From: Panopea generosa
Taxonomy: Eukaryota; Mollusca; Bivalvia; Adapedonta; Hiatellidae
NCBI GenBank assembly: GCA_029582155.1
Contig: CM055897.1
Span: 95,405,582-95,469,581, forward strand
Length of the DNA stretch: 64,000 nucleotides
Reading direction: 5' to 3'
Part shown: positions 1 to 64,000 of the stretch, piece after piece
Numbering within the stretch: position 1 is the stretch's first letter
Layout: the number at the start of each line of letters is the position of its first letter
Made by a program: the position numbers and the translations under genes
Notes under the pieces: generated by a model
Seen by the model: only the letters and a program-made list of their open reading frames with translations
What the model was told of the DNA's origin: nothing
Databases searched by the model: none

Positions 1-236
1 CAAGTGTAACTCATATGTACAATTCTAACTCATATTTGCAATTCTAACTCATTTGTACAATTATAACTCATATGTATAGGTTTAAGTCATATGTACAAGT
101 CTAACTCATATGCACAATTCTAACTCATATGTACAAGTCTAACTCATATGTACAAGTCTAACTCATATGTACAAGTCTAACTCACATGCACAAGTCTAAC
201 TCATATGTACAAGAGTAACGCATATGTACAAGCCTA
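1..236. repeat. 19-bp minisatellite
   Basis: About twelve head-to-tail copies of a 19-bp AT-rich unit, with consensus close to TAACTCATATGTACAAGTC. The array is cut by the left edge of the window. It lies in the last intron of the upstream Dispatched-like gene, because the terminal exon begins at 488. Units differ mainly in the last four bases and in single substitutions. Confidence 0.9.
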
Positions 237-487
237 AAGTCTTCGAAATATGTATCGTCATATTTGATATAAGATATGTTAAATATAAAGTAAAACAAAG
301 TCCACAATGATATGCAGTATTGTTGACATTTCACCATGAACATCTTGACCATTGGTATACTGTTATTAAATGTGATGATTCTTTGTAATTTTTGATTATT
401 TTTTAAAAATAAACAAACTTGACTTTTAATCTGCATTATGAACACATCCTATTTGACAAAGTACACAATGTATAACTTTTATTTCAG

Positions 488-901
488 GTGTTGGTGTCCT
501 TAAACATGTGTATGGTGGTGGGTCTGACGGTGGACTACGTTGTGCACCTGGCGGAGGGATACACTCTCTCACTACACAAAGACAGATTGTCACGTGTACA
601 AGACATGTTGGACGAAATGGCGGTTTCAATTTTCTTCGGGGCTTGTACCACACTTGGAGCCTCGATGTTTATGTTTTTAGCGCAGTTGTCTTTCTTTTTA
701 CAGTTTGGAATTTTCATGTTTTCAACTATTGGTTTTTCGTTGTTCTTTGCCATGGGAATGTTTGTAACTTTAATGGGCATATGCGGTCCACAAAATGATA
801 CCGGAAACATTGTAGTGCTTTTTAAACGACTTCAAGTGTGGTGTAAAAGCAAACGTAGCATCAGCAAATCGGACACAACGCAGCCGGCCAGTGATGGATA
901 G
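488..901 (+). CDS. Dispatched-like RND protein, terminal coding exon (partial gene)
   Basis: This is the last coding exon of a Dispatched/Patched-family (RND permease-like) membrane protein; the rest of the gene lies left of the window. The exon follows an acceptor (atttcag, ending at 487) and reads 137 residues to the stop at 899-901. It contains the C-terminal RND transmembrane bundle. The GLTVDYVVHL segment carries the G-x3-D motif of transmembrane helix 10, the helix that in Dispatched relatives helps form the ion-coupling site. Three hydrophobic helices follow, then a short basic, Ser/Thr-rich cytoplasmic tail. Dispatched proteins release lipid-modified Hedgehog, but molluscs carry several Dispatched-like paralogues, so the substrate here is inference. 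The exon is a close paralogue of 48789-49178. Its first third is almost identical in DNA to that exon and the rest is much more diverged. Confidence 0.9.
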   Translation: MLVSLNMCMVVGLTVDYVVHLAEGYTLSLHKDRLSRVQDMLDEMAVSIFFGACTTLGASMFMFLAQLSFFLQFGIFMFSTIGFSLFFAMGMFVTLMGICGPQNDTGNIVVLFKRLQVWCKSKRSISKSDTTQPASDG

Positions 902-2197
902 TGCCTTCAAATTATATTTTAAAGGATTTAGGCAAGAGGCAAGATTAAAAAGCATATATTTCTTGATCAGCTTTCATTCGCTAACCAGCAATAGTATTCC
1001 TTACTGGTTGCAAATAAAGACTGGAGAAATACAAAGTATTACCGTTATAAGGTATATGGTGGAATGTTACTGCTGTCCCGATAATGTCGTCGCAATATTG
1101 TGTCGCGTTATTGTGTTGCATTATTATTTTCATTTAGACGATCATCAATTCCTTATATAGTAAATTGTATCTTGCATTGTGTATAGTCTCTTGTAATTCA
1201 TATATTTGAATGGCTATGTACATATATTGTATGTTATAAATGTTATTGTTATTGCGATGTACATAGATGAGACTGAAATAAAGAAATATATATATATATA
1301 TCGACTTAAGAGAAAATTCTCTCCAAATAAAAAGTGCATTTGTAGATACATTCGGAAGGCCTCTGTTGACTTTATTGAAAATGAATTCGCTACTCAAATA
1401 TCATAACGACAGTCACATGTTGTTACTATTTATTTGACATTATTTGTATTGCACATAAACATAAAACGTTTAATAACATATATTTGCAGGCTGATATCAA
1501 TCCATTATACACGGTTGAAATTTCGGGTGGCACCCAAGTTAAATATTTCTTTCAAATCTTTAAACCTTTATCTGAATTTAATAATGTTGGTACCAAAGTA
1601 AAGTTGATAATATGATTATTTCCAATTATTAATTATGTAATGGTTTCTCCTGAATTTTAACATATACGAGTTGACAATGAAAATTGTTGGATTTTTACGA
1701 AATGTATTTTTTTTAACAAAAAAGTAATGTACACAAGCTATCAATAATATTTAAGTTAAGTTATTCAAGGGTTGCGAAACTTTCATATTGATATTTAAAG
1801 AAGTTGTTTTCTTATTTCTTACTTAAAAAATGACTACAAAGGACAAAATGATCACAAAAAATAAATGCGAGGATAAAAAATTCTTTGAATTTCAAAAAGA
1901 AAAGGTTTACCACCCAATGTTACAATCAAGCCCTTTCTTTACTTATCAAAATGTGCTGGTTTACTCAGAATGAGTAATCAAACTGTATAAACGTCAACAT
2001 TGTAATTAATTGAATAAGACAGGTAATTTGAGACATTTCACTGTATGTCCATTATTGTTATGTTTCTTACAAAAATATTTATACTGAAAGGATAAAGAAA
2101 ATTTATAAGATTTTATCTTCCGTTCTAATCCATATTTATACCTAAACGTATGTGTGTATATATGTGAATTTGAATGAATAAATATGTTTAAAACAAA
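902..2197. other. 3' flank, no gene seen
   Basis: AT-rich sequence after the terminal Dispatched-like exon. Apart from the candidate 3' UTR it holds no convincing coding exon, RNA gene or recognised repeat. The short open frames here overlap on opposite strands and have no protein-like composition. Confidence 0.6.
1013..1282 (+). promoter_or_regulatory. Candidate polyadenylation signals of the upstream Dispatched-like gene
   Basis: AATAAA hexamers occur at 1013-1018 and 1277-1282, 112 and 376 bases after the stop codon at 901. Either could define the 3' end of the transcript. The second lies directly before a short TA run. No transcript evidence is available, so the choice is open. Confidence 0.4.
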
Positions 2198-2413
2198 CGC
2201 CGGAAGGACTTCAGAATCACATCATCGATCTATTGTAAGCAATATCTACAGTTTTACAACATATGTATGCAAAGGTATTACATTAATGAGTTTGGCAATA
2301 TGACCATTGTAACTGACAAAATCATTAATAAAATACCATAACATTCACGTATTCTAAAACAGTGAAATTCGCTTACAGTAGATCGATTATGTGGCATTGA
2401 AATTCACCTGGCG
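2198..2413. mobile_element. Fold-back MITE, about 216 bp
   Basis: The whole segment is one imperfect palindrome. The outer arms pair CGCC (2198) with GGCG (2410-2413). The blocks CACATCATCGATCTA (2218-2232) and TAGATCGATTATGTG (2379-2393) are near-perfect complements. The inner halves also pair, for example GGTATTACATTAATGA with the complement of TCATTAATAAAATACC. This is the structure of a non-autonomous fold-back element with terminal inverted repeats running almost to the centre. It has no coding capacity. I could not define a clear target-site duplication or superfamily. Confidence 0.75.
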
Positions 2414-3376
2414 TGTCTTTATCCGTTCAGTGTTCATAATTTATAATTAACTTCAAATTAACGAAGAGCGCTATACCATTGTGATGTTTGTTTTATTTAT
2501 CGGCTAATTTCATACAAATTAAATGCACGGTGGTTGCAAATTAAAAGTGTAAACTAGGTTAGTTCTGTGTCTTAAAAAAAGAATATGGTCATTGCACGTG
2601 ATAGTATTTTTAATTGATTAAGAAAACTCCACATACATTTATATGGACGTATGAACATTCTTGTTCATATTAATGACTTTGATTCATTTATGTTTTATTG
2701 TTATTTATATTTATTATTTTTGGGATTATTTGCTTTCATTATTTGATTTCATGTATTGTAAATGAAGAAGGTGTTTAGTTGAATATTCTCAAAATGCTTA
2801 GGTTGTAAATTACTATACTTATGCACACTGTCAATGCAACTGTTGTTTAACTCGATCAAACAAATCACATTCATATACTTTCAATTGTTAAGTTATTTAT
2901 TTTACGCATTATGAGTGATGGACAATACAATATTACCGGCGTTTGATGTGTCCGCCAGTTCGTCCATCTCGACCCTCATTTGTCATAGGTCTCATAACTG
3001 AATATTCCATTATCACCAGATTATATATGCTTCTCGTAACACGTGCTTTGTTGTTGTTATAAATAAAACTGGATATGTCATATATAACCAGAAATGTTTT
3101 GAAAAAGGCGTTAAAGTCCATTCATTTTTTATCAGAACACAGTTGTATCTGTATTCTACATTAATGTTTATTTAATTTCTATTTAAGTAGCTTTTTAACC
3201 ATTATTCACACCTTTCAGTTTTACCATGTACTTCATAAACAGTAGGCCTATAACGCATCATATACAGTCATGTGTCTCATACTCTTGTTTTGTTTTGTTA
3301 TGTGACTGCCTTTATAGTGTTATCAGTGTCCCTGGACTGTGGTTATATTGAAGTGTATAACATGCTTGTTTTGTTA
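2414..3376. other. Intergenic, nothing recognised
   Basis: AT-rich DNA with no credible open frame, RNA gene or repeat that I can name. It ends at the start of the 34-bp array. Confidence 0.5.
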
Positions 3377-3830
3377 TGTCGGTTAACAGCTATACATAGC
3401 TAATGCTTTGTGTCGGTCAATAGCTATACATAGCTAATGCTTTGTGTCGGTCAATAGCTATACATAGCTAATGCTTTGTGTCGGACAATAGCTATACATA
3501 GCTAATGCTTTGTGTCGGTCAATAGCTATACATAGCTAATGCTTTGTGTCGGTCAATAGCTATACATAGCTAATGCTTTGTGTCGGTCAATAGCTATACA
3601 TAGCTAATGGTTTGTGTCGGTCAATAGCTATACATATCTAATGATTTGTTATGTCGGTCAATAGCTATTCGTAGCTAATGTTTTGTTGTGTCGGTCAATA
3701 GCTATATATAGCTAATGTTTTGTAGTGTCGGTCAATAATTATGCATAGCTAATGTTCTGTTGTGTCGGTCAATAAATATACATAGCTAAAGATTTGTTTT
3801 GTCGGTCAATAGCTATACATAGCAAATGTC
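3377..3830. repeat. 34-bp minisatellite with internal palindrome
   Basis: About thirteen tandem copies of a 34-35 bp unit that begins TGTCGGTCAATAGC and includes TAGCTATACATAGCTA, a near-perfect inverted repeat. The first eight copies are nearly identical. Copies to the right of about 3630 carry more substitutions and small length changes, so the left side looks younger or more recently homogenised. Confidence 0.92.
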
Positions 3831-3969
3831 TTGAATTTATATGCCATACGAACTTAAAATTAAATTTAAAAATGAATTGAATGAATTGCACCTGCTCGTA
3901 TCCAGATTTGCAAATACACACTAACTGTTACCAGCATTAGAATATAAATATACATGAGCATTACAGACA

Positions 3970-5120
3970 ATAGTTTTATTTTGCATGGCCTTATCTATCA
4001 AACATTAAACCAAGATGGGACTTTATATTGTGCTTTCACTGATTTTAAAAAAAATCCTTTAATTTATGGTATAAACTGATAAAAAATGCAATCCAAGGAA
4101 AAATCCTAGATGTTATAAAATCCATGTACAAGTAAAATCTACATTAAAACATTTGAACACATTCAGCGATGCGTTTAAATGTACCCTGGATGTGAGGCAG
4201 GGGGGAATGCATTGCACCCTTTCTTTTTAACATGTTAAAAATGACTTAAAAGAATACTTAAAGGAGTAAGATGTATTAGTTTAGGTATGGTTAATTTATG
4301 TTTGCTTTTGCATAACATTATTTTATCAGCAAATAACAGCCGAATATTTACAAAATCAGTTAAACGTGTTAGCCAAATATTGTACTTGGTGGAAATTAAC
4401 TGTAAATATTGCAAAAACTAAGATAATTGTTTAAAAAAGTAAAGGAAAATGTTTTAAACTACTCACCTGAAATATGGGGTTTTAACAAAGGTGTGAAGGT
4501 TGAAATTTTTAAACTTTTGCAAACGACTTTTAGGAGTTAAACTCTCTACCCAAAATAATGTTATGTATTGTGTGAAATGGACGTACCAGTTAAGTATAAA
4601 AGATATTTTAATATAATCAAATACTGGCTAAAAGTTAGTTCTTCAAACAATACCAAGTGTATCAAATTAGTATTATACAACACGATACAACTGGATAACG
4701 CTGTGCACGTAAACAGAACAAACTGGGTCTCACAAGTAAAAAGTCCACATCTGGTTTTTATGATGTATGCTCAAAGCGTAGGCGACCAATAACTTTCTTA
4801 GCCTTTTTAAACATGGGTAAAAGGATGTTTTCATACAGAACTGGAATGCAGAATTAAACGACTCAATGAGAGCATTATTTTATCGCTCAGTGCCATTTTT
4901 TTAAAATTTAAACCATATCTCGACATTGTAAACATATCAAAATATCGTGTTGCATTATCAAGACTCCTTCTTTCCTCTCATAGATTGGCAGTGGAAAGCG
5001 GCTGATGGAGAAGATAAGTTAGTGTACCCTTCAATGAAAGAATGTGTAAACAATGTACTATCCTGGAAGATGAATACCATTTTAATCGTATGTGTGCATT
5101 TTAATAAACTGAGAAAAACT
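3970..5120 (+). mobile_element. Decayed non-LTR retrotransposon (LINE), RT and C-terminal remnants
   Basis: Broken reading frames translate to pieces of a LINE reverse transcriptase and its C-terminal region. YCAFTDFKK, from about 4035, is the RT segment with the first catalytic Asp. LWYKLIKNAIQGKILDVIKS follows near 4060-4130. A region resembling the R-Q-G block lies near 4195. EIWGF (about 4471) and YFNIIKYWLK (about 4600-4630) match the typical LINE C-terminus. CKQCTILEDEYHFNRMC (about 5048-5098) is a C-terminal Cys/His cluster. Many frameshifts and stops make it an old, dead copy. A 3' tail could extend to about 5530, but that end is not clear. Confidence 0.7.
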
Positions 5121-5540
5121 TAAAAACTATAGTTCTGGGGAAAAAACTAAGTTAAATGCGTGCAGTTGTTAACCACTGAAAATAAGCCTGAAATTAAAGT
5201 ATTAATGCTCATGAAGCTTTTAAAATAAGATTGCTTATTAATAGGTTTACAGTCCCATCTTGAAAACAGAACACGCAGTCTATTATTGCTTCATTCTTGT
5301 CGTCATTAGTAAAATACACTATTCAAAAATACAAGAATTGATATCTTCTGTGATCTTTGGTCATCCAAGTGTATGTTTCGTTTCTTCTTAACTATTTGAA
5401 ATATGAGCAGATTACAAATATTGACGACTACCATCTTGTATACAATATATTCCATTATAAATGTATGTCATGTACCTGTATATTATGTATATATCAGTGT
5501 ATGTTCATGGACCATATTGACGGTTTGCATTAATATACAA
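5121..5540. other. Possible LINE 3' tail, otherwise nothing seen
   Basis: AT-rich sequence after the LINE remnant. The stretch at about 5455-5525 resembles LINE 3' untranslated sequence, but I cannot prove it. No host coding exon is visible. The 62-codon open frame at 5403-5591 lacks protein-family features. Confidence 0.35.
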
Positions 5541-5690
5541 CCAATCCTATCTAAAGCAGCCAGTCAAAAGTGGTCTCTTAAAACAGGTTAATTTGCAAAG
5601 AAATGGGAAATAGCGAATGCGGCTGCTTAAGACAAGTGGTTGTTCAATATAGGGGACCGCTTACACAGATTTGGCTGTAACAGAGAATAA
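5541..5690 (-). mobile_element. Short dispersed element related to the 56-bp satellite unit
   Basis: The segment has inverted, internally repeated blocks of the type TAAAGCAGCC, TGGTCTCTTAAAACAGG, GGCTGCTTAAGACAAG and GGACCGCTTACACAG. This pattern of alternating GCGGCC-like and CTTAAGACA-like blocks resembles a family of small non-autonomous DNA transposons with repeat-bearing ends. The reverse complement of 5627-5680 aligns without gaps to the 56-bp satellite unit of 20404-28614, with about 10 or 11 mismatches in 54 positions. This copy is therefore a single-copy relative of the satellite unit. Confidence 0.6.
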
Positions 5691-6171
5691 TTGACTAAAC
5701 GAAAGTTTTGTTATATGCTGTTGTATGGATATTTTCACTTAAGAACGGTGACTTCTATCAAGCGGATGAATTAATATATTTATAAAAAGTTGGATAAATA
5801 TCTTGGAAAAGATGGAATGATTAATTGTTCCCATGTGAAAATTAGCTCCACAGTGTATTAGAAAGGATGTGCTTGTATTGTTACTATTTAAGAATGTACA
5901 GGTCAAACAAACAAACATCTACTAATTTGCTCATGATTTTATAGCACTATTGAAATAAAGCCTGGAAAAATGTATTTTTTGTGAAGTCTATTTCGTCCAT
6001 CAAAAACTTCCTTGCCACTGTTTGCAAACAGTCAAATAGTTACAGTTTGACATTGGGGAATGGGTATAATTCATAAACACATTTTGTCAGTAACACACAA
6101 TGATTCACCATGTCACCACTTTGTAATGAGAATCAGTTCAAAACTTCAAAACATCAAACCATTGCAGTTGG

Positions 6172-6398
6172 CATAGTTTAATTTCGTTTAAACTTGTATA
6201 TTTGACTTCGATTGTGAAACAAGTTATTACAATTTATACAAATCCCGCTTGAAGTCTTCCTAGAAACAGTATTGAGCTTGTGCTGAAAACATGTCTTGCA
6301 CACATGTTGTCTTGTTCACACATAGTCGTGGGTAGGATCGAACGAAGGACCTTTCGATCATGAGTTCGATGCTCTACCACTCTTACACGCGCTCCACT
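6172..6398 (-). mobile_element. tRNA-derived SINE (family A), minus strand
   Basis: On the minus strand the element begins with a tRNA-like head (GGAGCGCGTG-type start, A-box near TGGTAGAGCAT, B-box GTTCGATCC) next to 6398. A conserved central block follows with CAAGACATGTTTTC and AGGAAGACTTC, and it ends in an AT-rich tail next to 6172. Four further copies lie at 10405-10597, 13799-13998, 14636-14826 and 20224-20395. The central block recalls the V/Nin-type domains of mollusc SINEs, but the superfamily is inferred. Confidence 0.8.
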
Positions 6399-6519
6399 AT
6401 TGCAGTTGACGCGCATAAATAGCAGAAGCCTCCGTATCTCCAGCCCAGTCAACAGTAGATCAGGCTAAAAGCTATTTCAAGTTTGTTTCGTGTTAACTTT
6501 AACCCGTTATTCTGATCGG

Positions 6520-6745
6520 TTTTAGTTCGACGTACGTCAGTCCGTTTGTCCGCTCGTTCGACAACCGTTTATTTAAACGATTTTCTGTTTAAAAACGCTT
6601 CACAGATTTTCACCAAAATTTTGTGAGAAGCATTCTCACTTAAATCTCTCTCATATTGTTCAAAACATGATTCTTGGATCCCCATTTCAGGGGCTAATCA
6701 ATCAAACAATGGACCCCTAGGCGATTTCAAATTTAATTTTTCACA
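6520..6745. repeat. Mollusc-type dispersed repeat, fragment
   Basis: The segment contains GTCAGTCCGTTTGTCCG, CACAGATTTTCACCAAA and TTGTTCAAAACATGATTC. This succession (GTCCGTC block, TTTTCACCAA, then TTCAAA-CATGA-TCC) is shared with 11198-12160 in this window. It marks an unclassified dispersed family I associate with bivalve genomes. No coding capacity is seen. Confidence 0.55.
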
Positions 6746-7293
6746 AAAGTTGCAAATGTTAGGAAGGAAACATCGAAGGAGCAAATCGACGGTAAAGGCG
6801 TGATGGTACAAAACATGAAAGATTCGTCCTAGACGACAGAAAGCAAAATAAACAAGATAGGTAATATTTTGTCAAGCGGGAAAATTCCCAAATTGAAAAG
6901 ACAAAAAGAAAAAATAATGAAGTACAAAAAAAACTTTAAAGTTATGTGTAAAACAGAGAAGGTTGGAAAATCTATTGAAACCATCACTATTGATAGAGCA
7001 AAGACGAACATTTCAGAAGGTACAAACAACAATATGTTTTATTCAATTGTTTAGAATAAACCTAACTTCAATAATATTATTGCATTTAAAATAATTAAAT
7101 TGATTACAATAAGACCAAACAGAAAATTTATTTATAAAATATTTATTAAGACGAGGACAAAACTGATTCAATTGACTGATCCCTCGGAATTAGGTTGGGG
7201 GTGGTAAATGAGTAGACGACGAAAGACGATTTTTTAAAGCAGACTCAAGAGCTAATAATGAAGCTAAGAAGGACCATATCAACATGAAAACAA

Positions 7294-7523
7294 GGGACCC
7301 GTTTCAATAACCTTCATAAGTCTTAAAATTTTATTACTAGCAGATTACCTAGGAATGATTCAATTGCACAGTAGTTGTAAAAGGAATACTATTTTCAGGG
7401 CTAGTGAAAGTTCGTAAAATTATGTAAGTGAAAAACTAAATTAATTTCGTAACTGTTTTTCGTAATTTCACATTTTACACTAAGAAGTTCGAAAACTTAC
7501 TAACATTAGTGAAACGGGCCCCA
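7294..7523. mobile_element. MITE with GGGCCCGTTTCA-type ends, nested in the retroelement fossil
   Basis: About 230 bp bounded by inverted ends: GGGACCCGTTTCAATAA at the left and the complement of TTAGTGAAACGGGCCCC at the right. It has no coding capacity. Retroelement-like sequence lies on both sides, so this MITE inserted into the fossil element. A second MITE with related ends lies at 13311-13545. Confidence 0.7.
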
Positions 7524-8037
7524 GGGTGGCATTGTACATCAGATCTCATTCTGCAGATTGGGGTTCATCTTCAAAACAGGCTTTTCAAGGACAACGCATA
7601 AAACCAGGGCTTTATTTTAGGTGTGGACATTCAGGACAATGGAAGAATGACTGCATGGCAGCAAAGAATAATAAGACGTGTACCAAATTATCATTTACCT
7701 TACATGATAATAAACAAGCATGTACATATTCATTTAAAATACACACATATGCAAAACAAAACACAGGCGATAAAAAGGCGAGTCATTTATCTACATATAT
7801 GAACACGAGCTCTCACGGCAAGATTAATAATAAAAATGAAACGTCTCAAGAAAATATGTGTACACCTGTATGTTGTTTAAAAAAGACATGTAGATCAATT
7901 AAGAAATACATTGTTAAGTCATTATAGTATAGGAATTATTGTGGAACATTACAAGTTACCATTTAATGACATACCAAAAACTCAAGATTTGATAACCAGA
8001 TTTCTGTGGGTCAAGTATTGAAAGCCCTGTGCAGAAA

Positions 8038-8606
8038 GGCGTGATATCGGAGGTTACAGATCAACCATGGCGTGATATCGGAGGTTACAGATCAACCATG
8101 GTGTGTTATCGGAGGTTATAAACCATGGCGTGATATCGGATGTTACAGATAAACCATGGCGTGCTATCGGAGGTTACAGATAAACCATGGTGTGTTATCG
8201 GAGGTTACAGATAAACCATGGTGTGTTATCGGAGGTTATAAACCATGGCGTGATATCGGAGGTTACCGATAAACCATGGCGTGATATCGGAGGTTACAGA
8301 TCAACCATGGTGTGTTATCGGAGGTTATAAACCATGGCGTGATATCGGATGTTACAGATAAACCATGGCGTGCTATCGGAGGTTACAGATAAACCATGGT
8401 GTGTTATCGGAGGTTACAGATAAACCATGGTGTGTTATCGGAGGTTATAAACCATGGCGTGATATCGGAGGTTACCGATAAACCATGGCGTGATATCGGA
8501 GGTTACAGATAAACCATGGTGTGTTATCGGAGGTTATAAACCATGGCGTGATATCGGAGGTTACAGATAAACCATTGCGTGCTATCGGAGGTTACAGATA
8601 AACCAT
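8038..8606. repeat. 31-bp minisatellite inside a retroelement RT region
   Basis: About twenty tandem copies of a 31-bp unit, with shorter 24-bp variants. The unit starts GGCGTGATATCGGAGG and ends AACCAT. A higher-order period of about 209 bp is visible: the variant GATATCGGATGTTACAG recurs at about 8130 and 8339 with the same following order of variants. In one frame the unit reads G-V-I-S-E-V-T-D, which matches reverse-transcriptase text, and RT-like sequence continues on both sides. Confidence 0.92.
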
Positions 8607-8835
8607 TAGTCGTTAATCCGTAAACAGTTGCTTATAATAAAAAGGAAATCCCAGTCTTGTTTGACAATGTAGACATATAAATCCAGGTTTACATCAGTTT
8701 AAATTTGAATATGAAGATTTAAGTGTTGCAGAGCATTTGTTTGATAAAGGGTTTTAAAAAATCTAAAAAAAAAGTGCACATCTTTATATACCATTTTTTA
8801 GAACATAGACAGTTTGTATTATAGTCAGTCACTCA

Positions 8836-9763
8836 GTAATTATTGTTTTTTTTATCAAATTAATTTAATAAGTTTAATATTGGAATCATGATTGGATATC
8901 TATAACTTTTACGAGTAACTTAAAATGGACACACTCTATGAGATGTCCTGATGATTGATGGCGAGTACTTGTTAAACGAGATAAAGTGTATTCACCAAAT
9001 ACAAACGACATGTTAAAGTACTTTGGAAAGCGGAAGGTTAAGACGGGTTTTTAGTATGGCTGGGTTTTGAGTAGAAATGTGTTTGTTAAGATATGAGATG
9101 GGAACTATGTTAAGAAGCGTGCATATGTGTTAATATAATTTATTAAAGTTTAAATGACAGTTGTAATAATGATAAGAAATAAATGTATATGGAAAGTCCT
9201 GCTTTCTGTGTTAGTGATCTGTGATGTTGGAACAAGTTCTTGAAGTTTTTATGAAGAAACACTGGAAACCTTAAACATGTTTTTTTTTTGGAGGGGGGGG
9301 GGGGGGGGGGGGGGTTACCTCTCGATATATCAACGGCTGAACATTTCCTTGTCAGGGAAATTAAATAAAACAAAGAAATTAAAAATTAGAACATATTGAT
9401 GATTATCAATCATTTTTAAAGGATATATTTATTTAATATTACATTGCAGTATAAACGCTGTTGGTATAAACATTGGAAACGGTAGTATTTTGAACGACAT
9501 TCCTATCATTTGTATTTCTGTAAGCAGGCTTTTTTTGTAACAGAAAAGAGTTGTGTATTTTCTTTGTGTGAGGTTGTAACGTATAGAAGATAACATATGT
9601 CTTCACATAACCAGTTATCGAACAGAGTACAAAGTATACGGTAATCACAAGGTGTGAAAATTTACTAATTCTAAACTACACTTCAACAATTTTATGTCGT
9701 TCAAATTCTAATCATATACATTTTATGTTCATACATATATGAAGAGGACTCTTCATATACGAA
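8836..9763. other. Intergenic, no gene; contains a long G run
   Basis: AT-rich DNA. The only notable feature is the homopolymer at 9293-9314. Open frames here are short, overlap on both strands and show no family resemblance. Confidence 0.5.
9293..9314 (+). repeat. Poly(G) tract, about 22 G
   Basis: An uninterrupted run of about 22 G preceded by a T run and GGA. Such a run could form a G-quadruplex on the plus strand. Its exact length is also prone to sequencing error. Confidence 0.85.
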
Positions 9764-10340
9764 TCCAATGTATGTATAATATATACTATGTATAAATACA
9801 CATCCAGTGTATGTATAGTATATACTTTGTATATAACCATCCAATGTATGTATAATATATACTATGTATATATACACATCCAGTGTATGTATAATATATA
9901 CTATGTATATATACACATCCAGTGTATGTATAATATATACTATGTATATATACACATCCAGTGTATGTATAATATATACTATGTATATATACACATCCAG
10001 TGTATGTATAATATATATTATGTATATATACCCATCCAGTGTATGTATAATATACACTATGTATATATACCCATCCAGTGTATGTATACTATACACTATG
10101 TATATATACCCATCCAGTGTATGTATACTATACACTATGTATATATACACACCCAGTGTATGTATAATATACACTATGTATATATACACATCCAGTGTAT
10201 GTATAATATATACTATGTATATATATACCCATCCAATGTATGTATAATATATACTATGTATATATACCCATCCAATGTATGTATAGTATACACTATGTAT
10301 ATATGTACATCCAATGTATGTTTAATATATACTATGTATA
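9764..10340. repeat. 39-bp AT-rich minisatellite
   Basis: About fifteen copies of a 39-bp unit built from CATCCAGTGTATGTATA and ATATACTATGTATATATA. Because 39 is a multiple of three and the unit has no stop in several frames, open frames of 127 to 188 codons appear on both strands. These are by-products of the repeat and not genes: the translations are simple Tyr/Ile-rich repeats. Confidence 0.95.
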
Positions 10341-10404
10341 GAGTATTTGTCTGAGAATACATAAAGCTAACGATAGAAGAAGTTTCAAAGCTAATGTTAT
10401 GCAA

Positions 10405-10597
10405 CGTTTAGTTTAGATTTATTTGTTTTACTTCGATTGTGTAAAAAGTTATTACAACTTGTACATATCATGTTCGAATTCTTCCTGGTAAAAGCAGTAC
10501 TAAGCATATGTTGAAAACATGTCTTGCTCAAGATGACCACACATCATGGTGCCGACGCTCTACCAGTGGACCACGTGATCCTGTTAGAAACGCTCCA
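10405..10597 (-). mobile_element. tRNA-derived SINE (family A), minus strand
   Basis: Same family as 6172-6398. The tail (TTTACTTCGATTGTG) is at the left, the block CTTGAGCAAGACATG is in the middle, and the tRNA-like head lies at the right near 10590. The B-box region is decayed. Its tail side faces the end of the 39-bp array, 65 bases away. Confidence 0.75.
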
Positions 10598-11197
10598 ACA
10601 TAATGAGCGTGTCGATATAACAGAGACGAAACGAGGAAACATCAGTCTATATTACAATTTACAATAAAGAGAAACGTTTGTTTAAATGTATTGCAATCAG
10701 TTTTCTAAGATTGCTTGTTAACGGATGCATATAGAACGAACCCATCATTCTACCATGAGAGGTACCTTGCATGTTACGGATCCATATTTCCCCCACAGTG
10801 TTTTCCGCGAGCGGCGTTGTACTTCTGTAATTGGAAGGCGTTAACAAGCATTCTTACTTGATATTGAGACGACAACTAACAATTATCAATATAGGCCAGT
10901 AAAAAAGTGTATATATCACTAGTGTATGTTATAATTAGTCATTTGTTATATACCTCACGATATAATGTGTTTGTTTTACTACTGAATAAAACTCGCTATT
11001 TGTGTGAAGCAGTCTTACATGCATCTATCTCATGTTTGTTCAAAAATGATTCTTTGAGCAAGAGTTTTTCTGTTTGTTCTTTTTACAAAACCAAATAATT
11101 CTCATTTTTCTCATCTATGGTTTCGTCATAGTCTTCCATAGTCCATTCAAAAGTTGAAAAAAAGTTGACAAGTAAATGCAAGTTCTCATGCGACATT
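10598..11197. other. Intergenic, nothing recognised
   Basis: No exon, RNA gene or repeat that I can support. It ends at the AGCTCACTGGTGAGCT motif that opens the next dispersed repeat. Confidence 0.45.
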
Positions 11198-12160
11198 TTA
11201 GCTCACTGGTGAGCTTTTACCATTGTCCTGTGTCCGTCATCAGTTCATCCATCCGTTGTCCGTTCTTAGCTTTTTCTTCAAACACATTTTTCTCTGAATC
11301 CTCTCGACATATTTTCACCGAGTTTCGTGTGAAGCATTGTTACATACTGCCGTCTCGAGCTTGTTCAAATCATGATCCTGGGGTGAAGTTTAGCCCCGCA
11401 TCGGGGGCCTGTCAGGGATTTTTCATCAAAAATTCAAAATTCTTCCTCTCCGAAAGTATAAGGCCTGGGGTTTTGATGTTATGCTTGTAGCATCACCTAA
11501 TCAGTTTCTTCAGATTGTTCAATCCATGACCCTAGGGTGAAAATTGGCTCCGTCCCGATGACGTATCAGTTTAATATTGGAAATTTAAATTGTGAAATTT
11601 TCATAATCTTCTTCTCAAGAACCAACCAGCCAAATTTGTATTTATATGGTGTAAATATTCCCTATGACTAGGAATTTCAAGTTTGTTCAAATAAAGGGGC
11701 CAGAAAGAGGACTTTGAATTTTACATAAGCATACTATTGGAAAACAGGGACCAGGAGAGGCAAAATAGGGATCAAATTATGATTGTTTTTAAAATCTTCT
11801 CAAGAAACGAGATACCAAATGTGTTTATATTTATTTTAAATGATTTCTGTGAATATGGTTCTCAAGTTTTTTTTCGGGTAAAAAGGTCCAAGTTCAATAG
11901 AGGCCCAGTAAGGGGAGCTTTGATTTTTACATAGGAATGATATTTGGGAAAACAGGCTATTATGTTTTCCTCGACAATGTCTAGATGTTTTGGGCATTAT
12001 TTAGATGTAAATGTCCCTACTTTGAGAAGGGGTTTCAAGCTAGTTCAAATAAAGGAGCTAATTTCCATTAGAGCGCAGTATGGTAACTTTGAAAAGAAGT
12101 GATATGTGAAATCAGATGAGCGACTTTACCCCATTTGGCCTCTTGGTTTGTCTTGTATTT
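11198..12160. repeat. Mollusc-type dispersed repeat, long copy
   Basis: It opens with the palindrome AGCTCACTGGTGAGCT, followed by GTCCTGTGTCCGTC, TTTTCACCGAGTTTC, and repeated blocks such as TCTTCTCAAGAA and TTCAAATAAAGG. Block order matches 6520-6745 and partly 61028-61405. There is no coding sequence; the 104-codon frame at 11176-11490 only overlaps the repeat. Classification is open: it may be a non-autonomous transposon. Confidence 0.6.
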
Positions 12161-12915
12161 ATCCGAAACTACAATTTCTGGAGCTTTGATATGCTGTACC
12201 CAATAACATTCTCCCACTTTACTTCAAGTCATGACATAAGGCTCAATTTGTCTCAAACCGGGGACTTCTCATTTTAAAACTGGTAAACTATTGATAAATG
12301 TAAACCAGAAGGTGTTTGCTATTCACGCTAGAGGTTGCGGGTTCATTCCACAGCTCGACCTTTTGGTCTCTCAAAAGCAACACTCAGTTCTGTTGCTAAT
12401 AGTTTAATGATGTATGCGTGCATTAATTGTCTACTCCTTGTTTTTGGAATGTATGAATTACTCTTTTATTCTTTAAAAAAAAAGTGTCCAAAATATTTTT
12501 CTTGACGAATGACTACTAAAAGTTGACTTTGAAGTTTCAGTATGGAATCTAGTTGCTCACAAGCAGCATGCATATCAGTGAAATATGGAATACTTATGAA
12601 TACAACTTGTTTATTTACATATACAGAGAAGAAATAACAATAGGGATTACCGCCGTGGAACGGTGAGTAGCGACTGACACCACTTTGGAGCTGAAAACAA
12701 GTCAACGGATGCACCGAGGATCGCTCCTTAGATAGTATATCTCATCACCTGATATCTCCCGAATCAGGTCTATTAACCCCCAATGAAAAGCAGGCAATTC
12801 TAAGCCTGTCCCACAATTCATAGCAATTTAACACTTACTAAACTATGACGTCATTCAAACTTTCTCTGACGCAACTGACCAATCAACGTGCTCAAATATG
12901 ATTGTCCAACATTGC
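12161..12915. other. Intergenic, nothing recognised
   Basis: No credible gene. The stretch at about 12310-12400 has a tRNA/SINE-like look (GGTTGCGGGTTCATTCC, a B-box-like string) and may be a decayed SINE head. I do not call it separately. Confidence 0.4.
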
Positions 12916-12916
12916 T

Positions 12917-13297
12917 ATGCCGATCCAGCATCGTACCTGCCGATTCGGCACCGTACCTGCCGGTCCGGCACTGTGCCTACCGATCCGGCACCGTGCCTGC
13001 CGATCCGGCATCGTACCTGCAGATCCACCACCGTACCTGCCTGTCCGGCACCGTGCCTGCCGATCCGGCATCGTACCTGCGGGTCCAGCATCGTACCTGC
13101 CGATCCGGCACCGTACCTGCCGGTCCAGCACCGTGCCTGCCGATCTGGCATCGTACATGCCAATCCGGCACCGTGCCTGCCGATCCTGCATCGTACCTGC
13201 GGGTCCAGCATCGTACTTGCCTATCCGGCACCGTACCTGCCGGTCCAGCATCGTGCCTGGCGATCAGACATTGTACCTGCCGGTCCAGCACCATGCC
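12917..13297. repeat. 20-bp GC-rich minisatellite
   Basis: About nineteen copies of a 20-bp unit close to CCGATCCGGCACCGTACCTG. It is strongly GC-richer than the AT-rich surroundings. The unit is nearly stop-free, so frames of about 98 to 188 codons stay open on both strands. The translated products are Cys/Arg/Pro-rich repeats and are not evidence for a gene. The array is followed almost at once by a MITE at 13311. Confidence 0.95.
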
Positions 13298-13310
13298 GAG
13301 AGTACGTAAC

Positions 13311-13545
13311 CTGGGGAGCGTTTCACAAAAAAACTTACGACAAAAATCGTCGTAAACGTAAACCAACAATCATTCATAATATGTTTAATTTTTATCCAAA
13401 TGAAGCCAAATTGGCTGAAATCATGCCGAAAGTTATATATTTTCCGAAAATGCAATCATTTTAAATGTCAATCAAAATTTGAACGCACAACGGAGAAATT
13501 GTTAAATTGACTTACGTCGAAGTTATTTTGTGAAACGCAGCCCAG
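13311..13545. mobile_element. MITE with CGTTTCACAAAA-type ends
   Basis: Inverted ends: CTGGGGAGCGTTTCACAAAA at 13311 and the complement of TTTTGTGAAACGCAGCCCAG at 13526-13545. ACTTACGAC and GACTTACGTCGAAGT continue the pairing inward. The element is about 235 bp and has no coding capacity. Its ends resemble those of the MITE at 7294-7523. Confidence 0.8.
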
Positions 13546-13798
13546 AGTTCTTTCGTTTTACTACACCTACCTGATTAAGTAGGTTAGTTCCATCCCAGAA
13601 TGTGATATTCTGAAATATAGGAAGCCATACGTATCTAACTTTTTTACTAAACTAAAATGTTTGTTTATACTATGAAAGAGCTAGTTTATGCGTATTTTCT
13701 ACAACTGGCGAATGAAAAAATATAATCTATACATTTTGTACTTAAGATAAAATATATAACAGGTCAAATCACTGTTTAAAGTTGTCAATATATTGTAT

Positions 13799-13998
13799 GG
13801 AGCGCGTGGTCTAGTGGTAGAGCACCGAACCCATGATCGGAGGGTCGTGCGTTCGATCTTCCACCACGGCTATGTGTGGTGTCCTTGAGCAAGATACTTT
13901 TTTTCGCATATGCTTTGTACTTTACCCAGGAAGATTTCGAGCGTGATTTGTAAGAATTTGTTTCACAATCGAAGTAAAATAAACAAGTTTAAACCAAT
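13799..13998 (+). mobile_element. tRNA-derived SINE (family A), plus strand, best-preserved copy
   Basis: The tRNA-like head starts GGAGCGCGTGGTCTAGTGG, with the A-box in TGGTCTAGTGGTAGAGC and the B-box in GCGTTCGATCTT. A central block with CCTTGAGCAAGATACTT and CCAGGAAGATTTCGAGC follows, then the tail ends near ACAATCGAAGTAAAATAAAC. This copy shows most clearly that the family is RNA polymerase III-derived. It is not a functional tRNA gene because the sequence continues into the SINE body. Confidence 0.85.
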
Positions 13999-13999
13999 A

Positions 14000-14635
14000 T
14001 ATTATTAAATAAAAATAAAAACCGTTAAACACCGACCACATACCTCTTACCGATATTATATATCGGATCATTACCGGTCAGGTTCTACAGTAATACCGCA
14101 AATAGGTTCCGGATCGTTTCCCATGTCAGGGAACTCCGCTACAACGTGGTGTGTTTGTCACATTCATGTCGATCTGATGCGGAAAAAAACACGGCATACT
14201 TTGATGTATATAGTCAATTATTTACTGGATACAACTATAAGTTTAAAACTTTTTTGCATGATTGAGTTTCACTTAATATCAGTTAGTATTTTCAAAGCTC
14301 AAATCAATCATGTGTGTCTATCTATCAATCTATGTAAAACGAAAGTAGAGATGAAATTGTCATTAAATCATTAATCAGTGCAGAATATCATTGATAGCTG
14401 TTGTAGAAGTAATTTTGATAACTAACTGACTTTTTACTTATACCATTTGAAAAATTCCGTTAAACGTTTTGAAAAAAGCTTCCTGTGTCACAGGTTTGTG
14501 TCGATGTTGATTTAAATGTTACGGATTCTCCTCTACAAGGTCACAGCTTCTAGTCGACACTATTGGAAGGACTAGACATGCCATTTGTCGAAGATTCTTC
14601 GCTGTATTGTGATCTGGATGTAGCCCTATTATTAG
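14000..14635. other. Intergenic, nothing recognised
   Basis: No convincing exon or repeat. The frame at 14123-14374 has no family features. Confidence 0.45.
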
Positions 14636-14826
14636 TTTAAACTAATTTATTTTACTTCGATTGTGAAACAAAGTATTACAACTTAGACAAATCACGCTCG
14701 AAGTCTTCCTGGGTAAAACCGGTACTAAGCATATGCGGAAAAAAGTGTCTGGCTCAATGTCACCACACATAGCCGTGACGGCGGATCGGACTTACTACCC
14801 TCCGATCACTGGATCACGCTCTCCAC
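14636..14826 (-). mobile_element. tRNA-derived SINE (family A), minus strand
   Basis: The tail TTTACTTCGATTGTGAAAC is at the left, the central GAAGTCTTCCTGGGTAAA in the middle, and the tRNA-like head on the minus strand ends near 14826. It faces away from the copy at 13799-13998, about 640 bases off. Confidence 0.8.
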
Positions 14827-15469
14827 TAGCATCTATTAGATGTCCTTTCTCAGCCAATGAAATCGCTCAGATTTTTAAAAAAGACCATTTCATTTTACAT
14901 TGACTGTCATGACTGTCATTAAATGTTGACTTCTGTCCTCTGCCGATGACATCGGTCCAGGAACGAGAAAGTAGATCAACTAAACCGGTTAGAATTTGCA
15001 TGGAATTTGCTATTAGCCAAATAATTTCTAACCTATGCATGTGTCTTTGGACGAAAATTGAAATGAGGCATGTACCAAAACTGTTCATTCTTTTGTGGTT
15101 CATATTGGGAAGTCGATGGGGGTGCAAAATAAAAAATCACAAAATATCAGACATTCGTTATGTAACGTTTACGTCATCGAGTGTCACACTCCCTTTCAAC
15201 ACAAATAATGCAAGTGACAAATTCTTACTTAATCTACCATTTGCAGGTATGTATTCAATAATTTTACGGCGCCTCGACGTAACGTAACGCAAAAGAAATG
15301 CATTTGGTCAATTCCTCGATTCCCGCAACAACGTCTGAGCCAAATCACAAAGATTATCATTGTGGTGGTTTTATGACCCAGATATTCTCAATTTTGGTAA
15401 GAATAAAGGAAAACTTCCGGCCATGTGAAATCATTGACCTGTGTCAAATATTGCCTGGTGAACCTTGAC

Positions 15470-15754
15470 AGTCATTCAGCTCCAGTTCAGATGACGTCGC
15501 GCCCATTAAAGCATGGCAGAGCGGTGACGTCGGGTCATTATTTGACCAGAACATGTGTATGGGCGCCGCGCTACTCTGATTAATTGGGAGTTACGACAGA
15601 ATAGTCTGTACTGAGACGCCATGACGCCCAGCAGCGAAGGTAGATGGCAACCGACGCTGACGTAAGTACGTCAACGTGATGTAACGTTTGGTTCCGGTCT
15701 TTGTCTCTCAGTGTTTACCGTTTACCAGGTCGCTGCAGATTGTAAACAGTTCAG
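15470..15754 (+). promoter_or_regulatory. Candidate promoter and 5' UTR exon of the complete Dispatched-like gene
   Basis: This CG-richer stretch has TGACGTC at 15492-15498 and 15525-15531, TGACGTAA at 15658-15665 and TACGTCA at 15667-15673, all resembling CRE/ATF half or full sites. The string CAG|GTATGT at 15752-15760 is a near-consensus splice donor. The first coding exon of the gene at 19941 has its own acceptor at 19920-19921, so an upstream untranslated exon must exist. This is the best candidate I see on sequence alone. Linking it to that gene is inference. Confidence 0.35.
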
Positions 15755-16566
15755 GTATGTCGGAAACGTGCCTCACGTCGCTCGATCTTTTTGCGGCAGC
15801 ACCAGTACTGGTATGCGACCGCAATGGCCGTTACCCCATCCACTATCATTTTATTGCGTCCGTGAATCGTATGACGTGAACTGAAAAACCTGTCGACCGC
15901 ATGTATTGCGTGCACGTGGAAAAAGTGGAAATAAATGTTCTGGGCTCTAAGCGCTATGTACACGGTGCATATGAGGTTAACCCCACATGATCTAATTCTC
16001 AACATCGCCAGTGTAAAAAATACATGTACAATCGACATGTAACTCAAACACAGACAGAGCTACATCAGTTATAAAAGAGAGACGTTTCCTTTTTTTGCTG
16101 AGTATATATATAAGATATCATTATGACATTTTTACAGCCTCTGCACGATACCCGAAGTGTGAATGGCAGTATTTGCATAGGGTTGCACTATTGTACAATG
16201 TTAAAACTATCGACACTTAATCCGTGACATTGAAATAAGGATCGACATGCCTTTTTGACTCTGTCGTCACAAAGCTGTGATATTTACAAAAAAACAACAG
16301 AATTTTATATAAACGAATAAATGCGTGTTCTGTTATTACCAAAACTTAGCAGCACAAGTGAGTTCATTTAGTATTAATCATATTGGTTGTGATTTAATGT
16401 GGTAGTTATGTCAGCTATAAACATATATAAAAAAAACATATAAATGTAATTAAATTGCTTTTAAACTAGAAGAAATATTCATACTCAGATTTTCAATTTG
16501 GTCGCATTTTACTTATATTTTACTTTTTTACTTATGGAAGGGTATCACCGCCATAACTCTAAGTTT
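15755..16566. other. Intergenic or 5' intron, nothing recognised
   Basis: The CG-richer composition continues to about 15900, then the sequence is AT-rich. No coding exon is seen. Confidence 0.4.
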
Positions 16567-17850
16567 GCAATTTGTCGTTTGTTCTTTGTGCAATGGGTGG
16601 AAATGAAATATTTAGCCTTTGTAACTTTGCTATTTGTCGATTCTATTATATCCTATCATTGTAATAGTTACATACTTCCTGTCATAATATAAAGAGTTCA
16701 GCAAAATCACGTGTTTCAAAAGGATTCGAATTGCAAACGTTGAACTATGAAGTAAGCATGTTGTACAAGGCACTTGGGAATATGTAACAATGCGAAATAC
16801 ACAGTTGGCATTGTCAATTATGACGACAGGTGTCGCTAGAGGTATATGAAAGAATAACGGCTGGTCCCTAGTGGAATCGGTGTTGCTTAGTTTTCATCGT
16901 TGGTTATATGGAATATATGGTCAGCTACCACCATTGAGAGGAGCTCTCTGATCGGCTGAAAAAAAGTATAGGGATGTTCAGGGGATATATCTTTATAGTA
17001 AGCTTAATTTTGGTTGGATGAAGATGTCAAACTGGTCACAATAAAATATAAGTTTATTATGTCTGTGTCAATAAAAAATTAAAATTATGTTTCTGTGACT
17101 GACTAAATTCATTTTATTAAGGAAACTGTATGGAAAGTAAAATTGGTGATATTTAGTGTTTTTTCATGCTAAAAGTGGGGTAACCAACTTCATGGGGCAA
17201 AACAGTGGTAAAAAGGGGTACTTTTGACCCCATTTTGGGGACATTTTAATTTCAGTCTAGGATAGTAGTTTAATATAATGTAGGACTTTTTGGTCCACGA
17301 ATGGTAAAAATAGTGAAAATAAGGTCAAACGTTATAATGTAAGTATATGGAAATCGCAATGGTGGTACCTGACCTAAATACGTACGGCTGTATTTACAGT
17401 CGCGAATTCTGATGACTGTTTACATCAACTATTTCCATACGCAACTTCTTGGTTTTTTTACAAGGAACCTATCTGTAATTTTGCAGCGCCACTAAACGTT
17501 ATAATGGGAAGTTAGGATTTATTACAATGCTGACGTTCAGCGGCAGCACAGTCGAAATAGTCCGGTACCCTGTCCAAATACATTCCCTACACTCATTTCA
17601 AAGGGAGTGAAAGAGCAGCCGAAACACATATCGAAACATGTATCAGATTCTAAAAATATATTTTACGCAGCAAGTAATGTTTAATCTGACACGAAGAGAC
17701 AAGACTTATGTCACGTTTACAATGATAGGATATAGTAGGATAGACAAATAGCAAAGTTACAAAGGTGAAATGTTTCATTTCCCACAAAGAACTAAGAAGA
17801 AAGAAACATTTACACCCATTGCACAAAGAACAAACGGCAAATTCCTTCCA
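16567..17850. repeat. Inverted repeat pair with 1 kb spacer
   Basis: The arm at 16567-16683 and the reverse complement of 17697-17850 share TTTGTTCTTTGTGCAATGGG, TTTGTAACTTTGCTATTTGT and ATATCCTATCATTGTAA in the same order. The right arm has an extra block of about 30 bp. Both arms can be translated to similar short peptides, but this reflects DNA homology only. It could be an element with internal inverted repeats or two opposed copies of one repeat. Confidence 0.7.
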
Positions 17851-19190
17851 TAATAAATATTGGGTCAAACATGACGTTGCGTTTCTTTCCAAGTATGTCG
17901 AATCGATCAAAACGATTTAAACGATAACTGTGTGTACTTGTATGTATGGTATGTATACACTTCAGTCTAAACGCTTGAACGCTCTGATTCCCTCATTAAC
18001 TTATCCAGGTGAATTTAATACGTCCGTATTGATTGTTTAAAACCAACTACACGCGAGTACTGCTATTGCTTTTATTTTCTGATTTTTCCACCAATAATTT
18101 ACCGATAAACCAGAAATTCTCAACCACAACACGTGACCGTATTACATGTATAATAGCAATGCGATATAATATTAAACATAATACATGTGAATAATTTTCA
18201 TTAATATTCATTTTCTTCTCTTATTAACGGCTGTGATATGTTACGTATAAATATTTAGGTAAATTATTTTCACAAAGAGATTATGTCGTCAACATGTATA
18301 GGATATATAACACAGTGGATTAATATTATGGAGGAAAATATATTTGAAAATAAAATTGACGATTTTACCTGTAGTCATTAACACACTGTGTCAGTCGACC
18401 TTTTAACGCGTTACACGACTATTATCTTAAAAAATATTGGACTTGGTGAATGCTACTTTGAACGATAACAATATTATACACTAAAAATAGAGGTAAATAC
18501 ACAACATTTGGATCAATTGAAGTTAAACAAGCGACCATTCCGTCATACTGTTTAGTATTTAACCATGTGGAAAGTTATTTCATTTAATGGTGACAAATCT
18601 CTCGATAAGAAGAAAATTGTGGAGATAATAGCAACGGGTATTCAGATATAGCATGCTATAATTTTACACAAGAAATGCCATTGGATTTATGTCGCAAGAC
18701 TGGGCACTGATACACAAATATCTGGTAACAACTACACGTTAAACTGACTTGACTGTCAGGTGTTATCATATAGGAAGTTATTTTCAGTGCTGTTATCCAT
18801 CAATTAGTTATGCTGCGCAGTTGAAAGGATTTAAAAAAAAAAACACTCAAAATTTGGATTCCTTTTGTTTTTGTTTTACCGGATATACAACTTAAATGAA
18901 TATTTAAAAAAAAAAGATTTTATACTTATGTGAAATATGGATTAGTACTGCAGTGTATATAAGAACAAACAATGTCTCGCAACGTGTAATTTGCGCGAAC
19001 CAATACCCTTGAATGACATACACACAAAACACAATGTTACCAGGGACTTTAGATATACATACGGTATAGAACAAGTGAAAGACAATGCGAAACTTGTGGT
19101 CAAAATACACACACTGGTACAAAAGAGAACATAGCAAAAGGCGTTAAGGAAGTTATAAGATTAGCAAAGGACTTATGGAGGAAATTCAGC
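17851..19190. other. Putative 5' intron, nothing recognised
   Basis: AT-rich sequence with no exon-like frame or named repeat. If the promoter call at 15470-15754 is right, it lies in the intron of the 5' UTR. Confidence 0.4.
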
Positions 19191-19876
19191 CTATAACGAC
19201 TACTGTAAATAACGTTTAGACAATCATATACACGTTTGTAACTTAATTACTGGCATAGCTGTTCAATATACTGTCATAAGACTATAATAGTGAGTGACAA
19301 CATTGTCGTTTACGACAATCATATACACGGTTAGTAACTCAGTTACTGACATAGCTGTTCAATATACTGTCATAAGACTACAATATTGTGTGACAACATT
19401 GTCGTTTAAGACAATCGTATACACGGTTAGTAACTCAGTTACTGACATAGCTGTTCAATATACTGTCATAAGACTATAATAGTGAGTGACAACATTGTCG
19501 TTTAAGACAATCATATACACGGTTAGTAACTCAGTTACTGACATAGCTGTTCAATATACTGTCATAAGACTATAATAGTGAGTGACAACATTGTCATTTA
19601 AGACAATCATATACACGGTTAGTAACTCAATTACTGACATAGCTGTTCAATATACTGTCATAAGACTACAATATTGTGTGACAACATTGTCGTTTAAGAC
19701 AATCGTATACACGGTTAGTAACTCAGTTACTGACATAGCTGTTCAATATACTGTCATAAGACTACAATATTGTGTGACAACATTGTCGTTTAAGACAATC
19801 ATATACACGGTTAGTAACTCAGTTACTGACATAGCTGTTCAATATACTGTCATAAGACTATAATAGTGATTGACAA
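19191..19876. repeat. 96-bp tandem repeat
   Basis: Seven copies of a 96-bp unit. The motif CTGTCATAAGACTA recurs at 19271, 19367, 19463 and onward to 19847. The first copy is the most diverged. The unit contains two short palindromes (GACAACATTGTC; AGTAACTCAGTTACT). Because 96 is a multiple of three, short frames stay open, but the translation is only a 32-residue repeat. The array ends 45 bases before the splice acceptor of the first coding exon of the Dispatched-like gene. Confidence 0.95.
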
Positions 19877-19940
19877 CATTGTAGTTGGGGAATATTAGTT
19901 TTGTTTTTACTTTTGCAACAGTAATAAGAAAAAAAGTAAT

Positions 19941-20076
19941 ATGGAAATAGACTGGTCGGCAGAGGAGAGGGAAGCTCGGATGGAAATGGAGGCACTAGAC
20001 AGACAAAAGAAGAGACGGGAACAGGAACCATTGCTGTACTGTAAACTTGTAACACGTTGGCCACTGAGGACGTTTT
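19941..20076 (+). CDS. Dispatched-like gene, coding exon 1 (N-terminus)
   Basis: It codes residues 1-45 plus one base. The start has a strong context (A at -3, G at +4) and is preceded by an acceptor (tttttacttttgcaacag, ending at 19921). The exon ends at a strong donor, GTGAGT, at 20077. The peptide is acidic then basic (EEREAR, RQKKRR) and ends YCKLVTRWPLRTF, like the segment before TM1 in Dispatched proteins. One base is left over, which matches the two-base start of the exon at 37674 and makes Leu46. Not seen in any longer reading frame, so it is assigned by phase and composition. Confidence 0.65.
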
Positions 20077-23000
20077 GTGAGTATATATTAAACAACATCC
20101 TAAATGACGTTCCTTCGATTGTATTTATACTTTTATTCAAGCAGGTGTATTTATTTTCAAAGCATTGTTATATGTGTAACATAGACCGTCCCCACCATAA
20201 TTACCTGTTTGCCTAATTACTCTTGGAACGCATGGTCCAGTGATGGAACATTGGACACAGGATCAGTCGGGCGGGTTCGATCCTCCGCCACGGCTATGTG
20301 TAGTATTTTTTAGCAAGACACTTTATCCACATATGTTTCGAGCGTGACTGGTCTAAGTTACAATAATCGATGTATTATAAAATATAAGTTTTAAACAAAA
20401 AACAATACAGTCAAATCTGTGTTGGCGGTCAACTCTGATGGTCAACCACTTGTCATAAAAATACAGCCAAACCTGTGTAAGCGGTCTACTCTGACTGTCA
20501 AACACTTGTCATAAAAATACAGCCAAACTTGTGTTGGCGGTCAACTCTGATGGTCAACCACTTGTCATAAAAATACAGCCAAACCTGTGTTGGCGGTCTA
20601 CTCTGATGGTCAACCACTTGTCATAAAAATACAGTCAAACCTGTGTTGGCGGTCAACTCTGATGGTCAACCACTTGTCATAAAAATACAACCAAACCTGT
20701 GTAAGCGGTCTACTCTTACTGTCAAACACTTGTCATAAAAATACAGCCAAACTTGTGTTGGCGGTCAACTCTGATAGTCAACCACTTGTCATAAAAATAC
20801 AGCCAAACCTGTGTTGGCGGTCTACTCTGATGGTCAACCACTTGTCATAAAAATACAGTCAAACCTGTGTTGGCAGTCAACTCTGATGGTCAACCACTTG
20901 TCATAAAAATACAGCCAAACCTGTGTTGGCGGTCAACTCTGATGGTCAACCACTTGTCATTAAAATACAGTCAAACCTGTGTTGGCGGTCAACTATGATG
21001 GTCAACCACTTGTCATAAAAATACAGACGAACCTGTGTTGGCGGTCAACTCTGATGGTCAACCACTTGTCATAAAAATACAGCCAAACCTGTGTTGGCAG
21101 TCTACTCTGATGGTCAACCACTTGTCATAAAAATATAGTCAAACCTGTGTTGGCGGTCAACTCTGATGGTCAACCACTTGTCATAAAAGTACAGCCAAAC
21201 CTGTGTAAGCGGTCTACTCTGATGGTCAAACACTTGTCATAAAATACAGCCAAACTTGTGTGGGCGGTCAACTCTGATGGTCAACCACTTGTCATAAAAA
21301 TACAGCCAAACCTGTGTTGGCGGTCTACTCTGATGGTCAACCACTTGTCATAAAAATACAATCAAACCTGTGTGGCGGTCAACTCTGATTGTCAGCCACT
21401 TGTCATAAAAATACAATCAAACTTGTGTTGGCGGTCTACTCTGACGGTCAACCAATTGTCATAAAAATATAGTCAAACCTGTGTAAGCGTTCTACTCTGA
21501 TGGTCAACAACTTGTCATCAAAATACAATCAAACATGTGTTGGCGGTCTACTCTGATGGTCAACCACTTGTCATAAAAATACAGCCAAACCTGTGTTGGC
21601 GGTCTACTCTGATGGTCAAACACTTGTCATAAAAATACAATCAAACCTGTGTTGGCGGTCTACTCTGATGGTCAACCACTTGTAATAAAAATGCAATCAA
21701 ACCTGTGTTGGCGGTCTACTCTGATGGTCAACCACTTGTCATAAAAATACAATCAAACCTGTGTTGGCGGTCTACTCTGATGGTCAAACACTTGTCATAA
21801 AAATACAATCAAACCTGGGTTGGCGGTCTACTCTGATGGTCAAACACTTGTCATAAAAATGCAATCAAACCTGTGTGGCGGTCAACTCTGATGGTCAACC
21901 ACTTGTCATAAAAATACAATCAAACCTGTGTTGGCGGTCTACTCTGATGGTCAACCACTTGTCATAAAAATACAATCAAACCTGTGTTGGCGGTCTACTC
22001 TGATGGTCAAACACTTGTCATAAAAATGCAATCAAACCTGTGTTGGCGGTCTACTCTGATGGTCAACCACTTGTCATAAAAATACAATCAAACCTGTGAT
22101 GGCGGTCAACTCTGATTGTCAACCACTTGTCATAAAAATACAGCCAAACCTGTGTTGGCGGTCTACTCTGATAATGTCAACCATTTGTCATAAAAATACA
22201 GCCAAACCTGTGTAAGCGGTCAACTCTGATGGTCAACCACTTGTCATAAAAATACAGTCAAACCTGTGTTGGCGGTCTACTCTGATGGTCAACCACTTAT
22301 CATAAAAATACAATCAAACTTGTGTTGGTTGTCTACTATGATGGGCAACTACTTGTCATAAAAATACAGTCAAACCTGTGTAAGCGGTCAACTCTGATGG
22401 TCAACCACTTGTCATAAAAATACAATCAAACCTGTGTAAGCGGTCTACTCTGATGGTCAAACAATTGTCATAAAAATACAGTCAAACCTGTGTAAGCGGT
22501 CAACTCTGATGGTCAACCACTTGTCATGAAAATACAATCAAACCTGTGCTGGCGGTCTACTCTGATGGTCAACCACTTGTCATAAAAATACAGTCAAACC
22601 TGTGTTGGTGGTCTACTCTGATGGGCAACCACCTGTCATAAAAATACAATCAAACCTATGTTGGTGGTCTACTCTGATGGTCAACCACTTGTCATAAAAA
22701 TACAGCCAAACCTGTGTTGGCGGTCAACTCTGATGGGCAACCACTTGTCATAAAAATACAGCCAAACCTGTGTTGGCGGTCTACTCTGACGGTCAACCAC
22801 TTGTCATAAAAATACAGTCAAACCTGTGTTGGCGATCAACTCTGATGGTCAACCACTTGTCATTAAAATACAGCCAAACCTGTGTTGGCGGTCAACTCTG
22901 ATGGTCAACCACTTGTCATAAAAATACAGCCAAACCTGTGTTGGCGGTCAACTCTGATGGTCAACCACTTGTCATAAAAATACAGCCAAACCTGTATTGG

Positions 23001-26000
23001 CGGTCTACTCTGATGGTCAACCGCTTGTCATAAAAATACAATCAAACCTGTGTTGGCGGTCAACTCTGATGGTCAACCACTTGTCATAAAAATACAGCCA
23101 AACCTGTGTAATCGATCTACTCTGATGGTCAAACACTTGTCATAAAATACAGCCAAACTTGTGTTGGCGGTCAACTCTGGTGGTCAACCACTTGTCATAA
23201 AAATACAGCCAAACCTGTGTTGGCGGTCTACTCTGACGGTCAACCACTTGTCATAAAAATACAGTCAAACCTGTGTTGGCGATCAACTCTGATGGTCAAC
23301 CACTTGTCATTAAAATACAGCCAAACCTGTGTTGGCGGTCAACTCTGATTGTCAACCACTTGTCATAAAAATACAGCCAAACCTGTGTTGGCGGTCAACT
23401 CTGATGGTCAACCACTTGTCATAAAAATACAGCCAAACCTGTATTGGCGGTCTACTCTGATGGTCAACCACTTGTCATAAAAATACAATCAAACCTGTGT
23501 TGGCGGTCAACTCTGATGGTCAACCACTTGTCATAAAAATACAGCCAAACCTGTGTAATCGATCTACTCTGATGGTCAAACACTTGTCATAAAATACAGC
23601 CAAACTTGTGTTGGCGGTCAACTCTGATGGTCAACCACTTGTCATAAAAATACAGCCAAACCTGTGTTGGCGGTCTACTCTGATGGTCAACCACTTGTCA
23701 TAAAAATACAATCAAACCTGTGTTGGCGGTCTACTCTGATGGTCAATCACTTGTCATAAAAATACAATCAAACCTGTGTTGGCGGTCTACTCTGATGGTC
23801 AATCACTTGTCATAAAAATACAGCCAAACCTGTGTTGGCGGTCTACTCTGATGGTCAACCACTTGTCATAAAAATACAGTCAAACCTGTGTAAGCGGTCT
23901 ACTCTGATGGTCAACCACTTGTCATTAAAATACAGCCAAACCTGTGTTGGCGGTCTACTCTGATGGTCAACCACTTGTCATAAAAATACAGTCAAACCTG
24001 TGTAAGCGGTCAACTCTGATGGTCAACCACTTGTCATAAAAATACAATCAAACCTGTGCTGGCGGTCTACTCTGATGGTCAACCACTTGTCATAAAAATA
24101 CAGCCAAACCTGCGTTGGCGGTCTACTCTGATGGTCAAACACTTGTCATAAAAATACAATCAAACCTGTGCTCGCGGTCAACTCTGATGGTCAACCACTT
24201 GTCATAAAAATACAGCCAAACCTGTGTTGGCGGTCTACTCTGATGGTCAAACACTTGTCATAAAAATGCAATCAAACCTGTGTTGGCGGTCTACTCTGAT
24301 AATGTCAACCACTTGTCATAAAAATACAATCAAACCTGTGCTGGCGGTCAACTCTGATGGTCAACCACTTGTCATAAAAATACAGTCAAACCTGTGTTGG
24401 CGGTCTACTCTGATGGTCAGCCACTTGTCATAAAAATACAGCTAAAACCTGTGCTCGCGGTCAACTCTGATGGTCAACCACTTGTCATAAAAATACAGTC
24501 AAACCTGTGCTGGCGGTCTACTCTGATGGTCAACCACTTGTCATAAAAATACAATCAAACCTGTTTTGGTGGTCTACTCTGATGGGCAACCACTTGTTAT
24601 AAAAATACAGTCAAACCTGTGTAAGCGGTCAACTCTGATGGTCAACCACTTGTCATAAAAATACAATCAAACCTGTGTAAGCGGTCTACTCTGATAGTCA
24701 ACCACTTGTCATGAAAATACAATCAAACCTGTGCTGGCGGTCTACTCTGATGGTCAACCAATTGTCATAAAAATACAGCCAAACCTGTGCTGGCGGTCTA
24801 CTCTGATAATGTCAACCACTTGTCATAAAAATACAATCAAACCTGTGCTGGCGGTCAACTCTGATGGTCAACCACTTGTCATAAAAATACAGCCATACCT
24901 GTGTTGGCGGTCTACTCTGATGGTCATACACTTGTCATAAAAATACAGCCAAACTTGTGTTGGTAGTCTACTCTGATGGTCAACCACTTGTCATAAAAAT
25001 ACAATCAAACCTTTGCTGGCGGTCTACTCTTATGGTCAACCACTTGTCATCAAAATACAATCAAACCTGTGTTGGCGGTCTTCTCTGATGGGCAACCACT
25101 TGTCATAAAAATACAGCCAAACCTGTGTTGGCGGTCTACTCTGATGGTCAACCACTTGTCATAAAAATACAGCCAAAACTGTGTTGGCGGTCTACTCTGA
25201 TGGTCAACCACTTGTCATAAAAATACAATCAAACCTGTGTTGGCGGTCTACTCTGATGGTCAATCACTTGTCATAAAAATACAATCAAACCTGTGTTGGC
25301 GGTCTACTCTGATGGTCAATCACTTGTCATAAAAATACAGCCAAACCTGTGTTGGCGGTCTACTCTGATGGTCAACCACTTGTCATAAAAATACAGTCAA
25401 ACCTGTGTAAGCGGTCTACTCTGATGGTCAACCACTTGTCATTAAAATACAGCCAAACCTGTGTTGGCGGTCTACTCTGATGGTCAACCACTTGTCATAA
25501 AAATACAGTCAAACCTGTGTAAGCGGTCAACTCTGATGGTCAACCACTTGTCATAAAAATACAATCAAACCTGTGCTGGCGGTCTACTCTGATGGTCAAC
25601 CACTTGTCATAAAAATACAGCCAAACCTGCGTTGGCGGTCTACTCTGATGGTCAAACACTTGTCATAAAAATACAATCAAACCTGTGCTCGCGGTCAACT
25701 CTGATGGTCAACCACTTGTCATAAAAATACAGCCAAACCTGTGTTGGCGGTCTACTCTGATGGTCAAACACTTGTCATAAAAATGCAATCAAACCTGTGT
25801 TGGCGGTCTACTCTGATAATGTCAACCACTTGTCATAAAAATACAATCAAACCTGTGCTGGCGGTCAACTCTGATGGTCAACCACTTGTCATAAAAATAC
25901 AGTCAAACCTGTGTTGGCGGTCTACTCTGATGGTCAGCCACTTGTCATAAAAATACAGCTAAAACCTGTGCTCGCGGTCAACTCTGATGGTCAACCACTT

Positions 26001-29000
26001 GTCATAAAAATACAGTCAAACCTGTGCTGGCGATCTACTCTGATGGTCAACCACTTGTCATAAAAATACAATCAAACCTGTGTTGGTGGTCTACTCTGAT
26101 GGGCAACCACTTGTCATAAAAATACAGTCAAACCTGTGTAAGCGGTCAACTCTGATGGTCAACCACTTGTCATAAAAATACAATCAAACCTGTGCTGGCG
26201 GTCTACTCTGATGGTCAACCAATTGTCATTAAAATACAGCCAAACCTGTGCTGGCGGTCTACTCTGATAATGTCAACCACTTGTCATAAAAATACAATCA
26301 AACCTGTGCTGGCGGTCAACTCTGATGGTCAACCACTTGTCATAAAAATACAGCCATACCTGTGTTGGCGGTCTACTCTGATGGTCATACACTTGTCATA
26401 AAAATACAGCCAAACTTGTGTTGGTAGTCTACTCTGATGGTCAACCACTTGTCATAAAAATACAATCAAACCTCTGCTGGCGGTCTACTCTTATGGTCAA
26501 CCACTTGTCATCAAAATACAATCAAACCTGTGTTGGCGGTCTTCTCTGATGGGCAACCACTTGTCATAAAAATACAGCCAAACCTGTGTTGGCGGTCTAC
26601 TCTGATGGTCAACCACTTGTCATAAAAATACAGCCAAAACTGTGTTGGCGGTCTACTCTGATGGTCAACCACTTGTCATAAAAATACAGCCAAACCTGTG
26701 TTGGCGGTCTACTCTGATGGTCAACCACTTGTCATAAAAATACAATCAAACCTGTGTTGGCGGTCTACTCTGATGGTCAACCACTTGTCATAAAAATACA
26801 ATCAAACCTGTGTTGGCCGTCTACTCTGATGGTCAAACACTTGTCATAAAAATACAATCAAACCTGTGTTGGCGGTCTACTCTGATGGTCAACCACTTGT
26901 CATAAAAATACAGCCAAACCTGTGTTGGCGGTCTACTCTGATGGTCAAACACTTGTCATAAAAATACAGCCAAACCTGTGTTTGCGATCAACTCTGATGG
27001 TCAACCACTTGTCACAAAAATACGATCAAACCTGTGTTGGCGTTCAACTCTGATGGTCAACCACTTTGTCATAAAGATACAGCCAAACCTGTTTTGGCGG
27101 TCAACTCTGATGGTCAACCACTTTGTCATAAAAATACAGCCAAACCTGTGTTGGCGGTCTACTCTGATGGTCAACCACTTGTCATAAAAATACAGCCAAA
27201 CCGGTGTTGGCGGTCTACTCTGATGGTCAACCACTTTGTCATAAAAATACAGCCAAACCTGTGTTGACGGTCTACTCTGATGGTCAACCACTTGTCATTA
27301 AAATACAGCCAAACCTGTGTTGGCGGTCAACTCTGATGGTCAACCACTTGTCATAAAAATACAGCCAAACCTGTGTTGGCGGTCAGCTCTGATGGTCAAC
27401 CATTTGTCATAAAAATACAGCCAAACCTGTGTTGGCGGTCAACTCTGATGGTCAACCACTTGTCATAAAAATACAGCCAAACCTGTGTTGGCGGTCAACT
27501 CTGATGGTCAACCACTTGTCATAAAAATACAGCCAAACCTGTGTTGGCGGTCTACTCTGATGGTCAACCACTTGTCATAAAAATACAATCAAACCTGTGT
27601 TGGCGGTCTACTCTGATGGTCAACCACTTGTCATAAAAATACAGCCAAACCTGTGTTGGCGGTCTACTCTGATGGTCAACCACTTGTCATAAAAATACAA
27701 TCAAACCTGTGCTGGCGGTCTACTCTGGTAGTCAACCACTTGTCATAAAAATACAGCCAAACCTGTGTAAGCGGTCTACTCTGATGGTCAACCACTTGTC
27801 ATAAAAATACAGTCAAACCTGTGTTGGCAGTCAACTCTGATGGTCAACCACTTGTCATAAAAATACAATCAAACCTGTGTTGGCGGTCTACTCTGATGGT
27901 GAACCGCTTGTCATAAAAATACAGCCAAACTTGTGTTGGCGGTCTACTCTGATTGTCAACCACTTGTCATAAAAATACAGCCAAACCTGTGTTGGCGGTC
28001 AACTCTGATGGTCAACCACTTGTCATAAAAATACAGCCAAACCTGTGTTGGCGGTCAACTCTGACGGTCAACCACTTGTCATAAAAATACAATCAAACCT
28101 GTGTTGGCGGTCTACTCTGATGGTCAACCACTTGTCATAAAAATACAATCAAACCTGTGCTGGCGGTCTACTCTGATGGTCAACCACTTGTCATTAAAAT
28201 ACAGCCAAACCTGTGTAAGCGGTCTACTCTGATGGTCAAACACTTGTCATAAAAATACAATCAAACCTGTGTTGGCGGTCAACTCTGATGGTCAACCACT
28301 TGTCATAAAAATACAACCAAACCTGTGTTGGCGGTCTACTCTGATGGTCAACCACTTGTCATAAAAATACAGCCAAACCTGTGTTGGCGGTCAACTCTGA
28401 TGGTCAATCACTTGTCATAAAAATACAGCCAAACCTGTATTGGCGGTCAACTCTGATGGTCAACCACTTGTCATAAAAATACAATCAAACTTGTGTTGGC
28501 GGTCTACTCTGATGGTCAACCACTTGTCATTAAAATACAATCAAACCTGTGTTGGCGGTCAACTCTGATGGTCAACCACTTGTCATAAAAATACAGTCAA
28601 ACCTGTGTTAGCGGCCCACTTCCTTCCTCTGACTGACTGCTTAAGACAATTTATACTGTACTTGTCTAAATTGCAATAGTAATGGAACGATCACAGTTAT
28701 TAAAAACAATATATTTTAAAGCAAGTATTCCCCCGCACCGGCTTATACTTAGTTCACTGCATAAACTGGATCCAATTATCGTAATATCGTTATAAATAAA
28801 CGGCATATAATTATATAAATATTGAAGAGTTACAAACAATACATAAAATAACACAAAGAAACATCCAACACACACATACGCACGCTCGCACACACATACA
28901 TACACACACGCGCGCATGCACGCTCGCACACATACACTCACGCATGCTCGTAATGTTCGCACTCATACACACGCATGAACTGATGCACACGCATATCCGG

Positions 29001-32000
29001 TCTTGCACGCTCGAGCATACGCACACAAACCTCCAGCCTATGGTTATTACATTTTAAGTGAGTGATGTTAACAAACACAACGTAAATTGAACTCGAACAT
29101 AATTTCCAGCATATATGCATATGTATAGACAATTACAATATATAGCATATACAATATACACAATACTCATATATATATATATTGCAGGCGATATTGCCAA
29201 TATCCTAAATATATAACTTTTACTCACTGTTACACTGGATAATTATATTATGGAATATATTATTTTTGCAAATAAATGACCCTGGAGATTACACAGTTGA
29301 CTGAAGCATGTTAGTTTATAGTAATATTTGTCCGATTCTATTGACTTGTGGCCAATCAGGCATACAGAGACTTGAGTCCGCGTATTTGTTACAATACCTT
29401 GCAAAAATTGATACACATTCGATTAAAGCGTTCCAGAGCTAACAACCGTGCATCATTCATGTTACTACTCAACTCGCATCCATAAAAAGCTTTTGGAAGA
29501 ACAACATATCGTAAATATTATATACCGTTAAGGGATGTAAGTCTTGCTTATGGACATCACTACATACAACACCAAACAAGGCTCTTCTCCGTTTGTTTGC
29601 GGCCTCTGCTATGGCCAATTCTGTATCCTAATATTGATGATATATCATTCCTGGATGAGTGTACTGATTACACTCGGTTACGTGTTTGGGTCCTAATCGC
29701 AATATGCGTCTTATATTTCTAAAATCGTGAGTTTTCATAAAAAACAACAACAGCAGCGAATGTGCACAGTCCTAAGTCTGAATCATTTAACTGCTTGAGG
29801 TGTCCAGCAATAAACAACAAATAGAGCATAAAACTTGTTACCCACTCTGCTGCCTCTACAGAGAACCAGTCTAAATAAAACCCCTGAAATTTAACACAAG
29901 TCTCTAAATCTGATATCGTTTCTCGGTTTGTTACCACCATTAAATAATGGGATAATTTTCATGATTTTTTTATATATATGATAGTTGTAATACAGTTGTG
30001 CAGTTATTTCTAGCTATCTTATACTGCAGGGTGTCATTGTCTTCTCAATATCTCCTTTACACTTGATTAACAATTTTACCCAACACTATTTTATACTGTA
30101 CCATAAATTTAGTTTATACTGTACCATTAGCTTATTTATCCATTAAATTAGTTTATGCTGTACCATTAGTTTAGTTTATACTGTACCATTAGTTTAGTTT
30201 ATACGGTACCATTAGTTTTGTTTATGCTGTACCCTTAGTTTAGTTTATACTGTACAATTAGTTTAGTTTATGCTGTACCATTAGTTTAGTTTATTATGTA
30301 CCATTAGCTTACTTATCCATTAGTTTAGTTTATGCTGCATCATTAATTTAGTGTATACTGTACCATTAGTTTTGTTTATGCTGTACCCTTAGTTTAGTTT
30401 ATACTGTACAATTGGCATACTTATCCATTAGTTCAGTTTATGCTGTACCATTAGTTTAGTGTATACAGTACCATTAGTTTTGTTTATGCAGTACCATTAG
30501 TTTAGTTTATTATGTACCATTAGCTTACTTATCCATTAGTTTAGTTTATGCTGTACCATTAGTTTAGTTTATGTTGTTCCATTAATTTAGTTTGAACTGT
30601 ACCATTAGTTCAGTTTATACTGTACCATTAGTTTAGTTTGTACTGTACTTTTAGTTTAGTTTATACTGTACCATTAGTTTAGTTTGTACTGTACCGTTAG
30701 TTTAGTTTATACTGTACCATTAGTTAAGTTAAGTTTGTACTAATTTATTTTAGCTCGATTGCGACAGTAGACAGCCTCCGTAGTAGAGTATTGTTGTTTT
30801 TTTGACAGAAGTATCGGGTTGAGCTGGGAATCGAACCTGCAACCTCTTGTACATTACCTCCTAAACTTCTTATCTGAATTTAGGCCGAACGTACTAATGC
30901 GATATCTATTTGCGAATATTGTTGTCATTTTCTGGTACATCGACTTTTTACGTAGTTGTTGCCCTTTCACTGTTTTTATTGATAATTTATGTCGCCAATA
31001 CTTTCCTAAACTTTTCATCTAATTTTTGGCAAATGTATCAGCATGAAATCCAGTTTTGCATGCTGTCATTGCGTTTCGATTCGCCGGAGTTTGATACTTT
31101 TAATTGAAAATGATGTCTGCCCCACTCCTCCTAACCATCTCGTCTAATTTTGACCAAATTTGTCACGGAATATTAGTATGAAATTGAAGCCCACCTGCGG
31201 TACCTTGCAGTTATGTGTAACTTTCCAATACGGGATTTAAACACAGTTAAATGTTGATTTGGACGACTAAGCATCACATCACGTTTTTTTATTTCTAAAC
31301 AATGCGTACATTTTATTTTCATCAATAAACAACTGATGATTTAAGACTAAAAGAAATGATTCCATTTTTATGTATATATGATTACTTCGAAATTTCTTAT
31401 TGTGTAGTTAAAAAGTACTCTTTTTTCGATCTGGAATGCGAAAAGACACCCGTACTTTGTCTGTTTCCTTGGTATTATGAAACTCATTTAGTATTGTCAG
31501 AATATCGCGTATACAAGTGCTGGAGTGTGATATATTTTACCATACCTCATGAACCAGTGCTGGAGTGTGATATATTTTACCATACCTCATGAACCAGTGC
31601 TGGAGTGTGATATATTTTACCATACCTCATGAACCAGTGCTGGAGGGTGATATATTTTACCATACCTCATGAACCAGTGCTGGAGGGTGATATATTTTAC
31701 CATACCTCATGAACCAGTGCTGGAGTGTGATATATTTTACCATACCTCATGAACCAGTGCTGGAGTGTGATATATTTTACCATACCTCATGAACCAGTGC
31801 TGGAGGGTGATATATTTTACCATACCTCATGAACCAGTGCTGGAGGGTGATATATTTTACCATACCTCATGAACCAGTGCTGGAGTGTGATATGTTTTAC
31901 CATACCACATGAACCAGTGCTGGAGGGTGATATATTTTACCATACCTCATGAACCAGTGCTGGAGGGTGATATATTTTACCATACCTCATGAACCAGTGC

Positions 32001-35000
32001 TGGAGTGTGATATGTTTTACCATACCTCATGAACCAGTGCTGGAGTGTGATATATTTTACCATACCTCATGAAACAGTGCTGGAGTGTGATATATTTTAC
32101 CATACCTCATGAACCAGTGCTGGAGGGTGATATATTTTACCATACCTCATGAACCAGTGCTGGGGGTGATATTTTTTACTATACCTCATGAACCAGTGCT
32201 GGAGTGTGATATATTTTACCATACCTCATGAACCAGTGCTGGAGGGGGATATATTTTACCATACCTTATGAACCAGTGCTGTAGGGTGATATATTTTACC
32301 ATACCTCATGAACCAGTGCTGGAGTGTGATATATTTTACCGTACTTCATGAACCAGTGCTGGAGTGTAATATATTTTACCATACCTCATGAACCAGTGCT
32401 GGAGGGTGATATTTTTTACCATACTTCATGAACCAGTGCTGGAGGTGATATTTTTTACCATACCTCATGAACCAGTGCTGGAGGGTGATATTTTTTACCA
32501 TACCTCATGAACCAGTGCTGGGGGTGATATGTTTTACCATACCTCATGAACCAGTGCTGGAGTGTGATATATTATACCATACCTCATGAACCAGTGCTGG
32601 AGGGGGATATATTTTACCATACCTCATGAACCAGTGCTGGAGTGTGAAATGTTTTACCATACCTCATGAACCAGTGCTGGAGTGATATATATTTTACCAT
32701 ACCACATGAACCAGTGCTGGAGTGTAATATATTTTACCATACCTCATGTACCAGTGCTGGAGTGTAATATATTTTACCATACCTCATGAACAAGTGCTGG
32801 AGGGGGATATATTTTACAATACTTCATGAACCAGTGCTGGAGTGAGATATAATATACCATACCTCATGAACCAGTGCTGACCATACCTCACGAAACAGTG
32901 CTGGAGGGTGATATATTTTACCATAGCTCATGAACCAGTGCTGGAGGGGGATATGTTTTACCATATCTCATGAACCAGTGCTGGAGGGGGATACATTTTA
33001 CAATACCTCATGAACCAATGCTGGAGTGAGATATATTTTACCATACCTCATGAACCAGTGCTGGAGTGAGATATATTTTACCATACCTCATGAACCAGTG
33101 CTGGAGGGTGATATTTTTTACCATACCTCATGAACCAGTGCAGGGGGGTGATATTTTTTACCATACCTCATGAACCAGTGCCCAGTGCTGGAGGGGGATA
33201 TATTTTACCGTTACTCATGAACCAGTGCTGGAGTGTGATATATTTTACCATACCTCATGAACCAGTGCTGGAGTGTGATATATTTTACCATACCTCATGA
33301 ACCAGTGCTGACCATACTTCATGAAACAGTGCTGGAGGGGGGATATATTTTACCATACCTCATGAACCAGTGCTGGAGTGTGATATATTTTACCATACCT
33401 CATGAACCAGTGCTGACCATACTTCATGAAACAGTGCTGGAGGGGGGATATATTTTACCATACCTCATGAACCAGTGCTGGAGTGTGATATATTTTACCA
33501 TACCTCACGAAACAGTGCTGGAGGGTGATTTATTTTACCATACCTCAAGAACCAGTGCTGTAGTGTAATATATTTTACCATACCTCATGAACCAGTGCTG
33601 GAGTGTGATATATTTTACCATACCTCATGAACCAGTTCTTGAGTGTGATATATTTTACCATACCTCATGAACCAGTGCTGACCATACCTCATGAAACAGT
33701 GCTGGAGGGGGATATATTTTACCATACCTCATGAACCAGTGCTGGAGTGTGATATATTTAACCATACCTCATGAACCAGTGCTGACCATACCTCATGAAA
33801 CAGTGCTGGAGGGGGATATAGTTTACCATACCTCATGAACCAGTGCTGGAGTGAGATATATTTTACCATACCTCATGAACCAGTGCTGACCATACCTCAC
33901 GAAACAGTGCTGGAGGGCGATTTATTTTACCATAGCTCATGAACCAGTGCTGGAGGGGGATATGTTTTACCATATCTCATGAACCAGTGATGGAGGGGTA
34001 TAAATTTTACCATACCTCATGAACCAGTGCTGACCATACATCATGAACCAGTGCTGGAGGGTGATATATTTTACCATACCTCATGAACCAGTGCTGGAGG
34101 GTGATATATTTTACCATACCTCATGTACCAGTGCTGGAGGGGGATATATTTTACCATACCTTATGAACCAGTGCTGGAGTGTGATATATTTTACCATACC
34201 TCATGAACCAGTGCTGACCATACCTCATGAAACAGTGCTGGAGGGGGATATATTTTACAATACCTCATGAACCGGTGCTGGAGGGGGATATATTTTACCA
34301 TACCTCATGAACCAGTGCTGACCATACCTCATGAAACAGTACTGGAGGGGGATATATTTTACCATACCTCATGAACCAGTGCTGGAGTAAGATATGTTTT
34401 ACCATACCTCATGAACCAGTGCTGACCATACCTCACGAAACAGTGCTGGAGGGTGATTTATTTTACCATACCTCATGAACCAGTGCTGGAGGGGGATATG
34501 TTTTATCATATCTCATGAACCAGTGCTGGAGGGGTATAAATTTTACCATACCTCATGAACCAGTGCTGACCATACATCATGAACCAGTGCTGGAGGGTGA
34601 TATATTTTACCATACCTCATGAACCAGTGCTGGAGGGTGATATATTTTACCATACCTCATGCACCAGTGCTGGAGGGGGATATATTTTACCATACCTTAT
34701 GAACCAGTGCTGGAGTGTGATATGTTTTACCATACCACATGAACCAGTGCTGGAGTGTAATATATTTTACCATACCTCATGAACCAGTGCTGACCATACC
34801 TCATGAAACAGTGCTGGAGGGGTATATATTTTACCATACCTCATGAACCAGTGCTGACCATACCTCACGAAACAGTGCTGGAGGGTGATTTATTTTACCA
34901 TACTTCATGAACCAGTGCTGGAGTGTAATATATTTTACCATACCTCATGAACCAGTGCTGGAGGGGGATATATTTTACCATACCTCATGAACCAGTGCTG

Positions 35001-38000
35001 GAATGTGATATATTTTACCATACCTCATGAACCAGTGCTGACCATACCTCATGAAACAGTGCTGGAGGGGGATATATTTTACCATACCTCATGAATCAGT
35101 GCTGGAGTTTGATATATTTTACCATACCTCATGAACCAGTGCTGACCATACCTCATGAAACAGTGCTGGAGGGGGATATATTTTACCATACCTCATGAAC
35201 CAGTGCTGGAGTGAGATATATTTTACCATACCTCATGAACCAGTGCTGACCATACCTCACGAAACAGTGCTGGAGGGTGATTTAATTTACCATAGCTCAT
35301 GAACCAGTGCTGGAGGGGGATATGTTTTACCATATCTCATGAACCAGTGCTGGAGGGGTATAAATTTTACCATACCTCATGAACCAGTGCTGACCATACA
35401 TCATGAACCAGTGCTGGAGGGTGATATATTTTACCATACCTCATGAACCAGTGCTGGAGGGTGATATATTTTACCATACCTCATGTACCAGAGCTGGAGG
35501 GGGATATATTTTACCATACCTTATGAACCAGTGCTGGAGTGTGATATATTTTACCATACCTCATGTACCAGTGCTGGAGGGGGATATATTTTACCATACC
35601 TCATGAAACAGTGCTGGAGGGGGATATTTTTTACCATACCTCATGAACCAGTGCTGGAGGGGGATATATTTTACCATACCTCATGAACCAGTGCTGGAGG
35701 GTGATATTTTTTACCATACTTTATGAACCAGTGCTGGAGGGGGATATATTTTACCATACCTCATGAACCAGGGCTGGAGGGGGATATATTTTACCATACC
35801 TCATGAACCAGTGCTGGAGGGTGATATATTTTACCATACCTCATGAACCAGTGTTGGAGGGTGATATTTTTTACCATACCTCATGTACCAGTGCTTGAGG
35901 GGGATATATTTTACCATACCTCATGTACCAGTGCTTGAGGGTGATATATTTTACCATACCTCATGAACCAGTGCTGGAGGTGATATTTTTTACCATACCT
36001 CATGTACCTGTGCTGGAGGGAAATATATTTTACCATACCTCATGAACCAGTGCTGGAGTGTGATATATTTTACCATTCCTCATGAACCAGTGCTGACCAT
36101 ACCTCATGAAACAGTGCTGGAGGGGGATATATTTTACCATACCTCATGAACCAGTGCTGGAGGGGGATATATTTTACCATACCTCATGAACCAGTGCTGG
36201 AGTGTGATATATTTTACCATTCCTCATGAACCAGTGCTGACCATACCTCATGAAACAGTGCTGGAGGGGGATATATTTTACCATACCTCATGAAACAGTG
36301 CTGGAGGGGGATATATTTTACCATACCTCATGAACCTGTGCTGGAGTGTGATATATTTTACCTTACCTCATGAACCAGTGCTGGAGTGTGATATATTTTA
36401 CCATACCTCATGAACCAGTGCAGGGGGGTGATATATTTTACCATACCTCATGAACCAGTGCTGGAGTGTGATATATTTTACCATTCCTCATGAACCAGTG
36501 CTGACCATACCTCATGAAACAGTGCTGGAGGGGGATATATTTTACCATACCTCATGAATCAGTGCTGGAGGGGGATATATTTTACCATACCTCATGAACC
36601 AGTGCTGGAGGGGGATATATTTTACCATACCTCATGAAACAGTGCTGGAGGGGGATATATTTTACCATACCTCATGAAACAGTGCTGGAGGGGGATATAT
36701 TTTACCATACCTCATGAACCAGTGCTGGAGTGTAATATATTCTACCATACCTCATGAACCAGTGCTGGAGTGTGATATATTTTATATATTTATATTTATT
36801 GTTATTTTCTTTCTTGCACAAGGTCTATGTTTCCAAGAGCCAAAATGTACATTGACTCAATATTGATAAGACTTGGACGCAGTGTACTGCTTTTCAGATG
36901 TCTTTCTTTCGACATCAGTCGTCAAAGATGGACGCAAGGACAAAGACATATATTTTTTTTTCATTTAAAAACTTTTAATTACATTTCCTTTGAAATCACT
37001 GGAACGTTTTTTATTCAAATGAAATTGTTACCCTGGTTACCTTCTACCAAAATAACTGTGTCTGAGCATTAAGCAGAATGGCAGTCGTGGCTATTTCCTC
37101 GTTTTTATGTAAGGAACACTTTTTTTAATAAAAATGGTCACATTATAAATGTTTGTTCGAAATAGATAATCTAAAACGGCAAACAAGGCCTCACCAAATT
37201 TAAGATTTAAAAAATTAAATGACATCTCTTAAACTATTGAACCATTTTCATTGATTTTTTTCTTAGATAATTTACCTGGTGGTTCTCCTCCAACATTGTG
37301 TTGTTTTGAGTGTTAAACAAGATGATCACCATGGTCCCGCCATTTTCACAAAGGCTAATATAGAGAAAAGTTAAACAATCTTTGTTCTATGCTTTTTGAA
37401 TGCTAGGGGTTTGATATGTGTTTAAGTGTTGACGATAATGATGTTACTCTGTTTGAACCGAAATGAACGAATTGAATTTAATTGAAAATTTGAAAAATAT
37501 TAAATAAGTGAACTATTCTCAAAATTATTGCAAGTGTATACATGTTAAACAATATGGTTGCACTGGCTCAATCAGTCAAAATGAATCAGGTGATGGGTTT
37601 GGGCTCGTGTGTGCCTCTTGTTTAATGAACAAGAAATTTTGTTTTAACCATGATTTGATTTCCACTTTTTCAGTACTCACGTTATCAGCTCATTTGATCA
37701 TGATAATTGCTTCTGCCATACTACTGGCCTCAGGGTACGACCTTTTGCCACTAAGCTTTGAAGATGTTCCGCTCCATATATACGACAGACCGTGGGAACC
37801 ACGTGGTTACGCATGGCAAAGTAGAAACGACTATCCGGGGTACTATGACAGAACTCCAACAGACGGTCCGAGGACACAGATGGACAGGGAATATGCAAGC
37901 ATTGAAGTCTATTACGATGCCGGGAATGGAGGAAATATATTTACCAAAGCTTCACTCGAAAAGATGCAAGAAATTGAAAATAGTGTCATGGAAGCAAAGG

Positions 38001-41000
38001 ATTACCACAAATACTGTCAGTTGAATTCGGTTAATAACAATTGCACAAAAGCCGTTTCAGTATTGCGATATTTCGATGGAACCTACAAGAAAGTTAATCC
38101 AGTATTAAACGATCCAGGGTTTGAAAACATTCCAAAGGTTTTGTTTGAGGCTCTCACGAATACAATAACAAAGAAACAATTTCAATTTTTTCTCGGCACG
38201 TCATATAACATAACAGCAACGGAAGCGACTTCTTGGATCACAAGGTCAATAATTCCTTTCGGATACCCGCTGGAAAACTATGAAAATGATAATGACGGTT
38301 TTCGAGATATTCTAGAGACCTATTCCGCCGAGAATGTCAAACCAATTTTAGAAAAATACCATGACGAAGTTACGGAATTCGATTTTTCCTACGTATCACG
38401 AGTTATGTGGATAGAAGAAGTTACTGGACAAGCAATGCTAGATGTTCGCTGGGCGGGTGCCAGTATAGGGTTTATTTTCTTTCTAATTTTATTCCACACT
38501 AGATCTCTGTGGATTACAGCCCTCGCCATTCTCAGTATAATCGCAAGTTTTATCACCACAAACTTAATCTACAACCTCGTGCTGGGTTTTCGCTACCTTG
38601 GATTTTTCCATATCTTGGCACTTTTTGTTGTTCTTGGTATAGGGGCAGATGATATTTTTATATTTTACGACATATGGCGAAATACTGCTTGTGAGAAATA
38701 TCCGAGTCTTGCTCATCGTCTTTCAGATGCTTACCGGAAGTCGGTCTTCAGCATGTTGTTTACTTCTTTAACTACTGCAGTTGCGTTCTTTTCGAGTGCA
38801 ATAACTTCGTTATTGGCAACACGATCGTTTGGTATATTTTCAGCCGTGGTCATAATTGTGAACTACATTTCCATAATTGTATATTTTCCAACTGTTGTGA
38901 TAATGCACCATACATATTTTGAAAAATTTCAATGGCCATGCTTCTTTTTTTGGAAAAAAGTATGCGGTAAAACATATAATTCGTCAGATGGCGCTGGTAA
39001 AGAGGAAAGTGAACCTAAATCAAAGTACGCAGTTGACAACGATTCTTTTGCCGCTGATGAAAATCTAGCATCTTCAATATCAGGTACACACAGGATTGAA
39101 CATTCATCAAACACATATAATGGAAGCATATATATAGCTGAAGATAATCCGGATATAAGAAATATAACAATCAACGATTCGGCAAAAAACGGAACTGTGT
39201 ATCAAGGAGACATCCATAGCACATGGAAAGGTAGCAGAGAAGTATTTGTAATTAAACATTCCTTTATTGATACGGAAAAGGATATTATATCGAATAACAC
39301 ACACGCAAAAAGAAGTCAAAATGGTGTCCACAGAAGTGTTCCGAAGCGTTTAAACAACCACGACAATTCGTTTGATAATACCAACAGTGTTCTTAGTAAA
39401 AGTCCAACAACACACAAGTCCTTCGTGGCGAAACAAAAACGTTTCAAGGAAGTGGACGATATTGCAAAAACATACAAAAGTCAATCAAAACAAGTAAAAG
39501 CGAAAAAGCCTCTAATGGTCCGTTTCTTCAGAAGATATTATTTTGCATTTGTGACGCACAGAGTAATTCGTTGGTTGATACTGTTGGTACTGATGGCGAT
39601 ATTGGGTTTCTTCATTTACCAGGCATCAACGCTCGAACCTGACAATGAATTAGTAAGTATTCGTTTCTTTTTCTGAAGATTCAGTGTTGTTGTTCTAAAA
39701 AGTTTCATTGAAGTATAAATATTTAGAACTAAATCTGTAGTTTTGAACACATTCCTTGTGCAAAAATTAAATGGAATCAGTTAAGGATGCTAACGACTGT
39801 CGTTTATAGGAGATATTATATAGATGTTATTATATAGATGACACTGTATAGATGATTTATAGTAGATATTATATAAATGATTTATAGAAGACACTATATA
39901 GATGATACTATATAGATGATTTATAGTAGATACTATATAGATGATTTATAGTAAAAGCTATATAGATGATTTATAGTAGATACTATATAGATGATTAATA
40001 GTAAATACTTTATAGATAATTTATAGTAGATACTGTAAAGATGATTTATAAAAGATACTATATAGATGATTTATAATAGATACTGTATAGATGATATCAA
40101 ATGAGTGCTCATTTATTATTGATGCTATTTTTTTATTAAATCTCTTTCCAAGATGCTATAAATAATGCAATCTGATAATAAAGTAAAATACACCCTACTA
40201 TGTTTACATAGAATAATAATTATAAAGTATCGGCTGTAAATAACATTGGTGCCGTATTTCATGAAATTTAGTAAATGGTCAAAGGCATACTGCTACCGTT
40301 TAGCTGATACATTTGAATCTTACGGGAACGGTTTTAATTATTTCGTCTTGAACAGCATTAACCTTCAGGTACACATTGGGTTGACCATCGTAAATCGTCA
40401 AGCATGTCCCCAGCATGACTAGTATTATGCCATCTCCTACACGTCCATCGAGCTGCTTTGTACCACTTCAGTTAATTAGCCATTACTCATTGAGGCGTTA
40501 GTTGTACTTTTTGAAAATGTTGCTTGTTTCGCATTTCATGTATTGAGGTAGTATAGATTGTAGTTTAGACAGTATGTATAATATATATATATATATATTC
40601 AAATTCATGTAACAAAAATTAAGTATAAACATTATTATAATGTGTCAAGAAATTCAATTATTTTTTCCCCGCCACTTAATCTTCTCTCCCCACTGAGTTG
40701 TAAAAACACTTAGTAGGACTTGAAAAAATGAAAATCCAAGCAAGACAGTTTTAACGACTCGTTTTTTTTTTTAAAGGAAATCAAAGTGAAAAGCCAGTGG
40801 GTATTGTACTTTTCTGCATAAAGCATTATATTCTATATCTTGTATTGTATTCAATATATCTACTGGCCAAAACACTTTAAAATCTCTATGTATAATGACT
40901 GTAACACAAATTTTTATATTCGAGAAATATAAGCAGGTGCTAGTTTATATGATACATGTTCATTTAAAAGAGATATTTGATGACCGTTTTTTAATCAAAG

Positions 41001-43788
41001 TTTATCTTTAACTCCTTTTGGAACTAATACACTCCATTTCTGTATACATAATTTTGACTGGGCCCGATTAGTTCAGTCGTTAGCGCGTCTGACTATAAAT
41101 CCAGGAGTCGTGAGGTCGAATCCCCGCTCGGCCATAACCTCCGCGATGGTTGATATACGACATTGCGTCTCATTATCGTTCATCTCTTACCACTGATTCA
41201 AGTGGGAAAGTTACCAGTTATTGCAGAGATGTGGTGTGCTTTAGTACTGGTTTACCTTCCAGGATCCCAGGAAACAGTGATTAGGTTAACTAACTGATCG
41301 TTTGTTAGCCCTCGATGACATAAAAATGAACCAAAATATTCAATCAATCAATCGAGTATACATAATTTGATTTACCATAATTTTCAGTTTAACGTACTTT
41401 CGGATAACCACGTGTTTAGCAAATCTAACGAACACAAGCTCTATTCGTTTGTCTCCAGTTATGGCGATGAGACACTCGTCATATACATCGTGTGGGGTAT
41501 GTTACAGAATGACATGAGCGAGTGTGATTTCTCGGCTCCAAAATGTGAAGGGAAGCAAGTCTGGGATGACTCGTTCAACCCAAACACTGTGGAGGCACAG
41601 TTGGCATTGAAGGTATTTCTTCTTTAATCAAAATTTCATCACGAACGGGAATCTTATACTATTTGTTGCTGACTCCGGTTAGAAAACTATGTAGTGTTCG
41701 GCAGCGTGGAGTAACACTTTTATTTTTCTTTAATGTGAGGGTCATTTCACAAGTAGGTGGTAACACAAAGAGTGCAAAACTTTCCACTACAAATTCTGGG
41801 CTTTGAATTTGGTTGAATAGTAAAACAATTATATTAATTCGATTAGGGATATTTTATATATATACTTTGGTAGATAACACGGAATTTCAAAAGCAATGAC
41901 TCTTAGAGTTTTGCATATAACATAATTTAAGACAATATTTATAAGATCATAACTTTTTAAGGTTTATTTCATCTGTATTGTTTCAGAAATTTTGTGAAAA
42001 CATTCAGTCTATCTCAGACATGGATGCGTACGATCTTCGCCTGAGGAAAGATTTGGACACGGGCAAATATCAAGTAAAATGTTTCATAGAACATTTAGAC
42101 GAGTTTCTAAAGGTAATATATAAATACTACGGAAATGCGTGCTTTAAAATTCATGCGATATTTTTAACCAGGAAATAAGGTAACCCAATCCCGGCAAAAT
42201 AAAAACAACGAAACATAACATATTTTATTTAAGCCTCACCTCTATCATATTACAATTATAAATATATATAACATTAAACAACATTAACAACAACAACCGA
42301 TATCCCCTTAGCCCGAATAACATATAAACAAATATCAAAGGGTTATATGGGCATAGGCGACTAAATCGATATAAATATTAATCTAAAACAGAAAGCAGAA
42401 GGAAGAGTTGCGTGTGGATATAGTAGCTGCTTGTATTACCATATTTCTAATACTCACCTTTGGTTAATTAATAGCTATTGGTTGCCTAGTGACATCTGAC
42501 AGTAAATTCGATAATGACATCAGGTGTCGCCTTTCAGTTTATTGAGATAATTGATTTCAAAGGCATCTGTTGAAAGAGTCGTCAAATATATCCACCTTTG
42601 CTAATATTCAGTAAGGTTTCACGTGTGCTGATTATACTCCATATATTCTAGAACATATCCCATCCGTTAGTGATTTCTAGCATCTTATTCCACATGAGAA
42701 GAAAGCGGTTCATTATAAAATGTTTTTTTTATTTAGACTAAAGTTCAATTAATTGCTGTTTCCATTGCTTTCTTTTAAAAACAGATATAGCGAATTCATC
42801 TGAAATTATAAAACTATGTACAGATGTTATTCAAAGGTTTCGTAACAAAAGCAAGAGAATGTGGAAAAACATGACATGAGAAAGAGAAGAAATAGCATGA
42901 AGAGCAAGAGTTGAGCATGGAGAACGAACAAAAGGAATATCATGAGCGAAAGAAAGCAGCAAGAGAAAGTTTACTAACAATACAAAAATACGTTGATTGT
43001 GATGTTATGATAATAATTAGCAATCAAATCAGCTACACTTCAAAACATTATATACAAAAGTACTTCGTTTTGTTTCATTATCTTCAATGATAAAATGAAA
43101 TAATTCAGCATTCAAAAATTGATATTTATGAAATAAGTGTGACTCTGTTCAAACACAGAATGCATCGAGTACTTTCTTGGTATTTGTCTAACGACCTAAC
43201 GGTTTTGGTTTCAGAATGACAACACTTCATCTGGGCAGGACTGGTCACTTCCATATAATGTTACCAAAGTTCAAGATTTCATGCAAGCCCGGTCTACATT
43301 TTACAATACTTCATCTCACCCTGAAAATATTTTCGAGGTAAGTAAGCTTCCTTGACTGACGTTGTCGTTTTGCTAACTAGATGTCACAACTGCTTTGCAA
43401 ACACCTTTATAACACTGTGTGTTTTATATATCAATATTTTGAAAGATATATATATCATTTTTCAGAGGCATACTGTTAGTTAACACATATATAAAATGTA
43501 TATATATATATGTATATATATGATAAAGCCAATTCTTTTGGTACTAAAATCACAAATAAAAATGTTGAGTGTAGCAGGAGGAGGTTTTTATAAAAGTTGT
43601 GGGAAATGCATAATGCGCGCGTCGTATGGCAGCAATTATATACAATAATTTATCTATCTTGATATATTTATAATATTTCATCAATTAAATAGATTTTATT
43701 AAACTACGTCCATGCAAGATAGTTAGAACGTATGCTAGCGTAACCCTTAGATTAGTAGTTAAATGTAGTTATTAAGAACAGTGATTAC

Positions 43789-43855
<67 letters not shown>

Positions 43856-46800
43856 TAGAGCGGTTGAAATATTGTCCATATCGAAATTGTACTACCAGAA
43901 ATTCGTATAACGTTTTAAAACAATATTGTTTTCATTTATTCGGCCAGCTGGTGTGGAATGTATTATTTGTTTATTTCAGATTCCAATATCTTACTGGCTT
44001 TCCAATAAATACTCATACCAATTTACAAACGATTTTTACAAGTTCGATGCCCTGATAGGTGAACAAACAGGAAAACACAGTATGCCAATAAAAACGGCGC
44101 AAAGTAAAATATGTTTCATTTATTTATATGACTAATGTATATATAATTTGTTTATTTATTTTATCTATTGATGAATACGATTAAAAAAACATTTATATCT
44201 GAGCTTTTCCTTATACAGAGAACATAATTTTTTTTGGATCAACGCAATTCAACGAGATTAGTTCACTCTACGTCTTTATCAGAAAAGATAACAGATCTAT
44301 ATAAACGTACGTACACACCGGGTTAAATGTTGACATGGCATATGAAATAAACAGTAATAAGAAACGATTACACAAAGTTACCAAATACTATTTATAAAAT
44401 TTTTCAAATGAAATCCATATGTTAGCGCTTTACAGTAGGAGTCAAAGTTTAGGTGCGTATAATGTTACTGATAAAAATTTGTTCAAGGATATTTTCACAT
44501 AATAGAGAAAGATAATAGATATAGTAAAATAAAAACATAAGTTGATTTTGTAATAGAGTGTTACCACGATGAAACTAAATATAGATGTCAAGTTAAATAT
44601 ATACGTTAAAATACACATTTAGTAAGGCACTCAACGCAGAAAATAAATAGCAAAATAACATTAAAAAAACAGGATTTAAAGCTGGTTACAACAGTATACA
44701 AATGTATGTTCTAACATGGGTGTATATACGGTTACATTTCTTTAATGCTAATTTTAGATCATATTTTACATCCTCTGGCATTGAGAATGTAGGTTAAATC
44801 TGTATATATGGTTAGTAATTACGGTACATCCGTTGACATTGAGAATGTATGTTTAACCTGTCTATACGTAATGGTAATCACAGACAGACAAAATGCATAA
44901 ATATTGTTAATCACACGGAGGTCTCTTGCATCATTATGAAACGAAATGTTATATTCTTGATTGTATGCTTCGTATGAAAAAACTTCTTATTATCGATATT
45001 CATTGAAACATAATTAGAATTAACCTTCATAACTAACTGCTGTATGTTATAATTTGGACATCAATTTTAGATACATAAACTTGCATGTGCTTGTTTTGAT
45101 GAATAATATGTCTTTACGCCCATACTAATTTTCATTTTTTCTATAATTTGATAATTCTTAACCTGTCTTAATGCTTGTTATGTAATGATACATGTCGGTT
45201 TATAGGTAGTCATGGATATTGTTTATTTATGTTATACCATACCGACTCTCAATAAAAAATGATAGTGTAACTTGTACTAGCATCTCGTTATGCAACCGGT
45301 GGACCCGTGTTACTCAGAGATGACTAATGGTCTCCAGCTTTATAGATATATGTGTCATGTACTGCAACATTATCCTGAAGCTATCTTGTCCGCTCGTTAG
45401 TGTGAAGACGATATGTAAATTCCATCGGATGTGATGCGTCTTTGCAGGTGTCCGGGTACTCAATAAGCTCGTTAGTGTAAAGATGATACGTAAATACCAT
45501 CGAGTGTGATGCGTCTTTGCAGGTGTCTGGGTACTAGCTATTAGCTCGTAATTTACTATGTTGTATAAAATATGCTATTATGGTATTATCCAAGAAAAAA
45601 ATCTTTTCTAAAGCGTTTTTGATTCATATATGTATTTATGTTTCAATTTCAACTTTCCTCGTGATAAACCACTTGTTGTTAGTGGATAAGATCTGGTGAG
45701 ATAATATACCCTTTGGTTGTAAGTCCATGGGCTCATACATTAAAAATAATTTACGTTCATGTTGGATGGGACATGCCGTTATTGCTTTCTGTTAAAGGTT
45801 GATATGATATATGATATGATACTGGACAGTGATTTTACATGTAAAATTTCTTACTAGGGTTTTGGTATGTCACATCTAAATTATACTATTTAGTAGTTCA
45901 TATCTTTGAAACTACAGATAATTTTCACAAATAAATTTCATTATAAAGTTAAAGCGGACAAGTTCTGTACAAACACAATCCTAGACCACTGCCTTGGTTT
46001 TGATTCTGGCATTTCGCAGTTATATGTTTATTTATCTTGATAGAAGCGTAGAAATTTAAAACGTGTTGTTTTCGTTTTCATTTTCATTTCCCATCTTATA
46101 AACAAAGATACAAAACCCAGATGAAGATCTTATGACAAAAGAGAAGGGGGAGAAGAGTTGTACACAATTAAGAATTGGTCAAAATTTCGAATGCTATTAT
46201 TATTCACTTAACATCGATATAGGTAATAAGAAAAAAATACTGTACTGAAGCCGGATAGTTGCAAACTGTTATTGATGTAGTATTTGTGTTTGTGTTTTTT
46301 AATTAACATATTAATTGTAAATATACTGTATTTAAAATATCATTTAACGCTGATGCTTATGAAAGTTGTTTTTTTATTCAATACAAAACTTTGCTATTTC
46401 AGGACGTTGCGCATTAAGTGTCTTTTTTGCATGTTTTGTTAGTGTCATTCCTCAATGTAATTGCACACGTCTACATTTCAGAAAAAACGTATGGAAACAA
46501 AATCAAATACTTGGCTATTGAGGTAAACACAACAATAAAATACAGAATACTTGGCTCTGGTGAAGGAATACCAATCATGAACAAATGGGAGGACTTTGTT
46601 TCATCAGAGGTAACTAGCCGGTGTGGCATTGTCGTAGTGTTATACATGTGTATATTTGAAGGATTATCAACTTTTGTGACTAGACAATCTTTTTTTAATA
46701 TACACTTTGAATATGAAGTTACTGACGATGCCTCTGTGTTAATTGCAGAAACTGAAACACTGAAGTCATATATACGTTTTGCAGATGTTTTATTAGTTGA

Positions 46801-49178
46801 AATAACTGTACACTAGGATTAAACTTTCAAAAACAATGCAAAAAGACATGTGTGTCCAGTACAATTTAGAAATACCGTAAAACGTTTATGCATGCTTTTG
46901 AAGTGATACTTAGATATTTCAGCAATAAGGTGGCACCTCAAAAACGCTATAACAGGAAATAGTAACTCAATAGATCTGCATATAACATTCGGAGTTATTG
47001 TGATACTTAAATGGTGCTTAATAGAAAGAGGCCACATGTATCTTAATTTAAAATTAAAATAAGATAACAACAGGTATGTATTTCGAAAATTCAATACTTA
47101 TATGTCATAAATTTACAATATATTTGACGTTTTTTTAGATGGCCAACATGCCAGACGGCATGAAAAATGGTTTTCAGATAGATTCCCGCCGACGATGGAG
47201 ATGGCTGATTGTTCAGGAGGTACACTGTTTGTTGATTACAAATTAGTTGTTAGATATATTGCATTGAAACTAGACAAATAGTACGCGTACTCGATGTGCC
47301 CTCTATAAAATAATAAGTTACAGTTCCAGTTTGTCTATTCAATGTAGATACGTATAATTTAATGTAATTTCAGCAAATAACGGGAAACAAATTCAATAAT
47401 CAACTTGTCCTTTTTACATGTTTGTTTAACGATACTTGAGGTATGTATTGAAAGTATCCACAGTATTAGCATTCTGTTATATACATTGTATCTCCTTATC
47501 ACTCTTACAGTTTATGTTGCCTTGCACACCTCGTTCTTTTAATCTGATTACTGTGTCGTTTAAAATATACGTCTTTTATTGGATATTTTCTGATTTTAAA
47601 TATATTACTCAATATTTTAAGCAAGTTTAACAACTAATGCGATACTAAAACAAGCACAAATTCACAAACAATTGTCTCATCAGTCTACACCGTGATAATT
47701 GTATATCTTCAATTACATTAAAAAGTATTAATTCTATTTTCAGCTGCTTGTACTTAACGCCATATACGGCATCGCCATTGGTGTTTCTCTGGCTTTTCCC
47801 ATACTTGTCATCGCGACAGGAAATATCATTACTGGAATATTGGCGGCGTTTTCCATGTGTTGCAGTACCGTTTGTGTCATAGGAGTTATCCCCCTTGGTG
47901 GTTGGAAACTTGGGGTACGTTGTCCGGGGAGAGCATGTGCTTTCCTTTGGTTACACATTTGAATCTATTTATTTTATGTTCTTGAACGGCAATATATTTC
48001 TTTAATAAAATGCTGTTAGCCAATATGTAGTTTTTGCTTTTGTTGTTTTTTTGTTTTTTGTTTTTTTTTTTCGTTTTTATCTTCTCTCCCTATTGCATTT
48101 TATAAAACTAACAGTTAGTGTAAAGGTTAACTGTTGAAAAAATCAAATTCGTCATTAAGTATCTTTATGCTTTTAAATAATTGTGTGTGTGTTTTTTTCA
48201 TTCAGACGACAGGTGCGTTTTATAATGATGCATGGTAATAGAGTGTTTTTCTTGTTACAAATTTCACTAATCAAAATAGGAATGCAGTACCGAGTGCATG
48301 ATGAATTAAATACAACCGTTATGAAACGAATCTAAATGTAAATAATTGTTCTGTTCCATTCAAACGACAGTTGCGTTTTATAATGATGCATCATAATAGT
48401 GCGTGTTTATTCTCTAGTTACAAAATCAAGAGAAAAATGCATTACCTAGTTCAATACTACCGTATTATGTAACGAATCTAAGTACGCGTAATACACTCAA
48501 CTTTAATGACAATGGAGTTAACTCATTTGCATAAACAGTTGACATCAATCTCAGTTACAAAATGTTATCTGATAACCACAGTTATCGGAATACGAAACAG
48601 TTGTTTGTTAATCATGACAAGTAACACTATAACATCATTAAAAATATAAATATCCATTACTTTTAATTTTTGACATTGAACGTCTATTAATTAAATAACA
48701 CATGAAATATATCATTTATATATGAGTATGTTCATATCCAGCATGACTTTAAAATGTATTCTTGACATCTCCCTCCCTTTCTTTATAGGTTATAGAGGCG
48801 CTTAACATGTGTATGGTGGTCGGTCTGACGGTGGACTACGTTGTGCACCTGGCGGAGGGATACACTCTCTCACTACACAAAGACAGATTGTCACGTGTGC
48901 AAGACATGTTGGACGAAATGGCGGTTTCGGTTTTCTTCGGAGCGTGTACCACTTTGGGTGCATCGATATTCATGTTCTTGGCAAAACTAACTTTCTTCTT
49001 TCAATTCGGGATATTCATTTTTTCGACGGTTGGCTTTTCACTTTTGTTTTCAATGGGAATGTTTGTTACATTGTTGGGAATCTTTGGCCCAGAAAATGAC
49101 ACTGGAAATGTCAGATTGTTTTGCACTCGTTACTGTACATGTAGTAAGTGTTGCAAAACTAACGATGAAGGTAATTAA
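19941..49178 (+). CDS. Dispatched-like RND-family membrane protein, complete spliced gene
   Basis: Ten coding exons fit with consistent GT-AG splice sites and phases: 19941-20076, 37674-39652, 41388-41612, 41987-42112, 43215-43337, 43980-44103, 46482-46609, 47139-47219, 47744-47914 and 48789-49178. Together they give 1,160 residues, a normal Dispatched length. The order is a charged N-terminus, TM1 (about 47-72), a first luminal domain (about 73-300), a sterol-sensing-like TM2-TM6 bundle (about 302-460) with GIGAD at 367-371, a polar cytoplasmic loop, TM7 (about 680-698), a second luminal domain, and TM8-TM12 with GLTVD at 1043-1047. Both G-x3-D motifs are intact, so ion-coupled transport is plausible. 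Dispatched exports lipidated Hedgehog at the plasma membrane, but the cargo of this paralogue is unknown. Exon 1 is joined by phase and context only; the other joins are strong. Confidence 0.85.
20224..20395 (+). mobile_element. tRNA-derived SINE (family A), plus strand
   Basis: The head GGAACGCATGGTCCAGTG with B-box GGGTTCGATCCTCC is followed by GGCTATGTGTAG, AGCAAGACACTTTATCC and a shortened tail near 20390. Its 3' tail runs directly into the first unit of the 56-bp array. Confidence 0.8.
20404..28614. repeat. 8.2 kb satellite of 56-bp units with higher-order structure
   Basis: About 147 head-to-tail copies of a 56-bp unit containing AAACCTGTGTTGGCGGTC, AACTCTGATGGTCAACCAC and TTGTCATAAAAATACAG. 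Variant sites include GTGTTGG versus GTGTAAG, GGTCAAC versus GGTCTAC, and CAGCC/CAGTC/CAATC before AAAC. Higher-order duplication is visible. A block of about 1.5 kb from about 23690 recurs with a shift of 1,517 bp (24224 and 25741 begin the same variant string), falling to 1,461 bp after loss of one unit. A smaller block recurs with a shift of about 447 bp (22781 and 23228). Around 27060-27240 some units carry an extra T and are 57 bp. No coding role is supported. Confidence 0.97.
28860..29030. repeat. CA-rich microsatellite region
   Basis: Alternating CA/CG-rich purine-pyrimidine sequence (CACACACATACGCACGCTC and variants), degenerate. The minus-strand frames over it are Cys/Val-rich artefacts. 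Confidence 0.8.
30090..30736. repeat. 23-bp minisatellite
   Basis: About 28 copies of a 23-bp unit close to ACCATTAGTTTAGTTTATACTGT. Some are replaced by a variant with TAGCTTACTTATCC. Copies are moderately diverged. The right end runs into a SINE tail at about 30740. Confidence 0.92.
30740..30850 (-). mobile_element. SINE fragment (family C), minus strand
   Basis: Tail-side motif ATTTATTTTAGCTCGATTGCG at the left and the B-box complement GGGAATCGAACC at 30827-30838. The same combination occurs in 62930-63115, which has a fuller tRNA-like head. Confidence 0.6.
31516..36784. repeat. 5.3 kb satellite of 40-bp units with higher-order structure
   Basis: About 130 copies of a 40-bp unit made of CATGAACCAGTGCTGGAG, TGTGATATATTTTACC and ATACCT. 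The first 16 units keep a strict 40-bp period and are nearly identical. Further right, shortened units (CAGTGCTGACCATACCTC) are interspersed. The same order of variants begins at 34043, 34579 and 35403 (shifts 536 and 824 bp), so multi-unit blocks have been duplicated. Short frames in the array are repeat artefacts. Confidence 0.97.
37674..39652 (+). CDS. Dispatched-like gene, coding exon 2 (TM1 to TM7)
   Basis: This 1,979-nt exon codes residues 46-705. It follows the acceptor ctttttcag and ends GAATTA|GTAAGT. It contains TM1, the first luminal domain with DVPLHIYDRPWEPRG (the Dispatched D-P...P-RG motif just after TM1), the sterol-sensing-like bundle from DVRWAGASIG (residue 302), GIGADDIFIFYDIW in TM4, and TM5-TM6 ending before HHTYFEKF. 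A cytoplasmic loop of about 200 residues rich in Ser, Asn and Lys follows, then TM7. The open frame also runs upstream to 37508, but that part is intronic because it spans the acceptor. Confidence 0.9.
39800..40096. repeat. 25-bp minisatellite in intron 2
   Basis: About twelve degenerate copies of a 25-bp AT-rich unit near TAGATACTATATAGATGAT. The array lies 150 bases after the exon 2 donor. Confidence 0.88.
41060..41353 (+). mobile_element. tRNA-derived SINE (family B), plus strand
   Basis: The tRNA-like head GGGCCCGATTAGTTCAGTCG has B-box GAGGTCGAATCCCCG. The body contains CAGGATCCCAGGAAACAGTG and GGTTAACTAACTGATCG, and it ends in an (AATC)n tail at 41340-41353. It sits in intron 2, only 34 bases before the exon 3 acceptor, so its tail is next to the branch-point region. 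A truncated relative is at 56945-57055 (minus). Confidence 0.8.
41388..41612 (+). CDS. Dispatched-like gene, coding exon 3
   Basis: 225 nt, residues 706-780, phase 0 at both ends (ttttcag before; AAG|GTATTT after). The first residues FNVLSDNHVFSK continue PDNEL of exon 2, as in Dispatched proteins just after TM7. VIYIVWGML and DDSFNP are typical of the start of the second luminal domain. Confidence 0.9.
41987..42112 (+). CDS. Dispatched-like gene, coding exon 4
   Basis: 126 nt, residues 781-822, phase 0 at both ends (gtttcag before; AAG|GTAATA after). It begins KFCENIQSIS, a conserved FC motif of the second luminal domain. Confidence 0.87.
43215..43337 (+). CDS. Dispatched-like gene, coding exon 5
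   Basis: 123 nt, residues 823-863, phase 0 (ggtttcag before; GAG|GTAAGT after). Luminal, with likely N-glycosylation sequons (NTS, NVT and NTS). Confidence 0.85.
43793..43853. repeat. (AT)n microsatellite in intron 5
   Basis: About 30 uninterrupted AT dinucleotides, 126 bases before the exon 6 acceptor. Length is likely polymorphic. Confidence 0.95.
43980..44103 (+). CDS. Dispatched-like gene, coding exon 6
   Basis: 124 nt, residues 864-904 plus one base (ttatttcag before; CAAA|GTAAAA after). It begins IPISYWLSNKYSYQF. The donor is non-optimal but is the only one giving the phase needed by exon 7. Confidence 0.75.
45395..45545. repeat. Two-copy tandem duplication, about 76 bp
   Basis: The block CTCGTTAGTGTGAAGACGAT ... 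GATGCGTCTTTGCAGGTGTC is present twice in direct order with a few substitutions. It lies in intron 6 of the Dispatched-like gene. Confidence 0.85.
46482..46609 (+). CDS. Dispatched-like gene, coding exon 7
   Basis: 128 nt, residues 905-947, after acceptor ctacatttcag, ending GAG|GTAACT. It reads KTYGNKIKYLAIEVNTT, the conserved strand of the luminal domain. The two-base start fits the single base left by exon 6. Confidence 0.83.
47139..47219 (+). CDS. Dispatched-like gene, coding exon 8
   Basis: 81 nt, residues 948-974, phase 0 (tttttttag before; GAG|GTACAC after). It encodes MANMPDGMKNGFQIDS and WRWLIVQE, leading into TM8. Confidence 0.85.
47744..47914 (+). CDS. Dispatched-like gene, coding exon 9 (TM8-TM9)
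   Basis: 171 nt, residues 975-1031, phase 0 (ctattttcag before; GGG|GTACGT after). It codes two hydrophobic helices, LLVLNAIYGIAIGVSLAF and NIITGILAAFSMCCSTVCVI. Confidence 0.9.
48200..48490. repeat. Two-copy tandem duplication, about 165 bp, intron 9
   Basis: GTGCGTTTTATAATGATGCAT in the first copy and TTGCGTTTTATAATGATGCAT in the second start similar blocks, each ending near ATGAAACGAATCTAA or ATGTAACGAATCTAA. The copies are diverged, so the event is old. Confidence 0.75.
48789..49178 (+). CDS. Dispatched-like gene, terminal coding exon 10 (TM10-TM12)
   Basis: 390 nt, residues 1032-1160 and stop, after acceptor ctttatag. It starts VIEALNMCMVVGLTVDYVV with the TM10 G-x3-D motif and ends in a short Cys-rich tail (CTRYCTCSKCC) that differs from the basic tail of the left paralogue. 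The first 125 bp from 48804 are nearly identical to 503-627. Confidence 0.92.
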   Translation, partial: VIEALNMCMVVGLTVDYVVHLAEGYTLSLHKDRLSRVQDMLDEMAVSVFFGACTTLGASIFMFLAKLTFFFQFGIFIFSTVGFSLLFSMGMFVTLLGIFGPENDTGNVRLFCTRYCTCSKCCKTNDEGN

Positions 49179-51324
49179 TATCAGTGTTTATCGTGCAACA
49201 CATGCACGTGTACATATTAATGTTTTCAGTGACAGCTTTAAGTGACACTAAAGCTGTGTTTGTAACACGGTTATAGCATTTATATTCACGAAGAAGAGAA
49301 TCATCTGAAGGAAACAACATTATTTTATTTGTTTTACATTACAACGTTTAACAATGAACAAACAATGAAATGCTATGTCTGATACAGAGAAGTTTCTTTT
49401 CAAACTTTAAATGTGTTTTCTTAACTTTGTCATTGCCTAAAATACAGGCACTATAAACTACAGATTATAATCACGATGAAGGGTTCAATTTTTGGGGGAA
49501 ATGTATGTATGTGTATCAAATAATTGTAATGTGATGTTCTTAAGCCATTTCTTTTAAACACATGTCTTTATTCAATATCGGGAAAGTATTTATTATTGTA
49601 ATATTGTGGAAAATATACTAAATATGTTATTTATACCTGTTATAGCACAGGGTTAGTTGGTTACGGTTAGGGTTAATAGCAAAAAGTGACACTTATATAT
49701 TGGTAAATAATACTCACATACTGACTACTGTGTTCAGCTACTCAACGTATGCCCAGTGTAATTGGATATTGTGCCGTGTTTTATATAAAATGTATTATGT
49801 ACTTTTAATGTTATACAATGCACTTTTAAAACTGTATTTAAAGCTTTACTTTTTATAAATGTCGATGAACACATTTGTTAAAGTGTGTTTTTGTAAATAT
49901 TGCAAAATTAATTCTTACTAAAATGCAAGAATTACATGGTTAGCAGCTTATTAAGTCAGCTGCATTTTTAAGAGTGTACGAAAAGTAATAAAGGCGAGCT
50001 TCTGGCGAGCACTTGTTTTTTTTTTCGACACGTTCACCGTTATTAGACGATGTGTATAGCGTAAGACCCAGGCCCATAGCTCAAAGATCAATGTCACACT
50101 AAGAGGTTCAAGGTCAGAATGGGTACAACATTTCATGCCCGCTGCATATCTTGTAACGTGCCATAAATATTCACCATAATGAGACATTTGACCGCAGGTA
50201 TGTATGTTCTGGCGGGCTCGACATTGTACCACTTGGGCATTATGCTGGCAAGATGGCGTCATATTTTCTTTTTAAAAAATCAATAAGTTTGTTCCAATGA
50301 ACACAAGTATATGATTCACTTCACAGTCGAATGAGTTTCTTTGTTCTATATACAATTTAGTCTAGATATCTACTATCCAAATCCATGTAGGAAAGTTCTA
50401 AAATATAGTTTCCATTGCAGATCGGTTATAAATATCTATCATAATTGAAATGTTGACCTTTTTTGGTTGCCTTTAGAATAGTGCAGAGACCTGTGTATAT
50501 CGTTCTAGTAGGAAAGCATATATAATTCTAAATCACCATGTTTGCTGTTTGTTTGTTGTTACATTAAATTTACTATCACTTCATTAATTTTTAAGCAACA
50601 TTAAAGTGTATATATATATTTTATAATTATTTATCAGAAGACAAGTAATATGGCCTTAGACTAAAACTTGGTCTCGTCCTCAGTGATAAGTTATTGGCAA
50701 ATCTACAAACTGTTAATATTTGTGAAAAATTTATATAATATATGATATTTTATTTAAATGTGTGAACATTGTTATATGCCCGTCTGAAACAAAAAACGTA
50801 CGTATTATGTTATTGCGCCGTTAGCATTTGAAAAGAACAGAAAGTTATAGGTGATGCATCTTTAAGGAGTTTTAACCGGAAGTATCCAAAACTTACACGT
50901 CATACCTAGCATGGTATGTTGATGACCCTGTAGAATAGTGATTGGCCAAAGGTCAAGGTTACTGTGGCGTCACTAAGGCGGTGACCCTTGTTGTCACTCA
51001 TCTATATAGGTATTGTACTTATTATCATTATTGCTTATCTTAAGTGTGTTCAAATTGTTTTGGTGGCTGTGTCCCTTGAGGGCCAAGTTTTGTGTTGATT
51101 ATTCATTGTCTTTGTTTTTTGTCTCAAGAAGACACTATAGCGGTGCGATAAAAAAAAATTTAAAAACCTGTTAAATCAAATCACCCTGTAATTTACAACA
51201 GTGTTAGTTTATTGCGTAGTAAGTTAATACTAATTTATTTCAGCTCGAATGCGAAGAAAAAGCAGTTGTGTCGTCAAGTCTTATATAACGTAGTATGAGG
51301 GACGTTGCATATGTTTCTAAAATG
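49179..51324. other. 3' UTR and intergenic region
   Basis: It presumably begins with the 3' UTR of the Dispatched-like gene. A candidate AATAAA is at 49987-49992. The segment at about 50040-50260 (GCTCAAAGATCAATGTCACAC, GCCCGCTGCATATC) has the look of a dispersed mollusc repeat; its 103-codon minus frame is not gene-like. No host exon is seen. Confidence 0.45.
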
Positions 51325-51625
51325 ATTTGTTGTATGGTGTTTAACGTCTTTTTTAACATTTTTTCAGTCATACAGCGACGGCTCTACCATAAGGCCACAG
51401 CTGGGGTCGGATATGACTTAACACCATATCTAACACATGACATGTAATATATTGCATATCAAGTTGTGTGGGTGGAAGATAACCTCATAGCGAATCTAAG
51501 TAAAACCACCGTCCTCTCGCAAACTTTCTCGCATAAAGTGTTTTTGTTTACCTGGGCTCGAACCAAAAACCTTAGCGGTAAGAGATGAATGGCTGTTAGA
51601 GCTCTTGACCATCCGAGTCTGTTAT
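51325..51625 (-). mobile_element. Probable SINE, minus strand
   Basis: On the minus strand a tRNA-like head (TCAAGAGCTCTAACAGCC, then GGTTCGAGCCCAGG as B-box) lies at about 51550-51625. The left part holds GGTGTTTAACGTC and TTTTTCAGTCATACAGCGAC, strings I associate with a common bivalve SINE body. The boundaries are approximate. Confidence 0.5.
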
Positions 51626-52359
51626 TTTCTCTTGGTTATAGTATGTGCTTTCAAATGCTTTTTTGCTGATGATTTATTCAATTTTATTACTTTTTTCACT
51701 TTTATAACATCTGGTTATTTAAGTTTACTAAGCATTCTTATGTTTTGATACGAGTTTTAAAATAACAAACTAAAATTTAATGATCTATATTCCGCTAATA
51801 AATGAAAACATTACCGAAATACTGTCTATGCTCTTTCATATTTCCCCAAAGTTCGTTATCCTTTAAATGTAAGAAAATTCCGTATTGCACCGTGGACTGT
51901 TTTACACATAGCTGACTGCACTTCTGGAACACTGAACACATTGCTAATGGTTTTAGAAGTGTCTTATTTTCATAGATAGTCCTCTGTTGGTCCAAATATG
52001 CAGGAAAAAACATGGGGTTGACCAAATTGTTGTTTTTTTCTTAAAATTTCGATGGTTTTACATCCCTTCATTTTTGACAAGTGTACCTATGTTTTGCAGT
52101 GTATCACAACGCATCTTTAAACTGTTGTATCTTCATCAAACAATACACAATGTCATCCAAACTTGGCAAAACTCATCAAAATAAAGTACATGCCGTTTCA
52201 CGGTATCTATACCGTGTACTACACAAAATGGAAAATAACAAATTTCGAATATATAGAGTAAATTTATCAAGCCTGTACTTTACAGGAAAACAGTAAGGTA
52301 TTTACTTTTCATTTTACTTGGGTTTATATTTGAAAAGAAATCGTGGTGGATTGAGAAAA

Positions 52360-54615
52360 TGACCAAAAATAGTTCGATGTTTAAAAACATGAAAAAGTCC
52401 TGGAAACGATTTGATACTAAATGAACACCTCATTTACGGTGGTAAAGCTCTACACGCAGCAATAATGATACTCTTTAATAAGATAAAACAACCTGAAAAT
52501 ATACCAACAACTTGGAAAACAAGCTTACTTATCCCAATATATAAAGGAAATGGTAAACCAAAATGTGACCCCGCCAGTTATCGACCTATTTCGTTATTAC
52601 CTTGTCTTGACAAAATGCTTGAAAAATACTTCTTGATAGGTTTGCGTTCAATGTACAAGAAACAATATATCATCAAATTGGACAAAATAGCAAAGTTTTC
52701 ATGGCATACCTTGACATAAAAGGTGCGTATGATTCCGTCTGGCATGAAGGACTATTTGTTAAAGTAGGACATTTAGGAATAACAGGGGAACTATTAAGAT
52801 TATTACTTAACTCTTAGTAATGATCTTAAATGTCAAGGAATGACGTCGCTTCCGGTAAAAATAGAGCGCGGCGTCAGGCAGGGGGGAGTACTATCAACTT
52901 TTTATTACCCAGTATATGAAGAAGAACTATTAAGGGACCTAGAAAAACTCAAAACACAGTACACGAGTTATGTCAGTAAAAAGCGGAAGCACAACATTCG
53001 CAGACGACATTTCCCTTAGCGCCCTAAGTCAATCTAGTCTATAACAATAACTTGACATGGTATATAGATATTCAAAATTATGGAGATTTTCTATAAGCGT
53101 GAACAAGTCATGCTTAATGGCCTTTCCTCATAAAAGAAACACTCCAGACTTGACCTTTTGTTTGGTCGCTGTTATTTACAACAAGTTCAGTATACAACTC
53201 ATCTTGGTATTACACAGGACTCGAACTTAAAATTAGCTCGAAGAATATCAGACAGGAGCCAAAAACAAAAAGCAAATAAAAATCACGATGATAGTTTTCG
53301 GTCTTCACCCTCAGAGCATAAACCCTTTGACATCAACATCAACAAGTCTATATAGGAAAATAATAATACCGACAGTATTGTACGGCTGCGAGATATGGAA
53401 TGACTTAACACAAACGGACGCGGACACAATTAATAGGTTTCAACATTTTATTGTAAAACAAATTCAAGGCATTATTATAAGAACACGTTCAGATATCTGT
53501 GAGTCGATGTTGAGACTGATCCGATTATCAGTCGAAATTGAGAAAAGAAAACTCATGTTCCTATTTAAAATTTTAACATTGCGATCAGATACTATTTGTC
53601 AACAAATATTTGTAAGAAAATACTTAATGTATCTGGAGAACACAAGCTCGGTTCAATATGGTTACAAACCCGATATTTGCAAAATATTACATAAATACAA
53701 GCTACACTATATAATGAACGGATATATTGAAAACAGTCCTGCGTTTCCCTCACAAGGAAAATGGAAGAATATTGTTAATAGATCAATAATAAGACATGAA
53801 ACAATACTGTGGAAAAATAGGTTAAACGCTGACAGTGATTTCGACTACTTTAAATTGTTACATACAGATATCAAACCAGCTATTGTTTATCAAATATCAA
53901 GTGAACATTCATTTCGTTATATTATAAAAGTAATCGCCAATATTTGGTCAAGGCCCGTAAGCAATAAACACAGTGAATGCCCGTATTGTGCTGAAATAAA
54001 CCATAACAACATTTCACACATTATTTCAAGTTGTCTCATCACAGCTGATAAAATAAATACATTTTTAACAAATATATACACAACTCTGAGCAACCACACT
54101 GTTATTGACGAGATAAAGAACTTGAATCCGAAAGATTTAACGCTTAAACTTCTAGGTGCTGAAATTGTCCCGACCCTTGAAATAGAGGAGAACGTATTAT
54201 TCTTAAAAATTGCTTTCAAATACATATTTGAATGCCAACAATACTTTCTTTAATTATGAGTCAAAATAAGATTGGTGACTAGTTTCCATTCCTTGTCCCT
54301 TTTCGATTTTTCGCTTTCGCGAAAAGGTTTAAGCAAACGGGATCAACTATAAGAGATCGCTACACAACTAATAATTGACTTGTCGGTGTAAATGGAATGT
54401 TAGTAAGTTCGTATAATGTGCATAGAAGATTGATATTTATTCAGCACAGCTAAAATGAAGATAAAATAATATAAACTGTTTGCACTTTCATTGCATGATA
54501 TATTATATATTAACTTTGCTATATGTAATTTGTATATATGTTATAAATTGCCCATATTGTATGTCAATTTTGTATATTAATCTCCAAAGAGGAGGAAATA
54601 AAGATATTCATTCAT
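52360..54615 (+). mobile_element. Non-LTR retrotransposon (LINE), 5'-truncated and decayed
   Basis: RT motifs appear in order: KSPGNDLILNEHLIYGGKAL (about 52393), LIPIYKGNGKPKCDPASYRP with ISLLP (about 52540), LDIKGAYDSVW (about 52710), GVRQGGVLST (about 52871) and FADDISL, the FADD catalytic box (about 52998). The frame changes several times, and the region between the first two RT blocks is shortened, so it is dead. From 53288 to 54253 a clean 321-codon frame codes the C-terminal part, with YGCEIWNDL and a C-x2-C-x9-H-x4-C cluster (CPYCAEINHNNISHIISSC). The 3' end has AGAGGAGGAAATAAAGAT and an (ATTC)n tail at about 54608. The clan is probably L2/CR1-like; that is inference. Confidence 0.88.
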
Positions 54616-56525
54616 TCACTCATTTATTCTCTCGGTTGATTTTCTCGATCAAAAAAATACCGCCATCACAGAGACACATTTATCGCTGATTTTCTATTTT
54701 GTTCAAAGGAATCAATAGCTGTACGCACATGCAATCAACAATATAGCTGGTTCCCTTCAGTAAACAACCATACACATTGTTATTACTTCGTTGGTAAAAG
54801 CAAAATACATATTGAATTTGAGACGTACCTTTTTATTGAAATCGCTGCCGCCATTTTGGTTGTCTGTGCCGTAATACGGAAAAGCTATGCCGTATCACGA
54901 TCACGACAGTGAGACATTCAACTATAGATTCTAAGCATAATAATATACAATAAAAATATAGTAGTATAACCATACATCGGATTATATTTGTTATTCAAGA
55001 ATGCATCTATACATTAAATGTATAGTGTTGATATCAATATCCTTGGATTTATTCCTTGACGAAACGAAATTCAAGACATAAAAAGGATATTGATGCGCTT
55101 TAAAGGATATTGAATTTGTCCATCTACGACAATATTCTTGTAATAAATTTAAAGTCTCCAGCGGCTCCTTACCTGTTTCTGGAAAAAAACTACATCAGTT
55201 GTGTATAAAATTAAACATAAATTTAAATACCCCAGAATAATTCCACTTTATTACTTAGATATAAAAGTTTCCTTATTGTCACTGAGATACATAAAAAACA
55301 AAAAATGGTGAGAGATATTCACCATGAGCGACACCATAAAACGTGTACTGCTCATTTAATTTTATTGTCATATTTTACACTTGATTTAACGTTTCTGTAC
55401 ATTTACTTAATAACTTTTAGCATATTACCCTAAAAAAATAACGGGTAAAAAAAGAGGGTACATGTTCAGTGAATTTTGTCAGGTAGAAACTTATTTATGT
55501 AATTGTAGAGCACGTTGGATTGTGTGCAAAACAAAGGAGTCATGGACAGTTAAGCGAGTTTTAGAAAAAAAAATGGTTTACAATACTATTTATTATTTTT
55601 CGACCTGCGTATTCCATCAATAATCTTTTTATATTCCAAGTATGTCAGATGATACTCGCCGTAAAATGGCGGATCGTGCAAATATTTCAATATCCATGGT
55701 TTGTGTACTGACGACGACATTTCAAAAGGAAATATTCTACATTTTTTAAACAATCTCATATACAATGTTGAGATTCTGACAGGTTTTTGTTTCAAGATCA
55801 AATGCTGGTTCAAACACCGACTGTAAACAGTAACTGTTAACAAAAAAAGGCAGTGTGACAGTTTCAAGTACCTATCTCTCTAATTCCTTGGCGAGTTTTG
55901 AACAAAAAAAAACATATCATAGAAATATAACGTTTATGTAGAACGATTAAGAAGTAAATTATCCGTTAGTGGCAAAAATGTCATATCGATAGTTAAAGAA
56001 TATTTTCTTTTGTGCTTTAAAAATGATTAAAACTGGGAAAATCATTACAAAAAATAGCTATAAAAAGCGTGAACATTCTTCGTGTTTCTTTGTTAAGTTA
56101 AAAAAAAGAAAAGTTATCCACTCAAAAATACAACCAAATCCTTCCTCGCACCAAAATCACAAAAAAATGTTGGTTGATTCAAGCGGAGTGTTTGCAAAAT
56201 TATAAAAACGTTAAAGGAGCCACCCGAAATTTAGGCAAATGTCTTAAGTTAATTTTAAACTCTGTTTAAATGCATACTGGACTTTTTCAGACATTTCTCA
56301 AGAGTTATCCGATAATTGCCCCGGCGCAGTTTCATGTTATTGGAGATGAATCCAACTACTTCTCTAAAACATATACAGGTATCGTTCCGCTCTGACACTA
56401 ATATTAAGTGGCGTGATGTGTTATATATGCCCTCAGGTATAATATATCTATTCTTTTTTTGACAAGGACTTACACTGTAATTTTGTTTTATGCTGAATAA
56501 AAGTTGTTGTTAATTGTTGTTGCTG

Positions 56526-56731
56526 TCGTCGTCGTCGTCGTCGTCGTAGTCGTCGTTAGCTAAATACTTGGTTTTGATAAGCACGTGTTGACGTAGTTGA
56601 TGTGTAGTACTTTTTTTTTTCCTGAATTTTATTAAAACGCTAAAATCATTTGGTTTTGATAAGCATGGTTTGGCGTAGTTGATGTGTAGTACAACAATTT
56701 TTTGATGAATTTTATTAAACCGCTAGAATCA
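56526..56731. repeat. (GTC)n microsatellite and 82-bp duplication
   Basis: Eight near-perfect GTC repeats, one interrupted by GTA, are followed by TTGGTTTTGATAAGCA at 56568 that recurs at 56650. Both copies end near GCTAAAATCATT or GCTAGAATCATT. Confidence 0.8.
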
Positions 56732-56944
56732 TTTGATTAAATTTAATGTGTAAATATAAAACATAGATCAATGATTTTGATTACAAATTTCAATGTACTT
56801 TGATATAGTTTATTTTATTATCAATCAACAGATAAAGATTGATTATTTTGTGTTACTATAAAGAAATAAAATTATCATGGTTATTGGTTTACGGTTATGT
56901 AAACTTATATCCGAAAGAGACAGAATGGCCATGAAACATAATGT

Positions 56945-57055
56945 CGTAAATCAATCAACGCAGAGACTGATACCGAGCGAAGATTCGAATTCACGCCCCG
57001 AGGGTTGATAGTCGGACGCATTACTGTCTGAGTTAACGAGACACGTGCACTGATA
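56945..57055 (-). mobile_element. SINE (family B) head fragment, minus strand
   Basis: On the minus strand GTCTCGTTAACTCAGACAGT, GCGTCCGACTATCA and a GAATTCGAATCTTCG B-box follow the layout of the family B head at 41060. The body is missing; AATCAATCAAC lies at its left. Confidence 0.55.
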
Positions 57056-57774
57056 TCTAAATGGTATTTTAAACTTTATGTTGTTGTTTTTTTAAAAAAA
57101 ATATTACGGTTATATAATTATATAAAAATTTGTTTGAAACAGACATCTTTATCTTAGCACGGTCTTTTTGTAATTAATTTACCGGATAAAAAAATAATAG
57201 GCCTACTACGATACACGTACAAGACAGTAATACAAGTTGTTTCTACTCATACTGGTTACTCCCAACTACCATGCGTCATTATTACAGGGAGGGGTTGGGG
57301 CGTTGTCTCGGGACTATATATGTTAATAATTGTTAAAAGTCATAAAAAGTCCTGATAGATAATAATAGATAATAATACTTTTTCATAATTATCCATTATA
57401 GTATATTACTGTAACAATTAGGTAATATATTTAAGATATATATATATTACATTACACAGGATAACCCATTAAGTTTTACTTTATGGACCTAATATAACAG
57501 GGACGAAGTATATGTTACTTATAATTAAAACAAAAAGAGAACAACTATGACGTTCTTAAGTATGTGTTGTTGCTATAATGCTAAGATAATATACAGTCAA
57601 AGAAAATTCTTGACCTTACATCGAAAGACAATAGAAATCAGACACGTCTCAACTTTACAGCATTACTTTAGGTAACTTGATGTCATTTTAGATTAACATT
57701 TTTATAGTCTTGATCATCTGGACGTTTGTTATACTAAGCGTCACAGATGGTCAGATCAAAACTGCCAATTTTGA

Positions 57775-63490
<5,716 letters not shown>

Positions 63491-64000
63491 GTAACTGTCT
63501 ATTAAATCATTCCTGCAGAATGAGCGTGTCGCGTAAATCATACTATTTACCCCTAAATAAAGATTCCTCTGGGATGATGCATTTTGCAAAAGGGGTCATT
63601 TATTTGGGCCTGGGAAATCAACATTTATATTTTATATGAAATGGGTGAGAAATGCCATTAAGGTTTCACTTCACAGTTAGATTTTGTTCTTTGTTCTGTA
63701 TAAAATAAGGTATACGATTTCTATGGTAAAAAAAAAATTCCACATAGAATTATTTTTTTCATAGCAGGAATGTATAGCCACATAAAAATGCAGAATAACT
63801 GTTAGGTTGACCAACTCGTTTTGTTGGGTTTTTTTGTTTTTTTAAAGCGTGTGCAGTGACACCCTGAGATTTTTTGAAAAAAGAAGTCCTCAAATGCTCG
63901 TAAATGCATGCATATGTTGAAATCCTATAAAAGTCACTTTTTTAACACCGGTGATGTCATCTTTTGCTCTACTCATCTGAAAAGACATTGTGTCTCATTG

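Follow-up and report, generated by a model that had tools for sequence, protein, structure and literature searches.

How a satellite array begins is the question raised by a long block of 56-bp repeats in Panopea generosa, located within the 64,000-nucleotide stretch of DNA analysed here (the window). TRF places the array at positions 20404-28614 of the window, with 146.4 copies and 91% matches. A previous reading made from sequence only had proposed that the satellite grew from one end of a small DNA transposon with dispersed copies, and this proposal is borne out: the unit carries the 5′ end of a 178-bp MITE family. We conclude, with a probability of roughly nine in ten, that the array is the tandemly amplified 5′ end of one MITE insertion, later homogenised, and that similar births occurred independently elsewhere in the genome.

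A dispersed relative of the satellite unit

The reverse complement of positions 5627-5680 matches the TRF consensus of the unit, in ungapped alignment, at 41 of 54 positions. The match reported in the sequence-only reading is therefore real, although the 10 or 11 mismatches given there are too few, the actual count being 13. Dinucleotide shuffles of the same match (n = 5,000) reach at best 29 of 54 identities, with a mean of 22.0. In the rest of the window, the 15 top-ranking matches listed in an ungapped scan all correspond to 5627-5680 or to slight shifts of it. The unit has a single counterpart elsewhere in the window, which might suggest a chance likeness, but the shuffling rules this out, and at least 40 scored genome copies belong to the family, such that the probability of chance is negligible. 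The matching segment sits on the minus strand within a MITE copy that occupies 5536-5679, both flanking TAs included. This element is 140 bp long, and thus has lost about 38 bp internally relative to the family.

A genome search gave 1,933 first-look candidates, and all 40 that were scored match. The family alignment, built from 42 MITE segments (38 genome loci plus the window), reveals one family of elements with inverted ends and TA flanks. Both ends are recognised in 39 of the 42 segments; among these two-ended copies the commonest length is 178 bp (exactly so in 18 of 39), and TA flanks both ends in 29 of 39, from which a target-site duplication is read. The consensus carries the terminal inverted repeats CAGTCAAACCTGT / ACAGGTTTGACTG, and folds as single-stranded DNA with a z of −5.54. 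The copies are short, similar to one another and dispersed at unrelated sites, as is characteristic of MITEs, and the surroundings of the sampled copies look unrelated. It had been anticipated that dispersed copies would contain one or two units. The sampled copies have one unit-like segment, at the 5′ end, and a copy on C11 has two.

The TA target site is that of the Tc1/mariner superfamily (pogo-like), and the CAGT end is one that we take to be pogo-like as well. Helitrons and Helentrons have ends that lack inverted repeats, with repeats in the centre between them, and make no TA duplication; the present element has inverted ends and TA flanks, and its repeated unit includes the terminus. 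A literature text search with the letters of the MITE terminus returned titles and abstracts on other subjects, and nothing in them on this element.

One MITE insertion encloses the array

The array reads on the plus strand from 20408 to 28614 and gives 147 profile matches to a unit composed of about 51 bp of the MITE 5′ end (nt 1-51), AAA and TA, with 129 of the 144 intervals between units measuring 56 bp. One MITE in the same orientation encloses it. The 5′ terminus is at 20408, preceded by the target-site dinucleotide TA at 20406-20407, as assigned from the position of TACAGTC and the TA rule of the family. The 3′ terminus is at 28658, followed by a TA at 28659-28660 that is placed by alignment and TA position. 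The 3′ end of the enclosing MITE (28600-28658) is fused to the last partial unit, as judged by alignment to the MITE consensus and by comparison with a paralogue that retains the interior. Positions 28621-28660 align to the final 40 positions of the consensus with its TA flanks, and the array tail alone scores 45 against the MITE 3′ end, compared with 30 for the best of 2,000 shuffles. Thus, the similarity of “block style” that had been perceived at 28613-28650 is real, and reflects the 3′ end of the same MITE. With both MITE termini around the array, the proposal that the satellite grew from the end of an inserted transposon holds. A genome search with the right edge of the array (28590-28720) was less productive, returning only that place itself and no dispersed relative, the MITE 3′ end in this stretch probably being too short and too diverged to find others.

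A paralogous array is found on C4 at 14.217-14.223 Mb, 81 Mb from the window array, with flanks that are 83-91% identical on both sides. It comprises about 100 units, compared with 147 in the window, and the MITE interior is still present after its last unit, the 3′ terminus having been lost. In the window copy the interior has probably been lost, at AACCTGTNTTA, such that the array runs directly into the MITE 3′ end. Since the gene, together with its array, is present twice on this chromosome, in diverged copies, the array predates the duplication. The gene is probably represented by an exon-like open reading frame segment upstream of the array (19941-20165, plus strand, MEIDWSAEERE...), which has two relatives on the same chromosome and no Pfam match, and by a large exon-like open reading frame downstream (37508-39676, plus strand), which matches Patched and sterol-sensing domains. 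The array therefore probably sits in an intron of a Patched-family gene. The earlier claim of an intronic insertion is likely to be correct, to judge from these exon-like reading frames.

Both variant states previously described exist in the array: among the 144 window units in which the site was read, TTGG is frequent (100) and TAAG is minor (17). No support was found for GTGTAAGC as the ancestral state of the array. In the C4 paralogue, 93 units read include 57 with TTGG, 15 with TTAG and 2 with TAAG. Moreover, TAAG units are hardly nearer to the MITE consensus than TTGG units (distances of 0.231 and 0.236 in the window array, and of 0.231, from two units only, and 0.268 in the paralogue). 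This composition of the paralogue points to a founder that was probably a MITE copy of the TTGG/TTAG type. Of the 42 MITE copies sampled, 24 have TAAG and two could not be read. TAAG is thus the commonest state, although the way in which copies were chosen biases this sample, and it may be ancestral for the family without being ancestral for the array.

Homogenisation is visible within the window array as a duplication spanning 23591-26194 (plus strand), in which 23591-24677 and 25108-26194 are 99.45% identical over 1,087 bp at an offset of 1,517 bp, and which is the product of recent long-range exchange. A megablast self-comparison returned no higher-order structure, and the duplication was located by an offset scan instead. 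A separate 96-bp array at 19213-19886 does not match the MITE consensus even when E values up to 10 are allowed, and Rfam and ARAGORN searches over the window found nothing. The array itself is most likely without function.

Other arrays and the first duplication

Pattern scans reveal further arrays that begin at MITE ends. Besides those described below, arrays lie at C5:60.01, C7:12.81, C7:23.30 and C9:62.93 Mb. An array on C12 has about 24 units (24 profile matches inside and one weak match outside, 17 units being near-complete) and is followed by the rest of the MITE, as is the two-unit copy on C11, in which the 3′ terminus has decayed. At C4, C12 and C11, therefore, units homologous to the terminus lie in or adjoin the source element. 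The arrays that were read differ in unit length, and only the MITE terminus is common to them. On the MITE side, the breakpoints fall at nt 51 (C4), 52 (C11) and 52 (C12), essentially a common breakpoint at three loci, and at nt 32 (C2:34.12), 29 (C2:89.44), 32 (C3:54.21) and, from a gapped alignment, 39 (C1:79.15). TTAAG occurs in the MITE at nt 31-35 and 48-52.

An exact-match genome scan for tandem pairs 40-70 bp apart gave 429 for a 5′-end word and 230 for a 3′-end word, compared with 9 and 18 for two interior words. Such scans are biased towards homogenised arrays, and in one half of the sample the interior words are much less well preserved than the 5′ word. The reversed-pattern control gave 0 for all four words. 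Interior words nonetheless pair in tandem: one of these controls does so at 17 places, 16 of them with a single pair, and the other at 5. The ends are thus not the sole seeds. The filler between units was also considered as host flank adjoining the insertion. It equals the present flank in the C4 arrays (AA before TA), but not at C11 or C12, and a unit made of flank, TA and MITE start is therefore not general.

We propose that a 178-bp non-autonomous, TA-flanked MITE inserted, probably in the intron of a Patched-family gene, and that its first ~51 bp, with TA and about three adjoining bases, were duplicated in tandem within the element. The array would then have grown, homogenised by unequal exchange, before gene and array were duplicated on the same chromosome to yield two diverged copies, of which the window copy would subsequently have lost the MITE interior. 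Other MITE copies would have undergone a similar process independently. The sequence relations, the nested position, the two-unit and ~24-unit cases and the breakpoint common to three loci are direct observations. As to how the first duplication arises, we infer slippage or template switching in the vicinity of the two TTAAGCAGCC repeats inside the element; each of these could base-pair with the opposite arm of the element's hairpin.

Alternatively, births might begin when the putative transposase of the element cuts not only the true terminus but also a cryptic one farther in, with faulty repair afterwards. CAGCC, which follows TTAAG, resembles the end CAGTC, the C11 and C12 breakpoint falls exactly before CAGCC at nt 53, and TA precedes CAGTC in the typed C4, C11, C12, C2:34.12 and C3 units. 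However, the C2 and C3 arrays break at nt 29-32 with no CAG directly after, and TA is missing before CAGTC in the C1 unit and in many C2:89.44 units, making such cutting an unlikely trigger. If the satellite were the older of the two, its units having been captured by the MITE or having served to build it, the case would follow a model of repeat capture outlined in a review (PMC12628747) and recall the proposal for miDNA4 of Xenopus. Such an origin is very improbable on anatomical grounds: the sampled MITE copies are TA-flanked and look unrelated outside, the arrays vary in unit length around a common terminus, at C4, C11 and C12 the last unit gives way to MITE interior that is absent from the unit, and the C4 arrays have states not in the MITE consensus. 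Still less credible is an array built by repeated nested or side-by-side insertions, since closely placed MITE pairs do occur at 3 of 38 loci (L048, L063, L072), but the units contain just the first ~51 bp, their spacing is regular, and no arrays of full-length MITEs were seen.

Known systems and implications

Amplification of a MITE 5′ end, as we favour here, has precedents. The Xstir satellite of Xenopus derives from the Xmix MITE (Hikosaka and Kawahara 2004, as summarised in the reviews PMC12628747 and PMC9659126), with the source region given as the TIR in the table of one review and as internal sequences in the other. There, as here, MITE, tandem arrays and MITE-plus-array composites coexist according to these summaries; in P. 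generosa, in contrast, several arrays of differing unit length include the MITE terminus, and the C4 pair shows an array predating a gene duplication. In Drosophila virilis, tandem repeats in the terminal repeats of a DNA transposon (Tetris / TIR-220) likewise grew into satellite-like arrays. Tetris is described in PMC4079207 as a foldback element with ~220-bp tandem repeats within its TIRs, whereas the MITE copies sampled here have a single unit and the arrays are at single loci. The unit of the miDNA4 satellite of Xenopus tropicalis (Scalvenzi and Pollet 2014, again through the reviews PMC12628747 and PMC9659126) is internal and thought to have been captured, unlike the present unit, which contains the terminus and, mostly, TA. 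The bivalve MITE-like elements pearl, CvA and DTC84 are also modular, with internal satellite-like tandem repeats, but by the account in PMC5139131 these resemble known satellites (BIV160, Cg170), whereas here the units, of 35-61 bp as read or as judged from their spacing, come from the ends of the element itself.

That a satellite should come from a MITE end is known from elsewhere; less usual is that a single MITE family should have given rise to satellites repeatedly. It is possible, though we put it at somewhat below even odds, that the ends of this family are satellite hot spots, with at least twenty independent births, units of ~35-61 bp, use of both termini, and breakpoints at the two TTAAGCAGCC repeats, which would compete with each other for pairing with the opposite arm of the hairpin. 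If so, the genome would contain a graded series, with two-unit duplications at one extreme and arrays of more than 100 units at the other, and the first steps of satellite birth would be directly readable. The start of a satellite is hard to see in mature arrays. One short element here displays tandem lengths of one unit (the source copies), two units (C11), about 24 units (C12) and, in the duplicated pair of arrays, about 100 and 147 units. Such a series, with a common element-side breakpoint at three loci, makes it testable whether hairpins in MITE-end DNA direct the first duplication.

The 56-bp satellite and its parent transposon

The tandem array at 20404-28614 comprises 146.4 copies of a 56-bp unit with 91% matches (TRF). 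A sequence-only reading had likened this unit to a single stretch at 5627-5680, and the likeness holds: the unit and the reverse complement of 5627-5680 agree at 41 of 54 positions without gaps, whereas 5,000 dinucleotide shuffles average 22.0 and never exceed 29. With the array removed from the window, the best 15 matches to the unit listed are all 5627-5680 or slight shifts of it. A search with 5541-5690 of the genome (1.474 Gb in 39 contigs, the window being positions 95,405,582-95,469,581 of contig C4) gave 1,933 first-look candidates; all 40 that were scored match, including the window itself, revealing one dispersed element.

This element is a TA-flanked, non-autonomous DNA transposon (MITE). 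Forty loci were sampled, of which two (L040 and L041) are arrays. The other 38 and the window copy yield 42 MITE segments, because two segments occur in each of three loci. The sample is biased, with 18 loci chosen by similarity to 5541-5690 and 20 by similarity to the 56-bp unit. All 42 segments can be aligned as a single element of the form TA-CAGTCAAACCTGTGTAAGCGGTCACC...GCTTAAGACAGGTTTGACTG-TA, and both termini are recognised in 39. TA is present at both flanks in 29 of these 39 copies, the remaining ten deviating at one side, and 18 are exactly 178 bp long (range 140-184). The printed flanks of the sampled copies appear unrelated. The window copy, at 5536-5679 on the minus strand, is internally deleted.

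The window array sits inside a MITE. Its first unit begins at the MITE 5′ terminus, with TA at 20406, and 28621-28660, past the last partial unit, aligns to the closing 40 positions of the consensus with its TA flanks. Taken by itself, this tail has a score of 45 with the MITE 3′ end; the highest among 2,000 shuffles is 30. These findings bear out the earlier proposal that the satellite grew from a transposon end. Array and MITE 3′ end join where the unit's AACCTGTGTTA meets the MITE-internal AACCTGTCTTA, and since these words are similar, a deletion between them, as judged from the alignment, probably took out the MITE interior. The array's right edge, for which dispersed relatives had also been anticipated, returned none as a genome query, the sole match being that place itself. 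Two stretches of the array, 23591-24677 and 25108-26194, share 99.45% identity across 1,087 bp, a sign of recent unequal exchange.

A paralogous array and its gene setting

A genome search with the unit located a second array on the minus strand of C4 (14,217,426-14,223,087), 81 Mb from the first. The flanks of this paralogue are 83-91% identical to those of the window array on both sides. Upstream, the similarity takes in a 96-bp array and a dispersed-repeat stretch; downstream, it covers window 28655-30605, the limit of the paralogue piece examined. In the paralogue the MITE interior (TTAAACAGCCACATC...CTTCCCTGACTGACTG) runs on after the last unit and ends before the 3′ terminus. The consensus unit is identical in both. 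Divergence among near-complete units is 7.6% in the window array (144 of 147 profile matches) and 14.8% in the paralogue (91 of 102), with 12.4% between the two; thus the array predates the duplication that made the two loci, and homogenisation since then has been stronger in the window array than in the paralogue.

The 96-bp array (19213-19886, 7 copies, with about two copies beside the paralogue at C4:14.22 Mb) is, from its presence at both loci, probably likewise older than the gene duplication; comparison with the MITE gave no match. A dispersed repeat at 20215-20338, with 38 of 41 match rows elsewhere at 79-84%, looks tRNA-like (SINE) by eye only, and ARAGORN and Rfam found nothing over the window, this interval included.

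The two arrays also bear on the polarity of one variable site, for which the sequence-only reading took TAAG as probably ancestral. The evidence leans against this. TTGG occurs in 100 and TAAG in 17 of the 144 units read in the window array, while the 93 units read in the paralogue include 57 TTGG, 15 TTAG and 2 TAAG. The sampled MITE copies closest to both array consensuses (L060 and L062, at 0.161) are of TTGG and TTAG types; one of the next three (L063b), all at 0.179, is TAAG. Distances to the MITE consensus are barely lower for TAAG units, at 0.231 versus 0.236 for TTGG units in the window array and 0.231 (only two units) versus 0.268 in the paralogue.

An exon-like ORF at 37508-39676, queried as 37511-39676, matches the Patched and sterol-sensing models of Pfam. 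Of two further exon-like ORFs, 476-901, queried as 476-898, has a sub-threshold match to MMPL and 48789-49178, queried as 48789-49175, has no Pfam match; by eye the two are closely alike, which suggests two Patched-family genes in tandem. Another ORF, at 19899-20213, has no Pfam match, and relatives of 19941-20165 lie at C4:14,223,331 and C4:95,377,338 (three matches including itself, nine candidates). We infer from the sequence that a Patched-family gene, presumably Dispatched-like, holds the array in one of its introns and has a neighbour lying ~48 kb upstream as well as a copy far away. An ORF at 52393-52716 resembles by eye part of a reverse transcriptase from a LINE, with no match in Pfam. 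Ten larger tandem arrays, chosen from the 72 TRF rows, together cover 17,306 of the window's 64,000 bases (~27%): 1-237, 3377-3828, 8038-8606, 9755-10340, 12918-13297, 19213-19886, 20404-28614, 30090-30730, 31516-36784 and 39811-40097.

Apparently independent arrays from the same element

Arrays on C12, C11 and further contigs appear to be births independent of the C4 pair. The array at the C12 locus has a unit length of 54 bp and 24 profile matches, with some of its units shortened, and the remaining MITE follows it through to the 3′ end; at the C11 locus, two 5′ units lead into the remainder of the element, whose 3′ terminus is decayed. At the seven loci with readable junction letters, local alignment places the MITE-side breakpoint at nt 51 (C4, both arrays pooled), 52 (C11), 52 (C12), 32 (C2:34.12), 29 (C2:89.44), 32 (C3:54.21) and, from a gapped alignment, 39 (C1:79.15). 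In the MITE, nt 31-35 and nt 48-52 both read TTAAG. Most of the seven loci have TA before CAGTC; it is absent from the unit at C1 and from many of those at C2:89.44.

The genome was scanned for two exact copies of one MITE word 40-70 bp apart. The 5′ end gave 429 matches and the 3′ end word 230, and the reversed-pattern control gave none for either. By hand count, the 5′ pairs occupy at least 10 places on C1-C6, one being the C4 paralogue and several a single pair. The 3′ pairs, also counted by hand, occupy at least 11 places on C2-C13 among the matches listed, identified as MITE 3′ ends from the search pattern alone; at the C9 place, two blocks of equal spacing are separated by 34 kb. Another distance range gave 261 matches for the 5′ end, in part the arrays already counted. 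Unit lengths in the repeated arrays, from spacing or letters, are 35-61 bp, a range partly fixed by the patterns. About 6 kb at C7:23297679-23303656 of the source genome consists mostly of 35-bp-spaced matches to the 3′ end word.

One interior word gave 9 tandem-pair matches at five places and the other 18 at 17 places. Exact 15-mers were present in 9 (5′ end), 8 (3′ end), 10 and 9 (interior) of the first 20 sampled copies, and in 19, 7, 0 and 3 of the other 22; the interior-word controls are uneven, since the 5′ end is much better kept in those 22 copies. In our reading, long arrays come more often from MITE ends than from interiors, and short tandem pairs come also from interiors. At many of the 17 places the interior pairs share a match length of 73 bases (for example C16:32957363-32957493, C12:61069548 and C12:61555408), and these perhaps represent a MITE subfamily moving with an internal ~58-bp duplication.

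Origin of the first duplication

As single-stranded DNA the MITE has a predicted folding energy of -31.6 kcal/mol, against a shuffle mean of -16.6 (z -5.54). It carries TTAAGCAGCC twice, at nt 31-40 and 48-57; by sequence either copy could pair with the 3′ arm, and the predicted fold takes the first. Slippage or template switching at the TTAAGCAGCC repeats would probably be the first step and would give rise to the two groups of breakpoints; a transposase error is a rival explanation for the first duplication. Four reviews and papers (PMC12628747, PMC9659126, PMC5139131, PMC4079207) cover satellites derived from MITEs and TIRs, as well as Xstir, miDNA4, Tetris and the pearl elements of bivalves. 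Among the papers listed for MITEs, satellites and tandem repeats, and for the terminus letters, none was recognised as describing the 178-bp element. In Panopea generosa, an end of this MITE was tandemly duplicated inside its own element and then amplified.
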